Source: an uncultured Actinomycetes bacterium (GTDB lineage: Bacteria; Actinomycetota; Coriobacteriia; Coriobacteriales; Atopobiaceae). From it: a DNA stretch of 47,978 nucleotides. How positions within the stretch are numbered: the stretch's first letter is position 1; each line of letters starts with the position of its first letter. Shown one piece after another: positions 1 through 47,978 of the stretch. The stretch covers positions 1 through 47,978 of the forward strand of contig OMTG01000168.1 in NCBI GenBank assembly GCA_900313905.1, written 5' to 3'. A program made the translations under genes and the position numbers. A model generated the notes under the pieces. That model had not been told where the DNA came from. It did no database searches and saw only the letters and a list, made by a program, of their open reading frames with translations.

Positions 1-276
1 TGCAGCATGGGTCCGACAGGAATTCGTGGCCTTATGCTCTATGTGCCGAGCCATTTCCCAGGAAAGCCGGCTGGGCTGCGTGCATTCCAAGGCATTCAGT
101 AAGTTGCAGGCACCATCAGATAAATGAAGACGTGAGATGCGGATGAAGCGAGCGCGCCGCTGTCCTGGAGAAATGGGGCAGGCAATCCGGATCCACAGAA
201 GGCAATGACGGGCTGAAGCGATTCGGTCCGTGCATATAGCAGCTGGGAAACAAAGGAAAGGACGAGAAGAGAAACC
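1..276. other. left edge, no assignable gene
   Basis: Two plus-strand frames are open from the window edge for only 34 codons (stop at 100-102) and about 41 codons. Either could be the tail of an upstream gene, but neither tail is recognisable. No strong hairpin or canonical promoter stands out. The last 30 bases are purine rich and carry the ribosome binding site of the pilin gene. The promoter of the pilus operon should lie here or further left. Confidence 0.4.
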
Positions 277-1800
277 ATGAGGAAGACGAAAGGAATCCTA
301 GCGGGCATCATGTCTGCCATTCTGGCTATTGCCATGGCAGTGGTGCTCACACCGGCAGCAGCGCTTGCCGACACGACGACATCGCACACTATCACGATTA
401 ACGAGCCCAGTGGCCAGAAGGCAACGCATACCTACGAAGCCTACCAGGTGTTCTCTGGCACCTACGACAGCACCAGCAAGCAGCTGCAGGGCATTACTTG
501 GGGCTCCGGCGTCAACGGCGATGAGCTTCTGAACGCACTGAAGGCAGACTCCACGCTTGGCTCGGTATTCGCTGATGCCACGGATGCTCCGACGGCAGCA
601 GCCGCAATGTCAAAGCTGACCGATAGCCAGACTGCAGCAATGGCAAAGATCGTCGCCCAGCACCTGAGCAGCACGAAAGCCACTTCGGCTAGCAACAAGG
701 TCACCGTCACGGGCGATGGCTACTACTTCCTGAAGGATGTCACGGAGCAGGCCAACATTGGTTCCGACACCTACTCCAAGTACATCCTGCAGGTTGTGGG
801 CGATGAGACCATCACTCCGAAGGACACCACCACGACCTCCGAGAAGTTCGTCAAGGAGAAGAATGACTCCACGGGCGCCGAGACCGACTGGCAGAAGGTT
901 GCCGACTACGATATGGGCGACCAGGTCCCGTTCGAGCTTGTTGGCACCATCGCAAACGATTACGCCGACTACACGACCTATGAGTTCTCCTTCGTCGATA
1001 CGTACAACAAGATGCAGTTCGGCGATCCCAAGGACATCACCGTCAAGGTCGACGGCACTGCCGTTTCCCAGGACCAGCTGACCGCTGCCGGCTACAAGCT
1101 GAGCACGACGGATAAGGGCTTTACAATCAGCTTCACCGACCTCAAGCAAATCCCTGCAGTGAAGGCCGGCTCGAAGATCACGGTCGAGTACACGGCTGAG
1201 CTGCTGACTACCGCCAACATCGGCTCGATGGGCAATGTGAACACGAGCCACGTCACCTTCTCGAACGACTCCAACCAGTCTGGCCACAAGGGCACGACGC
1301 CCGATCAGACCGTCATCGTCTTTACCTACCAGACCATCGTGAACAAGGTCAACGAGCAGCAGCAGAACCTCGACGGTGCTGGCTTCACCCTGTACAAGAA
1401 GGGCGCGGACGGCACGTATACGCAGGTGGGCGACGAGCTGAAGACCGGCCACCAGTTCACGTTCAAGGGCCTCGATGCCGGCGACTACAAGCTGGTCGAG
1501 ACCTCGGTGCCTGCTGGCTACAACAAGATGGATGACATTGTGTTCTCCATCACGAGCACGCTTGACAACACCAATAAGGCACTCACGGCCCTTTCCGGCG
1601 ACGTGACGTCCGGCACGGCTACGTTCACGGCCAGCACGGCCGACGGCTCCCTGACCACCACGGTTGTGAACAAGTCTGGCTCCATGCTTCCCTCCACGGG
1701 TGGCATGGGCACGACCGCACTGTACATCTGCGGCGCCGCAATCGTTGTCGCAGCAGGCTATGGCCTCTATCGTCGTCACGCTGCACGCAACAACGCATAA
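277..1800 (+). CDS. LPXTG major pilin (SpaA-type, isopeptide-forming)
   Basis: Probable backbone subunit of a sortase-assembled pilus, secreted and then polymerised on the cell wall. Visible: an N-terminal signal peptide (basic MRKTK, hydrophobic stretch to about residue 29, cleavage near ALA-D); an isopeptide-forming fimbrial D2-type domain around 185-345; a SpaA/Cna-B-type domain around 350-465 with an E-box (LVETSVPAGY, Glu408 the likely isopeptide-assisting residue); and a sorting signal LPSTG at 471-475, a hydrophobic helix and a basic tail. No textbook YPK pilin motif is visible; Lys in the KFVKEK segment is a candidate for the intermolecular bond. ATG 277 follows a purine-rich ribosome binding site. 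First gene of a same-strand group with sortase and ancillary pilins. The backbone role is inferred from size and position beside sortase C. Confidence 0.9.
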   Translation: MRKTKGILAGIMSAILAIAMAVVLTPAAALADTTTSHTITINEPSGQKATHTYEAYQVFSGTYDSTSKQLQGITWGSGVNGDELLNALKADSTLGSVFADATDAPTAAAAMSKLTDSQTAAMAKIVAQHLSSTKATSASNKVTVTGDGYYFLKDVTEQANIGSDTYSKYILQVVGDETITPKDTTTTSEKFVKEKNDSTGAETDWQKVADYDMGDQVPFELVGTIANDYADYTTYEFSFVDTYNKMQFGDPKDITVKVDGTAVSQDQLTAAGYKLSTTDKGFTISFTDLKQIPAVKAGSKITVEYTAELLTTANIGSMGNVNTSHVTFSNDSNQSGHKGTTPDQTVIVFTYQTIVNKVNEQQQNLDGAGFTLYKKGADGTYTQVGDELKTGHQFTFKGLDAGDYKLVETSVPAGYNKMDDIVFSITSTLDNTNKALTALSGDVTSGTATFTASTADGSLTTTVVNKSGSMLPSTGGMGTTALYICGAAIVVAAGYGLYRRHAARNNA

Positions 1801-1813
1801 CAGGCTTTTCTGA

Positions 1814-1843
1814 GAGCCAGCGGCCCATCGGGGCTGCTGGCTC
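1814..1843 (+). terminator. hairpin between pilin and sortase (attenuator-like)
   Basis: GAGCCAGCGGCCC (1814-1826) pairs with GGGCTGCTGGCTC (1831-1843), 13 bp with one G-T, around a 4-base loop. No T-run follows, so it is more likely a partial terminator or an mRNA-stabilising or processing hairpin than a full stop. It sits in the only sizeable gap between pilin and sortase. Confidence 0.55.
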
Positions 1844-1871
1844 CACGATGCGTTGAGGAGGTGGCGCAGAC

Positions 1872-2747
1872 ATGGCACGGAGGGGAAGGCAGGGCACATC
1901 TCAGCCTGGTACCCAGGCTGGCAAGAAGAAGCCCAGCTATATCCCTGAGATCCTCCTTGTCTGCGCTCTCCTCATCGGCATCGGCATCATGCTCTATCCG
2001 ACCATCAGCGACTGGTGGAACGATATGCACCAGACGCAGGCCATCGCAACCTACCAGCAGGCCGTGAGCGACAACTCCGCTGAGAAGAACCAGGAGATGT
2101 GGGACGCAGCTGTCGCCTACAACAGCTCCCTTCCCCGCGACAAGGGCCGCTTCACGATGACTGATGCAGAGAAGGCAGAGTACGAGAGCCTTCTCGATGT
2201 GACCGGCACCGGCATCATGGGATACGTCGAGATTCCCAAGATCAATGTCTCGCTTCCCATCTATCACGGCACTGATGACACGATCCTCCAGATTGCGGTT
2301 GGCCACATACCGGGATCGTCTCTTCCGGTAGGTGGATTGGGCACGCATTGCGTCATCTCGGGACACCGCGGACTTCCGTCCGCGCGCCTGTTCACGGACA
2401 TTGACCAGCTGAACGAGGGCGACCTCTTCACCCTCAATGTCCTTGGACAGACGCTTACGTATCAGGTGGACCAGGTCCGGATTGTCTGGCCTGATGAGCT
2501 GGACGATCTTGCGATCGACGAGGGGCTTGATCTGTGCACACTCGTGACCTGCACGCCCTATGGGGTGAATGACCATAGGCTGCTCGTGAGGGGGCACCGC
2601 GTGGACAACGCCGCGCTTGCCGTTATCGACGGTGACGCGGTCCAGGTGAGTCCCGCTGTTACGGGGCTGGTGGTGACCGCCACCATCGTGGCCATCGGGG
2701 CTGTGGTGGTTGCGATCATCCGCCTGCGCAGGCGTATGGCGAAATGA
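1872..2747 (+). CDS. srtC: class C sortase (pilus polymerase)
   Basis: Membrane transpeptidase that joins pilin subunits through their LPXTG signals. 291 residues: basic N-terminus, a transmembrane helix around 23-42, the catalytic core, and a second C-terminal helix (about 256-285) followed by RLRRRMAK, the two-helix topology usual for class C enzymes. Catalytic residues are visible: His165 in ISGHRG, Cys227 in TLVTC, Arg240 in LLVRG. A good ribosome binding site (GAGGAGG, 1855-1861) precedes ATG 1872. It follows the major pilin after a hairpin and precedes the minor pilin, so it is the likely dedicated polymerase of this locus. No obvious lid DPW/DPY motif was identified by eye. Confidence 0.95.
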   Translation: MARRGRQGTSQPGTQAGKKKPSYIPEILLVCALLIGIGIMLYPTISDWWNDMHQTQAIATYQQAVSDNSAEKNQEMWDAAVAYNSSLPRDKGRFTMTDAEKAEYESLLDVTGTGIMGYVEIPKINVSLPIYHGTDDTILQIAVGHIPGSSLPVGGLGTHCVISGHRGLPSARLFTDIDQLNEGDLFTLNVLGQTLTYQVDQVRIVWPDELDDLAIDEGLDLCTLVTCTPYGVNDHRLLVRGHRVDNAALAVIDGDAVQVSPAVTGLVVTATIVAIGAVVVAIIRLRRRMAK

Positions 2748-2778
2748 GAAGGCTTCGATCTTCGAGGGGCTGACAGAT

Positions 2779-3771
2779 ATGCAGATGGCTAGCAAGCAGA
2801 GCCAAGAGAGAAAGGCACTGGGATATCTCCTGGTCTGTGCCTTGATGATGGCTCTTGCCCTTGTGTGGGCAAGGCCGGCTTGGGCTCTTTCAGCAAGTGC
2901 GGGGCAGCGAGTCGATGCCTCATCTGAGTGCACCATCACCTTCACCAAGTGCCCTGCCGAGGGGCAGCGTTTCACGGCCTATCTTGTCGCCACAATGGAT
3001 GCTGACGGCAGTCTCAAAGCAGTCGATGCCCTTTCCGATGCGGTGGATACGACAGGCATCGATCCCAGCAGCTTCACTGCGGGCGACATGACGGCAGAGC
3101 AGATCCGCGAGGCTGCCCTTTCCTGGCAGGGCTACATCATGAGCCGGAGCGGCTCTTTCACTTCCAAGAGCGTCTCAGTCCAGAATGGCACCTGTGTCCT
3201 CGCCGGCCTCAAGCCGGGCCTCTATCTCGTCTCTGCGGATAGCATCACGGTCGGAGGCACGACCTACATCTCGAGCCCCTATCTCATCTCGCTTCCGGCA
3301 CTGAACGACGAGGGGACCTACATCTACCAGCGCGAGGTGGAAGCGACCAAGATCTCGAAGACCCAGAGCCCGAAGTATCGCAATGTCGTGCAGAAGCTCT
3401 GGAAGGGCACGGGAACGCGTCCGGATTCGGTCCATGTGAAGATCTATAACGCCAGCGAGCTCTTTGCCGAGGTCGACCTCAACGCCAGCAACAACTGGAC
3501 CTACGAATGGGAAGGCCAGGGCGACTGGTCGGTCGCGGAGGATACGGTTTCGGGCTACAAGGCTTCCGTCAAGAGCTCTGCCTCTGAGCAGGATGAGACC
3601 ACGACGACCACCTTCAAGATCACGAACACGGCTCCGACGACCACCAAGAAGACGGGCATTGCCGACATGAGCGATACCAACTGGCAGCCGACTGCCCTGA
3701 TCCTTCTGGGGATAGGCGTCGTCTGCGTTGCGGTGGCGCTCATCCAGATCCGTGGCAGGAAGGACAAGTAG
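2779..3771 (+). CDS. minor/basal pilin-like protein with Cna-B domain, no LPXTG
   Basis: Predicted surface protein of about 330 residues: signal peptide or anchor (hydrophobic stretch ending WARPAWA), an N-terminal fimbrial domain to about 190, a Cna-B-type domain about 195-293 (VVQKLW, then RPDSVHVKIY, then NNWTYEW), and a terminal hydrophobic helix with tail RGRKDK. The expected LPXTG is replaced by a degenerate TKKTGIAD segment, so sortase anchoring is uncertain and it may simply stay membrane-anchored. I chose ATG 2779 because GAGGGG lies 9 bases upstream; the frame stays open further left into the sortase gene (to 2710) but has no good ribosome site there. Lies between the two sortase-like genes. 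Confidence 0.8.
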   Translation: MQMASKQSQERKALGYLLVCALMMALALVWARPAWALSASAGQRVDASSECTITFTKCPAEGQRFTAYLVATMDADGSLKAVDALSDAVDTTGIDPSSFTAGDMTAEQIREAALSWQGYIMSRSGSFTSKSVSVQNGTCVLAGLKPGLYLVSADSITVGGTTYISSPYLISLPALNDEGTYIYQREVEATKISKTQSPKYRNVVQKLWKGTGTRPDSVHVKIYNASELFAEVDLNASNNWTYEWEGQGDWSVAEDTVSGYKASVKSSASEQDETTTTTFKITNTAPTTTKKTGIADMSDTNWQPTALILLGIGVVCVAVALIQIRGRKDK

Positions 3772-3773
3772 CC

Positions 3774-4463
3774 ATGCTGGTCCCCTGTCCTGACAGAGTC
3801 GATGCCGCAGGTGCGGGTGCAGGCACCAGAGCTGAGGTTCCGGTGCAGGTGCAGCATGCTGCCGAGCGGAAGGGCGCCAAGGACGAACGCCACAGCAGGC
3901 GTCTCCTGCATGCAGGCATTGCATTCCTTGCAGCTGCCGCTCTCGTGGCTGGTGCAGGGCTTGCCCATCTGGAAGCGAGGAAGGGCGAGAGCGCACGCCT
4001 GTGCGCCGATATCCTCTCCACGCTCGATGCGACAGCGCTGGCAGGCGATGGGGAGACGGAGGATGCAGGCGCTTTCGATACGGCTGCGCTTCCTGTTCTC
4101 CAGACAGAAGGCGTGGATGTGGCCGGACAGCTCGAGGTGCAGGGGATTGGCATGAGGATTCCGGTGGCGGCTGAGGGAGCAGATTCCTCCCTGGTTCCCA
4201 CCATCGTGGAGGCCCGGGAAGGCGAGCTTGCCATCTGCGGGCGCGCCTACGAGCAAGGAGAAGGAACGGCGCTCTCCAGCATCACAGAGGTCCCCATGGG
4301 GAGCGATGTGGTGTTCAGGCAGACAGATGGCACGACTACGACATACAAGGCGGTGGCAGCAGGAGTGACGGACAAGGAGTTCAACGACAATTTCGATCTT
4401 CTGCTCTACAGCCAGGATGCATTTGGACAGAAGAGCTGGATGGGCTGCATGAAGGCCTCCTGA
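3774..4463 (+). CDS. sortase-fold membrane protein, catalytic residues apparently lost
   Basis: 229 residues, start 2 bases after the previous stop, ribosome site AGGAAGGA. An unusually long Ala/Arg-rich N-terminus is followed by a transmembrane helix (about 45-64) and a region that lines up by eye with sortases: VAGQLEVQGIGMRIPV resembles the usual entry strand, AICGRAYEQG lies where ISGH should be (Arg157 for His), and LLLYSQDAFG lies where TLxTC should be (Gln214 for Cys). The end, SWMGCMKAS, has no catalytic Arg. Cys225 is close to the end but is not in a TLxTC context. Best read as a non-catalytic sortase relative (scaffold, chaperone or regulator of assembly) within the pilus operon. 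The fold assignment is inference; the missing residues are plain in the sequence if the alignment holds. Confidence 0.6.
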   Translation: MLVPCPDRVDAAGAGAGTRAEVPVQVQHAAERKGAKDERHSRRLLHAGIAFLAAAALVAGAGLAHLEARKGESARLCADILSTLDATALAGDGETEDAGAFDTAALPVLQTEGVDVAGQLEVQGIGMRIPVAAEGADSSLVPTIVEAREGELAICGRAYEQGEGTALSSITEVPMGSDVVFRQTDGTTTTYKAVAAGVTDKEFNDNFDLLLYSQDAFGQKSWMGCMKAS

Positions 4464-4520
4464 CAGGGTGGAAGCGCAGGAGCATTTCAAGGCAGGTCAG
4501 CGATTGCTAGGTGAATGGAT

Positions 4521-7500
4521 ATGAGCAAGTTTTCCGACAGAGTGCGTCAGATGCTCAAGGACAACCATAGATGGAATGTCCAGCGCGGCTGGGTGGCTGC
4601 GGGAGCATTGGTCCTTGTGGTGGCCGTCTGCGCGATGCTGACGGGCCGTGCCACAGCATTGGTGGGGCAGGATGCCCTGAAGAATGCCCTGACCGATAAC
4701 AGCAAGCTCTATTGGGAAAGCCCCAATGCCGGCGAGACTGGCTGGACGGCCGTCGACGAGAATACGCCAGTTGCTGGCGACTCCGCGCTCAGGCTGCGCC
4801 TTGCCTTCAAGCTGTCTTCAAACCAGCTCGATGATACGAAGGCCCTCTCGTACAAGCTCCCTGAGAGCCTCACGCTCCCTGACAGCGCGGACGGCAAGAC
4901 CATCGCCGTATACGATGGCGCTAATGCCGCCACGGCAGACGAGACAGGGGACACCCAGATCGGCTCTGCCACCATCAAGAACAATGTCCTTACTCTGACG
5001 CTCGATGCCACTGGATCGGAGTCTGCCAAGAGCGGGACTGCTGGCACCTCGACGGAAAAGTCTTCCGACGCGGCTGGCTCTGCATCCAAGGCAGCCGAAA
5101 TCTCCGGCTTCGTGGATCTCGACTTCACGTTCGATGAGCTGAAGCTGGACGACGACGGAACTGCCGCACTCAGGCTCAGCAGCAGCCGTGTGCTGCATGT
5201 GACGGAGGCGGCTGCCGAGACCAAGGCGGTGACGGCCAATGCAACCTCCGATGAGGAGGGCGCATCTTCGGCGGCATCAGAGAATGATGAGACAGAAGCC
5301 GCAATCAGCGCAAGCACAGAGGCTGCAGCAAAAGCCGCTCCGGCTGCGATGCTCGCTTCATCGGATTCCACGGCGTCAGATACCAGCTCATCTAATTCCT
5401 CGTCGTCCAGCTCTACGCACGCTGGCACGGATTTCACGCAGTATCTGACCTCGAATGCGGGGGTTCAGAAGCTTGTCGATGGCAAATGGACGAACGTGAC
5501 GGAGGTCACCGAGGGCGACACGGTCCGCGTGAATCTTGCCTATACGCTGCCCGCGAACACGCTGAACAGCACAACCGAAACCGGCAGGACCATCTACTGC
5601 CAGCTGCCGACGGGCATCACGCCCAACGAAGCGGCTTCCGGTCGCGTGACGAACACAAAGGGCGAAGAAGTAGGCTCCTACACCATCACCACCGACGGCT
5701 TGGCCACCATCGTCTTCGACCAGAGCGCAGTCGAATCGGAATCGGGAGCCATCGAGGGCACGCTGTCCTTCTCTGGCACCGTCTCAAAGCTTTCGAGCGA
5801 CGATAGCGGCACCTACAACCTTGGCGGCGCCTCGACCACCATCACCATCAAGAAGAAGACGACCACGGAGACTACTGACCTCAAGGTCGAGAAGTCCGCG
5901 CCCACGGTCAGCGATGACAAGACCACGGCCTCGTATACCGTGAATCTGTCGTCGGAAAAGGGTACGGGCGGCGAAAACGTGTACTTCTCCGACACCCTGA
6001 CCGGCACCAATGCCACACCTGACTTCGACGCCGATTCCATCACTGTCGTGAAGGTGGATGCTTCGGGAAACAGATCGACTGTCACAGGCTTCGAGAAGAA
6101 GTGGCAGAAGGGTAGCGCAAGCAATAAGTACCGCTTCGACACCACCCTCCCGGCCCTGGCAGCGAGCGAGCATTACGAGATTACCTACAATGTGAACATC
6201 AACGCAGACGCAACCGCCAGTTCCGTGAATGTCTCAAATACCGCAGATGGCCGCACCGACCACACGAATCGCGTGTGGGACACGAAGAGCTTCGGGTGGG
6301 GCACCTCGGTTGCGAAGTCGGGCTGGTACAACAAGGAAAACAACACCATCCATTGGGACATCCGTGTCGATCCTCACGGCGGCAGCATCGTAGGCCAGAA
6401 GGTATCCGACGTCCTGCCCGATGGCCTCAAGCTGGCTGGCAGCTATTACGTTAAGGGCGATGATGGCACGATGCTGATCAATGCGAATGGCTGCAACGGG
6501 GCTGCCGGCGATTCCAGCATCAACTTCACCTTCCCCTCGACGATGGATACCGGAACTGTGCTGACCAATCCCCAGAAGCAGCAGGCATACACCATCTCGT
6601 TCGACACGACGGCTCCCGCCGACAACAAAACGGTGACCAACTCCGCAACGGGCACGGACACCTCCGGAAAGACCTCCACCGGTCAGACCGGCGTTTATGT
6701 CGAGCACCGCACCTATGATGTGAGCAAGGCATACGTCAGTGACGAGGCCTCGCCTTCAAAGGACAAGGACCGTCGCCTGAGCTGGACGTCTACCATCACG
6801 CTGCCGGATACGAATCTGGCGAATTTCGAATACACGGACACTATCGAGAACGCCACGGATGGAAACGGAACCGACCTGGGTGCAGACAGCCATTATGCCG
6901 CGGCTGGTGAGCTCGAGAAGTATCTCGCCACCGATCAGCATCTGGTAATCAACTTGAGCGATGGTTCGCAGTACGTCTATCGCGGCTACACCGCCACGAA
7001 GGACCATGTCATCAAGAACGGCGCCGAGGCTGCAACCGACGACGTGGATATCAAGGTGACGTACTACGATGCCAACGGCAATGAGGTCACGCCGAGCGAC
7101 GCGAACTACTCCACGCACATCAAGAGCTTCAAGGTCTCGGTGACCGTGGCCAGCGGCGTCGAGGTCGTCGCGAAGAACATGGTGCTCAGCGGCTACCAGA
7201 CTTATCTCAATAGTTCGGCGGGCACAAGCGGCGATACGTGGACGGCCAAGAACAAGGGCGAGATCAACGGGAAAACGTCCGAAGCCGCGCACGCATATCC
7301 CATTCCGAAGATGTTCGACAAATCCGTCCGCGTGAAGGACGGCAACGCACCCGACGCGTTCTCGAGCGGCAGCGCGAGCATCACATTGGATTCGCTGAAG
7401 AACCAGCTGGAGTATCGTCTGCTGCTGTTCACGGACGCGAGCACGGGTAGCACCATCCAGGTCACGGACACCCCGCCCGCCGGCATGGAGATCGTGGACG

Positions 7501-9467
7501 GCTCGGTGTATGCGCGCTTCTACGTGAACTCGTACGACGAGCACCAGACGAACTACGACGACGGGACGACGTTCGTAGATGGTGCGAACAGCACGACAGG
7601 CGCGAACCCGACGTACACGGCCACGAAGAACAGCGACGGCACCACGACTGTGGTGTTCACCATCTCGAATTATAAATATAGGAGTGGATACCCGCAGATC
7701 GCCCTGCACTACAAGACGACCGTCGGCAGCGACAGCTATTGGAACAACCTGTCGAATCTGAACAAGACCTACGAGAATACGGCTTCGTGGAACGGCAATA
7801 CGGACTCGAACAAGACCAACGTCACCCGCGAGATCAAGAACGTGGAGAAGTCGGGCGAGCAGCTTGAGGACAGCAGCGGCAACCCCCAGAACGTTATGCG
7901 CTACTACGTGGATATCAATCCCGCGGCCAAGGACCTTGACGGCTCATCGGACGTGCTCACGCTCACCGACACCTTCAGTGACATGAGCAAATATTCCCCC
8001 GAGCTGTTGATGGAGACGGTGCATCTGTACGCCTACGACGCGAGCGCCGAGCACCACAAGGGCGCCGAGATCGACTCCAGCCGCTACACGTTGACGTACG
8101 ACTCGTCGACCGCAACCATCACGGTGAAGATTCCGGACAAGCTGGCGTGCGTGCTGCAGTACGACTATCGCATTGACGAGAACACGCTTGCGTCGAGCAA
8201 TTCCGTGACCAACACCGCGAAACTGAGCGGCAACTGGTCCACGTCGAATTCCACGCAGCTGAAGGAGGTCAAGTCGCACGCCACGGCCACGCACCGCAGC
8301 ATCAAGCTGTACAAGGTGGATGCCGACAACTACCGTAAGCTTCTCCCAGACGCCGTATTCAAGCTAGAGAGGTGGGACAGCTCGAGCAGCGCCTGGACGA
8401 CCGTGAACAGCTCGGAGGAAACCGGAAGCGATGGCATCCTGACATGGGACCTGATAGGCACCACGTCCAATCCGGCGGAAATCAGCGTGAACACGCTCTA
8501 TCGTCTGACAGAGACCAAGGCTCCCGAAGGCTACGCGCTAGATGGAACGCCACACTACTTCATCTGCCGTGACGACGGTGCGAGCAACGATACCGCCTGG
8601 GCCGCTGCCGGCGGTTCCAGCGCTACGGGAACGCAATCGGGCACCACGGTCCAGCAGTCCGATACGACGTTCTTCAACTATTCGGGTGGAGCGTTCTACG
8701 TGCCGAACAAGTACACGCGCCTGACAGTCACCAAGAAGTGGGCTAACGCGGACGGCACAAACATGGATGCGCCGTCGGGCGCCAGCGTGAAGGTGCAGCT
8801 CTATCAGAGCAAGCAGGAGGCCGACCCGGACGATACGTGCGCCGTGACGATCACGTATAAGGGCAACGAGTCCAATCCGGGTTGGAAGCCTGGCGGCACC
8901 ATCACGCAGAACGTCAAGCGCGGGACGTCGCTGAAGTTCACCGTCTCCAACTGGCATATTAAATACGATGTCACCATCGGTGGCGAAAAATCGTCCTACG
9001 AGAACAGCACCGTTGAAAGCCGCCAGATTAGCGTGTCATCGTCTGCGACGCAGGGTTCGACGCTTGACATCCTCGTGCAGGAAACGGATGCAGCGAACGC
9101 CCCCGCTGTGACATTGGATGAGTACACTGCCCCCAACACCATCTTGACGGGTGGGACGGCATACGGCGACCCGGTGACGCTGCAGGATGGCGCCTGGTCG
9201 CACAGCTGGGACAACCTTCCCACCACCGATGCGGACGGCAACCAGCTGCGCTACACCGTGAAGGAGGAGGGGGTTTCCGGGTACGTCGCGTCGTACACGA
9301 ACAACGAGGGCACCCAGACTGGCAACATCACGGTGACCAATACGGAGCAAGGCTACGAGCTGCCCGAAACGGGCGGCGCAGGATCTAGTGGCATCGTCGC
9401 CGCTGGTGCTGCGATAGCGGCAGGGGCTGCTGCAGCATTGGCATGGCGGAAGAGGCGCCGGGCATAG
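4521..9467 (+). CDS. giant LPETG pilus-tip adhesin / surface protein
   Basis: About 1648 residues. N-terminal basic region and signal helix (about 25-45), a first globular module, a Ser/Ala/Thr-rich low-complexity linker (about 235-310), then a long series of immunoglobulin-like isopeptide-type modules with recurring D-T-hydrophobic segments (for example FSDTLTG, LTDTFSD). Towards the end comes a SpaA-type module with E-box LTETKAPEGY (Glu1331), a Cna-B module (TVTKKW ... YTVKEEGVSGY), and the sorting signal LPETG (1614-1618), helix and tail RKRRRA. Very likely the adhesive tip subunit attached by the neighbouring sortase. AGGTGA at 4509-4514 gives the best spacing to ATG 4521; ATG 4515 is the in-frame alternative. 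Ligand unknown. Confidence 0.88.
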   Translation: MSKFSDRVRQMLKDNHRWNVQRGWVAAGALVLVVAVCAMLTGRATALVGQDALKNALTDNSKLYWESPNAGETGWTAVDENTPVAGDSALRLRLAFKLSSNQLDDTKALSYKLPESLTLPDSADGKTIAVYDGANAATADETGDTQIGSATIKNNVLTLTLDATGSESAKSGTAGTSTEKSSDAAGSASKAAEISGFVDLDFTFDELKLDDDGTAALRLSSSRVLHVTEAAAETKAVTANATSDEEGASSAASENDETEAAISASTEAAAKAAPAAMLASSDSTASDTSSSNSSSSSSTHAGTDFTQYLTSNAGVQKLVDGKWTNVTEVTEGDTVRVNLAYTLPANTLNSTTETGRTIYCQLPTGITPNEAASGRVTNTKGEEVGSYTITTDGLATIVFDQSAVESESGAIEGTLSFSGTVSKLSSDDSGTYNLGGASTTITIKKKTTTETTDLKVEKSAPTVSDDKTTASYTVNLSSEKGTGGENVYFSDTLTGTNATPDFDADSITVVKVDASGNRSTVTGFEKKWQKGSASNKYRFDTTLPALAASEHYEITYNVNINADATASSVNVSNTADGRTDHTNRVWDTKSFGWGTSVAKSGWYNKENNTIHWDIRVDPHGGSIVGQKVSDVLPDGLKLAGSYYVKGDDGTMLINANGCNGAAGDSSINFTFPSTMDTGTVLTNPQKQQAYTISFDTTAPADNKTVTNSATGTDTSGKTSTGQTGVYVEHRTYDVSKAYVSDEASPSKDKDRRLSWTSTITLPDTNLANFEYTDTIENATDGNGTDLGADSHYAAAGELEKYLATDQHLVINLSDGSQYVYRGYTATKDHVIKNGAEAATDDVDIKVTYYDANGNEVTPSDANYSTHIKSFKVSVTVASGVEVVAKNMVLSGYQTYLNSSAGTSGDTWTAKNKGEINGKTSEAAHAYPIPKMFDKSVRVKDGNAPDAFSSGSASITLDSLKNQLEYRLLLFTDASTGSTIQVTDTPPAGMEIVDGSVYARFYVNSYDEHQTNYDDGTTFVDGANSTTGANPTYTATKNSDGTTTVVFTISNYKYRSGYPQIALHYKTTVGSDSYWNNLSNLNKTYENTASWNGNTDSNKTNVTREIKNVEKSGEQLEDSSGNPQNVMRYYVDINPAAKDLDGSSDVLTLTDTFSDMSKYSPELLMETVHLYAYDASAEHHKGAEIDSSRYTLTYDSSTATITVKIPDKLACVLQYDYRIDENTLASSNSVTNTAKLSGNWSTSNSTQLKEVKSHATATHRSIKLYKVDADNYRKLLPDAVFKLERWDSSSSAWTTVNSSEETGSDGILTWDLIGTTSNPAEISVNTLYRLTETKAPEGYALDGTPHYFICRDDGASNDTAWAAAGGSSATGTQSGTTVQQSDTTFFNYSGGAFYVPNKYTRLTVTKKWANADGTNMDAPSGASVKVQLYQSKQEADPDDTCAVTITYKGNESNPGWKPGGTITQNVKRGTSLKFTVSNWHIKYDVTIGGEKSSYENSTVESRQISVSSSATQGSTLDILVQETDAANAPAVTLDEYTAPNTILTGGTAYGDPVTLQDGAWSHSWDNLPTTDADGNQLRYTVKEEGVSGYVASYTNNEGTQTGNITVTNTEQGYELPETGGAGSSGIVAAGAAIAAGAAAALAWRKRRRA

Positions 9468-9519
9468 TTGCTGGGCATGATGAGGGATATGACGAAATAG
9501 CTGCAGGGGAGGTGCATGA

Positions 9520-10137
9520 GTGAGGGTGGCACGCAGGAAAAAGGATGAGAAGCTTCCTGAGAATATGAAGCTTCCTACGGTGGACCAGATCGACCGCGAG
9601 ATTGAGCGCGAGCAGTCCCTCCACCATGGCAAAGCGCTGCGGCGCAACATCTTCTTTGCCTTGCTTGGCGTCTTTGCCGTGGCAGTGCTGCTCTCGCTCT
9701 ACGTCTTCCCGGTCTTCCGCATCTACGGCGAATCCATGGCGCCGACGCTCGATGAGGGAGACATCGTAGTGGCCACGAAGCCGGCCAGCTACCAGACAGG
9801 GGACCTGGTCGTCTTCTCCTCCAACAACAAGATCCTGACCAAGCGCGTAATAGCCGGCCCTGGCGATTGGGTCGATATTGACGCTGACGGCAATGTCAGC
9901 GTCAATGGACAGGTGCTCGATGAGCCATATCTGCCAGATGGAGCCAAGAGTAAGGGGCAGTGCGATATCACGCTGCCCTACCAGGTCCCCGAGAGCCATT
10001 ATTTCGTTATGGGCGACCGCCGTTCTGTCTCGGTGGACTCCCGTCTGACCCAGATCGGCAGCATCCCAGAGGACCAGATCCTTGGCAAGCTCTCATTCAG
10101 GGTCTGGCCCTTTGCATCGTTCGGGTCGGTCAGCTGA
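9520..10137 (+). CDS. lepB: signal peptidase I (pilus-locus type)
   Basis: Membrane serine protease that removes signal peptides, here probably serving the pilins upstream. 205 residues: charged cytoplasmic N-terminus, one membrane helix (about 43-65), then the family boxes: YGESMAPTL with nucleophile Ser72, TKRVIAGPGD with general base Lys108, and MGDRRSVSVDSR (usual GDNRxxSxDSR, Asn replaced by Arg). GTG at 9520 is used because AGGGGAGG (9505-9512) is 7 bases away; an ATG at 9516 in another frame stops after 10 codons. Last gene of the pilus operon. Pilus loci often carry such an enzyme (SipA-like), and the chromosomal housekeeping copy is presumably elsewhere. Confidence 0.92.
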   Translation: MRVARRKKDEKLPENMKLPTVDQIDREIEREQSLHHGKALRRNIFFALLGVFAVAVLLSLYVFPVFRIYGESMAPTLDEGDIVVATKPASYQTGDLVVFSSNNKILTKRVIAGPGDWVDIDADGNVSVNGQVLDEPYLPDGAKSKGQCDITLPYQVPESHYFVMGDRRSVSVDSRLTQIGSIPEDQILGKLSFRVWPFASFGSVS

Positions 10138-10143
10138 TCTTCT

Positions 10144-10863
10144 TCACGCCTCGGGGCTTCCTGCCTTCTTGTCAGAGGCTTTCCGCTTCTTCGCGTCCTT
10201 GCGGTAGCGGTCAGGACGTTCGAAGGATGGACAGATGTCTGCAAGCCAGCACTCCTCGCATTTGGGGCGCTGGGAGGTGCAGATCTCGCGGCCGAAATGG
10301 ATCCACTGCTCATTCACGGGGCTCCAGAGCTCCCGTGGGATGAGATCGAGGAGATCCTGCTCCGCAGCAAGCGGAGTGGGAGCTTTCGTGAAGCCAAGGC
10401 GTGTCGCAATCCTGAAGACATGGGTATCGACCGCTATGCCTTCGCAGGTATGGAAGGCCTTGTTGAGGACGATGTTCGCGGTCTTCCTTCCGACGCCAGG
10501 AAGCGACGTGAGCTCCTTCATCGTATGGGGGACTTCTCCTCCGTAATCTGCGACGATGATCTGGGAGGCCTCGACACAGTGCTTGGCCTTCGCACGCCAG
10601 AAGCCAATCGAGCGGATGACGCTACCGACCTCCTGAGGAGAGGCCTGCGCCATCGCGAAGGCATCGGGCCACTTGCGGAAGAGCTCGGGTGTCACCCGGT
10701 TCACGCCTGCATCGGTCGTCTGGGCGGAGAGCATCACGGCAATGAGCAGCGTGAATGGATCATGGTAGTCCAGGGCGCTCTCGGCGCCTCCATAGTGCTC
10801 CTCCATGCGCCGGCAGGTGATGAGTGCGCGCTCTCTCTTCTTTGCCTTCGATTCCCGTGGCAT
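10144..10863 (-). CDS. nth: endonuclease III (base-excision DNA glycosylase/AP lyase)
   Basis: Removes oxidised pyrimidines and cleaves abasic sites. 239 residues. Helix-hairpin-helix LPGVGRKTAN with catalytic Lys127, catalytic Asp146 in VDTHV, and a [4Fe-4S] loop with Cys195, Cys202, Cys205, Cys211 (C-x6-C-x2-C-x5-C). The C-terminus has a Lys-rich tail. Start chosen at 10863 because AAAGGAG lies about 9 bases upstream; the frame stays open to 10995 but the extra residues are not family-like. Convergent with the signal peptidase gene, with only 6 bases between stops and no terminator visible. Confidence 0.95.
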   Translation of the reverse strand: MPRESKAKKRERALITCRRMEEHYGGAESALDYHDPFTLLIAVMLSAQTTDAGVNRVTPELFRKWPDAFAMAQASPQEVGSVIRSIGFWRAKAKHCVEASQIIVADYGGEVPHTMKELTSLPGVGRKTANIVLNKAFHTCEGIAVDTHVFRIATRLGFTKAPTPLAAEQDLLDLIPRELWSPVNEQWIHFGREICTSQRPKCEECWLADICPSFERPDRYRKDAKKRKASDKKAGSPEA

Positions 10864-11067
10864 ACGTTTTGGCTCCTTTGGGCGGTTTGATGGGGACGCT
10901 TGCGCATCAATGCAATGATAATGGGTTCGACATAGAGGGGCTGCCTCGATCCGGCACGCTGGGAGCATGTCGGATTTGTTCGCATCCAACTGCACTTCAT
11001 CGCCATTCGGTTATGATAATGGAGTCAGATATGCGCGAGGCGCATCAATGGGGGAAAGGGAATCTCC
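10864..11067. promoter_or_regulatory. divergent nth / glgB control region with repeats
   Basis: Holds two direct repeats: GCGCATCAATG at 10902-10912 and 11040-11050, and ATGATAATGG at 10915-10924 and 11013-11022. TATGAT (11012-11017) is a plausible -10 for glgB. A palindrome ATGCGC-GAG-GCGCAT at 11031-11045 lies just downstream of it and before the ribosome site, a position where a repressor could block transcription. The protein bound is unknown. Confidence 0.45.
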
Positions 11068-13350
11068 ATGGCCTATCAGACGAAGGACGCGCGTTACCTA
11101 ATCAGCTCGGATGACGTGTATCTCATGGGAAAGGGCGCCTGGTATCGCAGCTACGACAAGATGGGCTCGCATCCCGCATCGCAGGACGGCATGGATGGCT
11201 ACAATTTCGCCGTCTGGGCGCCTGATGTGGCATCCGTGCGTGTCGTGGGCGAGTTCAATGGCTGGGATCCTGAGGCTGACTACCTGTACTGCACGAAGAC
11301 GGGCGGCATCTGGTGCGGCTTCATCCCGGAGATCCAGGACAACGTCTGCTACAAGTATGCGATCGAGCCGGAGCCGGGCGCAGAGCTCATCTACAAGGCC
11401 GACCCCTATGCCTTCCATGCCCAGTGCCCGCCTGACACCGCATCCGTCACGCAGGACATCCGCCACTACGAGTGGAGCGACAATGCCTGGATCATGGCAC
11501 GCGGCAAGCGCGATCTGCTGAAGGCGCCGCTCAATATCTTCGAGTGCCATCTGGGCTCCTGGAAGCGCCACGACGATGGGCTCGAGGGCAACGGCACCGA
11601 GCCTCCCGAGGGCGAGACGGCCGGCGGCTCCTACCTCACCTACGACGAGCTCTCCGTCGAGCTCGTGGAATACGTGAAGAAGATGGGCTACACCCACATC
11701 GAGCTTCTCCCGATCATGGAGCACCCGTTCGATGGGTCGTGGGGCTACCAGGTCACGGGCTACTATGCCCCGACCTCCCGTTATGGCTCCCCGAAGGAGT
11801 TCATGCACTTCGTGGATGCCTGCCACCAGGCTGGCATCGGCGTGATCCTCGACTGGGTCCCGGGCGGCTTCTGCAAGGATGCCCATGGCCTCGGCATGTT
11901 CACGGGCAAGAAGCTCTACGAGGAGAAGGAGCACCCGAACTGGGGCACCTACAAGTTCAACCTCGGCAAGGGCGAGGTCCGCACCTTCCTGATCTCCAAT
12001 GCGCTCTACTGGATTGACCAGTATCATGCTGATGGCCTGCGCATGGATGGCGTGAGCTCCATGCTCTACATGAACTTCGGCATCGACGATCCGAAGGAGA
12101 AGCGCTTCAACGAGAAGGGCACCGAGGAGGATCTCGCTGCATCCGATTTCATCCGCAAGACCAATACGGCAGTTGGCCGCTACCATCCCGATGTGATGAT
12201 GATCGCAGAGGAGTCCACGGCCTGGCCGCTCGTCACCTATCCGCCTGAGGTCGGTGGCCTCGGCTTCAACTTCAAGTGGGATATGGGCTGGATGAACGAC
12301 ACCCTCCACTACTGCCAGACGGACTTCCCTTGGAGGCCGGGCAACCACAAGCTGCTGACCTTCTCGATCATGTATGCCTTCAACGAGAACTTCATCCTGC
12401 CGCTCTCCCACGACGAGGTCGTGCATGGCAAGTGCTCGCTGATCGGACGCATGCCGGGAGACTACTGGCGCCAGTTCGCTGGCATGAGGGCGCTTGCCTT
12501 CTACCAGATGACGCATCCGGGTGGCAAGCTCAACTTCATGGGCAACGAGATCGCCCAGTGGATCGAGTGGCGTGAGTACGAGGGCATCCAGTACTTCATG
12601 GCAGAGCAGTATGAGGCCCATCACAACCAGCAGGTCTTCGTCGCTGCCCTGAACAAGCTCTACACTGAGCAGCCTGCTCTCTGGCAGCGCGGCTATGATG
12701 CTGCCGGCTTCGAGTGGATCGATGCAGACAACTCCAAGCAGTCCCTCATCTCCTTCGTCCGCAAGGGCGACGACCCGAAGGACGACCTTGCCATCATCAT
12801 CAACTTCGATGTCGCGGCACATGAGAACTACCGTGTCGGCATCCCCTCTGCAGGTGTCTGGGAGGAGATCTTCACGAGCGACGAGGAGAAGTTCGGCGGG
12901 ACCGGCATCCACAACGAGGGCGACATCCTCTCTGAGGCGACCCCGTGGAATGGCCGTGACAACTCTGTCGTGCTCCGCATCCCTGCGCTCGGCGGCATTG
13001 TCCTGAAGCGCAAGGGCGACCTCCCGAAGCCTGAACCGAAGCCGGAGCCGAAGGCCGCTGCGAAGCCGCGCGCAAAGCGCACGACGACGAAGAAGGCCAC
13101 GGCCACGAAGCCTGCTGCGACGAAGGCCACGACCACCAAGACCACGAAGGCCGCATCCACCAAGGCTGCGGCTACCACATCGACGAACGCCAAATCCGGC
13201 ACCACCAAGGCCACGACGAAGCGCACGACCACCAAGACGGCAGCGAAGAAGACCACAGCCGCCCCCAAGAAGGCTCCCGCAGCTGATGATGCGGGAGCGA
13301 CCACCAAGCCGCCTGCGAAGACGCGGAGCACCCGCTCTTCGAAGCGATAG
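11068..13350 (+). CDS. glgB: 1,4-alpha-glucan branching enzyme with histone-like tail
   Basis: Makes alpha-1,6 branches in glycogen. 760 residues: CBM48-type N-terminal module (VRVVGEFNGWD near 50-65), GH13 barrel with HADGLRMDGVSS (nucleophile Asp327), MIAEES (acid/base Glu381), LSHDEVVHGK, and an all-beta end to about 650. Residues 652-760 are extra: a low-complexity Lys/Thr/Ala/Pro tail (repeats of the KATTTKTTK type) like histone-H1 or AlgP tails, not needed for the GH13 fold. ATG 11068 follows GAAAGGGA. First gene of glgB-glgP-glgC-glgD-glgA. A small GC hairpin (GGCCGC/GCGGCC) sits in the 45-base gap before glgP. Confidence 0.95.
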   Translation: MAYQTKDARYLISSDDVYLMGKGAWYRSYDKMGSHPASQDGMDGYNFAVWAPDVASVRVVGEFNGWDPEADYLYCTKTGGIWCGFIPEIQDNVCYKYAIEPEPGAELIYKADPYAFHAQCPPDTASVTQDIRHYEWSDNAWIMARGKRDLLKAPLNIFECHLGSWKRHDDGLEGNGTEPPEGETAGGSYLTYDELSVELVEYVKKMGYTHIELLPIMEHPFDGSWGYQVTGYYAPTSRYGSPKEFMHFVDACHQAGIGVILDWVPGGFCKDAHGLGMFTGKKLYEEKEHPNWGTYKFNLGKGEVRTFLISNALYWIDQYHADGLRMDGVSSMLYMNFGIDDPKEKRFNEKGTEEDLAASDFIRKTNTAVGRYHPDVMMIAEESTAWPLVTYPPEVGGLGFNFKWDMGWMNDTLHYCQTDFPWRPGNHKLLTFSIMYAFNENFILPLSHDEVVHGKCSLIGRMPGDYWRQFAGMRALAFYQMTHPGGKLNFMGNEIAQWIEWREYEGIQYFMAEQYEAHHNQQVFVAALNKLYTEQPALWQRGYDAAGFEWIDADNSKQSLISFVRKGDDPKDDLAIIINFDVAAHENYRVGIPSAGVWEEIFTSDEEKFGGTGIHNEGDILSEATPWNGRDNSVVLRIPALGGIVLKRKGDLPKPEPKPEPKAAAKPRAKRTTTKKATATKPAATKATTTKTTKAASTKAAATTSTNAKSGTTKATTKRTTTKTAAKKTTAAPKKAPAADDAGATTKPPAKTRSTRSSKR

Positions 13351-13395
13351 TTACACCGGAGGCCGCCTACGCGGCCCCCAAGACGGAAGGCAGTT

Positions 13396-15822
13396 ATGTC
13401 AGCACAGCTTTTTAAGGACAAGAACGACTTCATCGAGCAGTATGAGACGATGTGCCTCAACGAGCGTTCCAAGACGTTCGAGGAGTGCACAGACCGCGAG
13501 AGGTTCCTCTGCCTCGCACGTCTGATCGCCCAGAAGGCCCGTCACATCGAAGTCGAGTGCCATCAGAAGAGCGAGAAGCAGGTGTACTACTTCTCCCTCG
13601 AGTTCCTCCTTGGTCCCCTTCTGGACAACTACCTGCTGAACTTTGGCATCCGTGACTTCGTCGAGGACTGCCTGAAGGATATGGGCACCGATCTCGAGAC
13701 CCTCTGCGCCAAGGAAGCCGATCCTGGCCTTGGCAATGGTGGCCTGGGCCGCCTTGCAGCCTGCTTCCTTGATTCGATGGCTGCGCTTGGCATCGCTGGC
13801 AACGGCAATGGCATGCGCTACCGCTACGGCCTGTTCCGCCAGGAGATCGAGGGCGGTCGCCAGGTCGAGAAGACCGACAACTGGCTGCAGTATGGCTTCC
13901 CCTGGGAGATCCGCAAGCTTGAGAGCACCATCGTCGTGCGCTTTGGCGGCGAGGTCGTCCGCCACGAGGGCGAGGCTGGCTCCTACTGGTTCACCTGGGA
14001 GGGCGGCGAGAAGGTCGACGCTGTCCCGTACGATGTGCCTATCGTCGGCTACGGCGGAAAGACCGTGAACAAGCTCCGCATCTGGGGCGCCAAGCCGCAT
14101 ACGCCTGACTTCGACCTCGATGCCTTCAACGCAGGCGACTACGCGAAGGCCTTCAAGTTCCGCTCCGACGTCGAGGCCATCTCCACGATTCTCTACCCGA
14201 ACGATGCTGGCGAGCATGGCCGCCTGCTCCGTCTCAAGCAGGAGTACCTGTTCGTCTCTGCAGGCCTCCAGTCGATCCTGCGCACCTACGAGCGCAACTT
14301 CGGCGATGCCTGGGAAGAGCTTCCTGAGCATGTCTGCATTCACACGAACGATACGCATCCTGCCCTCTGCGGGCCCGAGCTCATGCGCATCCTCGTCGAC
14401 GAGAAGGGCCTCGACTGGGATCAGGCCTGGGACGTCGTGACGAAGACCGTCTCCTACACGAACCACACGATCATGCCCGAGGCACTCGAGAAGTGGCCCA
14501 TCAGCATGCTGCGTGCCCAGCTCCCGCGCACCTATATGTTCATCGACGAGATCGACCGCCGCTACCGCGAGTCCTTCCCGCACGACAACGAGAACTGGAT
14601 GGACCAGCTCCAGAAGACCGCAATCCTCTGGGATGGCCAGTGCCGCATGGCGAACCTGTCCGTCATCTGCTCGCACTCGGTGAATGGCGTCTCCGCGCTG
14701 CACACCGACATCCTCGAGAAGTCGACGCTCAAGGACTTCTATGACCTGACGCCGGAGAAGTTCAACAACAAGACGAACGGCGTCTCGCACCGCCGCTTCC
14801 TCGCAGAGGCCAACCCTGCCTATGCAAAGCTCATCACGAACGCTATCGGCGACAAGTGGCTGAGCGATGCCTATGAGCTCGAGAAGCTCATCCCCTACGA
14901 GCAGGATGAGTCCTTCCTGGCTGACTTCCATGCTGCCAAGCAGGTCGAGAAGGAGCGCCTTGCCCGCTACATCGAGGACACGACGGGCGTCGTCCTCGAC
15001 CCGAGCACGGTCTTCGATGTCCAGGTCAAGCGCTTCCACGCCTACAAGCGCCAGCTCCTGAACGTCTTCAAGGTCCTCGACATCTACAACCGCCTCCTCA
15101 ACGATCCTACGTTCAAGCCGCAGCCGACCTCCTTCATCTTCTCGGGCAAGGCTGCCCAGAGCTATGACTTCGCGAAGGAGGTCATCCGCCTCATCAACTC
15201 CGTCGCCGATGTGATCAACAACGACGACCGCGTGAACCAGATCATCAAGGTGGCTTTCGTCCCGAACTTCGCAGTCTCCAACGCCCAGCTGATCTACCCG
15301 GCATCCGACATCTCCGAGCAGATCTCCACGGCAGGCACCGAGGCATCCGGCACCTCGAACATGAAGCTCATGTACAACGGCGCCCTCACGCTCGGCACCT
15401 ACGACGGCGCGAACGTCGAGATCTGCAAGCTCGTCGGTGATGAGAACATCAAGATCTTCGGCCTCAGGACCGAAGAGGTCGATGCGATCAAGGCTTCGGG
15501 CCGCTACTATGCCTGGGATGAGTACAATGCCGACCGCGACCGCCTCGGCCGCGTCGTCGACGAGCTCGTCGATGGCACCTTCAGCCGCCTGTCCGGCAAC
15601 TTCGAGAGCATCCATGACTACCTCATGGTCAACAACGACCCGGATCTGGTCCTCAAGGACTTCCACGCTTATGTCCAGGCATGGGAGGAGCTCACGAATG
15701 ACTACACCGACAGTGTGAAGTGGAACCGTGCAGCCGTTCACAATACCGCTAAGGCGGGATACTTCTCTTCCGACCGAACAATTCGTGAGTATGCTCGCGA
15801 TATATGGCATATAGGTAAGTAA
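13396..15822 (+). CDS. glgP: glycogen/alpha-glucan phosphorylase
   Basis: GT35 enzyme releasing glucose-1-phosphate from alpha-1,4-glucan. 808 residues, normal length. N-terminal landmarks include YYFSLEFLLGP and NGGLGRLAACFLDSMA; the pyridoxal-phosphate Lys657 is in the signature GTSNMKLMYNGAL; the conserved VFDVQVKRFHAYKRQ lies around 538-552. Ribosome site GGAAGG before ATG 13396. Placed between branching enzyme and the ADP-glucose enzymes, so degradation and synthesis appear to be co-transcribed. Confidence 0.97.
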   Translation: MSAQLFKDKNDFIEQYETMCLNERSKTFEECTDRERFLCLARLIAQKARHIEVECHQKSEKQVYYFSLEFLLGPLLDNYLLNFGIRDFVEDCLKDMGTDLETLCAKEADPGLGNGGLGRLAACFLDSMAALGIAGNGNGMRYRYGLFRQEIEGGRQVEKTDNWLQYGFPWEIRKLESTIVVRFGGEVVRHEGEAGSYWFTWEGGEKVDAVPYDVPIVGYGGKTVNKLRIWGAKPHTPDFDLDAFNAGDYAKAFKFRSDVEAISTILYPNDAGEHGRLLRLKQEYLFVSAGLQSILRTYERNFGDAWEELPEHVCIHTNDTHPALCGPELMRILVDEKGLDWDQAWDVVTKTVSYTNHTIMPEALEKWPISMLRAQLPRTYMFIDEIDRRYRESFPHDNENWMDQLQKTAILWDGQCRMANLSVICSHSVNGVSALHTDILEKSTLKDFYDLTPEKFNNKTNGVSHRRFLAEANPAYAKLITNAIGDKWLSDAYELEKLIPYEQDESFLADFHAAKQVEKERLARYIEDTTGVVLDPSTVFDVQVKRFHAYKRQLLNVFKVLDIYNRLLNDPTFKPQPTSFIFSGKAAQSYDFAKEVIRLINSVADVINNDDRVNQIIKVAFVPNFAVSNAQLIYPASDISEQISTAGTEASGTSNMKLMYNGALTLGTYDGANVEICKLVGDENIKIFGLRTEEVDAIKASGRYYAWDEYNADRDRLGRVVDELVDGTFSRLSGNFESIHDYLMVNNDPDLVLKDFHAYVQAWEELTNDYTDSVKWNRAAVHNTAKAGYFSSDRTIREYARDIWHIGK

Positions 15823-15861
15823 ATCCTTTTCTTATCCGGAAGCTGAAAGGGGAGAATCGGC

Positions 15862-17004
15862 ATGAGCAAAAAGGAGTGCCTCGCAATGCTGCTTGCAGGC
15901 GGACAGGGCAGCAGGCTCAAGGCGCTGACGAGCGAGGTAGCAAAACCGGCTGTCTCGTTCGGTGGCAAGTTCCGCATCATCGACTTCGCGCTGTCGAACT
16001 GCGCCAATTCAGGCATCACGACGGTCGGCGTCCTGACGCAGTATCGTCCGTACCTGCTCCATTCCTACATTGGATCGGGTGAGGCCTGGAACCTCGACGA
16101 CCGCAACGGTGGTGTCTCGATCCTGCCGCCGTTTGCCACCCAGTCTGGTGGCGCCTGGTACGAGGGCACGGCAGACGCTGTGACCCAGAACCTGGGCTAC
16201 ATCGAGCAGAACGATCCTGAGTACGTCCTCATCCTCTCTGGCGACCAGCTGTATCGCATGGACTACAACGATATGCTGCAGAACCACAAGCGCCACAACG
16301 CCGACCTGACCATCGCGGTCATGCCGGTGCCTTGGGAGGAAGCGCCGCGCTTCGGCATCCTCACCACGGACGACGACGAGCGCATCCTGAAGTTCACCGA
16401 GAAGCCTGCTCATCCCGATTCGAACCTCGCCTCCATGGGCATCTACATTTTCAACGCCGACCTTCTGGTCGAGACGCTGAAGGAGGATGCAAAAGATCCT
16501 GAGTCCGAGCATGACTTCGGCAAGAACATCATCCCGAAGCTCCTCGCAGCAGGCAAGCGCCTGTACACCTACCGCTTCGAGGGCTTCTGGCGCGATGTCG
16601 GCACCATCGCCTCCTTCCACGAGACGAACATGGAGCTTCTGGGTTCCGAGCCGGCATTCGACCTCTACGACCAGCAGTCTCCCATCATGAGCAACACGGT
16701 TCCTATGCCGCCGCACTATGTGGGACCCGATGCTTCCATCGATGACTGCCTCGTGGACAACGGCTGCCAGGTCTTCGGCAAGGTCAAGCACTCTGTCCTT
16801 TCCGCTGGCGCCTATGTCGGCCCGCACGCGATCGTGGAGGACTCCGTCCTTCTCCCGGGCGCCCGTGTCAGCGAAGGCTCCCGCGTCGTGAACGCGATCC
16901 TCGGCGAGCGTGCCGTGGTGGAGAAGAACGTCGATTTTGGCAGCAAGGACGCTGAGACGGCTGTCGCAGGCAACGATGTCGTAATCTCGAAGGAGGAGGA
17001 GTAA
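15862..17004 (+). CDS. glgC: glucose-1-phosphate adenylyltransferase, catalytic subunit
   Basis: Forms ADP-glucose from ATP and glucose-1-phosphate, the committed step of bacterial glycogen synthesis. 380 residues. Nucleotidyltransferase signature [11 protein letters not shown] at 13-23, followed by [38 protein letters not shown] and the left-handed beta-helix C-terminus are as expected. ATG 15862 has AAGGGGAG upstream. Two bases separate it from glgD, which argues for coupled translation and a GlgC-GlgD complex as known in Bacillota. Confidence 0.97.
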
Positions 17005-17006
17005 CC

Positions 17007-18107
17007 GTGGCAAAGGTCGTTGGTCTGATTACTTCCAATTACTCTGTACACAACCCGAGCCCGTTTGTTGAGGGCATCCGCCCGGTTGCAGCCGTGCCGT
17101 TCCTCGGCAGGTACCGTATGATCGACTTCACGCTCTCCAACATGGTGAATGCTGGCCTGCGTACCGTCGGCCTGATCATGCCGGACAACTACCGCCCCAT
17201 CATCGATCACGTGGGCGCTGGCAAGGACTGGAGCCTTGACCGCAAGAACGGTGGCCTCTTCGCACTCCCCGGCTCCTCCTTCGGCACGAGCCGTGTCGGT
17301 GGCCGCTTCCTGATCCGCGACTTCGAGGCCAACAGCGACTTCCTGAGCCGCTCCAAGTCTGATTACGTGATCGTCTCCGGCTGCAACTTCGCCTACACGA
17401 CCGACCTCACGAAGATCGTGGATGCCCATGTCGAGTCCGGCGCAGACATCACCGTCGTGACCTATCGCGCGATGGAGGACTCCGAGGACATCAACTCCGT
17501 CGTTAAGGACGACGAGGGCAAGTTCGCTGGCATCAAGCAGGGCTCTGGCTTCGGCGATGCCGCCTTCATGGACCTCTTTGTCATAGGCACCAAGAAGTTC
17601 CAGGAGCTCCTTGGCTGGTACAAGGACGTCGACCATCTCGACCTCTTCGATGCGCTTGCCCAGGACCTCAGCATGGTCACCGTCAACCTCTATGACTACG
17701 AGGGCTATGTGGCGCCGATCTTCTCCAAGGAGGAGTACTTCAAGCGCTCGATGGAGCTGCTCGACCCGACGGTCTCCAGCCAGCTCTTCGACGCCGACCT
17801 CCCGGTCATGACAAAGGCGCACGACACGACGCCGGCCAAGTACGAGCCGGGCGCACGCGTGTCCAACTCCCTCGTCTCCTCGGGCACCAAGATCTACGGC
17901 ACGGTGAAGAACTCCATCATCGGCCGTGCCTGCGTGATCGAGCCGGGCGCAACTGTCACCAACGCAATCCTTGTACGCTCGGTCAAGGTCCTTGCCGGCG
18001 CCCACATCGAGAACGCGATCATCGACCGCAACAATGACATCGCCGCTGGCACCGAGCTGCGCGGCACGTCTGACTCGGTCCTGGTCCTCCCCAAGGGCAA
18101 CGACTGA
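17007..18107 (+). CDS. glgD: GlgD, non-catalytic ADP-glucose pyrophosphorylase subunit
   Basis: Paralogue of GlgC that modulates the catalytic subunit in related Gram-positive bacteria. 366 residues. It keeps the fold (VAAVPFLGRYRMIDFTLSNMVN) but where GlgC has the GGxGSRL nucleotide loop it has GLITSNYSVHN, so it is not expected to bind ATP productively. GTG start with a strong AGGAGGAGGAG ribosome site that overlaps the end of glgC. Confidence 0.95.
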   Translation: MAKVVGLITSNYSVHNPSPFVEGIRPVAAVPFLGRYRMIDFTLSNMVNAGLRTVGLIMPDNYRPIIDHVGAGKDWSLDRKNGGLFALPGSSFGTSRVGGRFLIRDFEANSDFLSRSKSDYVIVSGCNFAYTTDLTKIVDAHVESGADITVVTYRAMEDSEDINSVVKDDEGKFAGIKQGSGFGDAAFMDLFVIGTKKFQELLGWYKDVDHLDLFDALAQDLSMVTVNLYDYEGYVAPIFSKEEYFKRSMELLDPTVSSQLFDADLPVMTKAHDTTPAKYEPGARVSNSLVSSGTKIYGTVKNSIIGRACVIEPGATVTNAILVRSVKVLAGAHIENAIIDRNNDIAAGTELRGTSDSVLVLPKGND

Positions 18108-18129
18108 GAGGCATAAGAGGTAAAGACCC

Positions 18130-19620
18130 ATGGCTGTCAGAAGAAAGCTCAACATCCTCTTCGCTGCGTCCGAGGTCGTCCCGTTCGTGAAGACGGGCGG
18201 ACTGGCTGACGTCGCAGGCTCGCTCCCGCGTGCCCTCAAGCATGCAGGTGCCAAGGTTGCCGTCATCCTTCCGAAGTACTCCAAGATTCCCGAGGAGTAC
18301 AAAGAGCAGATGCAGCACGTGTGCGAGTTCTACGTTCCACTGAGCTGGCGCAATGTCTGGTGCGGCATCGACAAGCTGAGCCTCAATGGCCTCGATTTCT
18401 ATTTCGTGGACAATGAAGCCTACTTCAAGCGTGACGGCATCTACAGCTACTACGACGATGGGGAGCGCTTCGCCTTCTTCTCCAAAGCCATCTTGGAGTG
18501 CCTCCAGCATGTGCCGGAGCTCGGGGACATCGATGTCCTGCACTGCAACGACTGGCAGACGGCCTTGGCGCCGGTCTTCCTCCGCGAGTTCTATAATGGC
18601 CTGCCCATGTACGACAACATCAAGACGGTCTTCACCGTCCACAATGCCAAGTTCCAGGGGCAGTACCCAGACAAGATGCTGAATGATGTCCTGGGCCTCG
18701 CCGGCATCCCGGCCGCAGTGGACCAGCTCTACTCGGGCCCAGGCACCATCAATTACATGAAGGGCGCGCTGTGCTATTCCGACGCCCTGACCACGGTCTC
18801 GCCGACCTACGCCAATGAGCTGCAGATGCCGTTCTACGGCGAGAACCTCGACGGGATCTTCCGCCGCCGTTCGAATATCCTTTCGGGCATCCTGAATGGC
18901 ATCGACGTGAATGCCTGGAACCCCAAGACCGACTCCACGATTGCTGCGACCTACAGCGCAGACGACATGTCCGGGAAGGCGGAGTGCAAGCGCGCCCTCC
19001 AGGAGGAGCTGGGCCTTGAGCAGGACCCTGAGCGTCCGCTCGTCGCGATGGTAGGCCGCCTCACGGAGCAGAAGGGCATCGGCCTTGTCCGCTACGTGAT
19101 GGACTACCTGATGAGCCGCGGCATCCAGATGGCAATCCTCGGAACCGGCGACAAGGATCTCGAGGATGCCTTCAAGTACTTCGACTGGAAGTACGGCGAC
19201 CAGCTCTGCGCACGCATCACGTTCGACAGCGCGCTCAGCCATCGCATGTATGCCGGTGCCGACCTCTTCCTGATGCCGTCGGAGTTCGAGCCGTGCGGCC
19301 TCTCACAGATGATCGCCATGCGCTACGGCACCCTGCCGGTCGTCCGCGAGACGGGTGGCCTGAAGGATACCGTCATCCCCTACAACCAGTACACAGGCGA
19401 GGGGACGGGCTTCAGCTTCGCGAACATCAACGCCGACGAGATGACGAACGCCCTCATGACAGGGTGCGAGGTCTTCTGGACCGACAAGGAGGCGTGGAAG
19501 CAGCTGCAGCAGCAGGCGATGTCCCAAGACTTCAGCTGGAAGCGTGCAGCAAATGACTACCTCGACCTCTACCATACGCTCCATCCCGAGGTGCAGCGCT
19601 ACAACAAGCGCCGCGACTAG
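18130..19620 (+). CDS. glgA: glycogen synthase (ADP-glucose type)
   Basis: GT5 glucosyltransferase extending alpha-1,4-glucan from ADP-glucose. 496 residues. N-terminal KTGGLADVAGSLPRAL is the donor-binding loop, HCNDWQTAL follows, and PSEFEPCGLSQMIAMRYG near the end carries the conserved Glu pair of retaining GT5 enzymes. ATG 18130 follows AAGAGGTAA. Last gene of the glg operon before a hairpin terminator. Confidence 0.97.
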   Translation: MAVRRKLNILFAASEVVPFVKTGGLADVAGSLPRALKHAGAKVAVILPKYSKIPEEYKEQMQHVCEFYVPLSWRNVWCGIDKLSLNGLDFYFVDNEAYFKRDGIYSYYDDGERFAFFSKAILECLQHVPELGDIDVLHCNDWQTALAPVFLREFYNGLPMYDNIKTVFTVHNAKFQGQYPDKMLNDVLGLAGIPAAVDQLYSGPGTINYMKGALCYSDALTTVSPTYANELQMPFYGENLDGIFRRRSNILSGILNGIDVNAWNPKTDSTIAATYSADDMSGKAECKRALQEELGLEQDPERPLVAMVGRLTEQKGIGLVRYVMDYLMSRGIQMAILGTGDKDLEDAFKYFDWKYGDQLCARITFDSALSHRMYAGADLFLMPSEFEPCGLSQMIAMRYGTLPVVRETGGLKDTVIPYNQYTGEGTGFSFANINADEMTNALMTGCEVFWTDKEAWKQLQQQAMSQDFSWKRAANDYLDLYHTLHPEVQRYNKRRD

Positions 19621-19641
19621 GGGCGGAAAACAGAGCGAATC

Positions 19642-19669
19642 ATGGCGCTGCCGGAGACGGCGGCGCCAT
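19642..19669 (+). terminator. hairpin after glgA
   Basis: ATGGCGCTGCCG and CGGCGGCGCCAT form 12 pairs (one G-T) around a GAGA loop, followed by a weak TCTTAT. It ends the glg operon. The rest of the 309-base gap (19621-19929) has no gene; it carries the leader of the next gene. Confidence 0.65.
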
Positions 19670-19869
19670 TCTTATGACGGTACATGGATGGACATGGTTG
19701 GGCAGCCGTGTCGGATTGCAGATGCTTCAAAATCTGGAGATTTGCAGGCAGAAGGCGTGTTCTGGCACGTATGGGGGCATGCAGGCACGATTCGGCCACG
19801 TTAATCTCTCAAGTTAAACGGCCTTTCGGAGCGAAATCTGCGGATGAGACCTGTATCATGGTTACACCC

Positions 19870-19883
19870 TGAAAGCGCTTCGC
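19870..19883. promoter_or_regulatory. LacI/MalR-like operator candidate
   Basis: TGAAAGCGCTTCGC, with an AAGCGCTT palindromic core, resembles operators of LacI-family sugar regulators and catabolite-responsive elements, although the right half is imperfect. It lies 47 bases before the TTG start of the amylase/glucanotransferase gene, a sensible place for maltodextrin control. No LacI regulator is in the window. Confidence 0.4.
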
Positions 19884-19929
19884 TACAACAAGCGTTGATT
19901 ACGAGACAGGGTGGAGAGACAGGTTTATC

Positions 19930-22900
19930 TTGCGCGCGTTACATATCTCATCGGAGAGCACCTATCGCAGGCCTTTTGGCGCTGCCCCCGCAGGAAGCAC
20001 CATCGAGCTTTCACTGGATGTCTGGGACGATCCTGAAGCGACGGCAGAGATTCGCACCTGGATCGACCCCGATGGGGAGACCCTCTATCCGATGACGGGG
20101 ACTCCCGAGGACGACCACGTGCATTTCACGGGCTCCTTCACCGTGAAGGACCCTTCCATCGTCTGGTATTACTTCAAGATCCATGGCTCCGATGGCAGCG
20201 TCAGCTACTACGGCACACTGAATGGCGCCACCTCGGGCGAGGGCGCGCTCTTCGAGTATGAGCCCTCGAGCTGGCAGATCTCGGTCTACCTGACCCGCGA
20301 TGTCCTGCCTGAGTGGTACAAGAAGGGCATCGTCTACCAGATCTTCCCGGACCGCTTCCATCGCGGCAAGGACTGGGAGGAGCGGGCCGAGAAGGCGCTC
20401 ACCACCCACAAGAACGGCCCCGAGCGCCGCATCGTGGAGGACTGGTACCAGCCGCCCCGCTACCAGCGTGACGGAGAAGGCCGCATCCAGGCCTGGGACT
20501 TCTACGGCGGCACCCTCGAGGGCATCGAGGAGAAGCTCGACTATCTGGAGGCCCTGGGCGTCACCATCCTCTATATCAACCCGATCTTCGAGGCAGCTTC
20601 CAACCACCGCTATGACACGGGCGACTACATGGTGGTCGATCCGATGCTCGGCGACGACGAGGCATTCTCCGAGCTCTGCCGCAAGGCGGCCGAGCACGGC
20701 ATGTCCGTGATGCTTGACGGCGTCTTCAACCACACGGGCTGCGACTCGAAGTACTTCAACAAGTATGGCAACTATCCCGATGTGGGCGCCTTCCAGAGCG
20801 AGGACTCCCCGTACCGCGACTGGTACAAGTTCGGCGACGACGGCGAGTATGCTGCCTGGTGGGGTGTCGACGACCTGCCGGATGTGCGTGCCGACAATCC
20901 TGAATACCATGACTACATCTGCGGCAAGGACGGCGTGATCCGCCACTGGATGCGCCTCGGCGCCCGTGGCTGGCGCCTCGATGTGGCCGATGAGCTCCCC
21001 GAGCCTTTCATCCGTGACATCAACACTGCTGCCCGTGCCGAGAAGGCGGATGCCGCCATCATCGGCGAGGTCTGGGAGGATGCCTCCAACAAGATCTCCT
21101 ACGGCGAGCCGAGGCACTATCTCCTCGGCGGCGAGCTCGATTCCGCGATGAACTATCCGTTCCGTGGTGCCGTCCTCGATTTCCTGCTGAACAAGGAGGA
21201 TGCACATGTGACGGCGCAGCGCTTCGAGCAGCTCTATGAGAACTATCCGCATGAGGCATTCTATTCTGCCCTGAACCTTCTGGGCTCCCATGACAGGAGC
21301 CGCATCCTGACGCTTCTGGGCGGCGGCCCCGACCCTGATACGATGTCCGATGCGCAGAAAGCTGCCTTCCGCCTGAACGACGGTCAGCGCGGCCTTGCAA
21401 AGGGACGTCTCTGGGATGCAGCGCTGCTGCAGATGACGATGCCAGGGGTGCCGAGCATCTACTACGGCGACGAGGCCGGCTGCGAAGGCTACACCGACCC
21501 CTACAACCGCGAGCCTTTCCCGTGGGGCCGCGAGGACAAGGACTGCTTCAACATCTATCGCAACGCGATTGCCATCAGGAAGTCGCTGCCGGTGCTTGTG
21601 GATGGCGATTTCAAGCCGTTTGCCGTGAACGACGATGTCTTCGGATTCACACGCTCTGACGGCGAGACGACCGTGATGGTGCTCGTGAATGGTAGCCTCA
21701 AGACCCGCCATGAGTTCGGCGTGCCGATGATGGACGAGACTGTGGACGATATCGTGAGCGGGCAGGATCTCGAAGTGGTGGACGGGAAGGTCCAGGTCGG
21801 CCTCTGGCCGCTCGGCACCTCGGTCCTCTACTTCCACAAGGAGCATATGCTCGAGAAGCCGCTCGAGCCCGGCATGGGCGTCCTCTGTCACATCACGTCG
21901 CTTCCGAATGGCGGCCGTCCCGGCACCATGGGCAAGCCTGCCTATGATTTCGTGGACTACCTTGCCGCAGGCCACCAGCGCTACTGGCAGATTCTGCCAG
22001 TCAACCCCTGCGACGACCATGGCAGCCCCTATGCAGGCCTTTCCGCCTTCGCTGGCAACACGCTTTTGATCGAGGGGACAAAGGAGGAGGTGCTTGCCGA
22101 GGCCCGTGCCATCAAGGATACGGACAAGGGCTATCTTGCCTTCTGCAAGAAGGAGGCAGCTTGGCTCGAGCCCTATGCCATCTTCCGTGCCATCAAGCAC
22201 CTGCAGAAGGAAGACTGCTGGCAGACCTGGCCTGAGAAGTACCGCGACTACTCGCCGGAGCTTGCGAAGGACAAGGACCTTGTCGATCTCATCTCCTACC
22301 ATAAGAAGCGCCAGTACCTCTTCGACCGCGAGTGGAAGGCCCTGAAGGAGTACGCCCACAAGAAGGGCATCTCGCTCATCGGCGACATGCCGATGTATGT
22401 CTCTGCCGACTCCTCCGATGTCTGGTGCCACAAGGACTTCTTCATGCTCGACGGCGAGGGCAATCCAGCCACGGTGGCAGGCTGCCCGCCCGATCAGTTC
22501 GCGGCCGATGGCCAGATCTGGGGCAACCCGGTCTACAACTGGAAGCGCATGGAGGAGACTGGCTACAGCTGGTGGATGCAGCGCTTCAATCGCGCCTGCG
22601 AGCTCTACGACTACGTGCGCCTCGACCATTTCCTGGGCTTCTCGTCCTACTTCGGCATCCCTGCCGGAAAGACCGGACGCGACGGCCTCTGGCACTTCGG
22701 TCCGGGCACGCGTCTCTTCAAGCAGGTCTATGAGAAGCATGGCGCCCTGCCCTTCATCGCAGAGGACCTGGGCTCGATCACGCCTGCCGTGCATGCGCTT
22801 GCGGTCAGCTGCGGCTTCCCGGGCCTCGATATCATCCAGTTCAACGACGGCGATGTGCGCCAGGGCTATAAGCCAGTGCACAACAAGATCGCCTGCTCGG

Positions 22901-23187
22901 GCACCCATGACAACCAGACGCTTCTGGGCTGGGTCAAGAGCCGCTTCGGCGAGGACGGGGCAGAGGAGCTCGCAGAGAAGCTGCTCGAGAGCGTGCTTGC
23001 CTCTGACGCGAAGGTCGCGATCGTGCCACTCCAGGACATCCTCGGGCTCGACGATACGGCCCGCATGAACGTGCCGGGCAAGGCCGATGGCAACTGGACA
23101 TGGCAGGCAGACGCAGAAGACATCGAGGCATCGCTTCCGCATCTTGCGGAGCTTGCCGAGAAGAGCGGACGCGCCACCGAGGCATAG
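19930..23187 (+). CDS. GH13 amylase/pullulanase fused to GH77 4-alpha-glucanotransferase
   Basis: Bifunctional maltodextrin/glycogen-breakdown enzyme, 1085 residues, no signal peptide and so cytoplasmic. Residues 1-115 are a CBM34-like beta module. About 120-640 is a neopullulanase-type GH13 domain: YQIFPDRFHRG, DGVFNHTG, nucleophile Asp351 in GWRLDVADE, Glu380 in IGEVWED, and LGSHDRSR. From about 645 comes a MalQ domain: ITSLPNGG, nucleophile Asp899 in VRLDHFLGF, Glu945 in IAEDLG, Asp994 in GTHDNQT. TTG 19930 is the only plausible start; the frame is closed by a stop at 19870-19872 and GGAGAGACAGG lies before it. Codon 4 is the rare TTA. Ends in a perfect hairpin. The MalQ half probably recycles short dextrins released by the GH13 half. 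Confidence 0.93.
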   Translation: MRALHISSESTYRRPFGAAPAGSTIELSLDVWDDPEATAEIRTWIDPDGETLYPMTGTPEDDHVHFTGSFTVKDPSIVWYYFKIHGSDGSVSYYGTLNGATSGEGALFEYEPSSWQISVYLTRDVLPEWYKKGIVYQIFPDRFHRGKDWEERAEKALTTHKNGPERRIVEDWYQPPRYQRDGEGRIQAWDFYGGTLEGIEEKLDYLEALGVTILYINPIFEAASNHRYDTGDYMVVDPMLGDDEAFSELCRKAAEHGMSVMLDGVFNHTGCDSKYFNKYGNYPDVGAFQSEDSPYRDWYKFGDDGEYAAWWGVDDLPDVRADNPEYHDYICGKDGVIRHWMRLGARGWRLDVADELPEPFIRDINTAARAEKADAAIIGEVWEDASNKISYGEPRHYLLGGELDSAMNYPFRGAVLDFLLNKEDAHVTAQRFEQLYENYPHEAFYSALNLLGSHDRSRILTLLGGGPDPDTMSDAQKAAFRLNDGQRGLAKGRLWDAALLQMTMPGVPSIYYGDEAGCEGYTDPYNREPFPWGREDKDCFNIYRNAIAIRKSLPVLVDGDFKPFAVNDDVFGFTRSDGETTVMVLVNGSLKTRHEFGVPMMDETVDDIVSGQDLEVVDGKVQVGLWPLGTSVLYFHKEHMLEKPLEPGMGVLCHITSLPNGGRPGTMGKPAYDFVDYLAAGHQRYWQILPVNPCDDHGSPYAGLSAFAGNTLLIEGTKEEVLAEARAIKDTDKGYLAFCKKEAAWLEPYAIFRAIKHLQKEDCWQTWPEKYRDYSPELAKDKDLVDLISYHKKRQYLFDREWKALKEYAHKKGISLIGDMPMYVSADSSDVWCHKDFFMLDGEGNPATVAGCPPDQFAADGQIWGNPVYNWKRMEETGYSWWMQRFNRACELYDYVRLDHFLGFSSYFGIPAGKTGRDGLWHFGPGTRLFKQVYEKHGALPFIAEDLGSITPAVHALAVSCGFPGLDIIQFNDGDVRQGYKPVHNKIACSGTHDNQTLLGWVKSRFGEDGAEELAEKLLESVLASDAKVAIVPLQDILGLDDTARMNVPGKADGNWTWQADAEDIEASLPHLAELAEKSGRATEA

Positions 23188-23215
23188 GGCCAGATGCAGC
23201 AAAGACAGTGATTTT

Positions 23216-23255
23216 GAGGGCGGAGCCGGAGTGAAGACCATCCGGCTCCGCCCTC
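23216..23255. terminator. perfect 15-bp hairpin after the amylase-MalQ gene
   Basis: GAGGGCGGAGCCGGA (23216-23230) pairs perfectly with 23241-23255 around a 10-base loop. No T-run follows on either strand, so termination is inferred from stem strength and position. Confidence 0.65.
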
Positions 23256-23333
23256 TGCTATCGTGGACTGGTCGATGTTTTATGCCTGTCCGTGGCTGGA
23301 CCCGGCAGGATCTGGATATGAGGTACCTCTCAC

Positions 23334-26300
23334 ATGTTTATCAACAGAGTTGCAGCGAAGCTCCTTGCTGCGCCTGAAATGGTCGAAGCCCTCCATGAAT
23401 ACGATGGCGGGAGGGATGTGACCTTGGCGGTCGCGCAGAGCGCCCGCCCGCTTGTGCTGGCCTCGCTCTGGACCCGCGATCCGAGGCCTTGCCTGCTCAT
23501 TGTGGCAGGCGAGGAGGCCGCGGATCGCACGGCCCGCACCCTTGCTGCCTGGATCGGGATGGAGCATGTCGGCCGCTATCCGGCACGGAAGGACCTGCCA
23601 TGGAGCGACCGGGACTTCGATGATGCGACGGTGGGTGCACGCTGCCATGCAATCGAGCGCCTGGCGACAGGCGAGCCCTGCATCATCGTCGCAGGTGCAG
23701 GAGCGCTCCTGCGCCGTGTGCCACCCAAGGGGACGGGATACTTCGCCTCGAGCACCTTCACGGTGGGCGATGAGGCGGACTTCGAGGATGTGCCGAAGCT
23801 CCTTGTCGGCATGGGATACACCTCCAAGGAGGCAGCCGATGCCCCAGGCTCCTTCTGGGCGCATGGGGACTCGGTCGATGTCTTCCCGGCGCAGGCGACG
23901 AGCCCGGTGCGCATCGAATTCTTCGGCGACGAGATCGACCGCATCCGCCGCATGGTGCCCTCGACGGGCCAGACCATCGGCGAGCTCGATGAGGTGCGGA
24001 TCGGCCCCTGCCGCGAGATGGCTCTGAACGAGGGGCGGCTTGCGCGCGTGCGCAAGGCCCTCTTCAAGCCTGCCCAGGAGGATAGCCAGGTGGCAGAGGA
24101 CCTGGAGCTCCTGGAGCAGTCCTCGGAAGCGCCGCATCTGGAGCGCTACATGCCGCTCCTCTATGGAGGGAGCGCCTCGCCCCTGGAGCACATCTCGAAG
24201 GATGCCCTTGTCGTCCTGGCTGAGCCCCGTGCCCTCTTCGATGACTGCCAGCATGCCACGGATGATATCGAGGCAGCGGCCACGAATGCCCGCCAGTCCA
24301 CGAAGGGCCTCTATACGCCGCCCAGGAGCCTCGACTTCGGCAAGCAGCAGCGGCTCTCCTTCGCAAGCATCCTGCGGCAGGGGGCGACGCTTACGGCCAC
24401 CCTCAAGGTTCGCCAGCCCAATGTAGCAGGGTCGGACACGAAGCTCGTGGGCGCCGTGCGCCAGATGCTGAACGACAACATGTCCGTGGTCTTCGCGGTC
24501 CCCGACAGGGGTGCCCGCGAAGCCTTGGAGCTCACCTTCACGGATGAGGGCATCCCCTTCGTCGAGTCTTTGGGTTCCGCTCCGGAAAACCGCATCCCCG
24601 TCACCGATCCTGAGGCTGAGCGCCATATCGAGCCGCTCGCGAAGGGGAAGGTCACCTTCTTCGATGCGCCGGTGCCAGCAGGCATCACGGTGCCGACAGC
24701 AGGGCTCGGGGTGCTTTCGGTCTCCGACCTCACGGCGAGGATGGCAAAGCACCACCATAGGGTGCGCCGGGTCGATCCGACGAGCGTCACCTTCCCGTTC
24801 AAGCCGGGCGACTACGTCGTCCATGCGACCCACGGCATCGCCCTCTTCAGCCAGATCGTGCGCCAGGAAGTGGCAGGGCGCATGCGCGACTACTTCCTGC
24901 TCGAATATGCAGGAGGGGACAAGCTCTATGTGCCGCTCGAGCAGGTGGACCGCATCACCCGCTACGTCGGGCCTGATGGAGAGGCGCCGCGCCTCACCCG
25001 CCTCAACACCGCCGACTGGTCCCGTGCGACCGGCAAGGCGCGCAGGAGCGCCAAGAAGCTTGCCTTCGACCTTGTCGACCTCTATACCCGCCGTGCAAGC
25101 GTGGCAGGATTCGCCTTCCCGCCCGATACGCCCGAGCAGGACGAGATGGAGGCGAGCTTCCCGTATCCCTTGACCCCTGACCAGGCCTCTGCCCTTGCTG
25201 ACATCAAGGCCGACATGGAGTCTCCGAAGCCGATGGACCGGCTGCTCTGCGGCGACGTGGGCTTCGGCAAGACCGAGATCGCCCTGCGCGCCGCCTTCAA
25301 GTGCTGCTCGTCGAAGCAGGTCATGGTGCTCTGCCCCACGACCATTCTGGCAGAGCAGCACTACCAGACCTTCTTCAACCGCTTCACGCCCTTCGGGCTC
25401 GATGTGCGGGTGCTTTCCCGCTTCGTCACCCCGGCAAAGCAGCGCCGCGCCCTTGAGGGCTTCGCCGATGGGTCAGTCGATGTCCTGATCGGCACGCACC
25501 GGCTCCTCTCGAACGATGTCAATCCCCACGACCTCGGCCTCGTCGTAATCGACGAGGAGCAGCGCTTCGGCGTCCAGGCGAAAGAGCAGCTCAAGAACAT
25601 GCGCGAGCAGGTCGATGTGCTGACGCTCTCCGCCACGCCGATCCCGAGGACGATGCAGATGGCGATGAGCGGCGTGCGCGACATGTCGCTCATCATGACG
25701 CCACCGCCAGGGAGGCTCCCGGTGAAGGTCACCGTGAAGGAATGGGATCCCGATACGGTGAGCGCCGCGATCCGCTTCGAGCTTGCCCGCAAGGGCCAGG
25801 TCTATTACGTGAGCAACCGCGTGCAGACCATCGACGATGCGGTGGAGCGCGTGCAGGAGGCAGCCCCTGAGGCCCGCATCGGCGTCGCCCACGGCAAGAT
25901 GAGCTCGCGTGAGGTCGAGGATGTGATGATGCGCTTCGCGGAGCATGAGATCGATGTCCTCGTCGCGACCACGATCATCGAGTCCGGCATCGACAACCCC
26001 CATACGAACACCCTCATCATCGAGGACTCCCAGCGCCTGGGACTGGCCCAGCTCTACCAGCTGAAGGGACGCGTTGGCAGGGGCCGCACCCAGGCCTTCG
26101 CCTACTTCATGTTCCCGGCAGAGCAGCCCCTGACACCAGAGGCCTTGGACCGCCTTACGGCCATCAACGAATATCAGGAGCTCGGCAGCGGCATGAGGAT
26201 CGCGATGCGCGACCTCGAGATCCGTGGCGCCGGCTCGCTCGTCGGGGCAGAGCAGCATGGCAACCTCTCGAGCGTCGGCTTCGACCTCTTCACCCAGATG

Positions 26301-26792
26301 CTCGGCGAGGCCGTGAGCGAGGCGAGGGGCGAGGCTGCCCAGACGGAGCTCCCGGAGGTCACGATCAACCTCTCTGCTGACTTCTATCTGGCAGAGGAAT
26401 ACCTGCCTGAGGTGGACAAGCGCGTCCTCGTCTATCGCCAGCTTGCATCGGCCACCGAGCTTGCCGATGTGGACCGGATCCAGAAGGAGTGCGAGGAGAA
26501 TTATGGGGCGCTGCCGCTTGCCGGCAAGAACCTCTTCGACCGTGCCCGCATCCGCATCCGCTGCCAGCGCATGGGCATAAGCTCGGTGTCGCTCGTCCAG
26601 GGGCGCCTGGTCTATCAGGGGATCGAGGTGCCAAGGAAGCTTGCCCTGCGCTTCAAGGAGCGCCGCGCCTTCTACTATCCGAAGACGAAGCAGCTCAAGT
26701 ATCCCTTCCACAAGGGGGCAGAGGACCTCGTGCCTGCTGCTCTGGGCGTCCTCGAAGAGGTCGGCGGCGGCGAGGACGAGACTGACGAATAA
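23334..26792 (+). CDS. mfd: transcription-repair coupling factor
   Basis: Removes RNA polymerase stalled at lesions and recruits UvrA. 1152 residues, normal length. The UvrB-like N-terminal region is followed by the polymerase-interacting CarD-like domain (FKPGDYVVHATHGIALF, near 487-503), a helicase with Walker A GDVGFGKTE (Lys646), DEEQ box at 740-743, TLSATPIPRTMQMA, and a TRCF C-terminal domain. ATG 23334 follows GAGGT at 9 bases. Flanked by hairpins on both sides, so it is probably transcribed alone. Confidence 0.97.
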   Translation: MFINRVAAKLLAAPEMVEALHEYDGGRDVTLAVAQSARPLVLASLWTRDPRPCLLIVAGEEAADRTARTLAAWIGMEHVGRYPARKDLPWSDRDFDDATVGARCHAIERLATGEPCIIVAGAGALLRRVPPKGTGYFASSTFTVGDEADFEDVPKLLVGMGYTSKEAADAPGSFWAHGDSVDVFPAQATSPVRIEFFGDEIDRIRRMVPSTGQTIGELDEVRIGPCREMALNEGRLARVRKALFKPAQEDSQVAEDLELLEQSSEAPHLERYMPLLYGGSASPLEHISKDALVVLAEPRALFDDCQHATDDIEAAATNARQSTKGLYTPPRSLDFGKQQRLSFASILRQGATLTATLKVRQPNVAGSDTKLVGAVRQMLNDNMSVVFAVPDRGAREALELTFTDEGIPFVESLGSAPENRIPVTDPEAERHIEPLAKGKVTFFDAPVPAGITVPTAGLGVLSVSDLTARMAKHHHRVRRVDPTSVTFPFKPGDYVVHATHGIALFSQIVRQEVAGRMRDYFLLEYAGGDKLYVPLEQVDRITRYVGPDGEAPRLTRLNTADWSRATGKARRSAKKLAFDLVDLYTRRASVAGFAFPPDTPEQDEMEASFPYPLTPDQASALADIKADMESPKPMDRLLCGDVGFGKTEIALRAAFKCCSSKQVMVLCPTTILAEQHYQTFFNRFTPFGLDVRVLSRFVTPAKQRRALEGFADGSVDVLIGTHRLLSNDVNPHDLGLVVIDEEQRFGVQAKEQLKNMREQVDVLTLSATPIPRTMQMAMSGVRDMSLIMTPPPGRLPVKVTVKEWDPDTVSAAIRFELARKGQVYYVSNRVQTIDDAVERVQEAAPEARIGVAHGKMSSREVEDVMMRFAEHEIDVLVATTIIESGIDNPHTNTLIIEDSQRLGLAQLYQLKGRVGRGRTQAFAYFMFPAEQPLTPEALDRLTAINEYQELGSGMRIAMRDLEIRGAGSLVGAEQHGNLSSVGFDLFTQMLGEAVSEARGEAAQTELPEVTINLSADFYLAEEYLPEVDKRVLVYRQLASATELADVDRIQKECEENYGALPLAGKNLFDRARIRIRCQRMGISSVSLVQGRLVYQGIEVPRKLALRFKERRAFYYPKTKQLKYPFHKGAEDLVPAALGVLEEVGGGEDETDE

Positions 26793-26804
26793 GGCCGCAT
26801 CGCG

Positions 26805-26834
26805 AGGAGGCTGCATCATGTGGTGCAGCCTCCT
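26805..26834 (+). terminator. hairpin after mfd
   Basis: AGGAGGCTGCA and TGCAGCCTCCT form a perfect 11-bp stem around an 8-base loop. T-poor tail (GCCGTCTGCC), so moderate confidence. Confidence 0.6.
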
Positions 26835-26902
26835 GCCGTCTGCCGCCCTTCTTATCCAGACTGTAGAAAGAATGCGCACCCCGCAAGGAGGAAGGCTCAT
26901 TC

Positions 26903-26911
26903 TGGTATAAA
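26903..26911 (+). promoter_or_regulatory. extended -10 promoter candidate for divIC-ppx
   Basis: TG-G-TATAAA at 26903-26911, about 95 bases before the division gene; no convincing -35, as is common with an extended -10. Confidence 0.4.
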
Positions 26912-27004
26912 AAGGAAAGAGGCGTCGGCGGATGTGATACGCTATGTAGTCCGCTACGTTCGACCAGGCTGTGAACGAACCAACTTCAAACGAAACAGGC
27001 AGCT

Positions 27005-27901
27005 ATGAGTCTAGATGGAGATACGCACGCCATGAACATGGGCAGCTTTGCCCGGCTGGGCTGGGACAAGGACAGAACTGGGTCCCTGCCGCGTCTCAGG
27101 CGTGATTCCGCAAGCACAGCTCCTGCCACCGGTGCGGTGGCTGGATGGAGGCCCGCCGTCTTCGTGGGCCCCAATTCCCGTGGTGTCCGGCTCTCGGGCG
27201 ATGGGGATGCCTTCAGCAAGATCGGCAATGACCGGCTCCGCCAGTCCCGGACAAGGAGGGCTGCAGCATCTGCACAGGCAGCCCCAACGGCTGCATCTGC
27301 CTCCCGGGCAGAGGAGACCCGCTCCCGCCGCTCCGCACGCGAATCGATGCCCTCCAGCCTCGACCCGACGACCGCTGCAGTGGAGGAGCGCCGCCGTGCC
27401 CGCCAGCGCCGCCGCGAGGGGATTGTGGATGGGCCTGAAGGGATGCCGGCCGCTGCGGCTGGGGTGGCCAACAAGGCAGAGGCCAAGGCTGCCAAGACAG
27501 GTGTCCTCGGAAGCCACAAGGGTCTCGTGATCCTGGCTGCCATCGCATTGATCCTGATCTCCTTCTATGGACCCGTGCGTGAATGGTATGTGAGCCAGCG
27601 CCGCGCCCAGGACCTCCAGGTCCAGTACGACCAGCTGAATGCCGCAAATGGCACCCTCCAAGGCGAAGTCGATGCCCTGCAGACGAAGGAAGGCATCGAG
27701 GATGCCGCCCGGGCGCAGGGCTATGTGGAGCAGGGCGAGACCGCTGTCACGATCGTCAATGGCCCTGATACGGATGGCACCGACAGCACGGCCGATTCGG
27801 TCTCTGGCACGATCTCGGGCCAGCAGGATGCCCATGCGGATACCGATGCCCTGACCGATTTCCTGGATGGGTTCTTCCAGTACAGCTCAGACAACAACTG
27901 A
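27005..27901 (+). CDS. DivIC/FtsB-like septum formation initiator
   Basis: Probable bitopic division protein of the FtsB/DivIC family. 298 residues: a long basic, Ser/Arg/Ala-rich cytoplasmic N-terminus (1-170), one membrane helix (about 173-190), a coiled coil (about 196-230), and the family's terminal segment IEDAARAQGYVEQGE (231-245), then an acidic Asp/Thr-rich tail. Far longer than the usual 100-130 residues because of both extensions; actinobacterial homologues often carry such N-termini. The ribosome site before ATG 27005 is weak; ATG 27032 or 27038 are alternatives. Eleven bases before ppx, so probably one transcript. Confidence 0.8.
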   Translation: MSLDGDTHAMNMGSFARLGWDKDRTGSLPRLRRDSASTAPATGAVAGWRPAVFVGPNSRGVRLSGDGDAFSKIGNDRLRQSRTRRAAASAQAAPTAASASRAEETRSRRSARESMPSSLDPTTAAVEERRRARQRRREGIVDGPEGMPAAAAGVANKAEAKAAKTGVLGSHKGLVILAAIALILISFYGPVREWYVSQRRAQDLQVQYDQLNAANGTLQGEVDALQTKEGIEDAARAQGYVEQGETAVTIVNGPDTDGTDSTADSVSGTISGQQDAHADTDALTDFLDGFFQYSSDNN

Positions 27902-27912
27902 AGAAGGCGCTG

Positions 27913-28899
27913 ATGGGCAAAGTCGCTGTCATCGATATCGGCACCGTCACGGCACGCCTGGCGGTCGTCGGGCAGGAGCCGGGCCAGCCGATGGAACAGC
28001 TCAAGAAGATCTCGACGATCTGCAACATGGGGGAGGGGGCAGCCGAGTCCGGCAGGCTCGCGCCTGCAGCGATCGAGCGGGTGGTCTCCTGCGTATCGGG
28101 CTATGTGGCCACGGCACGCGAGATGGGCGCTGAGGCATGCGCCTGCACGCTCACAAGCGCTGCCCGCGACGCAGAGAACTCTGAGGACCTGCTAGGCCCC
28201 CTCAAGGCCTTGGGACTTGCCCCGACCGTCATCCCCGGCACGACCGAAGGCTCGCTTGCGCTTCTGGGTGTCGCCCAGGACTTCCCTGACCGTGAGGTCA
28301 TCGTCGCCGATTCCGGTGGCGGTTCGACCGAGCTCACGAAGGGCGCCCTCCGCCATGGCAGGCTCGAGGTGGACTATGTCCGCTCGCTCAATGTCGGCTG
28401 CCGCCGCCTGACAGAGCTCTTCCTCTCGAAGGACAATCCCCCGAAGCCCGAAGCGATCGCAGAGGCCCGTGCCTTCTGCGATGGACCGTTCCGGGAGGCT
28501 GCTGCAGAGGCTGCCGAGAAAGGCCCTCAGGCCGAGGTCCTCGTGCTTGTCGGCGGCACTGCCACCTCGCTGGTCGCGATGGATGCCGAGCTCGACCCTT
28601 ATGACTCTGCCTATGTGCACCTGCATGAGCTCGCGCGCTCGACCGTCGAGTGCCTGGTCGAAAAGCTTGCCGGCATGCCCCAGGAGGAGCGTGCCCATCT
28701 GAAGGGCCTCCAGGCCAAGCGTGCTCCTGTCATCCTCGGCGGCACTGTCGCGATTGCAGAAGTGATGGAGTGCTGCGGCTTCGACGTGGCTACCGTGAGC
28801 GAGCATGACCTGCTCACAGGGCTCTCGCTTGCCACAAGCGCTGCCTGGCTCGGCGAGCGCGATCCGCTTCCCTGGAAGCCCGAGGTCAAGGCGCTCTGA
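27913..28899 (+). CDS. Ppx/GppA-family exopolyphosphatase
   Basis: Hydrolyses polyphosphate or the 5'-phosphate of pppGpp. 328 residues, the single-module actinobacterial form (ASKHA fold). VAVIDIGTVTARLAVV is the phosphate-1 loop (usual DIGTNS changed to DIGTVT), and DSGGGSTELTKG is the phosphate-2 loop. ATG 27913 has GAAGG upstream. The family is certain; polyphosphate versus guanosine substrate cannot be decided from sequence. Confidence 0.9.
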   Translation: MGKVAVIDIGTVTARLAVVGQEPGQPMEQLKKISTICNMGEGAAESGRLAPAAIERVVSCVSGYVATAREMGAEACACTLTSAARDAENSEDLLGPLKALGLAPTVIPGTTEGSLALLGVAQDFPDREVIVADSGGGSTELTKGALRHGRLEVDYVRSLNVGCRRLTELFLSKDNPPKPEAIAEARAFCDGPFREAAAEAAEKGPQAEVLVLVGGTATSLVAMDAELDPYDSAYVHLHELARSTVECLVEKLAGMPQEERAHLKGLQAKRAPVILGGTVAIAEVMECCGFDVATVSEHDLLTGLSLATSAAWLGERDPLPWKPEVKAL

Positions 28900-28961
28900 G
28901 AGCCTTCCAGCTGGCTGCAGACAGCTTGCGGCAAGTTGCGGTACCCTTGTGTGGCAGATGT

Positions 28962-29046
28962 GGGGGCGTGGCGGAATTGGCAGACGCAGCGGACTTAAAA
29001 TCCGCCGCCGCAAGGCTTGCGGGTTCGAACCCCGCCGCCCCTACCA
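28962..29046 (+). tRNA. tRNA-Leu(TAA)
   Basis: Cloverleaf complete: acceptor GGGGGCG with CGCCCCT (pair 1-72 is G-T), D-arm GGCGGAATTGGCAGACGC, anticodon stem GCGGA/TCCGC with loop CTTAAAA giving anticodon TAA, long variable arm, T-arm GCGGG-TTCGAAC-CCCGC, discriminator A, encoded CCA. Reads the rare UUA codon. Confidence 0.95.
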
Positions 29047-29075
29047 GCATTTCATGCTTGATAGAGCTTTGTGTA

Positions 29076-29103
29076 CGCCCTGGGGTGACTCCCGGGGCGT
29101 TTT
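29076..29103 (+). terminator. Rho-independent terminator after tRNA-Leu
   Basis: CGCCCTGGGG (29076-29085) pairs with TCCCGGGGCG (29090-29099) around TGAC, then TTTT at 29100-29103. Confidence 0.8.
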
Positions 29104-29195
29104 GCCGTCCGCAGAGGAGATAGTGCGCAGTTGCGCCCTTCTCTGGCAAACGGAGGGCCAGAGGATTATCATTGCTCTGCAAAGTTGTACAGAAC

Positions 29196-29233
29196 CTGTC
29201 CTGTCTTCAAGTTGTCTTCTCTTTCTAGGACAG
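29196..29233. promoter_or_regulatory. inverted repeat upstream of the regulator-transketolase fusion
   Basis: CTGTCCT (29196-29202) and AGGACAG (29227-29233) are a perfect 7-base inverted repeat spaced 24 bases apart. AAGTTGT also occurs twice (starting at 29182 and 29209, 27 bases apart). Candidate operator for autoregulation by the fusion protein; purely positional inference. Confidence 0.35.
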
Positions 29234-29255
29234 CCAAACAGAAGGAAGTGTTCGC

Positions 29256-31013
29256 GTGGTGGCTAAGAACATGGTGGGGCAGGTCGCAGAAGCCTTCCCC
29301 ATACCGACGCCCGCAGGAACGAGGCAGATCCCGAAAGGGATCGCATCCTCTCCGGCGCAGACGGCGGCAGGCACCACCTTGAAGCAATCCGGCGAGAGCC
29401 AGCTCCTCCATGAGCTGCTCGCGAAGGTCCTGAAGGACCATATCATCTCCGGCAGCTGGCCGGCAGGATCGCGCATCATGAGCGAGCATGCGCTGATGGA
29501 GCGCTATGGGGTGTCGCGGGGCACCGTGCGCCGTGCCATCGGCATCCTCGTGAATGAAGGGCTCCTCGTCCAGCGCAAGGGAAAGGGGACCTTCGTCACG
29601 AAGGCTGGCATGTCCCATCCGGGAGGTGCCCGCCCGCTCTCCTTTGCCCACGCCCTGGCTGAACAGGGGCTGAGCTTCACGACGCAGGTGCTCACCCAGG
29701 AGATCCATCCTGCCCCTGCTGATGTGGCGCAGGAGCTTGGGCTTGCTGCGGGCTCTCCTGTCATGTTCATGCGTCGCGTGAGGAGCGTCGAAGGACGTCC
29801 TGTCGTCTGCCAGGAGAGCTGGTCCAACCTCGAGGCCTGCCCGGGGCTCGCGGATGCCGATTTCATGCAGGAATCCCTCTTCGATGCGGTGGAGCGCTGC
29901 TCAGGGCACACGATCGCGACCTCGAACATGAGGAGCTCGGCCAGGATGGCAGGAGAGGAGCATGGATCCTATCTTTCGATCGATTCATCCGCTCCGGTGC
30001 TCCTGCTGGAGCAGACCATCAGCCTCGACAACCATGTGCCCATCGAGTGGAGCCTCACCTGGCTGCGCTCCGACCAGAGCCTCATGGGCGTCGCCTCCCA
30101 GGACGAGATGAGGACGCCTGTGCAGGCACCTGTCGTGCCGATGCCGGTGCCTGATGAGGAGACGCATCTGGATCCTGGGACAATGCAGCGGCTCGAGCTC
30201 GATGCCTGCGACATACGCGAATCCGTCATCTCCTACGCCGAGCGCTATGAGGGGATGCCCTTCCATTTTGGTGGCGCCCTTTCATCGGCAGAGATTCTCG
30301 CGACGCTCTTCGGCTATGTGATGCATACCGGCAAGGACGGCACGCCCTGGGAGGAGCGCGACCGCTTCGTCCTCTCGAAGGCCCATGCGGCGATAGCGCT
30401 CTATCCTGCCCTCCTGAAAGCGCATCTGGTCTCCCAAGAGGACATCGACCGGGGCCTCTTCGGGCCGGATGCCGTGCTCTTCAAGCATCCCAGAAGAGAT
30501 CCTGCGCGTGGTCTCGAGACCTCAGGTGGCTCGCTCGGCATGGGCCTTGGCTATGCGGCAGGGCTTGCCCTGGCGCTCCGGCGCAAGAAGCTCTCCTCCC
30601 GGGTCTTCTGCCTCGTGGGGGATGGGGAATGCAACGAGGGGAGCACCTGGGAGGCAGCGGCCTTCGCCGGCCACAACAAGCTGGGCGCCCTCACGGTGAT
30701 CGTCGATGCGAATGGCATGCAGCTCGATGGGCCGACCTCGGAGATCCTCGATACGGCACCGCTTGGCCAGAAGTTCGCGGCCTTCGGCTTCGAGACCGTC
30801 GAGGTCGATGGGCACAGCGTCGAGGCGCTTGCCCGTGCCCTCTCCGCTCCCCATCGCCTGCCTAGGGCCGTGATCGCCCATACGACGAAGGGGAAGGGTC
30901 TCTCGTTCGCTGCCGGCAATGTGGCCTGGCACGACCACAAGCTGGAGCGTGGGCTCTGGGATACGGCAAAGGCCGAGATCGAGCAGGAGCGGGAGGCGAT
31001 CATCAATGGCTGA
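29256..31013 (+). CDS. GntR-UTRA regulator fused to transketolase N-terminal half
   Basis: One uninterrupted 585-residue frame with two unrelated functions. Residues 47-116 are a GntR winged helix (AGSRIMSEHALMERYGVSRG, then TVRRA and KGKGTFV). About 126-275 is a UTRA ligand domain of the HutC type, usually sensing a sugar phosphate or similar. A Pro-rich linker (about 286-308) leads to a transketolase thiamine-diphosphate half (310-585): FHFGGALSSAEIL where GHPGG is usual but with its His337 kept, LSKAH (His377), SGGSLGMGLGYAAG, the cofactor motif GDGECNEG at 455-462 with VDANGMQLDG, and TTKGKGLSF then AWH. GTG 29256 follows AAGGA by 9 bases; GTG 29259 is equally possible. Overlaps the C-terminal-half gene by 8 bases. 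Suggests a protein that binds DNA in response to substrate or enzyme state. Domain calls are firm; the function of the union is inference. Confidence 0.9.
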   Translation: MVAKNMVGQVAEAFPIPTPAGTRQIPKGIASSPAQTAAGTTLKQSGESQLLHELLAKVLKDHIISGSWPAGSRIMSEHALMERYGVSRGTVRRAIGILVNEGLLVQRKGKGTFVTKAGMSHPGGARPLSFAHALAEQGLSFTTQVLTQEIHPAPADVAQELGLAAGSPVMFMRRVRSVEGRPVVCQESWSNLEACPGLADADFMQESLFDAVERCSGHTIATSNMRSSARMAGEEHGSYLSIDSSAPVLLLEQTISLDNHVPIEWSLTWLRSDQSLMGVASQDEMRTPVQAPVVPMPVPDEETHLDPGTMQRLELDACDIRESVISYAERYEGMPFHFGGALSSAEILATLFGYVMHTGKDGTPWEERDRFVLSKAHAAIALYPALLKAHLVSQEDIDRGLFGPDAVLFKHPRRDPARGLETSGGSLGMGLGYAAGLALALRRKKLSSRVFCLVGDGECNEGSTWEAAAFAGHNKLGALTVIVDANGMQLDGPTSEILDTAPLGQKFAAFGFETVEVDGHSVEALARALSAPHRLPRAVIAHTTKGKGLSFAAGNVAWHDHKLERGLWDTAKAEIEQEREAIING

Positions 31014-31995
31014 GCCTCTCTTCATAGATGCAGGCCAGGCACTCAGCCTCGATAAGCTGGATTCCCGCCAGGTCTTCGGCCAGGTGATGGAGAAGCTGGC
31101 AGAGCGCTATCCGCTCCTGAGCGTCGTCGTCTCTGACTATGGGCGCAGGCTTGCGCTCGACAAGGTGAAAGAGCAGCATCCTGATGTGGTGGTGCAGTGC
31201 GGCATAGCAGAGCAGAACCAGATCGAGGTCGCCTCTGCCTTGGCGAATGAGGGAGGCCCGGTCTTTGCGGTCTCCTATTCGCCTTTCATCACGGCCCGTG
31301 TCCTGGACCAGATCAGGGTCAACCTCGGCATGATGGGAAGCCCGGTCATTCTCGTGGGGCTTGGCGCAGGATACGCGGTCGGCGAGCTCGGGGCAAGCCA
31401 TATGGGGCTCGAGGACATCGCAGACCTGCGTGCCATACCAGGGATGACAGTCGTGTCGCCCCGGGACAATGCCGAGCTTGCGCTCGTGCTCGAAGAGCTT
31501 GCAGCAGACCCGCGCCCTGCCTATGTGCGCGTGACGACAGGGCCCGCCTCGGAGCTTGCCTGCCAAGGAGGGGTCCGCTCAGGCTTGGGACGAGGACAGA
31601 TTCTGCAGGAGGCAGAAGGGGAGGCTCCTGTTGCCCTCATAGCCACCGGGACCCTCTGCACGCAGGCACTCGAAGCGGCCCGCATCCTCAAGGCCGAAGG
31701 CACCGATTGCCTCGTGGCTGAACTGGCGACGATCAAGCCGCTCGACGAGGGCTTCCTGGAGGGGCTCCGCGGCTGCCCTATCTGGGTCTCCATCGAGGAG
31801 CATTCCTGCATAGGAGGGCTTGGCGGCGCGTTGGCGGAGCATATCGCAGGACGTGCAGCATCGCCCGCTCTTATACGCTGTGCCGCTCCTGATGCCTATC
31901 TCGAGGCAGATGTGCAGCAGGAGCTCAGGCATCGCGCTGGGCTCGATGCAGAAGGGATTGCTGCAACGGTCAGGAAGGCGCTCGGCCGCCTCTAG
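31006..31995 (+). CDS. transketolase C-terminal half
   Basis: 329 residues: pyrimidine-binding domain with GIAEQNQIEVASALA (Glu69 is the cofactor-activating acid) and the C-terminal domain (ATGTLCTQALEAARIL). ATG 31006 lies inside the end of the fusion gene (ATGGCTGA overlap), with GGGAGG upstream, so translation is coupled and a 1:1 complex with the fusion protein is likely. Split transketolases include the housekeeping archaeal type and specialised ones such as apulose-4-phosphate transketolase AptAB; no transporter or sugar kinase neighbour here reveals the substrate. Confidence 0.93.
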   Translation: MAEPLFIDAGQALSLDKLDSRQVFGQVMEKLAERYPLLSVVVSDYGRRLALDKVKEQHPDVVVQCGIAEQNQIEVASALANEGGPVFAVSYSPFITARVLDQIRVNLGMMGSPVILVGLGAGYAVGELGASHMGLEDIADLRAIPGMTVVSPRDNAELALVLEELAADPRPAYVRVTTGPASELACQGGVRSGLGRGQILQEAEGEAPVALIATGTLCTQALEAARILKAEGTDCLVAELATIKPLDEGFLEGLRGCPIWVSIEEHSCIGGLGGALAEHIAGRAASPALIRCAAPDAYLEADVQQELRHRAGLDAEGIAATVRKALGRL

Positions 31996-32072
31996 CCCTT
32001 TGTGCAGATGGGGCGTCGTCTGGGATAGCGGAGCTTTTCGGTGCGCCTATGGGTATGGGCTGGAGGTAAGGG

Positions 32073-32327
32073 TTGAGCGTCTTGCGTGACATCGAGAGCC
32101 GTATTCCGGGGACAGCCGACGATGGATATATGACCCTCCTGAATAACGAGCTGGAGAACTGGTCCGCTGAGGATAGGTCCCTGTTCGTTAACGAGTCGAA
32201 ATTCGCCCTTGGACTTTACCATGAGTACGGGGAGAAGGCTGGCGATCCCACCCTCTGTGAGCAGAAGGTCATGGAGCGCTTCGCCGAAGAGGAGGCCGCG
32301 CGAAAGCGAGCTGGGGGTGCGCATTGA
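32073..32327 (+). CDS. small acidic protein, unknown
   Basis: 84 residues, TTG start with GGAGG seven bases upstream. Acidic and predicted helical, ending MERFAEEEAARKRAGGAH. No known family recognised, no signal peptide or membrane helix. Its first 13 bases are identical to the start of the next gene and the proteins are alignable (MSVLxxxE..., ED.xxLFxxExKxALxLxxxxGx), so they are tandem paralogues. Stop overlaps the next start (TTGA). Confidence 0.65.
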   Translation: MSVLRDIESRIPGTADDGYMTLLNNELENWSAEDRSLFVNESKFALGLYHEYGEKAGDPTLCEQKVMERFAEEEAARKRAGGAH

Positions 32328-32560
32328 GCGTCTTGCATGAGGTGGAAGAGCAGATGGCCAAGCTGCCGGAAGACGATGATGGGTTTCTGTTCGACGGGAT
32401 ACTCGATGCTCTCTCCGATTACGACGCGCGTCTCTATCACGAGGAGGTCAAGTACGCCCTGGACCTCCAGAGAGATTTTGGGAAGGAACCAGATTTCGAA
32501 GAGCAACTGGAGTAGAAGATAATGGAACGCTTCGCCGCCGATGAGGCTGCGCGCTCCTAG
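32324..32560 (+). pseudogene. second copy of the small acidic gene, cut by an in-frame stop
   Basis: TTG start in the overlap TTGA, then 63 codons to a TAG at 32513-32515 (protein start MSVLHEVEEQ). Reading through the TAG in the same frame gives KIMERFAADEAARS and a second TAG at 32558-32560, which matches the end of the upstream paralogue (KVMERFAEEEAAR). So the copy has probably lost its C-terminus to a nonsense change. A functional 63-residue short form cannot be excluded. Ribosome site weak; expression would rely on coupling. Confidence 0.55.
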
Positions 32561-32652
32561 CCGGTCCAAGGGCCTAGCCAAGCTTCAGCTCCTGTTTTCG
32601 TGCACCTTTCTTTCGACTGCATGCGATGGTGCAATACCATGGCTGTAACAGG

Positions 32653-32859
32653 ATGCACGCCAAAGAGCGTATGGAGGAGCGCGGCATGGCGTAAGGGCGG
32701 ATCGACGAGGCGATGCGAAACCTGTTCAAATCGTTCGAGCAACGGCCGATGCTGAGCAAAGGACACAAAAGACGATTGGACATGGTGCGACTGGGGATTG
32801 AGCCCAATGGGCGAGGTGAGACTTGCAAGGAAATCCCGGCGACGTCAGCAAAAGACTAG
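32653..32859 (+). pseudogene. decayed reading frame
   Basis: ATG 32653 opens 13 codons (MHAKERMEERGMA), then a TAA at 32692-32694, then the same frame runs on for 54 codons with a protein-like, charged sequence (RIDEAMRNLFKSFEQRP, LSKGHKRRLDMVRLGIEPN) to TAG at 32857-32859. It reads like a small gene broken by one stop. No family recognised. Nothing else is seen in the 345-base stretch 32561-32905. Confidence 0.3.
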
Positions 32860-32905
32860 CCACCATTTTTATAAGGGTCTAACGAAACGGAATCTTCAAG
32901 GGATG

Positions 32906-33178
32906 CTAGGCCTCTGTGAGACCCGCAGCATTGTCCACAGATATCGCAAACGGGTTGTGTGAGTCGACTGGTATCATCGCGGGAAGACTAAAACGTTCGC
33001 TGAAATCTGGAACCTCGGCGCCGATGACCGCACCGCGTCTATCGTACATCACGGTGATTCCTGACGGGGTATCCTCGATAGCGTGGCATGCGGACATATC
33101 CCCGTTTGGGTTGATCAGGACGTATAACATGTCGACCGCGCCTGCGTAGCTTGCGCTGCTCGCTGCGTACGTCCTCAT
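32906..33178 (-). CDS. DUF2283-like small protein
   Basis: 90 residues, ATG 33178 with GGAGG four to five bases upstream. DMLYVLINPNGD, then GITVMYDRRGAVIGAEVPDFSER resembles the DUF2283 pattern (a short beta-sheet protein with a G-x-V-x-GxE-hydrophobic strand and DxS). DUF2283 proteins are found near toxin-antitoxin and phage genes, function unknown. Its start overlaps the stop of the upstream gene by 3 bases (ATGA). Last gene of a minus-strand cassette led by an XRE regulator. Confidence 0.6.
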   Translation of the reverse strand: MRTYAASSASYAGAVDMLYVLINPNGDMSACHAIEDTPSGITVMYDRRGAVIGAEVPDFSERFSLPAMIPVDSHNPFAISVDNAAGLTEA

Positions 33179-33567
33179 TTTCCCTCCTCATCCTTCTTCC
33201 AGATGACCCCATACGAGCTGACGGTCTTCTGGTAGCGGCTCCAGGAAATCACCAAACCGTGTTCGAACCCATTCTTGAAGTCTACCACAGCCCTGGAATA
33301 CCGATATTCCTCCTCTGGCTCCTCGCGGTAGTAGATTTCTCTTGTGCTGGAACTTACCGATTCGTCGATGCGCATCGGGTCCTCAATCACGATTTTCACA
33401 TCGTCAGTGGAGAGGAATTCCGGTGGGACCAGGTGTTACCCAAGAGCCTCTCGTGCTCGCGCGACCGATTTAAGCATGGTCACCTCTCTGCCGAGCGGAT
33501 CGGTAGTTGACCAGGCGACATCGAAAGGGTCAATGGAATTGTGCGGCTCTCTATGCTTCGGCGCCAT
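33175..33567 (-). pseudogene. unknown gene interrupted by an in-frame TAA
   Basis: ATG 33567 (ribosome site GGAAGG) opens 43 codons (MAPKHREPHNSIDPFD ... ARAREALG) to TAA at 33438-33436. The same frame continues without a break for 86 codons (HLVPPEFLSTDD, KIVIEDPMRID, ... GVIWKKDEEGK) to 33175. The second part has a GTG at 33399 but no ribosome site in front of it. The simplest reading is one 129-residue gene split by a nonsense codon; two separate small genes are possible. No family recognised. The start overlaps the DUF3467-like gene by 17 bases and the end overlaps the DUF2283-like gene by 3. Confidence 0.55.
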
Positions 33568-33838
33568 CGGTTTCGACCTTCCAGGACTCCGTATGTTTGA
33601 TGAGCATGTCGCGCAATGCCATCACGTCTTGTGGTGTCATATATACGCGAGCTGCGAGGATACCGCTTGCTGTGTCACCGTCCGCCGGCCTATCGACATC
33701 CACGAAGTTGAGCTGGACCATTCCGGTTGGCAGAGTAGCCGCCATCACGAGGTTTGCAAACACTCCCCTGCGCATTTCTGGGGAGGCGTCGACTGCTATC
33801 TCGTTCGTCCCCTGCCGTGAATCCTTCTGGTTCTCCAT
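33551..33838 (-). CDS. DUF3467-like small protein
   Basis: 95 residues, ATG 33838 with AGGAAA upstream. VFANLVMAATLPTGMVQLNF, then GILAARVYMTPQDVMALRDML resembles DUF3467 (short proteins with an ANxxxV start, an LxF strand and an ARVxMxPxxAxxL segment). Function unknown in the family. 27 bases downstream of the XRE-family regulator on the same strand, so it is probably co-transcribed and controlled by it. The family call is by eye. Confidence 0.6.
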   Translation of the reverse strand: MENQKDSRQGTNEIAVDASPEMRRGVFANLVMAATLPTGMVQLNFVDVDRPADGDTASGILAARVYMTPQDVMALRDMLIKHTESWKVETDGAEA

Positions 33839-33865
33839 TTTGGTTTCCTGTCCCGATTCGCATTC

Positions 33866-34498
33866 CTACCTTACAACATCCTCATATGCTTGCCACCATA
33901 CGACAGTTCCCAGCACCTCCACGGGCGGATCGTGCGGTCCCACCACTACATCCTCATAGCCTTCCTGCCAGGAGTCGGCTGAGAGGAGTACTGTGCCGCC
34001 GGAGCCCGCCATGTACACATGCACGAAGCTCCCATGTGCTTCGTCGCGTACGAGAACGGCATCTCCCGTCTCGGGTCGCATGTGTGGATCTATGCCAAGA
34101 GCTGCATTTTCGGGGAAGCGCCTGTTCATGCATGAGCCGATGCCATGCACGATGAAGAGGTCCGGGTGCCTTGACACCACGCCCTCAGGGACCTCAATCG
34201 TGGTATCTGCCCCCTGCTCGTTGCCTTGACCCATGCATGTGACGCCGATGGCCTTCATTGGCACGAGGACGGACGTGGCATGCGGATCGATATGATCCGG
34301 TCCATCTCCGTTCATCAGGTAGTCAGGGGTGGTGCCGAGAATTTCCGCAAGGCGCGTTAGCTTGTCGAGGCGCGGCTTTGAGCGCCCAGACTCCCATGCG
34401 CCAATCGCTCTATTCGTCAGGCCGAGCCCTTCTGCGAGTTGTGCTTGTGTGAGGCCGGCATCTTCTCTAAGCGCCTTGACCCTTGTTGAAAAATCCAT
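33866..34498 (-). CDS. XRE-family regulator with S24/LexA-like C-terminal domain
   Basis: 210 residues. Residues 5-62 are a Cro/CI helix-turn-helix (LTQAQLAEGLGLTNRAIGAW). About 78-205 resembles the CI/LexA S24 domain: GIGSCMNR offers Ser122, GDAVLVRD is the following strand, but the expected Lys of the Ser-Lys dyad (near VHVYMAG, 159-165) is absent, so self-cleavage is doubtful. ATG 34498 follows GGAGGTG by 8 bases; a longer frame to 34777 crosses the AT-rich promoter and is not used. Heads the minus-strand cassette; a phage-type repressor that may control it. Confidence 0.85.
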   Translation of the reverse strand: MDFSTRVKALREDAGLTQAQLAEGLGLTNRAIGAWESGRSKPRLDKLTRLAEILGTTPDYLMNGDGPDHIDPHATSVLVPMKAIGVTCMGQGNEQGADTTIEVPEGVVSRHPDLFIVHGIGSCMNRRFPENAALGIDPHMRPETGDAVLVRDEAHGSFVHVYMAGSGGTVLLSADSWQEGYEDVVVGPHDPPVEVLGTVVWWQAYEDVVR

Positions 34499-34870
34499 AA
34501 TGGCACCTCCATTTCCATTAATTATAAAATACAGAAATTTAATTGTACATATAAGAGAAATAAAATTACCCATTATTAAATCTGGACGCCGACGACCAGG
34601 CTCCTTCGGTTTCATGGAAAGCCGCGGACTATGGAAAGGGGCCTCATTGCTATATGCGGTATGGCAGGAGTCTGGCTGTGCGCGGGCTAGCCAGCGCAAA
34701 AGGGCCATGCGAATCGGATGGACAAGCGCACGTATCCAGTGGGGGAGCACCTGCACAGCGAAACAGACAGAACGCATTAGGTCTTCCAGGCATTTTTATG
34801 GAAGGCCTTATCGGTATTGGATTCAACATGCGAGGCTGCTGGCGTATCGGCTCTTGGGGTGTATGCATGG
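34499..34870. other. AT-rich regulator promoter and gene-free spacer
   Basis: 34510-34580 is markedly AT-rich compared with the surroundings and must hold the promoter of the minus-strand regulator. The remainder shows no credible gene. GGTCTTCCA and TGGAAGGCC (about 34781-34808) could form a 9-bp hairpin of unknown role. Confidence 0.45.
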
Positions 34871-34904
34871 AAAAGGGCCTCGCCACGATGTGTGGCGAGG
34901 CCCT
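34871..34904 (-). terminator. Rho-independent terminator of tRNA-Glu
   Basis: AGGGCCTCGCCAC (34874-34886) and GTGGCGAGGCCCT (34892-34904) form a perfect 13-bp stem with a 5-base loop; on the minus strand it is followed by a T-run (AAAA at 34871-34874 on plus). Directly downstream of tRNA-Glu. Confidence 0.9.
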
Positions 34905-34915
34905 GCTGCATCAGA

Positions 34916-34990
34916 TGGTGCCCCCAACGAGACTCGAACTCGTGTCGCCGCCTTGAAAGGGCGATGTCCTAACCGCTAGACGATGGGGAC
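34916..34990 (-). tRNA. tRNA-Glu(TTC)
   Basis: Acceptor GTCCCCA with TGGGGGC (one G-T), D-arm TCTAGCGGTTAGGAC, anticodon loop CTTTCAA giving TTC, T-arm ACGAGTTCGAGTCTCGT, discriminator A, encoded CCA (34918-34916). Its 3' end faces the accessory cassette; no second copy of that end was seen near 32000, so there is no evidence of an att-flanked island. Confidence 0.95.
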
Positions 34991-35067
34991 GTGCGGAGAT
35001 TGATTATACCAGAGGGCTTTCCCTGTTGAGGCAGATGTTTTCAGGAATTCCGTGCTCCACGTGAATC

Positions 35068-36075
35068 CTACATGCTCCAGTCGAGGCCTTCCTCGTCGCA
35101 GAAGCGCTTGGCGCTCTCCACGAACCAGGACTGGCTCTCGCACCAGGAGATGAAATCGGGGGTGTCGGCCACGATGGGGTCTGCCTCGTGGACCGCGAGC
35201 ATGGCCTCCTCGAAGCTCATCGGGGCATAGCTGGGACGGTCAGGGATGCAGATCTCCACATAGACTGGCTTCAGGAGCGCGTAGGCGCCACCACGCACGA
35301 GCGTGTCATAGCCCCTGAGGGCGCGCTTCGCTGCCGGCATGCGCCCAAGCTTGAAGAGCAGCAGAACCCTGCCCAGATGCCACCAGGAGTTGCCATGATG
35401 CTGCACCTGGCCTTCGAGCTCCTGGAACTTGTCCTCGTCCTCGAGGCGGGCTGCTGCAAGGGCAAGGCTGTTCCTGATGCCCAAGGGATCTGCAGGGGAG
35501 ACCTGGAGGGCCTCCTCCCCCAGATGAAGGGCCATGCGGTAATGGGCGGTATCGACGCAGCTCCTGACGGTCGCAGCGCGGAGCCTCAGGCGGGGACGGA
35601 GATAGACATCGCTCCAGGCGTCCTGCACTGCTCCGTTCTCGGTCGGCACGTGGTCCAGAAGGTCTGCCAGCGGCCCCCGTTCCCTGCTCTCGGCATCCTC
35701 GAGGCGCATGAGGGCACCCAGGAGGGAGAGCGGGTCGAGATCCTTTGCCTGCTCCTCCATGAGGGCGGCGTCGAGACAGGAGGGGTCGAGCGATTCTGCC
35801 TCTCGGCAGGCTGCGATGAGGGCAGAGAGGCGCCGTGTGCGCTCCTGCATGAACTCATCATCTGAGCGCATATCATCGTCCTTCACCGAGGCATAGTAGC
35901 GCTCGAGGGCACTTGCCAGGATCTGGAAGGCCCGCTGGTCGTCCGTCACGATGAAGGAGGAGAGGTTCTCATGGACATCGCGCCTGAGCTCCTCGAAGGC
36001 GGGAGGCGTGAGGCCGCCCAGCCGCCGGGCCCGCTCACGTGCGCAGCGCTCCTCGAGCTCTTCGCGTGCCCTCAT
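35068..36075 (-). CDS. TPR-like repeat protein B, unknown
   Basis: 335 residues, soluble, helical and acidic. DPLGIRNSLALAAARLEDEDKF, then QHH ... LLLFKLGRMPAAKRALRGYD resemble tetratricopeptide helices, and DVYLRPRLRLRA resembles segments of ST7-type TPR proteins. ATG 36075 overlaps the upstream stop (ATGA), so translation is coupled. Clearly related to the upstream gene product around residues 190-275 (AA.ALA.LED..F..L...QH...W). Likely a protein-protein scaffold; no function can be assigned. Confidence 0.75.
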   Translation of the reverse strand: MRAREELEERCARERARRLGGLTPPAFEELRRDVHENLSSFIVTDDQRAFQILASALERYYASVKDDDMRSDDEFMQERTRRLSALIAACREAESLDPSCLDAALMEEQAKDLDPLSLLGALMRLEDAESRERGPLADLLDHVPTENGAVQDAWSDVYLRPRLRLRAATVRSCVDTAHYRMALHLGEEALQVSPADPLGIRNSLALAAARLEDEDKFQELEGQVQHHGNSWWHLGRVLLLFKLGRMPAAKRALRGYDTLVRGGAYALLKPVYVEICIPDRPSYAPMSFEEAMLAVHEADPIVADTPDFISWCESQSWFVESAKRFCDEEGLDWSM

Positions 36076-37109
36076 CGTCCATCACCCTTCTGGCCTTGGT
36101 GGCTGAGCGTTCCCCTGCGGCCGGTCTGCGCCTGGAGCGCGGGGACCTCCGATGCGATCCAGGAGGCGAGGGTGCCCCGCTCCTGGGAGTCGCGCCCTTC
36201 CTGCAGAAGGACGGCTGCTTCGGATACGGCGAGGATGAGCTCGTCTTCGGATCCCGTCTCGACCGGCAGGCGTGAATAGACCCCATCGGGCAATTCATGC
36301 TGCTGGATGAGGACTGTATCGGCCTCGGGGTAGCGCTCCAGGATATGGCGGAGGCCGACTCGCGCCTCATCGATGAAGCCAAGGCGGAAATCGATGCTGA
36401 TGTTCGCGATATCGAGCCAGGCAGAGCGCGGTAGGCTCTCGTGCTGCACGTACTCGAGGAGGTCGGTGAAGCCGTTCGCATCCTCGAGCTTCGCAAGCGC
36501 ATAGGCTGCTGTCAGGTGCGCCCCTGCCTCATCGGAGGGGTCGAGCCTGATCGCCTTCTTCGCGAACTCTATGCTCTGACGGTAATGGCCACAGATGAGG
36601 GCACGGTCCGCTTCTGCTGCGATCCAGCGCAGATAAGGGGCAAGGGCCAGCCGGCAGATGAGGCTGCGCTCCTCTTCGGAAGTGGCAGTCTTTGCCTCTT
36701 CGGCCATCTTCTCGCTCGTTGTCTTGGCCTCTGCCTCATGCTCCAGGAGATAGCGGTAGTAGCCCTCGAAGGTGTTCGACTGGGCAGCCGCCAGCATGCG
36801 CTGGGCATCCAGGTTGCCGCGGTCGAGCACGAGCGCTTCGGAGAGGAGCTTCTGTGCCTTCGTGACCAGGTCATCCACAGCATTGTCTGCAGCGAAGGGG
36901 AGGCGGTAGTCGATGATGAGGGCAGCTTCGGAGACGAGATGGAAGGCGCGGTCGGAATCCTTCTGGGGAAGGGAGTCGCGTTCCTTGGCATACCGGGTGC
37001 CGAAATCCTGGAGCTCGTGGGCTGCTTCGGAGACCGATGAGGAGGCTTCGCTCTGGCAGAAGCGAAGAACCATGTGCTCATAGTCTTCCTGGACCGGATC
37101 GAATGCCAT
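36072..37109 (-). CDS. TPR-like repeat protein A, unknown
   Basis: 345 residues, helical, acidic, no signal peptide. AIRLDPSDEAGAHLTAAYAL, then LEDANGFTDLLEYVQHE and RLGFIDEARVGLRHILERYP are TPR-like, and VLDRGNLDAQRMLAAAQSN supports this. The C-terminal tail is basic (TGRRGTLSHQGQKGDGR). ATG 37109 with GGAGGAG six bases upstream. First gene of a two-gene minus-strand operon with its paralogue, divergent from cstA. Confidence 0.75.
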   Translation of the reverse strand: MAFDPVQEDYEHMVLRFCQSEASSSVSEAAHELQDFGTRYAKERDSLPQKDSDRAFHLVSEAALIIDYRLPFAADNAVDDLVTKAQKLLSEALVLDRGNLDAQRMLAAAQSNTFEGYYRYLLEHEAEAKTTSEKMAEEAKTATSEEERSLICRLALAPYLRWIAAEADRALICGHYRQSIEFAKKAIRLDPSDEAGAHLTAAYALAKLEDANGFTDLLEYVQHESLPRSAWLDIANISIDFRLGFIDEARVGLRHILERYPEADTVLIQQHELPDGVYSRLPVETGSEDELILAVSEAAVLLQEGRDSQERGTLASWIASEVPALQAQTGRRGTLSHQGQKGDGR

Positions 37110-37147
37110 CTCTACTCCTCCTTCCGCAGCGGCAGCCGTGTCTTGTG

Positions 37148-37162
37148 CCTGTATGGTACAGG
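37148..37162. promoter_or_regulatory. palindrome upstream of the TPR operon
   Basis: CCTGTA-TGG-TACAGG, perfect 6-base arms, 39 bases before the start of TPR protein A. Possible operator; no matching regulator known. Confidence 0.35.
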
Positions 37163-37585
37163 AGTTTGGCGTGGCATGCGCGTGGGCACAGGGAAATAAG
37201 CCCTCAGATTCCTACGATATTCATCGACCGGAAAAGTGGACCGCCAACGGCTGGATTTCATCGGCAAACGGCGCAAAGTAAGCCAGAAAATGGACTGTTT
37301 CTGGACGAAAAGTAACAGACGCGTGAACTGGCCGTTACAACTAGAAAAAGGCATATATGTACAATTGATTGCAAAATTGTTGCATGAACGAATAAATCAA
37401 GTAAACAACAAAGTATTATGCATAAAAGAAGGCATCAATTACGTAAACGTGCAAATGTGAAGATGATTGGCCGCTTCGGACGACCTGAACGGCCTCTTGA
37501 AATCGGTGTATCGTGCGTCCTCACCTAGCGCCGAAGTACAGGAAAGGCCTGCTACGCGGCGTCCATCCTAAGGAGGTAAGAAGAC
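37163..37585 (+). other. long AT-rich leader of cstA
   Basis: About 420 bases with no credible gene. 37270-37460 is strikingly AT-rich (runs such as GCATATATGTACAATTG) for this GC-rich genome. TATTAT near 37414 could be a -10. TTGTTG and CAACAA flank a 23-base spacer (about 37378-37412). A 74-codon frame (37236-37460) has no ribosome site and atypical composition. An unusually strong ribosome site, AAGGAGGT, directly precedes cstA. Confidence 0.45.
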
Positions 37586-39421
37586 ATGAACGGCATCACG
37601 ATCATCTTAGTAAGCGCGGTGGTCCTGATTATTGGCTACCTCGGGTATGGACGCTGGCTAGCAAAGACTTGGGGCGTCGACAAGGACGCTCTCACTCCTG
37701 CAGTCCGTATGGAGGACGGCAAGGACTTCTCTCCTGCATCGCGTTTCACCGTGTTTGCCCATCAGTTCTCTTCGATCTGCGGCGCAGGCCCCGTCCAGGG
37801 CACCATCGTCGCGATGGCATTCGGATGGGTCCCGGTCATGCTCTGGGTCCTCATCGGCGGCATCTTCTTCGGTGCCGTGCATGATTTCGGCGCCCTCTAT
37901 GCTTCGATGAAGAACAACGGCAAGTCCCTGGCGCAGCTCATTGAGAAGTACATCGGCAAGACCGGCAGGCGCCTGTTCCTGATCTTCAGCTGGCTCTTCT
38001 GCCTGATCGTCATCGCCGCCTTCACCTCGATGGTGGCAAGCACCTTCAAGATGGTCGCAGCTGACGGCGGCGGCGTCGACGTCGCGAAGTCCTACTACGG
38101 CGCAGCTGCAGGCACCATCTCGCTGCTCTTCACCTTCGTCGCGATCGCCTTTGGCTGGGCCTGCCGCAAGTGGAACCTCAAGGGCCTCGCCCAGTTCCTC
38201 GTCGCCTGCGCCCTCATCGTCGTCATGTTCGCTGTCGGCATGCAGTTCCCGCTCTACCTCGACACCAACGGCTGGATTGCTGTGACCATGGCATACCTCG
38301 TGTTCGCGGCAGCCATGCCGATCCAGAAGCTCAAGCAGCCGCGCGACTACCTCACCACCATCATGATGGTCGCCATGATCGTCGCTGCCGTGCTCGGCAT
38401 CTTCGCCCTCGGTGCCAACGGCCAGGCCGAGATGACGGCCCCTGCCTTCGCTGGCTTCGCGAACGCGAGCGGCCAGTTCCTGTTCCCGGTGCTGTTCGTC
38501 TCCGTCGCCTGCGGCGCCCTCTCCGGCTTCCATTCGCTCGTCTCTTCCGGCACCTCCTCCAAGCAGGTCGCCAATGAGACCGATGCGCTTCCTGTCGGCT
38601 ATGGCGCCATGGCGCTCGAGTCCTTCGTCGGCATGCTCGCTGTCGTCATCGCAGCCATCATGTTCAAGGACATGAACACCTCCAACGCAACACCGTTCCA
38701 GATCTTCGCCGGCGGCGTCGCCAAGGGCGTCGAGCTCATGGGCGTCAACGCCACGATCGCCACCGTGTTCATGACGATGTGCGTGTCCGCACTGGCCCTC
38801 ACCTCCCTTGATGCTGTCGCCCGTATTGCCCGCGTCTCGCTGCAGGAGTTCTTCGCGAAGACCAACGATGCCCGCGCCGTCTCCACTGAGCACACCGGTG
38901 CCATGAAGGTCGTCGGCAACCCCTGGTTCGCCACGGTCGTGACGCTCCTCGGCGGCCTCTCCCTCACCTTCGGCGGCTACCTCAACATCTGGCCGCTCTT
39001 CGGCGCCTCCAACCAGCTGCTCGGCGGCATGACGATGATCACGATCGCCGTCTTCTGCAAGGTCACGGGCCGCAAGGGCTGGATGCTCTACGTGCCGGTC
39101 GCCTTCCTGCTCTGCTGCACCTTCACCTCCCTGGTCCAGTCGCTGATCGGCTGCGTCACTGCCATCGCCACCTATGGCCTCTTCGGCACGACCGCAGCAG
39201 GCGCCTCGGTGCTCGCGACCTCGGGCATCCAGCTCGTCTTCGCCGTCCTCCTGGTCGTCCTCGGCGTCATCGTCGCCTACAACTGCCTGAAGGAGTTCTT
39301 CACGACGAAGCCCGGCTCCATGCCGGACGAGGAGCCCGAGTGGTCCGAGCTTGGCCGCAAGAAGTTTGAAGAGGCCCAGAAGACCCCGGCTGTCGACGCC
39401 AAGAAGAAGGTCACTGCCTAA
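37586..39421 (+). CDS. cstA: carbon starvation protein CstA (peptide/pyruvate-type transporter)
   Basis: Polytopic membrane transporter of the CstA family, induced by carbon limitation and implicated in peptide or pyruvate uptake. 611 residues with many membrane helices. N-terminal YLGYGRWLAKTWGVD, then FAHQFSSICGAGPVQGTIVA and FFGAVHDFGALYAS are family signatures; GALSGFHSLVSSGTSSKQ lies in the central part. The tail is hydrophilic and charged. ATG 37586 follows AAGGAGGT. Codon 8 is the rare TTA. Ends in a textbook terminator, so probably monocistronic with a long regulated leader. Confidence 0.95.
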   Translation: MNGITIILVSAVVLIIGYLGYGRWLAKTWGVDKDALTPAVRMEDGKDFSPASRFTVFAHQFSSICGAGPVQGTIVAMAFGWVPVMLWVLIGGIFFGAVHDFGALYASMKNNGKSLAQLIEKYIGKTGRRLFLIFSWLFCLIVIAAFTSMVASTFKMVAADGGGVDVAKSYYGAAAGTISLLFTFVAIAFGWACRKWNLKGLAQFLVACALIVVMFAVGMQFPLYLDTNGWIAVTMAYLVFAAAMPIQKLKQPRDYLTTIMMVAMIVAAVLGIFALGANGQAEMTAPAFAGFANASGQFLFPVLFVSVACGALSGFHSLVSSGTSSKQVANETDALPVGYGAMALESFVGMLAVVIAAIMFKDMNTSNATPFQIFAGGVAKGVELMGVNATIATVFMTMCVSALALTSLDAVARIARVSLQEFFAKTNDARAVSTEHTGAMKVVGNPWFATVVTLLGGLSLTFGGYLNIWPLFGASNQLLGGMTMITIAVFCKVTGRKGWMLYVPVAFLLCCTFTSLVQSLIGCVTAIATYGLFGTTAAGASVLATSGIQLVFAVLLVVLGVIVAYNCLKEFFTTKPGSMPDEEPEWSELGRKKFEEAQKTPAVDAKKKVTA

Positions 39422-39446
39422 TCTCTGGCTCATAGCCAATGCATCG

Positions 39447-39480
39447 ATGCACCCGTTCCATTCGGAGCGGGTGCATTTTT
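39447..39480 (+). terminator. Rho-independent terminator of cstA
   Basis: ATGCACCCGTTCC (39447-39459) pairs with GGAGCGGGTGCAT (39464-39476), 13 bp with one G-T, loop ATTC, then TTTT. Confidence 0.95.
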
Positions 39481-39744
39481 ATTGGTGCCCAATCCATTTT
39501 CATGCGGAGAATGCAGATGGCTTCCTTCTTGTCAACAGCCGTCACCGACGAATATCGACCATTTACCCAAAAGATGAATGCCTCGGTATATTTCAAGTTC
39601 GGCGGGATACGTACTTATTTTGGTGGGCTTGGCAGGCTTTGCGCCGGCCGGGCACGCTGTGCGCAAGGGGCGTCAGGGAAGGACGCCTACAGCGCTTTTC
39701 CGCTGTTTAGACTGGCAGCGGCAGACCGAAAGGATGGAAACACA
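39481..39744 (+). promoter_or_regulatory. leader of the alcohol dehydrogenase gene
   Basis: Gene-free apart from an in-frame open extension of the dehydrogenase frame that begins inside the cstA terminator and is not used. It must contain the promoter. I looked for a Rex-type TTGTGAA...TTCACAA operator and did not find one. Confidence 0.35.
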
Positions 39745-40971
39745 ATGGGTCGTTTTACCAATCCGCGTGACGTCTACTTTGGAGAGGGCGCTCGCCACGA
39801 GGTGAAGAACCTCAAGGGCCACAAGGCAATCATCGTCTCCGGCGGCCACAGCATGCGCCGCGGCGGCTTCCTCCAGGATGTCCAGAAGGATCTCGAGGAC
39901 GCTGGCTTCGAGGTCAAGCTGTTCGAGGGCGTCGAGTCCGATCCTTCCGTCGAGACCGTCGAGAAGGGCGCGCAGGTCATGCGCGAGTTCCAGCCTGACT
40001 GGATCGTCGCAATCGGCGGCGGCTCCCCGATCGATGCTGCAAAGGCCATGTGGGTCTTCTACGAGTATCCTGACGAGACCTGGGAGCACATCATCCAGCC
40101 GTTCAGCTTCCCTGAGCTCCGCCACAAGGCCCATTTCTGCGCCATCTCCTCTACGTCCGGCACCGGCACCGAGGTGACGGCCTTCTCCGTCATCACCAAC
40201 TATCAGCAGGGCATCAAGTACCCGCTTGCTGACTTCAACATCACGCCGGATGTCGCAATCGTCGACCCTGAGCTCACCTACAGCATGCCTGCGAAGCTCT
40301 GCGCCCACACCGGCATGGATGCCCTGACCCACTGCCTCGAGGCCTATGTCTCCACCGCAGCCTCCATGTTCACCGATGCAAACGCCCTCCACGGCATCCG
40401 CGAGATCACCGAGTGGCTGCCCAAGTCCTACACGGGTGACCATGAGGCACGCGAGCACATGCATGAGGCACAGTGCATCGCTGGCATCGCCTTCTCTTCG
40501 GGCCTTCTCGGCATCGTCCACTCCATGGCTCACAAGACCGGCGCTGCCTTCTCCGGTGGCCACATCATCCACGGCTGCGCAAACGCCATGTACCTCGGCA
40601 AGGCCATCGAGTGGAACTCCCGTGACTCCCGCGCAAACGAGCGCTACGCCTACGTCGCAAAGGAGATCCTGCATCTCCCGGGTGAGACGAACGATCAGCT
40701 CGTCGCCAACCTTGTCCAGTACATCCGTGGCATGAACGACAAGCTGAACATCCCGCAGTCCATCAACAACTACGCTGTGGGCGGCATCAAGGCCGACGAT
40801 AACGACCAGCCGGTAATGGTGTCCGAGAAGGAGTTCCTCGAGAAGCTCCCGACCATCGCTGCCAACGCCGCTCTCGACGCCTGCACGCCCGAGAACCCGC
40901 GCGAGACCAAGCCGGAGAACTTCGAGGCCATCCTCAAGTGCTGCTACTACGACGAGCCGGTCAACTTCTAA
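39745..40971 (+). CDS. iron-containing alcohol dehydrogenase
   Basis: NAD(P)H-dependent alcohol/aldehyde oxidoreductase of the Fe-ADH family, probably disposing of reductant in fermentation. 408 residues. Cofactor loop AIGGGSPIDAAKAMW; metal ligands Asp192 and His196 (MDALTHCLEAY), His259 (HSMAH) and His276 (IIHG). The segment KTGAAFSGGHIIHG is the variant with three extra residues seen in clostridial-type members. ATG 39745 with AAGGATGG nine bases upstream; the upstream in-frame ATG 39439 lies within the cstA terminator and is rejected. Substrate (ethanol, butanol, other) not decidable. Confidence 0.93.
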   Translation: MGRFTNPRDVYFGEGARHEVKNLKGHKAIIVSGGHSMRRGGFLQDVQKDLEDAGFEVKLFEGVESDPSVETVEKGAQVMREFQPDWIVAIGGGSPIDAAKAMWVFYEYPDETWEHIIQPFSFPELRHKAHFCAISSTSGTGTEVTAFSVITNYQQGIKYPLADFNITPDVAIVDPELTYSMPAKLCAHTGMDALTHCLEAYVSTAASMFTDANALHGIREITEWLPKSYTGDHEAREHMHEAQCIAGIAFSSGLLGIVHSMAHKTGAAFSGGHIIHGCANAMYLGKAIEWNSRDSRANERYAYVAKEILHLPGETNDQLVANLVQYIRGMNDKLNIPQSINNYAVGGIKADDNDQPVMVSEKEFLEKLPTIAANAALDACTPENPRETKPENFEAILKCCYYDEPVNF

Positions 40972-40995
40972 TCAGCTCCTCGCATCGTCCCTTCC

Positions 40996-41025
40996 AGGAG
41001 GAAGCCTCTCGGGGCTTCCTCCTTT
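40996..41025 (+). terminator. terminator of the alcohol dehydrogenase
   Basis: AGGAGGAAGCC with GGCTTCCTCCT, perfect 11 bp around a 6-base loop, then TTT. Confidence 0.85.
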
Positions 41026-41064
41026 CGTATGGACAGATGGTCCGGCTTCTTATGCAGGCAAGAC

Positions 41065-41101
41065 AAAGGCCCCCTGATGCACAATGTCGCATCAGGGGGC
41101 C
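41065..41101 (-). terminator. terminator of murE
   Basis: GGCCCCCTGATGC (41068-41080) and GCATCAGGGGGCC (41089-41101), perfect 13 bp; AAA at 41065-41067 gives a short T-run on the minus strand after murE. Confidence 0.8.
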
Positions 41102-41127
41102 CTCTGTGTTAATGGGGGATGATAGAG

Positions 41128-42681
41128 CTACTCTGCCGTCTGGGGATGGGCAGCCAGATAGCTCCTGACCGCATCCTGGAAGAGGTCTGCATCGAGGGGT
41201 GCTGGCGTGAAGCCGCCATTCTCGTGCTGGACACCTTCTGTGCCACGGGCAAGGACGCAGACGACCGCAGGGCCATCTCCCTCGTAGGCAAGCTCCACAG
41301 CGCGTCTCACGGCCTCGCGGCGGTCAGGGACGATCTCGTAGGGCACGCCTGCAGGTGTCGACTCTGCCATCTCGTGGCAGATGTCCTCGACCTTCTCGTG
41401 GCCCGGATCGTCCTTCGTGAAGATGAGCTCGTCAGCGTACTTCGCTGCGACCTGCGGCAGCTCATGGCGGCGCTCCACAGCCTTGTCGCCGGTGGCGCCG
41501 AAGACGGCGATGATGCGGTGCCCCGGGAATTCCTCCTTGATGCTCGGGAAGAACTTCTCGAATGCCATCTTGTTGTGGGCGAAGTCGATGATGCCGGCGA
41601 TCTTGCGGTCGGGGGTCGGGATGAGCTCCATGCGGCCGGGGACCTTCGTGCGGGCAAGGCCTTCTGCGGTCTGCTCGTAGGGCACGCCCAGAAGCTCTGC
41701 CGCCGCGATGGCGCAGAGCGCATTGTCCACATTGAAGAGGCCAGGCATCGTGAGCGTGATGGAACCTTCCCAGGAGGGCGTGCGGCAGGTGAAGGAGACG
41801 AACCCCATCGTGCTCTCTATATCGTGGGCATAGATGTCGGCGGTGGGGTCGTTCGTGCTGAACGTGACGACGCGCTCGCACTGCTTTGCATGCGCCATGA
41901 TCTCGTCGAGATGGTCGGAGCCGAGGTTCACGACCGCCTGCTTCGCCTGATCGAAGATGCGGAGCTTGCTTGCGAAGTAGTCCTCCCACGTCGGATGCTC
42001 GAGCGGGGAGATATGGTCGCGCCCGATGTTGAGGAAGCAGGCGATATCGAGGCCAAGGGCATCGACGCGGTTGTACTTGAGCGCCTGGGAGGAGACCTCC
42101 ATCAGGGCATAGCGCAGGCCAGAGTCGCGCATATGGGCCAGGTAGCGGTAGAGGTCGGGGGACTCGGGCGTCGTGTTGAGCGACTCCTGGGAGCTCACGC
42201 CGTCGAAGGTCTCGATCGAGCCGACGAGGCCGCAGGAGGAATAGGGCTCCTGTCCATCCAGGATGGCACGGAGCATGTAGGTGGTCGTCGACTTGCCCTT
42301 GGTGCCCGTGACGCCGACCGTGGCAAGCGAGCGGTCTGGGTGTCCCCAGGCGGCAGCTGCCACCTGCGCCATGGCAGGACGGACATCGGTCGCGATGAGG
42401 GCCGGAAGCGAAGGCTCGCATGCGGCAAGCTCATCTGCATGCCCCTCGTCACAGAGATAGGCTTGAGCGCCCTTCTCGCGGGCGCCCGCAAGGTAGGCAG
42501 GCTTGAAGCTTGCGCCCTTGCAGACGAAGAGGTGGCCCGGCTCCACGACACGGGAGTCGCAGTCCGCTCCGCAGATGGGGAGCTCCGATGCTGCAGGAGA
42601 GAGTGTGGTCTTCTCCGACAGCAGCCCGTGGGTGCGCAGCAGCTGGGCCAGGTCTGCCAATGTGAGAAATGAGGTATCCAT
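41128..42681 (-). CDS. murE: UDP-MurNAc-tripeptide synthetase (MurE)
   Basis: Adds the third residue of the peptidoglycan stem peptide in the cytoplasm. 517 residues: N-terminal uridine-binding domain (CDSRVVEPGHLFVCKGA), ATP loop GTKGKST at 126-132, EVSSQALKYNRV, carbamylated-Lys segment ASKLRIF (Lys239), and a C-terminal domain with IDFAHNKMAFEKFF. At 424-427 it has DDPG where diaminopimelate enzymes have DNPR, so the added residue is probably Lys or Orn, consistent with Coriobacteriia. ATG 42681 begins the conserved domain but has no ribosome site; a -10-like TATACT is 7 bases away (see promoter). The frame is open to 42750 but that stretch is not family-like. Confidence 0.93.
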   Translation of the reverse strand: MDTSFLTLADLAQLLRTHGLLSEKTTLSPAASELPICGADCDSRVVEPGHLFVCKGASFKPAYLAGAREKGAQAYLCDEGHADELAACEPSLPALIATDVRPAMAQVAAAAWGHPDRSLATVGVTGTKGKSTTTYMLRAILDGQEPYSSCGLVGSIETFDGVSSQESLNTTPESPDLYRYLAHMRDSGLRYALMEVSSQALKYNRVDALGLDIACFLNIGRDHISPLEHPTWEDYFASKLRIFDQAKQAVVNLGSDHLDEIMAHAKQCERVVTFSTNDPTADIYAHDIESTMGFVSFTCRTPSWEGSITLTMPGLFNVDNALCAIAAAELLGVPYEQTAEGLARTKVPGRMELIPTPDRKIAGIIDFAHNKMAFEKFFPSIKEEFPGHRIIAVFGATGDKAVERRHELPQVAAKYADELIFTKDDPGHEKVEDICHEMAESTPAGVPYEIVPDRREAVRRAVELAYEGDGPAVVCVLARGTEGVQHENGGFTPAPLDADLFQDAVRSYLAAHPQTAE

Positions 42682-42688
42682 GAGAGAC

Positions 42689-42694
42689 AGTATA
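42689..42694 (-). promoter_or_regulatory. -10 box for a probable leaderless murE transcript
   Basis: TATACT on the minus strand, ending 7 bases before the murE ATG. With no ribosome site in between, transcription would start at or next to the ATG. A weak TTCATT 16 bases upstream may act as -35. Confidence 0.45.
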
Positions 42695-42751
42695 AGCCAG
42701 CTGGCCCCGGAATGAATTGGGTCCATCCATGTGCTAGAATTCTCTCGCAAT

Positions 42752-42827
42752 GGGCGATTGGCGCAGTGGCTAGCGCAGGTGCTTTACACGCACAAGGTCG
42801 GGGGTTCGAAACCCTCATCGCCCACCA
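42752..42827 (+). tRNA. tRNA-Val(TAC)
   Basis: Acceptor GGGCGAT/ATCGCCC, D-arm GCGCAGTGGCTAGCGC, anticodon loop TTTACAC giving TAC, T-loop TTCGAAA with stem GGGGG/CCCTC, discriminator A and encoded CCA. One mismatch at pair 27-43. Confidence 0.95.
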
Positions 42828-42839
42828 GATGAGGGATGG

Positions 42840-42874
42840 AGAGGCTGGAGGTCTTCGGGCTTCCAGCCTCTTTT
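42840..42874 (+). terminator. terminator of tRNA-Val
   Basis: AGAGGCTGGA (42840-42849) with TCCAGCCTCT (42862-42871), then TTT. It lies just before rph, so rph needs its own promoter or read-through. Confidence 0.85.
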
Positions 42875-42896
42875 GGCACATGCAGGAGGAATTGCT

Positions 42897-43646
42897 GTGG
42901 AACAGGGAGACAAGGAGCAGGAGCGCTCCTATGGGCGCGCTGCCACGAAGATGCGTCCGGTGAAGCTCACCCGTGCCGTCATGAAGAACGCGCAGGGGTC
43001 CTGCCTCGCCGAGTTCGGCGACACGAAGGTGCTCTGCTCGGCCACGATCGAGGAGGGCGTGCCCGCCTGGCGCAAGGGCAGCCATGCGGGCTGGGTGACA
43101 GCCGAATACGCGATGCTGCCGGCCTCGACGAACAGGAGGACCCCACGCGAGTACAAGGGCCGCAAGGGCCGCTCCATGGAGATCGAGCGCCTGGTCGGCC
43201 GGAGCCTGCGTAACGTCTGCGACATGAAGCGCATGGGCGAGATCACGGTCACGGTCGATTGCGATGTCCTGCAGGCCGATGGCGGGACCCGCACGGCCTC
43301 GATCACGGGTGGCTGGGTCGCGCTCTACGAGGCGTTGCGCACCTGGTGCGATATGGGGAAGCTGAACCATATCCCCCTCACCCATCAGGTGGCTGCCATC
43401 TCGATGGGAAAGGTGGGAGGAAGGCTCCTCCTCGATCTCGACTATCCCGAGGACAGCTCGGCCGAGGTGGACATGAACCTCGTCGAGCGCGACGATGGAG
43501 GCATCGTCGAGGTGCAGGGGACAGGCGAGCGCGCGCCGCTCACCCGCGAGGAGCTCAACACCCTCCTCGATATGGGCACCTCTGGCATCGAGGAGCTCAT
43601 CGCCCTGCAGCGCAAGATCACCGGCTTCGTGCCGAAGAAGGACTAG
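42897..43646 (+). CDS. rph: ribonuclease PH
   Basis: Phosphorolytic 3'-5' exoribonuclease trimming tRNA precursors. 249 residues. DTKVLCSATIEEGVP, RTPREYKGRKGRSMEIERL, GRSLRNVCD and DCDVLQADGGTRTASITG are the family blocks. GTG 42897 has AGGAGG seven bases upstream; a TTG at 42873 lies in the T-run of the tRNA terminator and is rejected. rdgB follows after 9 bases, the common rph-rdgB pairing. Confidence 0.96.
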   Translation: MEQGDKEQERSYGRAATKMRPVKLTRAVMKNAQGSCLAEFGDTKVLCSATIEEGVPAWRKGSHAGWVTAEYAMLPASTNRRTPREYKGRKGRSMEIERLVGRSLRNVCDMKRMGEITVTVDCDVLQADGGTRTASITGGWVALYEALRTWCDMGKLNHIPLTHQVAAISMGKVGGRLLLDLDYPEDSSAEVDMNLVERDDGGIVEVQGTGERAPLTREELNTLLDMGTSGIEELIALQRKITGFVPKKD

Positions 43647-43655
43647 GAGGAGACT

Positions 43656-44285
43656 ATGGAGCTGTCTGAACTCGATCCGGCGACCACGATCGTGGTCGCA
43701 ACGGGCAACCCCCACAAGGTCACGGAGATCGAGGCCATCCTCGCTCCTGTGATGAAGGGCATGAAATTCGTCGCCCTGGGAGAGCTCGGGGACTTCCCCG
43801 ACCCCGAGGAGACCGGCACGACCTTCGCAGAGAATGCCCTCATCAAGGCCCAGGCGGCGCTCGATGAGACGGGGTTTGAGATGGCCGTGGCCGATGACTC
43901 GGGCCTCTGCGTCGACGCCCTGGACGGGGCGCCAGGCATCTACTCTGCCCGCTGGGCAGGCGAGCATGGCAACGACGATGCGAACAACACGAAGCTCGAG
44001 CAGGCAATGGCGGAGGTGCCCGATGCGCAGCGTGGCGCCCACTTCCATTCGAGCGTCGTCTTCGTCGAGCGCGATGAGGATGGGGAAGAGGTGCTCTACG
44101 GCGACGGCGACTGCCCAGGGAAGATCGGCTACGAGCGCCGGGGAGACGAGGGCTTCGGCTACGATCCGCTGTTCCTGCCGGATGAGACGCCGGGAAAGAC
44201 GATGGCAGAACTCTCGTTGGAGGAGAAGAACAAGATCTCGCACCGCTTCCATGCGCTCGCAGATCTCGCACGCAAGCTTGCCTAG
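43656..44285 (+). CDS. rdgB: RdgB/HAM1 non-canonical purine NTP pyrophosphatase
   Basis: Hydrolyses ITP, dITP and XTP to monophosphates to keep nucleotide pools clean. 209 residues. ATGNPHKVTEIEAIL is the substrate loop, ADDSGLCVDALDGAPG the metal site, GFGYDPLF and KNKISHRFHAL the closing motifs. ATG 43656 has AGGAGGAG in the gap after rph. Ends at a strong terminator. Confidence 0.96.
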   Translation: MELSELDPATTIVVATGNPHKVTEIEAILAPVMKGMKFVALGELGDFPDPEETGTTFAENALIKAQAALDETGFEMAVADDSGLCVDALDGAPGIYSARWAGEHGNDDANNTKLEQAMAEVPDAQRGAHFHSSVVFVERDEDGEEVLYGDGDCPGKIGYERRGDEGFGYDPLFLPDETPGKTMAELSLEEKNKISHRFHALADLARKLA

Positions 44286-44292
44286 CACGGAT

Positions 44293-44317
44293 GAGCCCCA
44301 CTCGCTGGGGCTCTTTT
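44293..44317 (+). terminator. terminator of rph-rdgB
   Basis: GAGCCCCA (44293-44300) with TGGGGCTC (44306-44313), 8 bp, 5-base loop, then TTTT. Confidence 0.9.
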
Positions 44318-44333
44318 GCAGCCTTTGCAACAG

Positions 44334-44378
44334 AATTGGTATCGAATTGTGTTGCTTGTGCCAAAATTGGTATCAAAT
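44334..44378. promoter_or_regulatory. two direct-repeat operator candidates upstream of nagB
   Basis: AATTGGTATCGAATT (44334-44348) and AATTGGTATCAAAT (44365-44378) share AATTGGTATC and start 31 bases apart, three helical turns. The core TTGGTATCAA is an imperfect palindrome and resembles GntR/HutC-type sites (the Bacillus NagR dre site begins ATTGGTAT). Natural targets for an amino-sugar regulator. Confidence 0.55.
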
Positions 44379-44422
44379 AATCAAATCTTGGCTATCTCGC
44401 GTTTCCCGCATCCTCCCCTCGC

Positions 44423-44428
44423 TATAAT
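44423..44428 (+). promoter_or_regulatory. nagB -10 box
   Basis: Exact TATAAT 67 bases before the start. No good -35 is visible at 16-18 bases, which suggests activator help. A 7-bp hairpin (GCAGGGC/GCCCTGC, 44445-44462) lies in the leader. Confidence 0.55.
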
Positions 44429-44495
44429 CATCGCTGAGAAGGAAGCAGGGCCGGCGCCCTGCAGACGGCTGGAACCATAAGAGAAAGGCTGTGCC

Positions 44496-45230
44496 ATGAG
44501 AATCGTGCGCTGCAAGGACTACAACGATATGAGCCGCAAGGCTGCCAACATCATCTCCGCCCAGGTGATCCTGAACCCGAGGAGCGTGCTCGGCCTTGCC
44601 ACCGGCACGACGCCAATCGGTGCCTACCAGCAGCTCATCAAGTGGTATGAGAAGGGCGATGTGGACTTCGCGCAGGTCCATACCTACAACCTGGACGAGT
44701 ACCGTGGGCTCACGCATGAGGACCCGCAGTCCTACCATTACTTCATGAAGAAGAACTTCTTCGACGGCATCAACATCGACCTCGCGAACACCCATGTGCC
44801 GGATGGCTCCGACCTCGATATCGAGCACGCCTGCTCGACCTACGACAAGATGGTGGCTGACGCCGGCTTCTGCGACCTCCAGCTCCTCGGCATTGGCAAC
44901 AATGGTCACATCGGCTTCAACGAGCCGGATGAGGTCTTCAGCAAGGGCACGCATTGCGTCGATCTGACCGAGTCCACGATCAAGGCCAACTCCCGCCTCT
45001 TCGAGTCCGAGGACCAGGTGCCGCGCCAGGCCTACACGATGGGCGTCCAGACCATCATGCATGCCCGCTCGATCCTCGTCGTCGCCAACGGCCCGAAGAA
45101 GGCCCAGGCGGTCTACGATATGATCTACGGCCCGGTCACCCCGAAGGTGCCTGCCTCCATCCTGCAGCTCCACACCAACTGCACGGTCGTGGCAGACGAG
45201 GAGGCACTCGCCCTCTGCCCGAAGGAGTAG
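44496..45230 (+). CDS. nagB: glucosamine-6-phosphate deaminase
   Basis: Converts glucosamine-6-phosphate to fructose-6-phosphate and ammonia, linking amino-sugar use and cell-wall precursor recycling to glycolysis. 244 residues. TGTTPIGAY is the phosphate loop, Asp67 in NLDEYRGL the base, GIGNNGHIGFNEP (132-144) carries His138 and Glu143; Asn136 replaces the Asp of the E. coli enzyme, as in Bacillus NagB. ATG 44496 with GAGAAAGG upstream. Stands alone between terminators with its own regulatory region. Confidence 0.96.
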   Translation: MRIVRCKDYNDMSRKAANIISAQVILNPRSVLGLATGTTPIGAYQQLIKWYEKGDVDFAQVHTYNLDEYRGLTHEDPQSYHYFMKKNFFDGINIDLANTHVPDGSDLDIEHACSTYDKMVADAGFCDLQLLGIGNNGHIGFNEPDEVFSKGTHCVDLTESTIKANSRLFESEDQVPRQAYTMGVQTIMHARSILVVANGPKKAQAVYDMIYGPVTPKVPASILQLHTNCTVVADEEALALCPKE

Positions 45231-45256
45231 AGCACTCCATCCCATAGAGACATGAA

Positions 45257-45290
45257 GATGCCCCGGAGCGTATGCACGCTCCGGGGCATC
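45257..45290. terminator. perfect hairpin between convergent nagB and pepP
   Basis: GATGCCCCGGAGCGT (45257-45271) and ACGCTCCGGGGCATC (45276-45290), perfect 15 bp, loop ATGC. No T-run, but placed to serve both strands. Confidence 0.75.
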
Positions 45291-45319
45291 CTGCGTTCAG
45301 CGGCTCTTCTTGCTGCGCC

Positions 45320-46396
45320 TTAGAGGTCGACGATCTCGATGTCGCGCGGATAGGAGTTCAGGACCTCGCAGCCATCCTCTGTCACGATGACCAGATCCTC
45401 GATGCGGACGCCGATCTTGCCCGGGATGTAGATGCCCGGCTCGATCGAGAAGCACTGGCCGACCTGCACCGGCTCGTCGTGGGTCGCAGAGACATCTCCC
45501 GGCTCATGGTCGTTGAGGCCAATCTGATGGCCAAGGCGATGCGTGAAGTACTCGCCGAAACCGGCGTCGGAGATTACCTTGCGGGCCGTGAGGTCGAGCT
45601 CGGCGAAGGTGACGCCCGGGCGGATCTTTGCCTCGGCGGCCTGGTTGGCCTTGCGGACCGTCTCGTAGACGAGGCGCTGCTCGTCGGTCGGCTCTGCCGT
45701 GAAGAAGGTGCGGGTCATGTCGGAGCAGTAGGCATCCTTCTTGCAGCCTACATCGAAGAGCACCATGTCGCCCGGATTGAGGACGGTGTCATCCGGCTCA
45801 TGATGGGGATCTGCGGCATTGGCCCCGAAGCTCACGATCGGGGTGAAGGAGTGGTCCTCGGCACCGAGCGAGCGGTACTCGCCAAGCAGGCGCTCCGCGA
45901 TGCTGCGCTCGGTCACGCCAGCCTTGATCTGGGCTTTGAGCCAGCCCATGGCCTCGTCGTTCACACGCGATGCCTCGCGCATGAGCTGCTGCTCCTCGGG
46001 GCTCTTGATGGAGCGGGCGTCATCCACGGCCTTGGAGGCGAGGATGAAGGAGGGAGCAGCCTTGCCATCGATCAGGGGCAGCACCCAGCGGGCGGGGAAG
46101 CTCTTATCGAGGCCGAGGATAGCGGTGTGGTCGATGTGCTCTGTGAGGGCGGGAAGCGGGTCCTCGGTGTCGTCGTGGATCACGACATCAGGGCAGAAGG
46201 GCGTGGCATCCGGGAAGAGCCGGTTCGCGAAGAGCACGGTCTCATCCGTGCTGACGAAGAGCGCGAAGAAGCGCTCGTAGGGCTCGGTGTAGTAGCCCGT
46301 CAGATAGAAGATGGACATGGGGTCTGAGATGATGGCCTGATGGCAGCCCTCTTTCTCGAGGTTCGCCAGCACCTGGGCAATGCGTTCCTGATGCAT
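45320..46396 (-). CDS. M24-family Xaa-Pro aminopeptidase
   Basis: Cytoplasmic metallopeptidase of the PepP/PepQ type, cleaving next to proline. 358 residues: N-terminal creatinase-like domain (ISDPMSIFYLTGYYTEP) and pita-bread domain with ligands Asp215, Asp226, His290, Glu319 and Glu333; His286 and His297 match the accessory histidines. ATG 46396 follows AAGGAG at about 9 bases. Aminopeptidase versus Xaa-Pro dipeptidase is not settled by sequence alone. Confidence 0.93.
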   Translation of the reverse strand: MHQERIAQVLANLEKEGCHQAIISDPMSIFYLTGYYTEPYERFFALFVSTDETVLFANRLFPDATPFCPDVVIHDDTEDPLPALTEHIDHTAILGLDKSFPARWVLPLIDGKAAPSFILASKAVDDARSIKSPEEQQLMREASRVNDEAMGWLKAQIKAGVTERSIAERLLGEYRSLGAEDHSFTPIVSFGANAADPHHEPDDTVLNPGDMVLFDVGCKKDAYCSDMTRTFFTAEPTDEQRLVYETVRKANQAAEAKIRPGVTFAELDLTARKVISDAGFGEYFTHRLGHQIGLNDHEPGDVSATHDEPVQVGQCFSIEPGIYIPGKIGVRIEDLVIVTEDGCEVLNSYPRDIEIVDL

Positions 46397-46608
46397 AGAT
46401 GCGCTCCTTCATGCGTATGGTGTGCTCTTGCTGAAACCACAGCGAGTGTACACCACTCCTGTGCACGCAGGGTGTCCGATAGGGCCTCGCGTCCACCAGC
46501 ACTTCTTCACACTTTCGTCAAGACTCAATATGAAGGAATTGTGGACAGGTGTAAGATAGCTGACTGCTTGATTTTTGAACAGCCGTACAGAAACTTCGGA
46601 GGCACTGC

Positions 46609-46899
46609 ATGGATATCGATATGCCATCCGTCAACCGCGTCGATGAGATCCGCGACAAGCTCAAGACCCTCGAGGGCCAGAGGATCAAGATCCGCGCCAA
46701 CATGGGCCGCTCCCGCATCGTGGAGGGCACCGGCACCCTCGTGCAGGTGCACCCCTCGCTCTTCGTCGTCGAGATCGAGGAGCGCCGTGGCCGCAAGAAC
46801 CGCCAGTCCTACCAGTACGTCGACGTGCTGACGGGCGGCGTCGAGGTGTTCGATGCGGATACCGGCGAGCGCCTCTTTGACTACGTCGCGGAGGAATAG
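46609..46899 (+). CDS. veg: Veg family protein
   Basis: Small conserved protein (96 residues; Bacillus Veg about 86) that in Bacillus stimulates biofilm formation. VDEIRDKLKTLEGQRIKIRA and GRSRIVEGTGTLVQVHPSLF are the family core; an SH3-like barrel is expected. ATG 46609 with GGAGG six bases upstream; ATG 46621 is possible. Neighbour of ispE as in many Gram-positives, but separated from it here by a terminator. Confidence 0.93.
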   Translation: MDIDMPSVNRVDEIRDKLKTLEGQRIKIRANMGRSRIVEGTGTLVQVHPSLFVVEIEERRGRKNRQSYQYVDVLTGGVEVFDADTGERLFDYVAEE

Positions 46900-46951
46900 C
46901 ACCTAAGACGCGCTGCATCCCCTAATATGGATGCAGCAATGGCCCAGCCCC

Positions 46952-46987
46952 TGCCCCGGTGGCGCCAACGCGCTGCTGGGGCATTTT
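46952..46987 (+). terminator. terminator between veg and ispE
   Basis: TGCCCCGGTGGCGC (46952-46965) pairs with GCGCTGCTGGGGCA (46970-46983), 14 pairs with three G-T, loop CAAC, then TTTT. Confidence 0.75.
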
Positions 46988-47033
46988 GCTGCCGTTGCAG
47001 AAAGCATGAGCGGCAAGCGGAGAGGAAGATCCT

Positions 47034-47906
47034 ATGGGTGCCCTTGTGGTGCAAGCGCCAGCAAAGGTCAATCTCTATCTCGGCGTCCATGCGGAGCGCG
47101 ACGGGAGAGGCTACCACAGGGTCGACTCCGTGATGGCGGCAACGGATTTCGGCGACGAGGTCACGCTCGAAGAGGCAGATTGCCTGAGCGTCACCTGCGA
47201 GCCGGCAATCGCCGCCCCAGAAGAGCGTACGACGACCTACAAGGCTCTGGAAGCGCTGGGCCAGGCATTCGGCCACAAGGCCTCCTTTGCGGTCCATATA
47301 GCCCGCCACATCCCCGAGAGGAGCGGTCTCGGCGGCTCCTCCACCGATGCGGGGGCGGCGCTCAGGGGTGCCTGCCGCATCTGGAGGATCGATCCCAAAG
47401 ACGATCGGGTGGCAGCGGTTGCCCGCAGGATCGGCGCCGATGTGGCCTTCTTCCTGGACCCTGAGGTGAGCTATCTTGCCGGGGCAGGGGATGCGCTCGA
47501 AGAGCAGTTCCCGACGCCCGAGCTCCATCTTGCAATCGTGCGTGCGCAGGTCAGAGGATCGAATGCGGCAGAGGCCTACGCTGCCTTCGATGCCGCTCCC
47601 ACAGAGCCGGCACCGCTTGCGCCCTATCTGGAGGCCCTGCGCAGGAAGGATTCGCGTTTCCTTGCGGAGCATGCGACGAACAATCTTGCCCCTGCGGCGA
47701 TCGCGCTCACGCCTGAGCTCGCCGAGGTCGTCTCGTGGCTCAAGGGGCGTCCTGGCGCCCTCAATGCTCTCGTCAGCGGCTCGGGTGCCTGCTGCTATGC
47801 TCTCTGCGAGAGCGCCGATGCAGCTGCATCGATTGTGCAGGATGTGAAAGATTTCAGAAACTGGTGGGCAATTTCTTCAAAAGTGGTCGACGCGAGCCAG
47901 ATTTAA
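47034..47906 (+). CDS. ispE: 4-diphosphocytidyl-2-C-methyl-D-erythritol kinase
   Basis: GHMP kinase of the non-mevalonate isoprenoid pathway. 290 residues. QAPAKVNLYLGV (Lys11) is motif 1, ERSGLGGSSTDAGA the ATP loop, with Asp of STDAG as the probable base, and VSGSGACCYAL motif 3. ATG 47034 follows GAGAGGAAG. Complete within the window. A palindrome TGGTA-AAG-TACCA (47907-47919) follows the stop. Confidence 0.95.
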   Translation: MGALVVQAPAKVNLYLGVHAERDGRGYHRVDSVMAATDFGDEVTLEEADCLSVTCEPAIAAPEERTTTYKALEALGQAFGHKASFAVHIARHIPERSGLGGSSTDAGAALRGACRIWRIDPKDDRVAAVARRIGADVAFFLDPEVSYLAGAGDALEEQFPTPELHLAIVRAQVRGSNAAEAYAAFDAAPTEPAPLAPYLEALRRKDSRFLAEHATNNLAPAAIALTPELAEVVSWLKGRPGALNALVSGSGACCYALCESADAAASIVQDVKDFRNWWAISSKVVDASQI

Positions 47907-47928
47907 TGGTAAAGTACCACTCTGCTAA

Positions 47929-47978
47929 CGGGTTGTGGCTCAGCTTGGTAGAGCGCTCGGTTCGGGAGCTAGGGAACG
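47929..47978 (+). tRNA. tRNA-Pro(CGG), 5' part only
   Basis: Acceptor CGGGTTG (C at position 1 is typical of tRNA-Pro), TG, D-arm GCTCAGCTTGGTAGAGC, then loop TTCGGGA with anticodon CGG. The window ends before the T-arm. The anticodon stem CTCGG against GCTAG has two mismatches as written, so this could be a degenerate copy or contain a sequence error. Confidence 0.6.

Follow-up and report, generated by a model that had tools for sequence, protein, structure and literature searches.

A GntR-UTRA regulator fused to the N-terminal half of a split transketolase in the family Atopobiaceae

In a contig from an uncultured bacterium of the family Atopobiaceae (OMTG01000168.1), one open reading frame runs from a GntR winged helix through a UTRA domain into the N-terminal half of a transketolase, and the next gene encodes the missing half of the enzyme. 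Is this protein real, and what could a transcriptional regulator do with half of an enzyme? The whole stretch of DNA analyzed, 47,978 nucleotides, is referred to as the window. The features of the locus are listed below with their window coordinates.

28962..29046, + strand: tRNA-Leu(TAA), marking by synteny the conserved chromosomal site of a variable cassette
29184..29219, + strand: putative autoregulatory operator GTTGTACAGAACCTGTCCTGTCTTCAAGTTGTCTTC, four TGT half-sites at spacing 11-5-11 forming two imperfect dyads, from motif searches
29240..29248, + strand: ribosome binding site candidate AGAAGGAAG, read from the sequence
29256..31013, + strand: fusion gene GntR-UTRA-transketolase N, 585 aa, from the open reading frame, Pfam and relatives
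29421..29597, + strand: GntR winged helix, residues 56-114 (PF00392, 1.5e-15)
29661..30077, + strand: UTRA domain, residues 136-274 (PF07702, 1.1e-33)
30081..30155, + strand: disordered linker, residues 276-300 (pLDDT <50; length varies in relatives)
30180..31010, + strand: transketolase N half (cofactor-binding domain), residues 309-585 (PF00456; best solved relative 6yak)
31006..31995, + strand: transketolase C half (pyrimidine-binding and C-terminal domains), 329 aa (PF02779, PF02780; 6yaj/6yak)

The initial annotation, made from the sequence alone, described a single GntR-UTRA-transketolase N frame of 585 codons, and the open reading frame at 29256-31013 and its Pfam matches bear this out. 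The Transketolase_N match covers residues 337-563 of the fusion (4.2e-28). The motif GDGECNEG is at residues 455-462 (30618-30641), and His337 and His377 are present, all at the residues given in that annotation; two further conserved active-site histidines, His411 and His559, are present in the window fusion as well. The GTG at 29256 was taken as the N-terminus, with the GTG at 29259 or a later ATG as alternatives. The C-terminal half had been assigned to an overlapping gene, and indeed the partner gene encodes Transket_pyr and Transketolase_C domains and shares 8 nt (31006-31013) with the fusion gene. It probably starts at the ATG at 31006 rather than with the longer mechanical open reading frame from 30919, and the 8-nt overlap of the two genes is seen again in relatives. 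With its N and C halves in two adjacent genes, the enzyme is a split-gene transketolase. The N-terminal GntR winged helix and the UTRA domain with its phosphate-binding residues place the regulator part in the HutC subfamily.

The counts of conserved residues, operators and linkers given here refer to 21 aligned fusions. Near the N-terminus, before the GntR domain (window 29286-29310), FP(T/I/V/A/M)P or FPV is observed in 16 of them, and also in the stand-alone regulator of locus L122. Residues 11-20 of the fusion are predicted with moderate confidence, and their flanks are predicted to be disordered.

The fusion is real and is kept across nine genera. It was found in 25 of 140 Atopobiaceae genomes with 45-75% identity. 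In 24 genomes, the window's own included, the match extends over most of the length without a stop, and the relatives are 51-75% identical; the 25th genome, G042, has a full-length diverged copy with 45% identity. The carriers include the cultured Olsenella intestinalis, O. massiliensis, Parafannyhessea umbonata (Atopobiaceae) and Atopobium sp. BS2, and some of the fusion-carrying assemblies consist of a single contig. A disrupted copy in G044, whose C half contains ambiguous bases, was left out as evidence. The fusion is absent from 257 other genomes of the order, and none was found in the phylum sample or in the plasmids searched. Other phyla were covered by one peptide-pattern scan and may hold independent fusions. 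The possibility that a sequencing or assembly artefact joined two genes has practically no probability left and was rejected, as the same fusion is seen in 24 further assemblies, single-contig genomes and cultured strains among them. The initial annotation had considered a missed stop or frameshift between residues 275 and 310, and homologues always encoded as two genes. The corresponding stretch of the relatives contains neither a stop nor a frameshift, and the same open fusion in 24 other genomes of the family answers the second point.

GntR-UTRA regulators, split transketolases and enzyme-fused GntR regulators of the MocR type are each already known, and it is their combination that appears to be new. 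The fusion is apparently undescribed so far: a search of open-access papers revealed none that brings together GntR, UTRA, transketolase and fusion, in agreement with the earlier statement that no equivalent was known. Like the GntR/HutC regulators NagR/YvoA, DasR and PhnF, the fusion has a winged helix and a UTRA domain, a phosphate-binding arginine pair and operator-like dyads before its own gene, whereas the C-terminal transketolase half is found in the fusion only. It shares with the split transketolase of Carboxydothermus hydrogenoformans (6yak) the division into two chains, N and C, the cofactor ligands and an expected alpha2beta2 assembly, and the structure match of the enzyme half has an identity of about 38%; however, the C. 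hydrogenoformans enzyme has no regulator domain, and the fusion subfamily is a separate clade with an SDYGRR motif. MocR/PdxR/GabR proteins likewise join a GntR winged helix to a cofactor-dependent enzyme fold. That fold is a PLP-dependent fold type I aminotransferase instead of a thiamine diphosphate (ThDP) enzyme, and these proteins have neither a UTRA domain nor an enzyme half completed by a second gene, while the fusion has both. The C-terminal half of the fusion is Transketolase_N and not a fold type I PLP enzyme, as judged from Pfam and the structure match, and it is not a member of the MocR group.

Upstream of the fusion gene are two genes that we take, by eye from the sequence, to be mfd and a divIC-like gene, followed by a ppx/gppA gene and the tRNA-Leu. 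In most relatives, the fusion locus is followed by two opposite-strand genes without a known function. Two adjacent related proteins of 335 and 345 aa, neither with a Pfam match, are encoded in the window at 35068-37109, and this pair is kept beside the fusion locus in most of Atopobiaceae. At the same site, genus g35 and genome G020 have the transketolase pair without the regulator. Other relatives have a stand-alone GntR-UTRA gene, 50-57% identical to the regulator part of the fusion, followed by a TPI-like gene, yjbQ, PTS IIB, galactitol-type IIC, class II aldolases and PTS IIA. Some fusion genomes also hold this PTS operon elsewhere, with its own stand-alone regulator. The site behind the tRNA-Leu (window 28962-31995; loci L083-L122) resembles an exchange hot spot, with the fusion and the C half, the transketolase pair alone, or GntR and the PTS operon as alternative cassettes.

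Phylogenetic analysis grouped the transketolase N halves of the fused and the regulator-less loci in one clade, separate from other transketolases (100/99). In the regulator tree, 17 of the 21 fusions form one clade (98/92), and genus g34 and genome G005 fall outside this main fusion clade with weak support. A single origin of the fusion was not rejected with the enzyme tree (p 0.51) and was weakly rejected with the regulator tree (p 0.024). The two trees together are compatible with one origin of the fusion, with several, or with a domain swap.

Two other parts of the window were recorded. At 19930-23187, a frame of 1085 aa joins an alpha-amylase and a 4-alpha-glucanotransferase (PF00128, PF02446) at the end of an apparent glycogen gene cluster. 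The region 277-9467 holds a cluster for a sortase and pilus-type surface proteins, which includes a Cna_B/SpaA protein of 1650 aa.

The UTRA domain gives some indication of its ligand. The best solved matches of the regulator half are NagR/YvoA and DasR. NagR holds the phosphate of its ligand via Thr90, Ser165, Ile166, Tyr167 and Arg133/Arg135 (PMC4333415). Residue mapping placed Arg174 and Arg176 of the window fusion at Arg133 and Arg135 of NagR, and the counterparts of these arginines are invariant in all 21 fusions; at the position of Ser165, Ser or Thr is observed. Several sugar-reading residues are unlike those of NagR, yet conserved among the fusions. Glu145, Tyr167 and Tyr228, which contact the sugar in NagR, correspond to Gln, Phe and Leu in the fusion. 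Since the phosphate arginines are kept and the sugar-reading residues are changed, the ligand is probably a sugar phosphate other than GlcN-6-P.

Upstream of the fusion gene, GTTGTACAGAACCTGTCCTGTCTTCAAGTTGTC contains four TGT with the spacing 11-5-11. This exact spacing of four TGT occurs at 7 fusion loci, each time before the fusion gene, and nowhere else in ~0.77 Mb. Of the 21 fusion genes, 15 are preceded by the 16-mer TGTNCANAACNTGTMC with up to 2 mismatches allowed; so are 5 or 6 of the 9 stand-alone regulator genes, but none of the 9 regulator-less transketolase genes at the same site. The chance expectation, by density, is 0.024 hits per region. At this threshold 6 of the 21 fusion genes have no operator, which is partly accounted for by uncertain gene starts. 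With an extended motif (up to 1 mismatch), the site before the fusion gene is the sole match in G000, G051 and G052. Because the motif is present before the fusion and stand-alone regulator genes and absent before the regulator-less ones, it tracks the GntR domain rather than the enzyme. It appears to behave as the operator of a GntR-UTRA regulator should, and autoregulation through binding at this site would be the simplest reading.

Motif searches in G000 and two congeneric genomes revealed no conserved regulon beyond the own promoter. An exact 16-mer at G000:C2:1769, between DegV-like and NhaA-like genes, has no counterpart in the two congeneric genomes and was judged to be a chance match. 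The PTS operon was rejected as a target in trans: in G045 and G120 this operon comes with a stand-alone GntR of its own, and a search of its upstream region gave no match to the motif.

The cofactor and metal ligands, as defined for the Carboxydothermus enzyme (PMC7661550), were checked in both parts of the enzyme: the Lys and His of SK.H, GDGE, Asn and the Lys in KGKG, and Glu and Phe in the C half. They are intact in 20 of the 21 aligned fusions, that is, in the window and 19 others, the exception being G042. The fusion enzyme is a paralogue, because all fusion genomes that were checked encode one or more additional transketolase N genes, and for the same reason the idea of the fusion as the sole transketolase of the cell was rejected. 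The SDYGRR motif of the C half (window 31132-31149) is kept in fused and unfused members of the subfamily except G042, with ADYGRR instead in one or two members, and other transketolases have different residues at this position. The motif may reflect a changed substrate.

It is rather probable that the protein is an autoregulating, sugar-phosphate-responsive repressor of the HutC subfamily that is also a subunit of a split transketolase. The stand-alone relative of the regulator, which heads a sugar-PTS and aldolase operon, speaks for this proposal. The further transketolase N genes, the unusual SDYGRR, the lack of a conserved regulon beyond the own promoter and the 6 fusion genes with no operator weigh against it. 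The features behind this proposal are read from the sequence: the fusion, its conservation, the intact helix-turn-helix, the UTRA phosphate site, the cofactor site, the operator-like repeats and the gene overlap. An alpha2beta2 enzyme would assemble from two copies each of the fusion and the C half, as in the solved split transketolase, and the two GntR-UTRA arms would pair on flexible linkers into the usual dimer. The dimer would bind the tandem TGT dyads before its own gene, so that the protein would repress the two-gene operon from which it is made. It would leave the DNA when the UTRA pocket takes up a sugar phosphate, probably one that this transketolase consumes or produces. Repression, ligand, enzyme activity and stoichiometry are what we infer here. 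The initial annotation had suggested a DNA-bound complex of four or more chains, and one of four chains is plausible.

The linker bears on how closely the two halves cooperate. Structure prediction, built from 29 rows, gave two confident modules with a disordered joint at residues 276-300, and the predicted enzyme half matches 6yak with a TM of 0.89 (by target length). Across the fusions, the linker length varies between 26 and 64 residues. Such a linker could be cleaved, or translation could restart within it, so that separate regulator and enzyme subunits would be the working forms. Apart from the disorder, Met residues in the linkers of the window protein and the G051 protein agree with this, but no linker Met is conserved among the 21 fusions, most of which have none, and no conserved cleavage motif was seen. 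An internal start for the enzyme half was rejected on the lack of a conserved Met, and separate working forms are very unlikely overall.

The flexible and variable linker is also what would be expected if the fusion were a passenger that arose when a stop was lost between neighboring operon genes, fixing in what proportion and when regulator and enzyme are made while their functions do not interact. This is quite possible, if not what we expect. On a Cryobacterium plasmid, RpiB-like, TK-N, TK-C and GntR genes are unfused neighbors, and the regulator-less pair persists in one genus; however, the retention of the fusion in nine genera is unexpected if separate genes serve equally, and a repressor produced at the level of an enzyme is costly.

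The diverged fusion of G042 points in another direction. Its two genes lie at the following positions of locus L102.

L102 8952-10754: G042 fusion, 600 aa, open frame, with a destroyed active site and an intact regulator half
L102 10744-11733: G042 C half, 329 aa, open frame, with the active site destroyed

Here, His337, His377, His411 and His559 are replaced by Arg, Tyr, Ser and Gly, Asp456-Gly457-Glu458 by Ala-Ser-Asp, and the C half no longer has its aromatic pair. Among the residues invariant in all other fusions, none is changed in the GntR (0/14) or UTRA (0/24) domain, but 29 of 84 N-half residues and 22 of 72 C-half residues are. The branch length of G042 is 1.26 for the enzyme and 0.39 for the regulator. 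The GC content by codon position is still coding-like, and the N half has no stop, whereas neutral simulation to the identity level of G042, with indels not counted, gave a mean of 4.1 stops and never reached zero in 200 runs. Thus, in this one draft genome, the enzyme half resembles a pseudo-enzyme retained for something other than catalysis, with decay alongside a residual function as a conceivable alternative. A precedent is BzdR, in which a shikimate kinase domain lost its activity and turned into an effector domain (PMC3602430). Both combine a DNA-binding domain with an enzyme domain of lost activity, which acts as the sensor in BzdR; BzdR differs in its XRE-type HTH and in having no separate sensor domain, while the fusion has UTRA.

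The enzyme itself might be a sensor, so that DNA binding would be gated by bound substrate, by the cofactor or by assembly with the C half; the initial annotation had suggested that the regulator senses substrate through its own active site. We consider this rather doubtful. The untouched regulator invariants of G042, beside the loss of catalytic residues in both halves with open frames, would fit it, as would the resemblance to BzdR and the established parallel of MocR. On the other hand, G042 is a single draft genome that keeps its regulator half despite the destroyed active site, and the fact that catalysis can be lost does not imply signaling by the dead domain; the linker is disordered and variable in length, and the protein already has a UTRA sensor with conserved phosphate arginines. 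In that less probable case, the protein would read flux or thiamine state besides the UTRA ligand. A sensing enzyme would extend the proposal of a HutC repressor that is also a transketolase subunit, and a passenger would be a restricted form of it; neither is exclusive of it, and the two differ on cross-talk between the halves. The length and disorder of the linker favor loose coupling, and G042 favors a non-catalytic use of the enzyme fold.

One locus in one family thus has four states: a stand-alone regulator, a stand-alone enzyme, a fusion with an intact active site, and a fusion with a destroyed one. It is a tentative possibility that a one-component regulator gained a ThDP enzyme as its second sensor, and that this enzyme became a dead, purely regulatory domain in the G042 lineage. 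To our knowledge, this would be the first case of an enzyme turned regulator for a ThDP enzyme, and the first with half of the enzyme supplied by a second gene. If true, both stages of the transition from enzyme to regulator would be alive in one bacterial family. The four locus states and the cultured strains make the timing and manner of such a transition directly testable.
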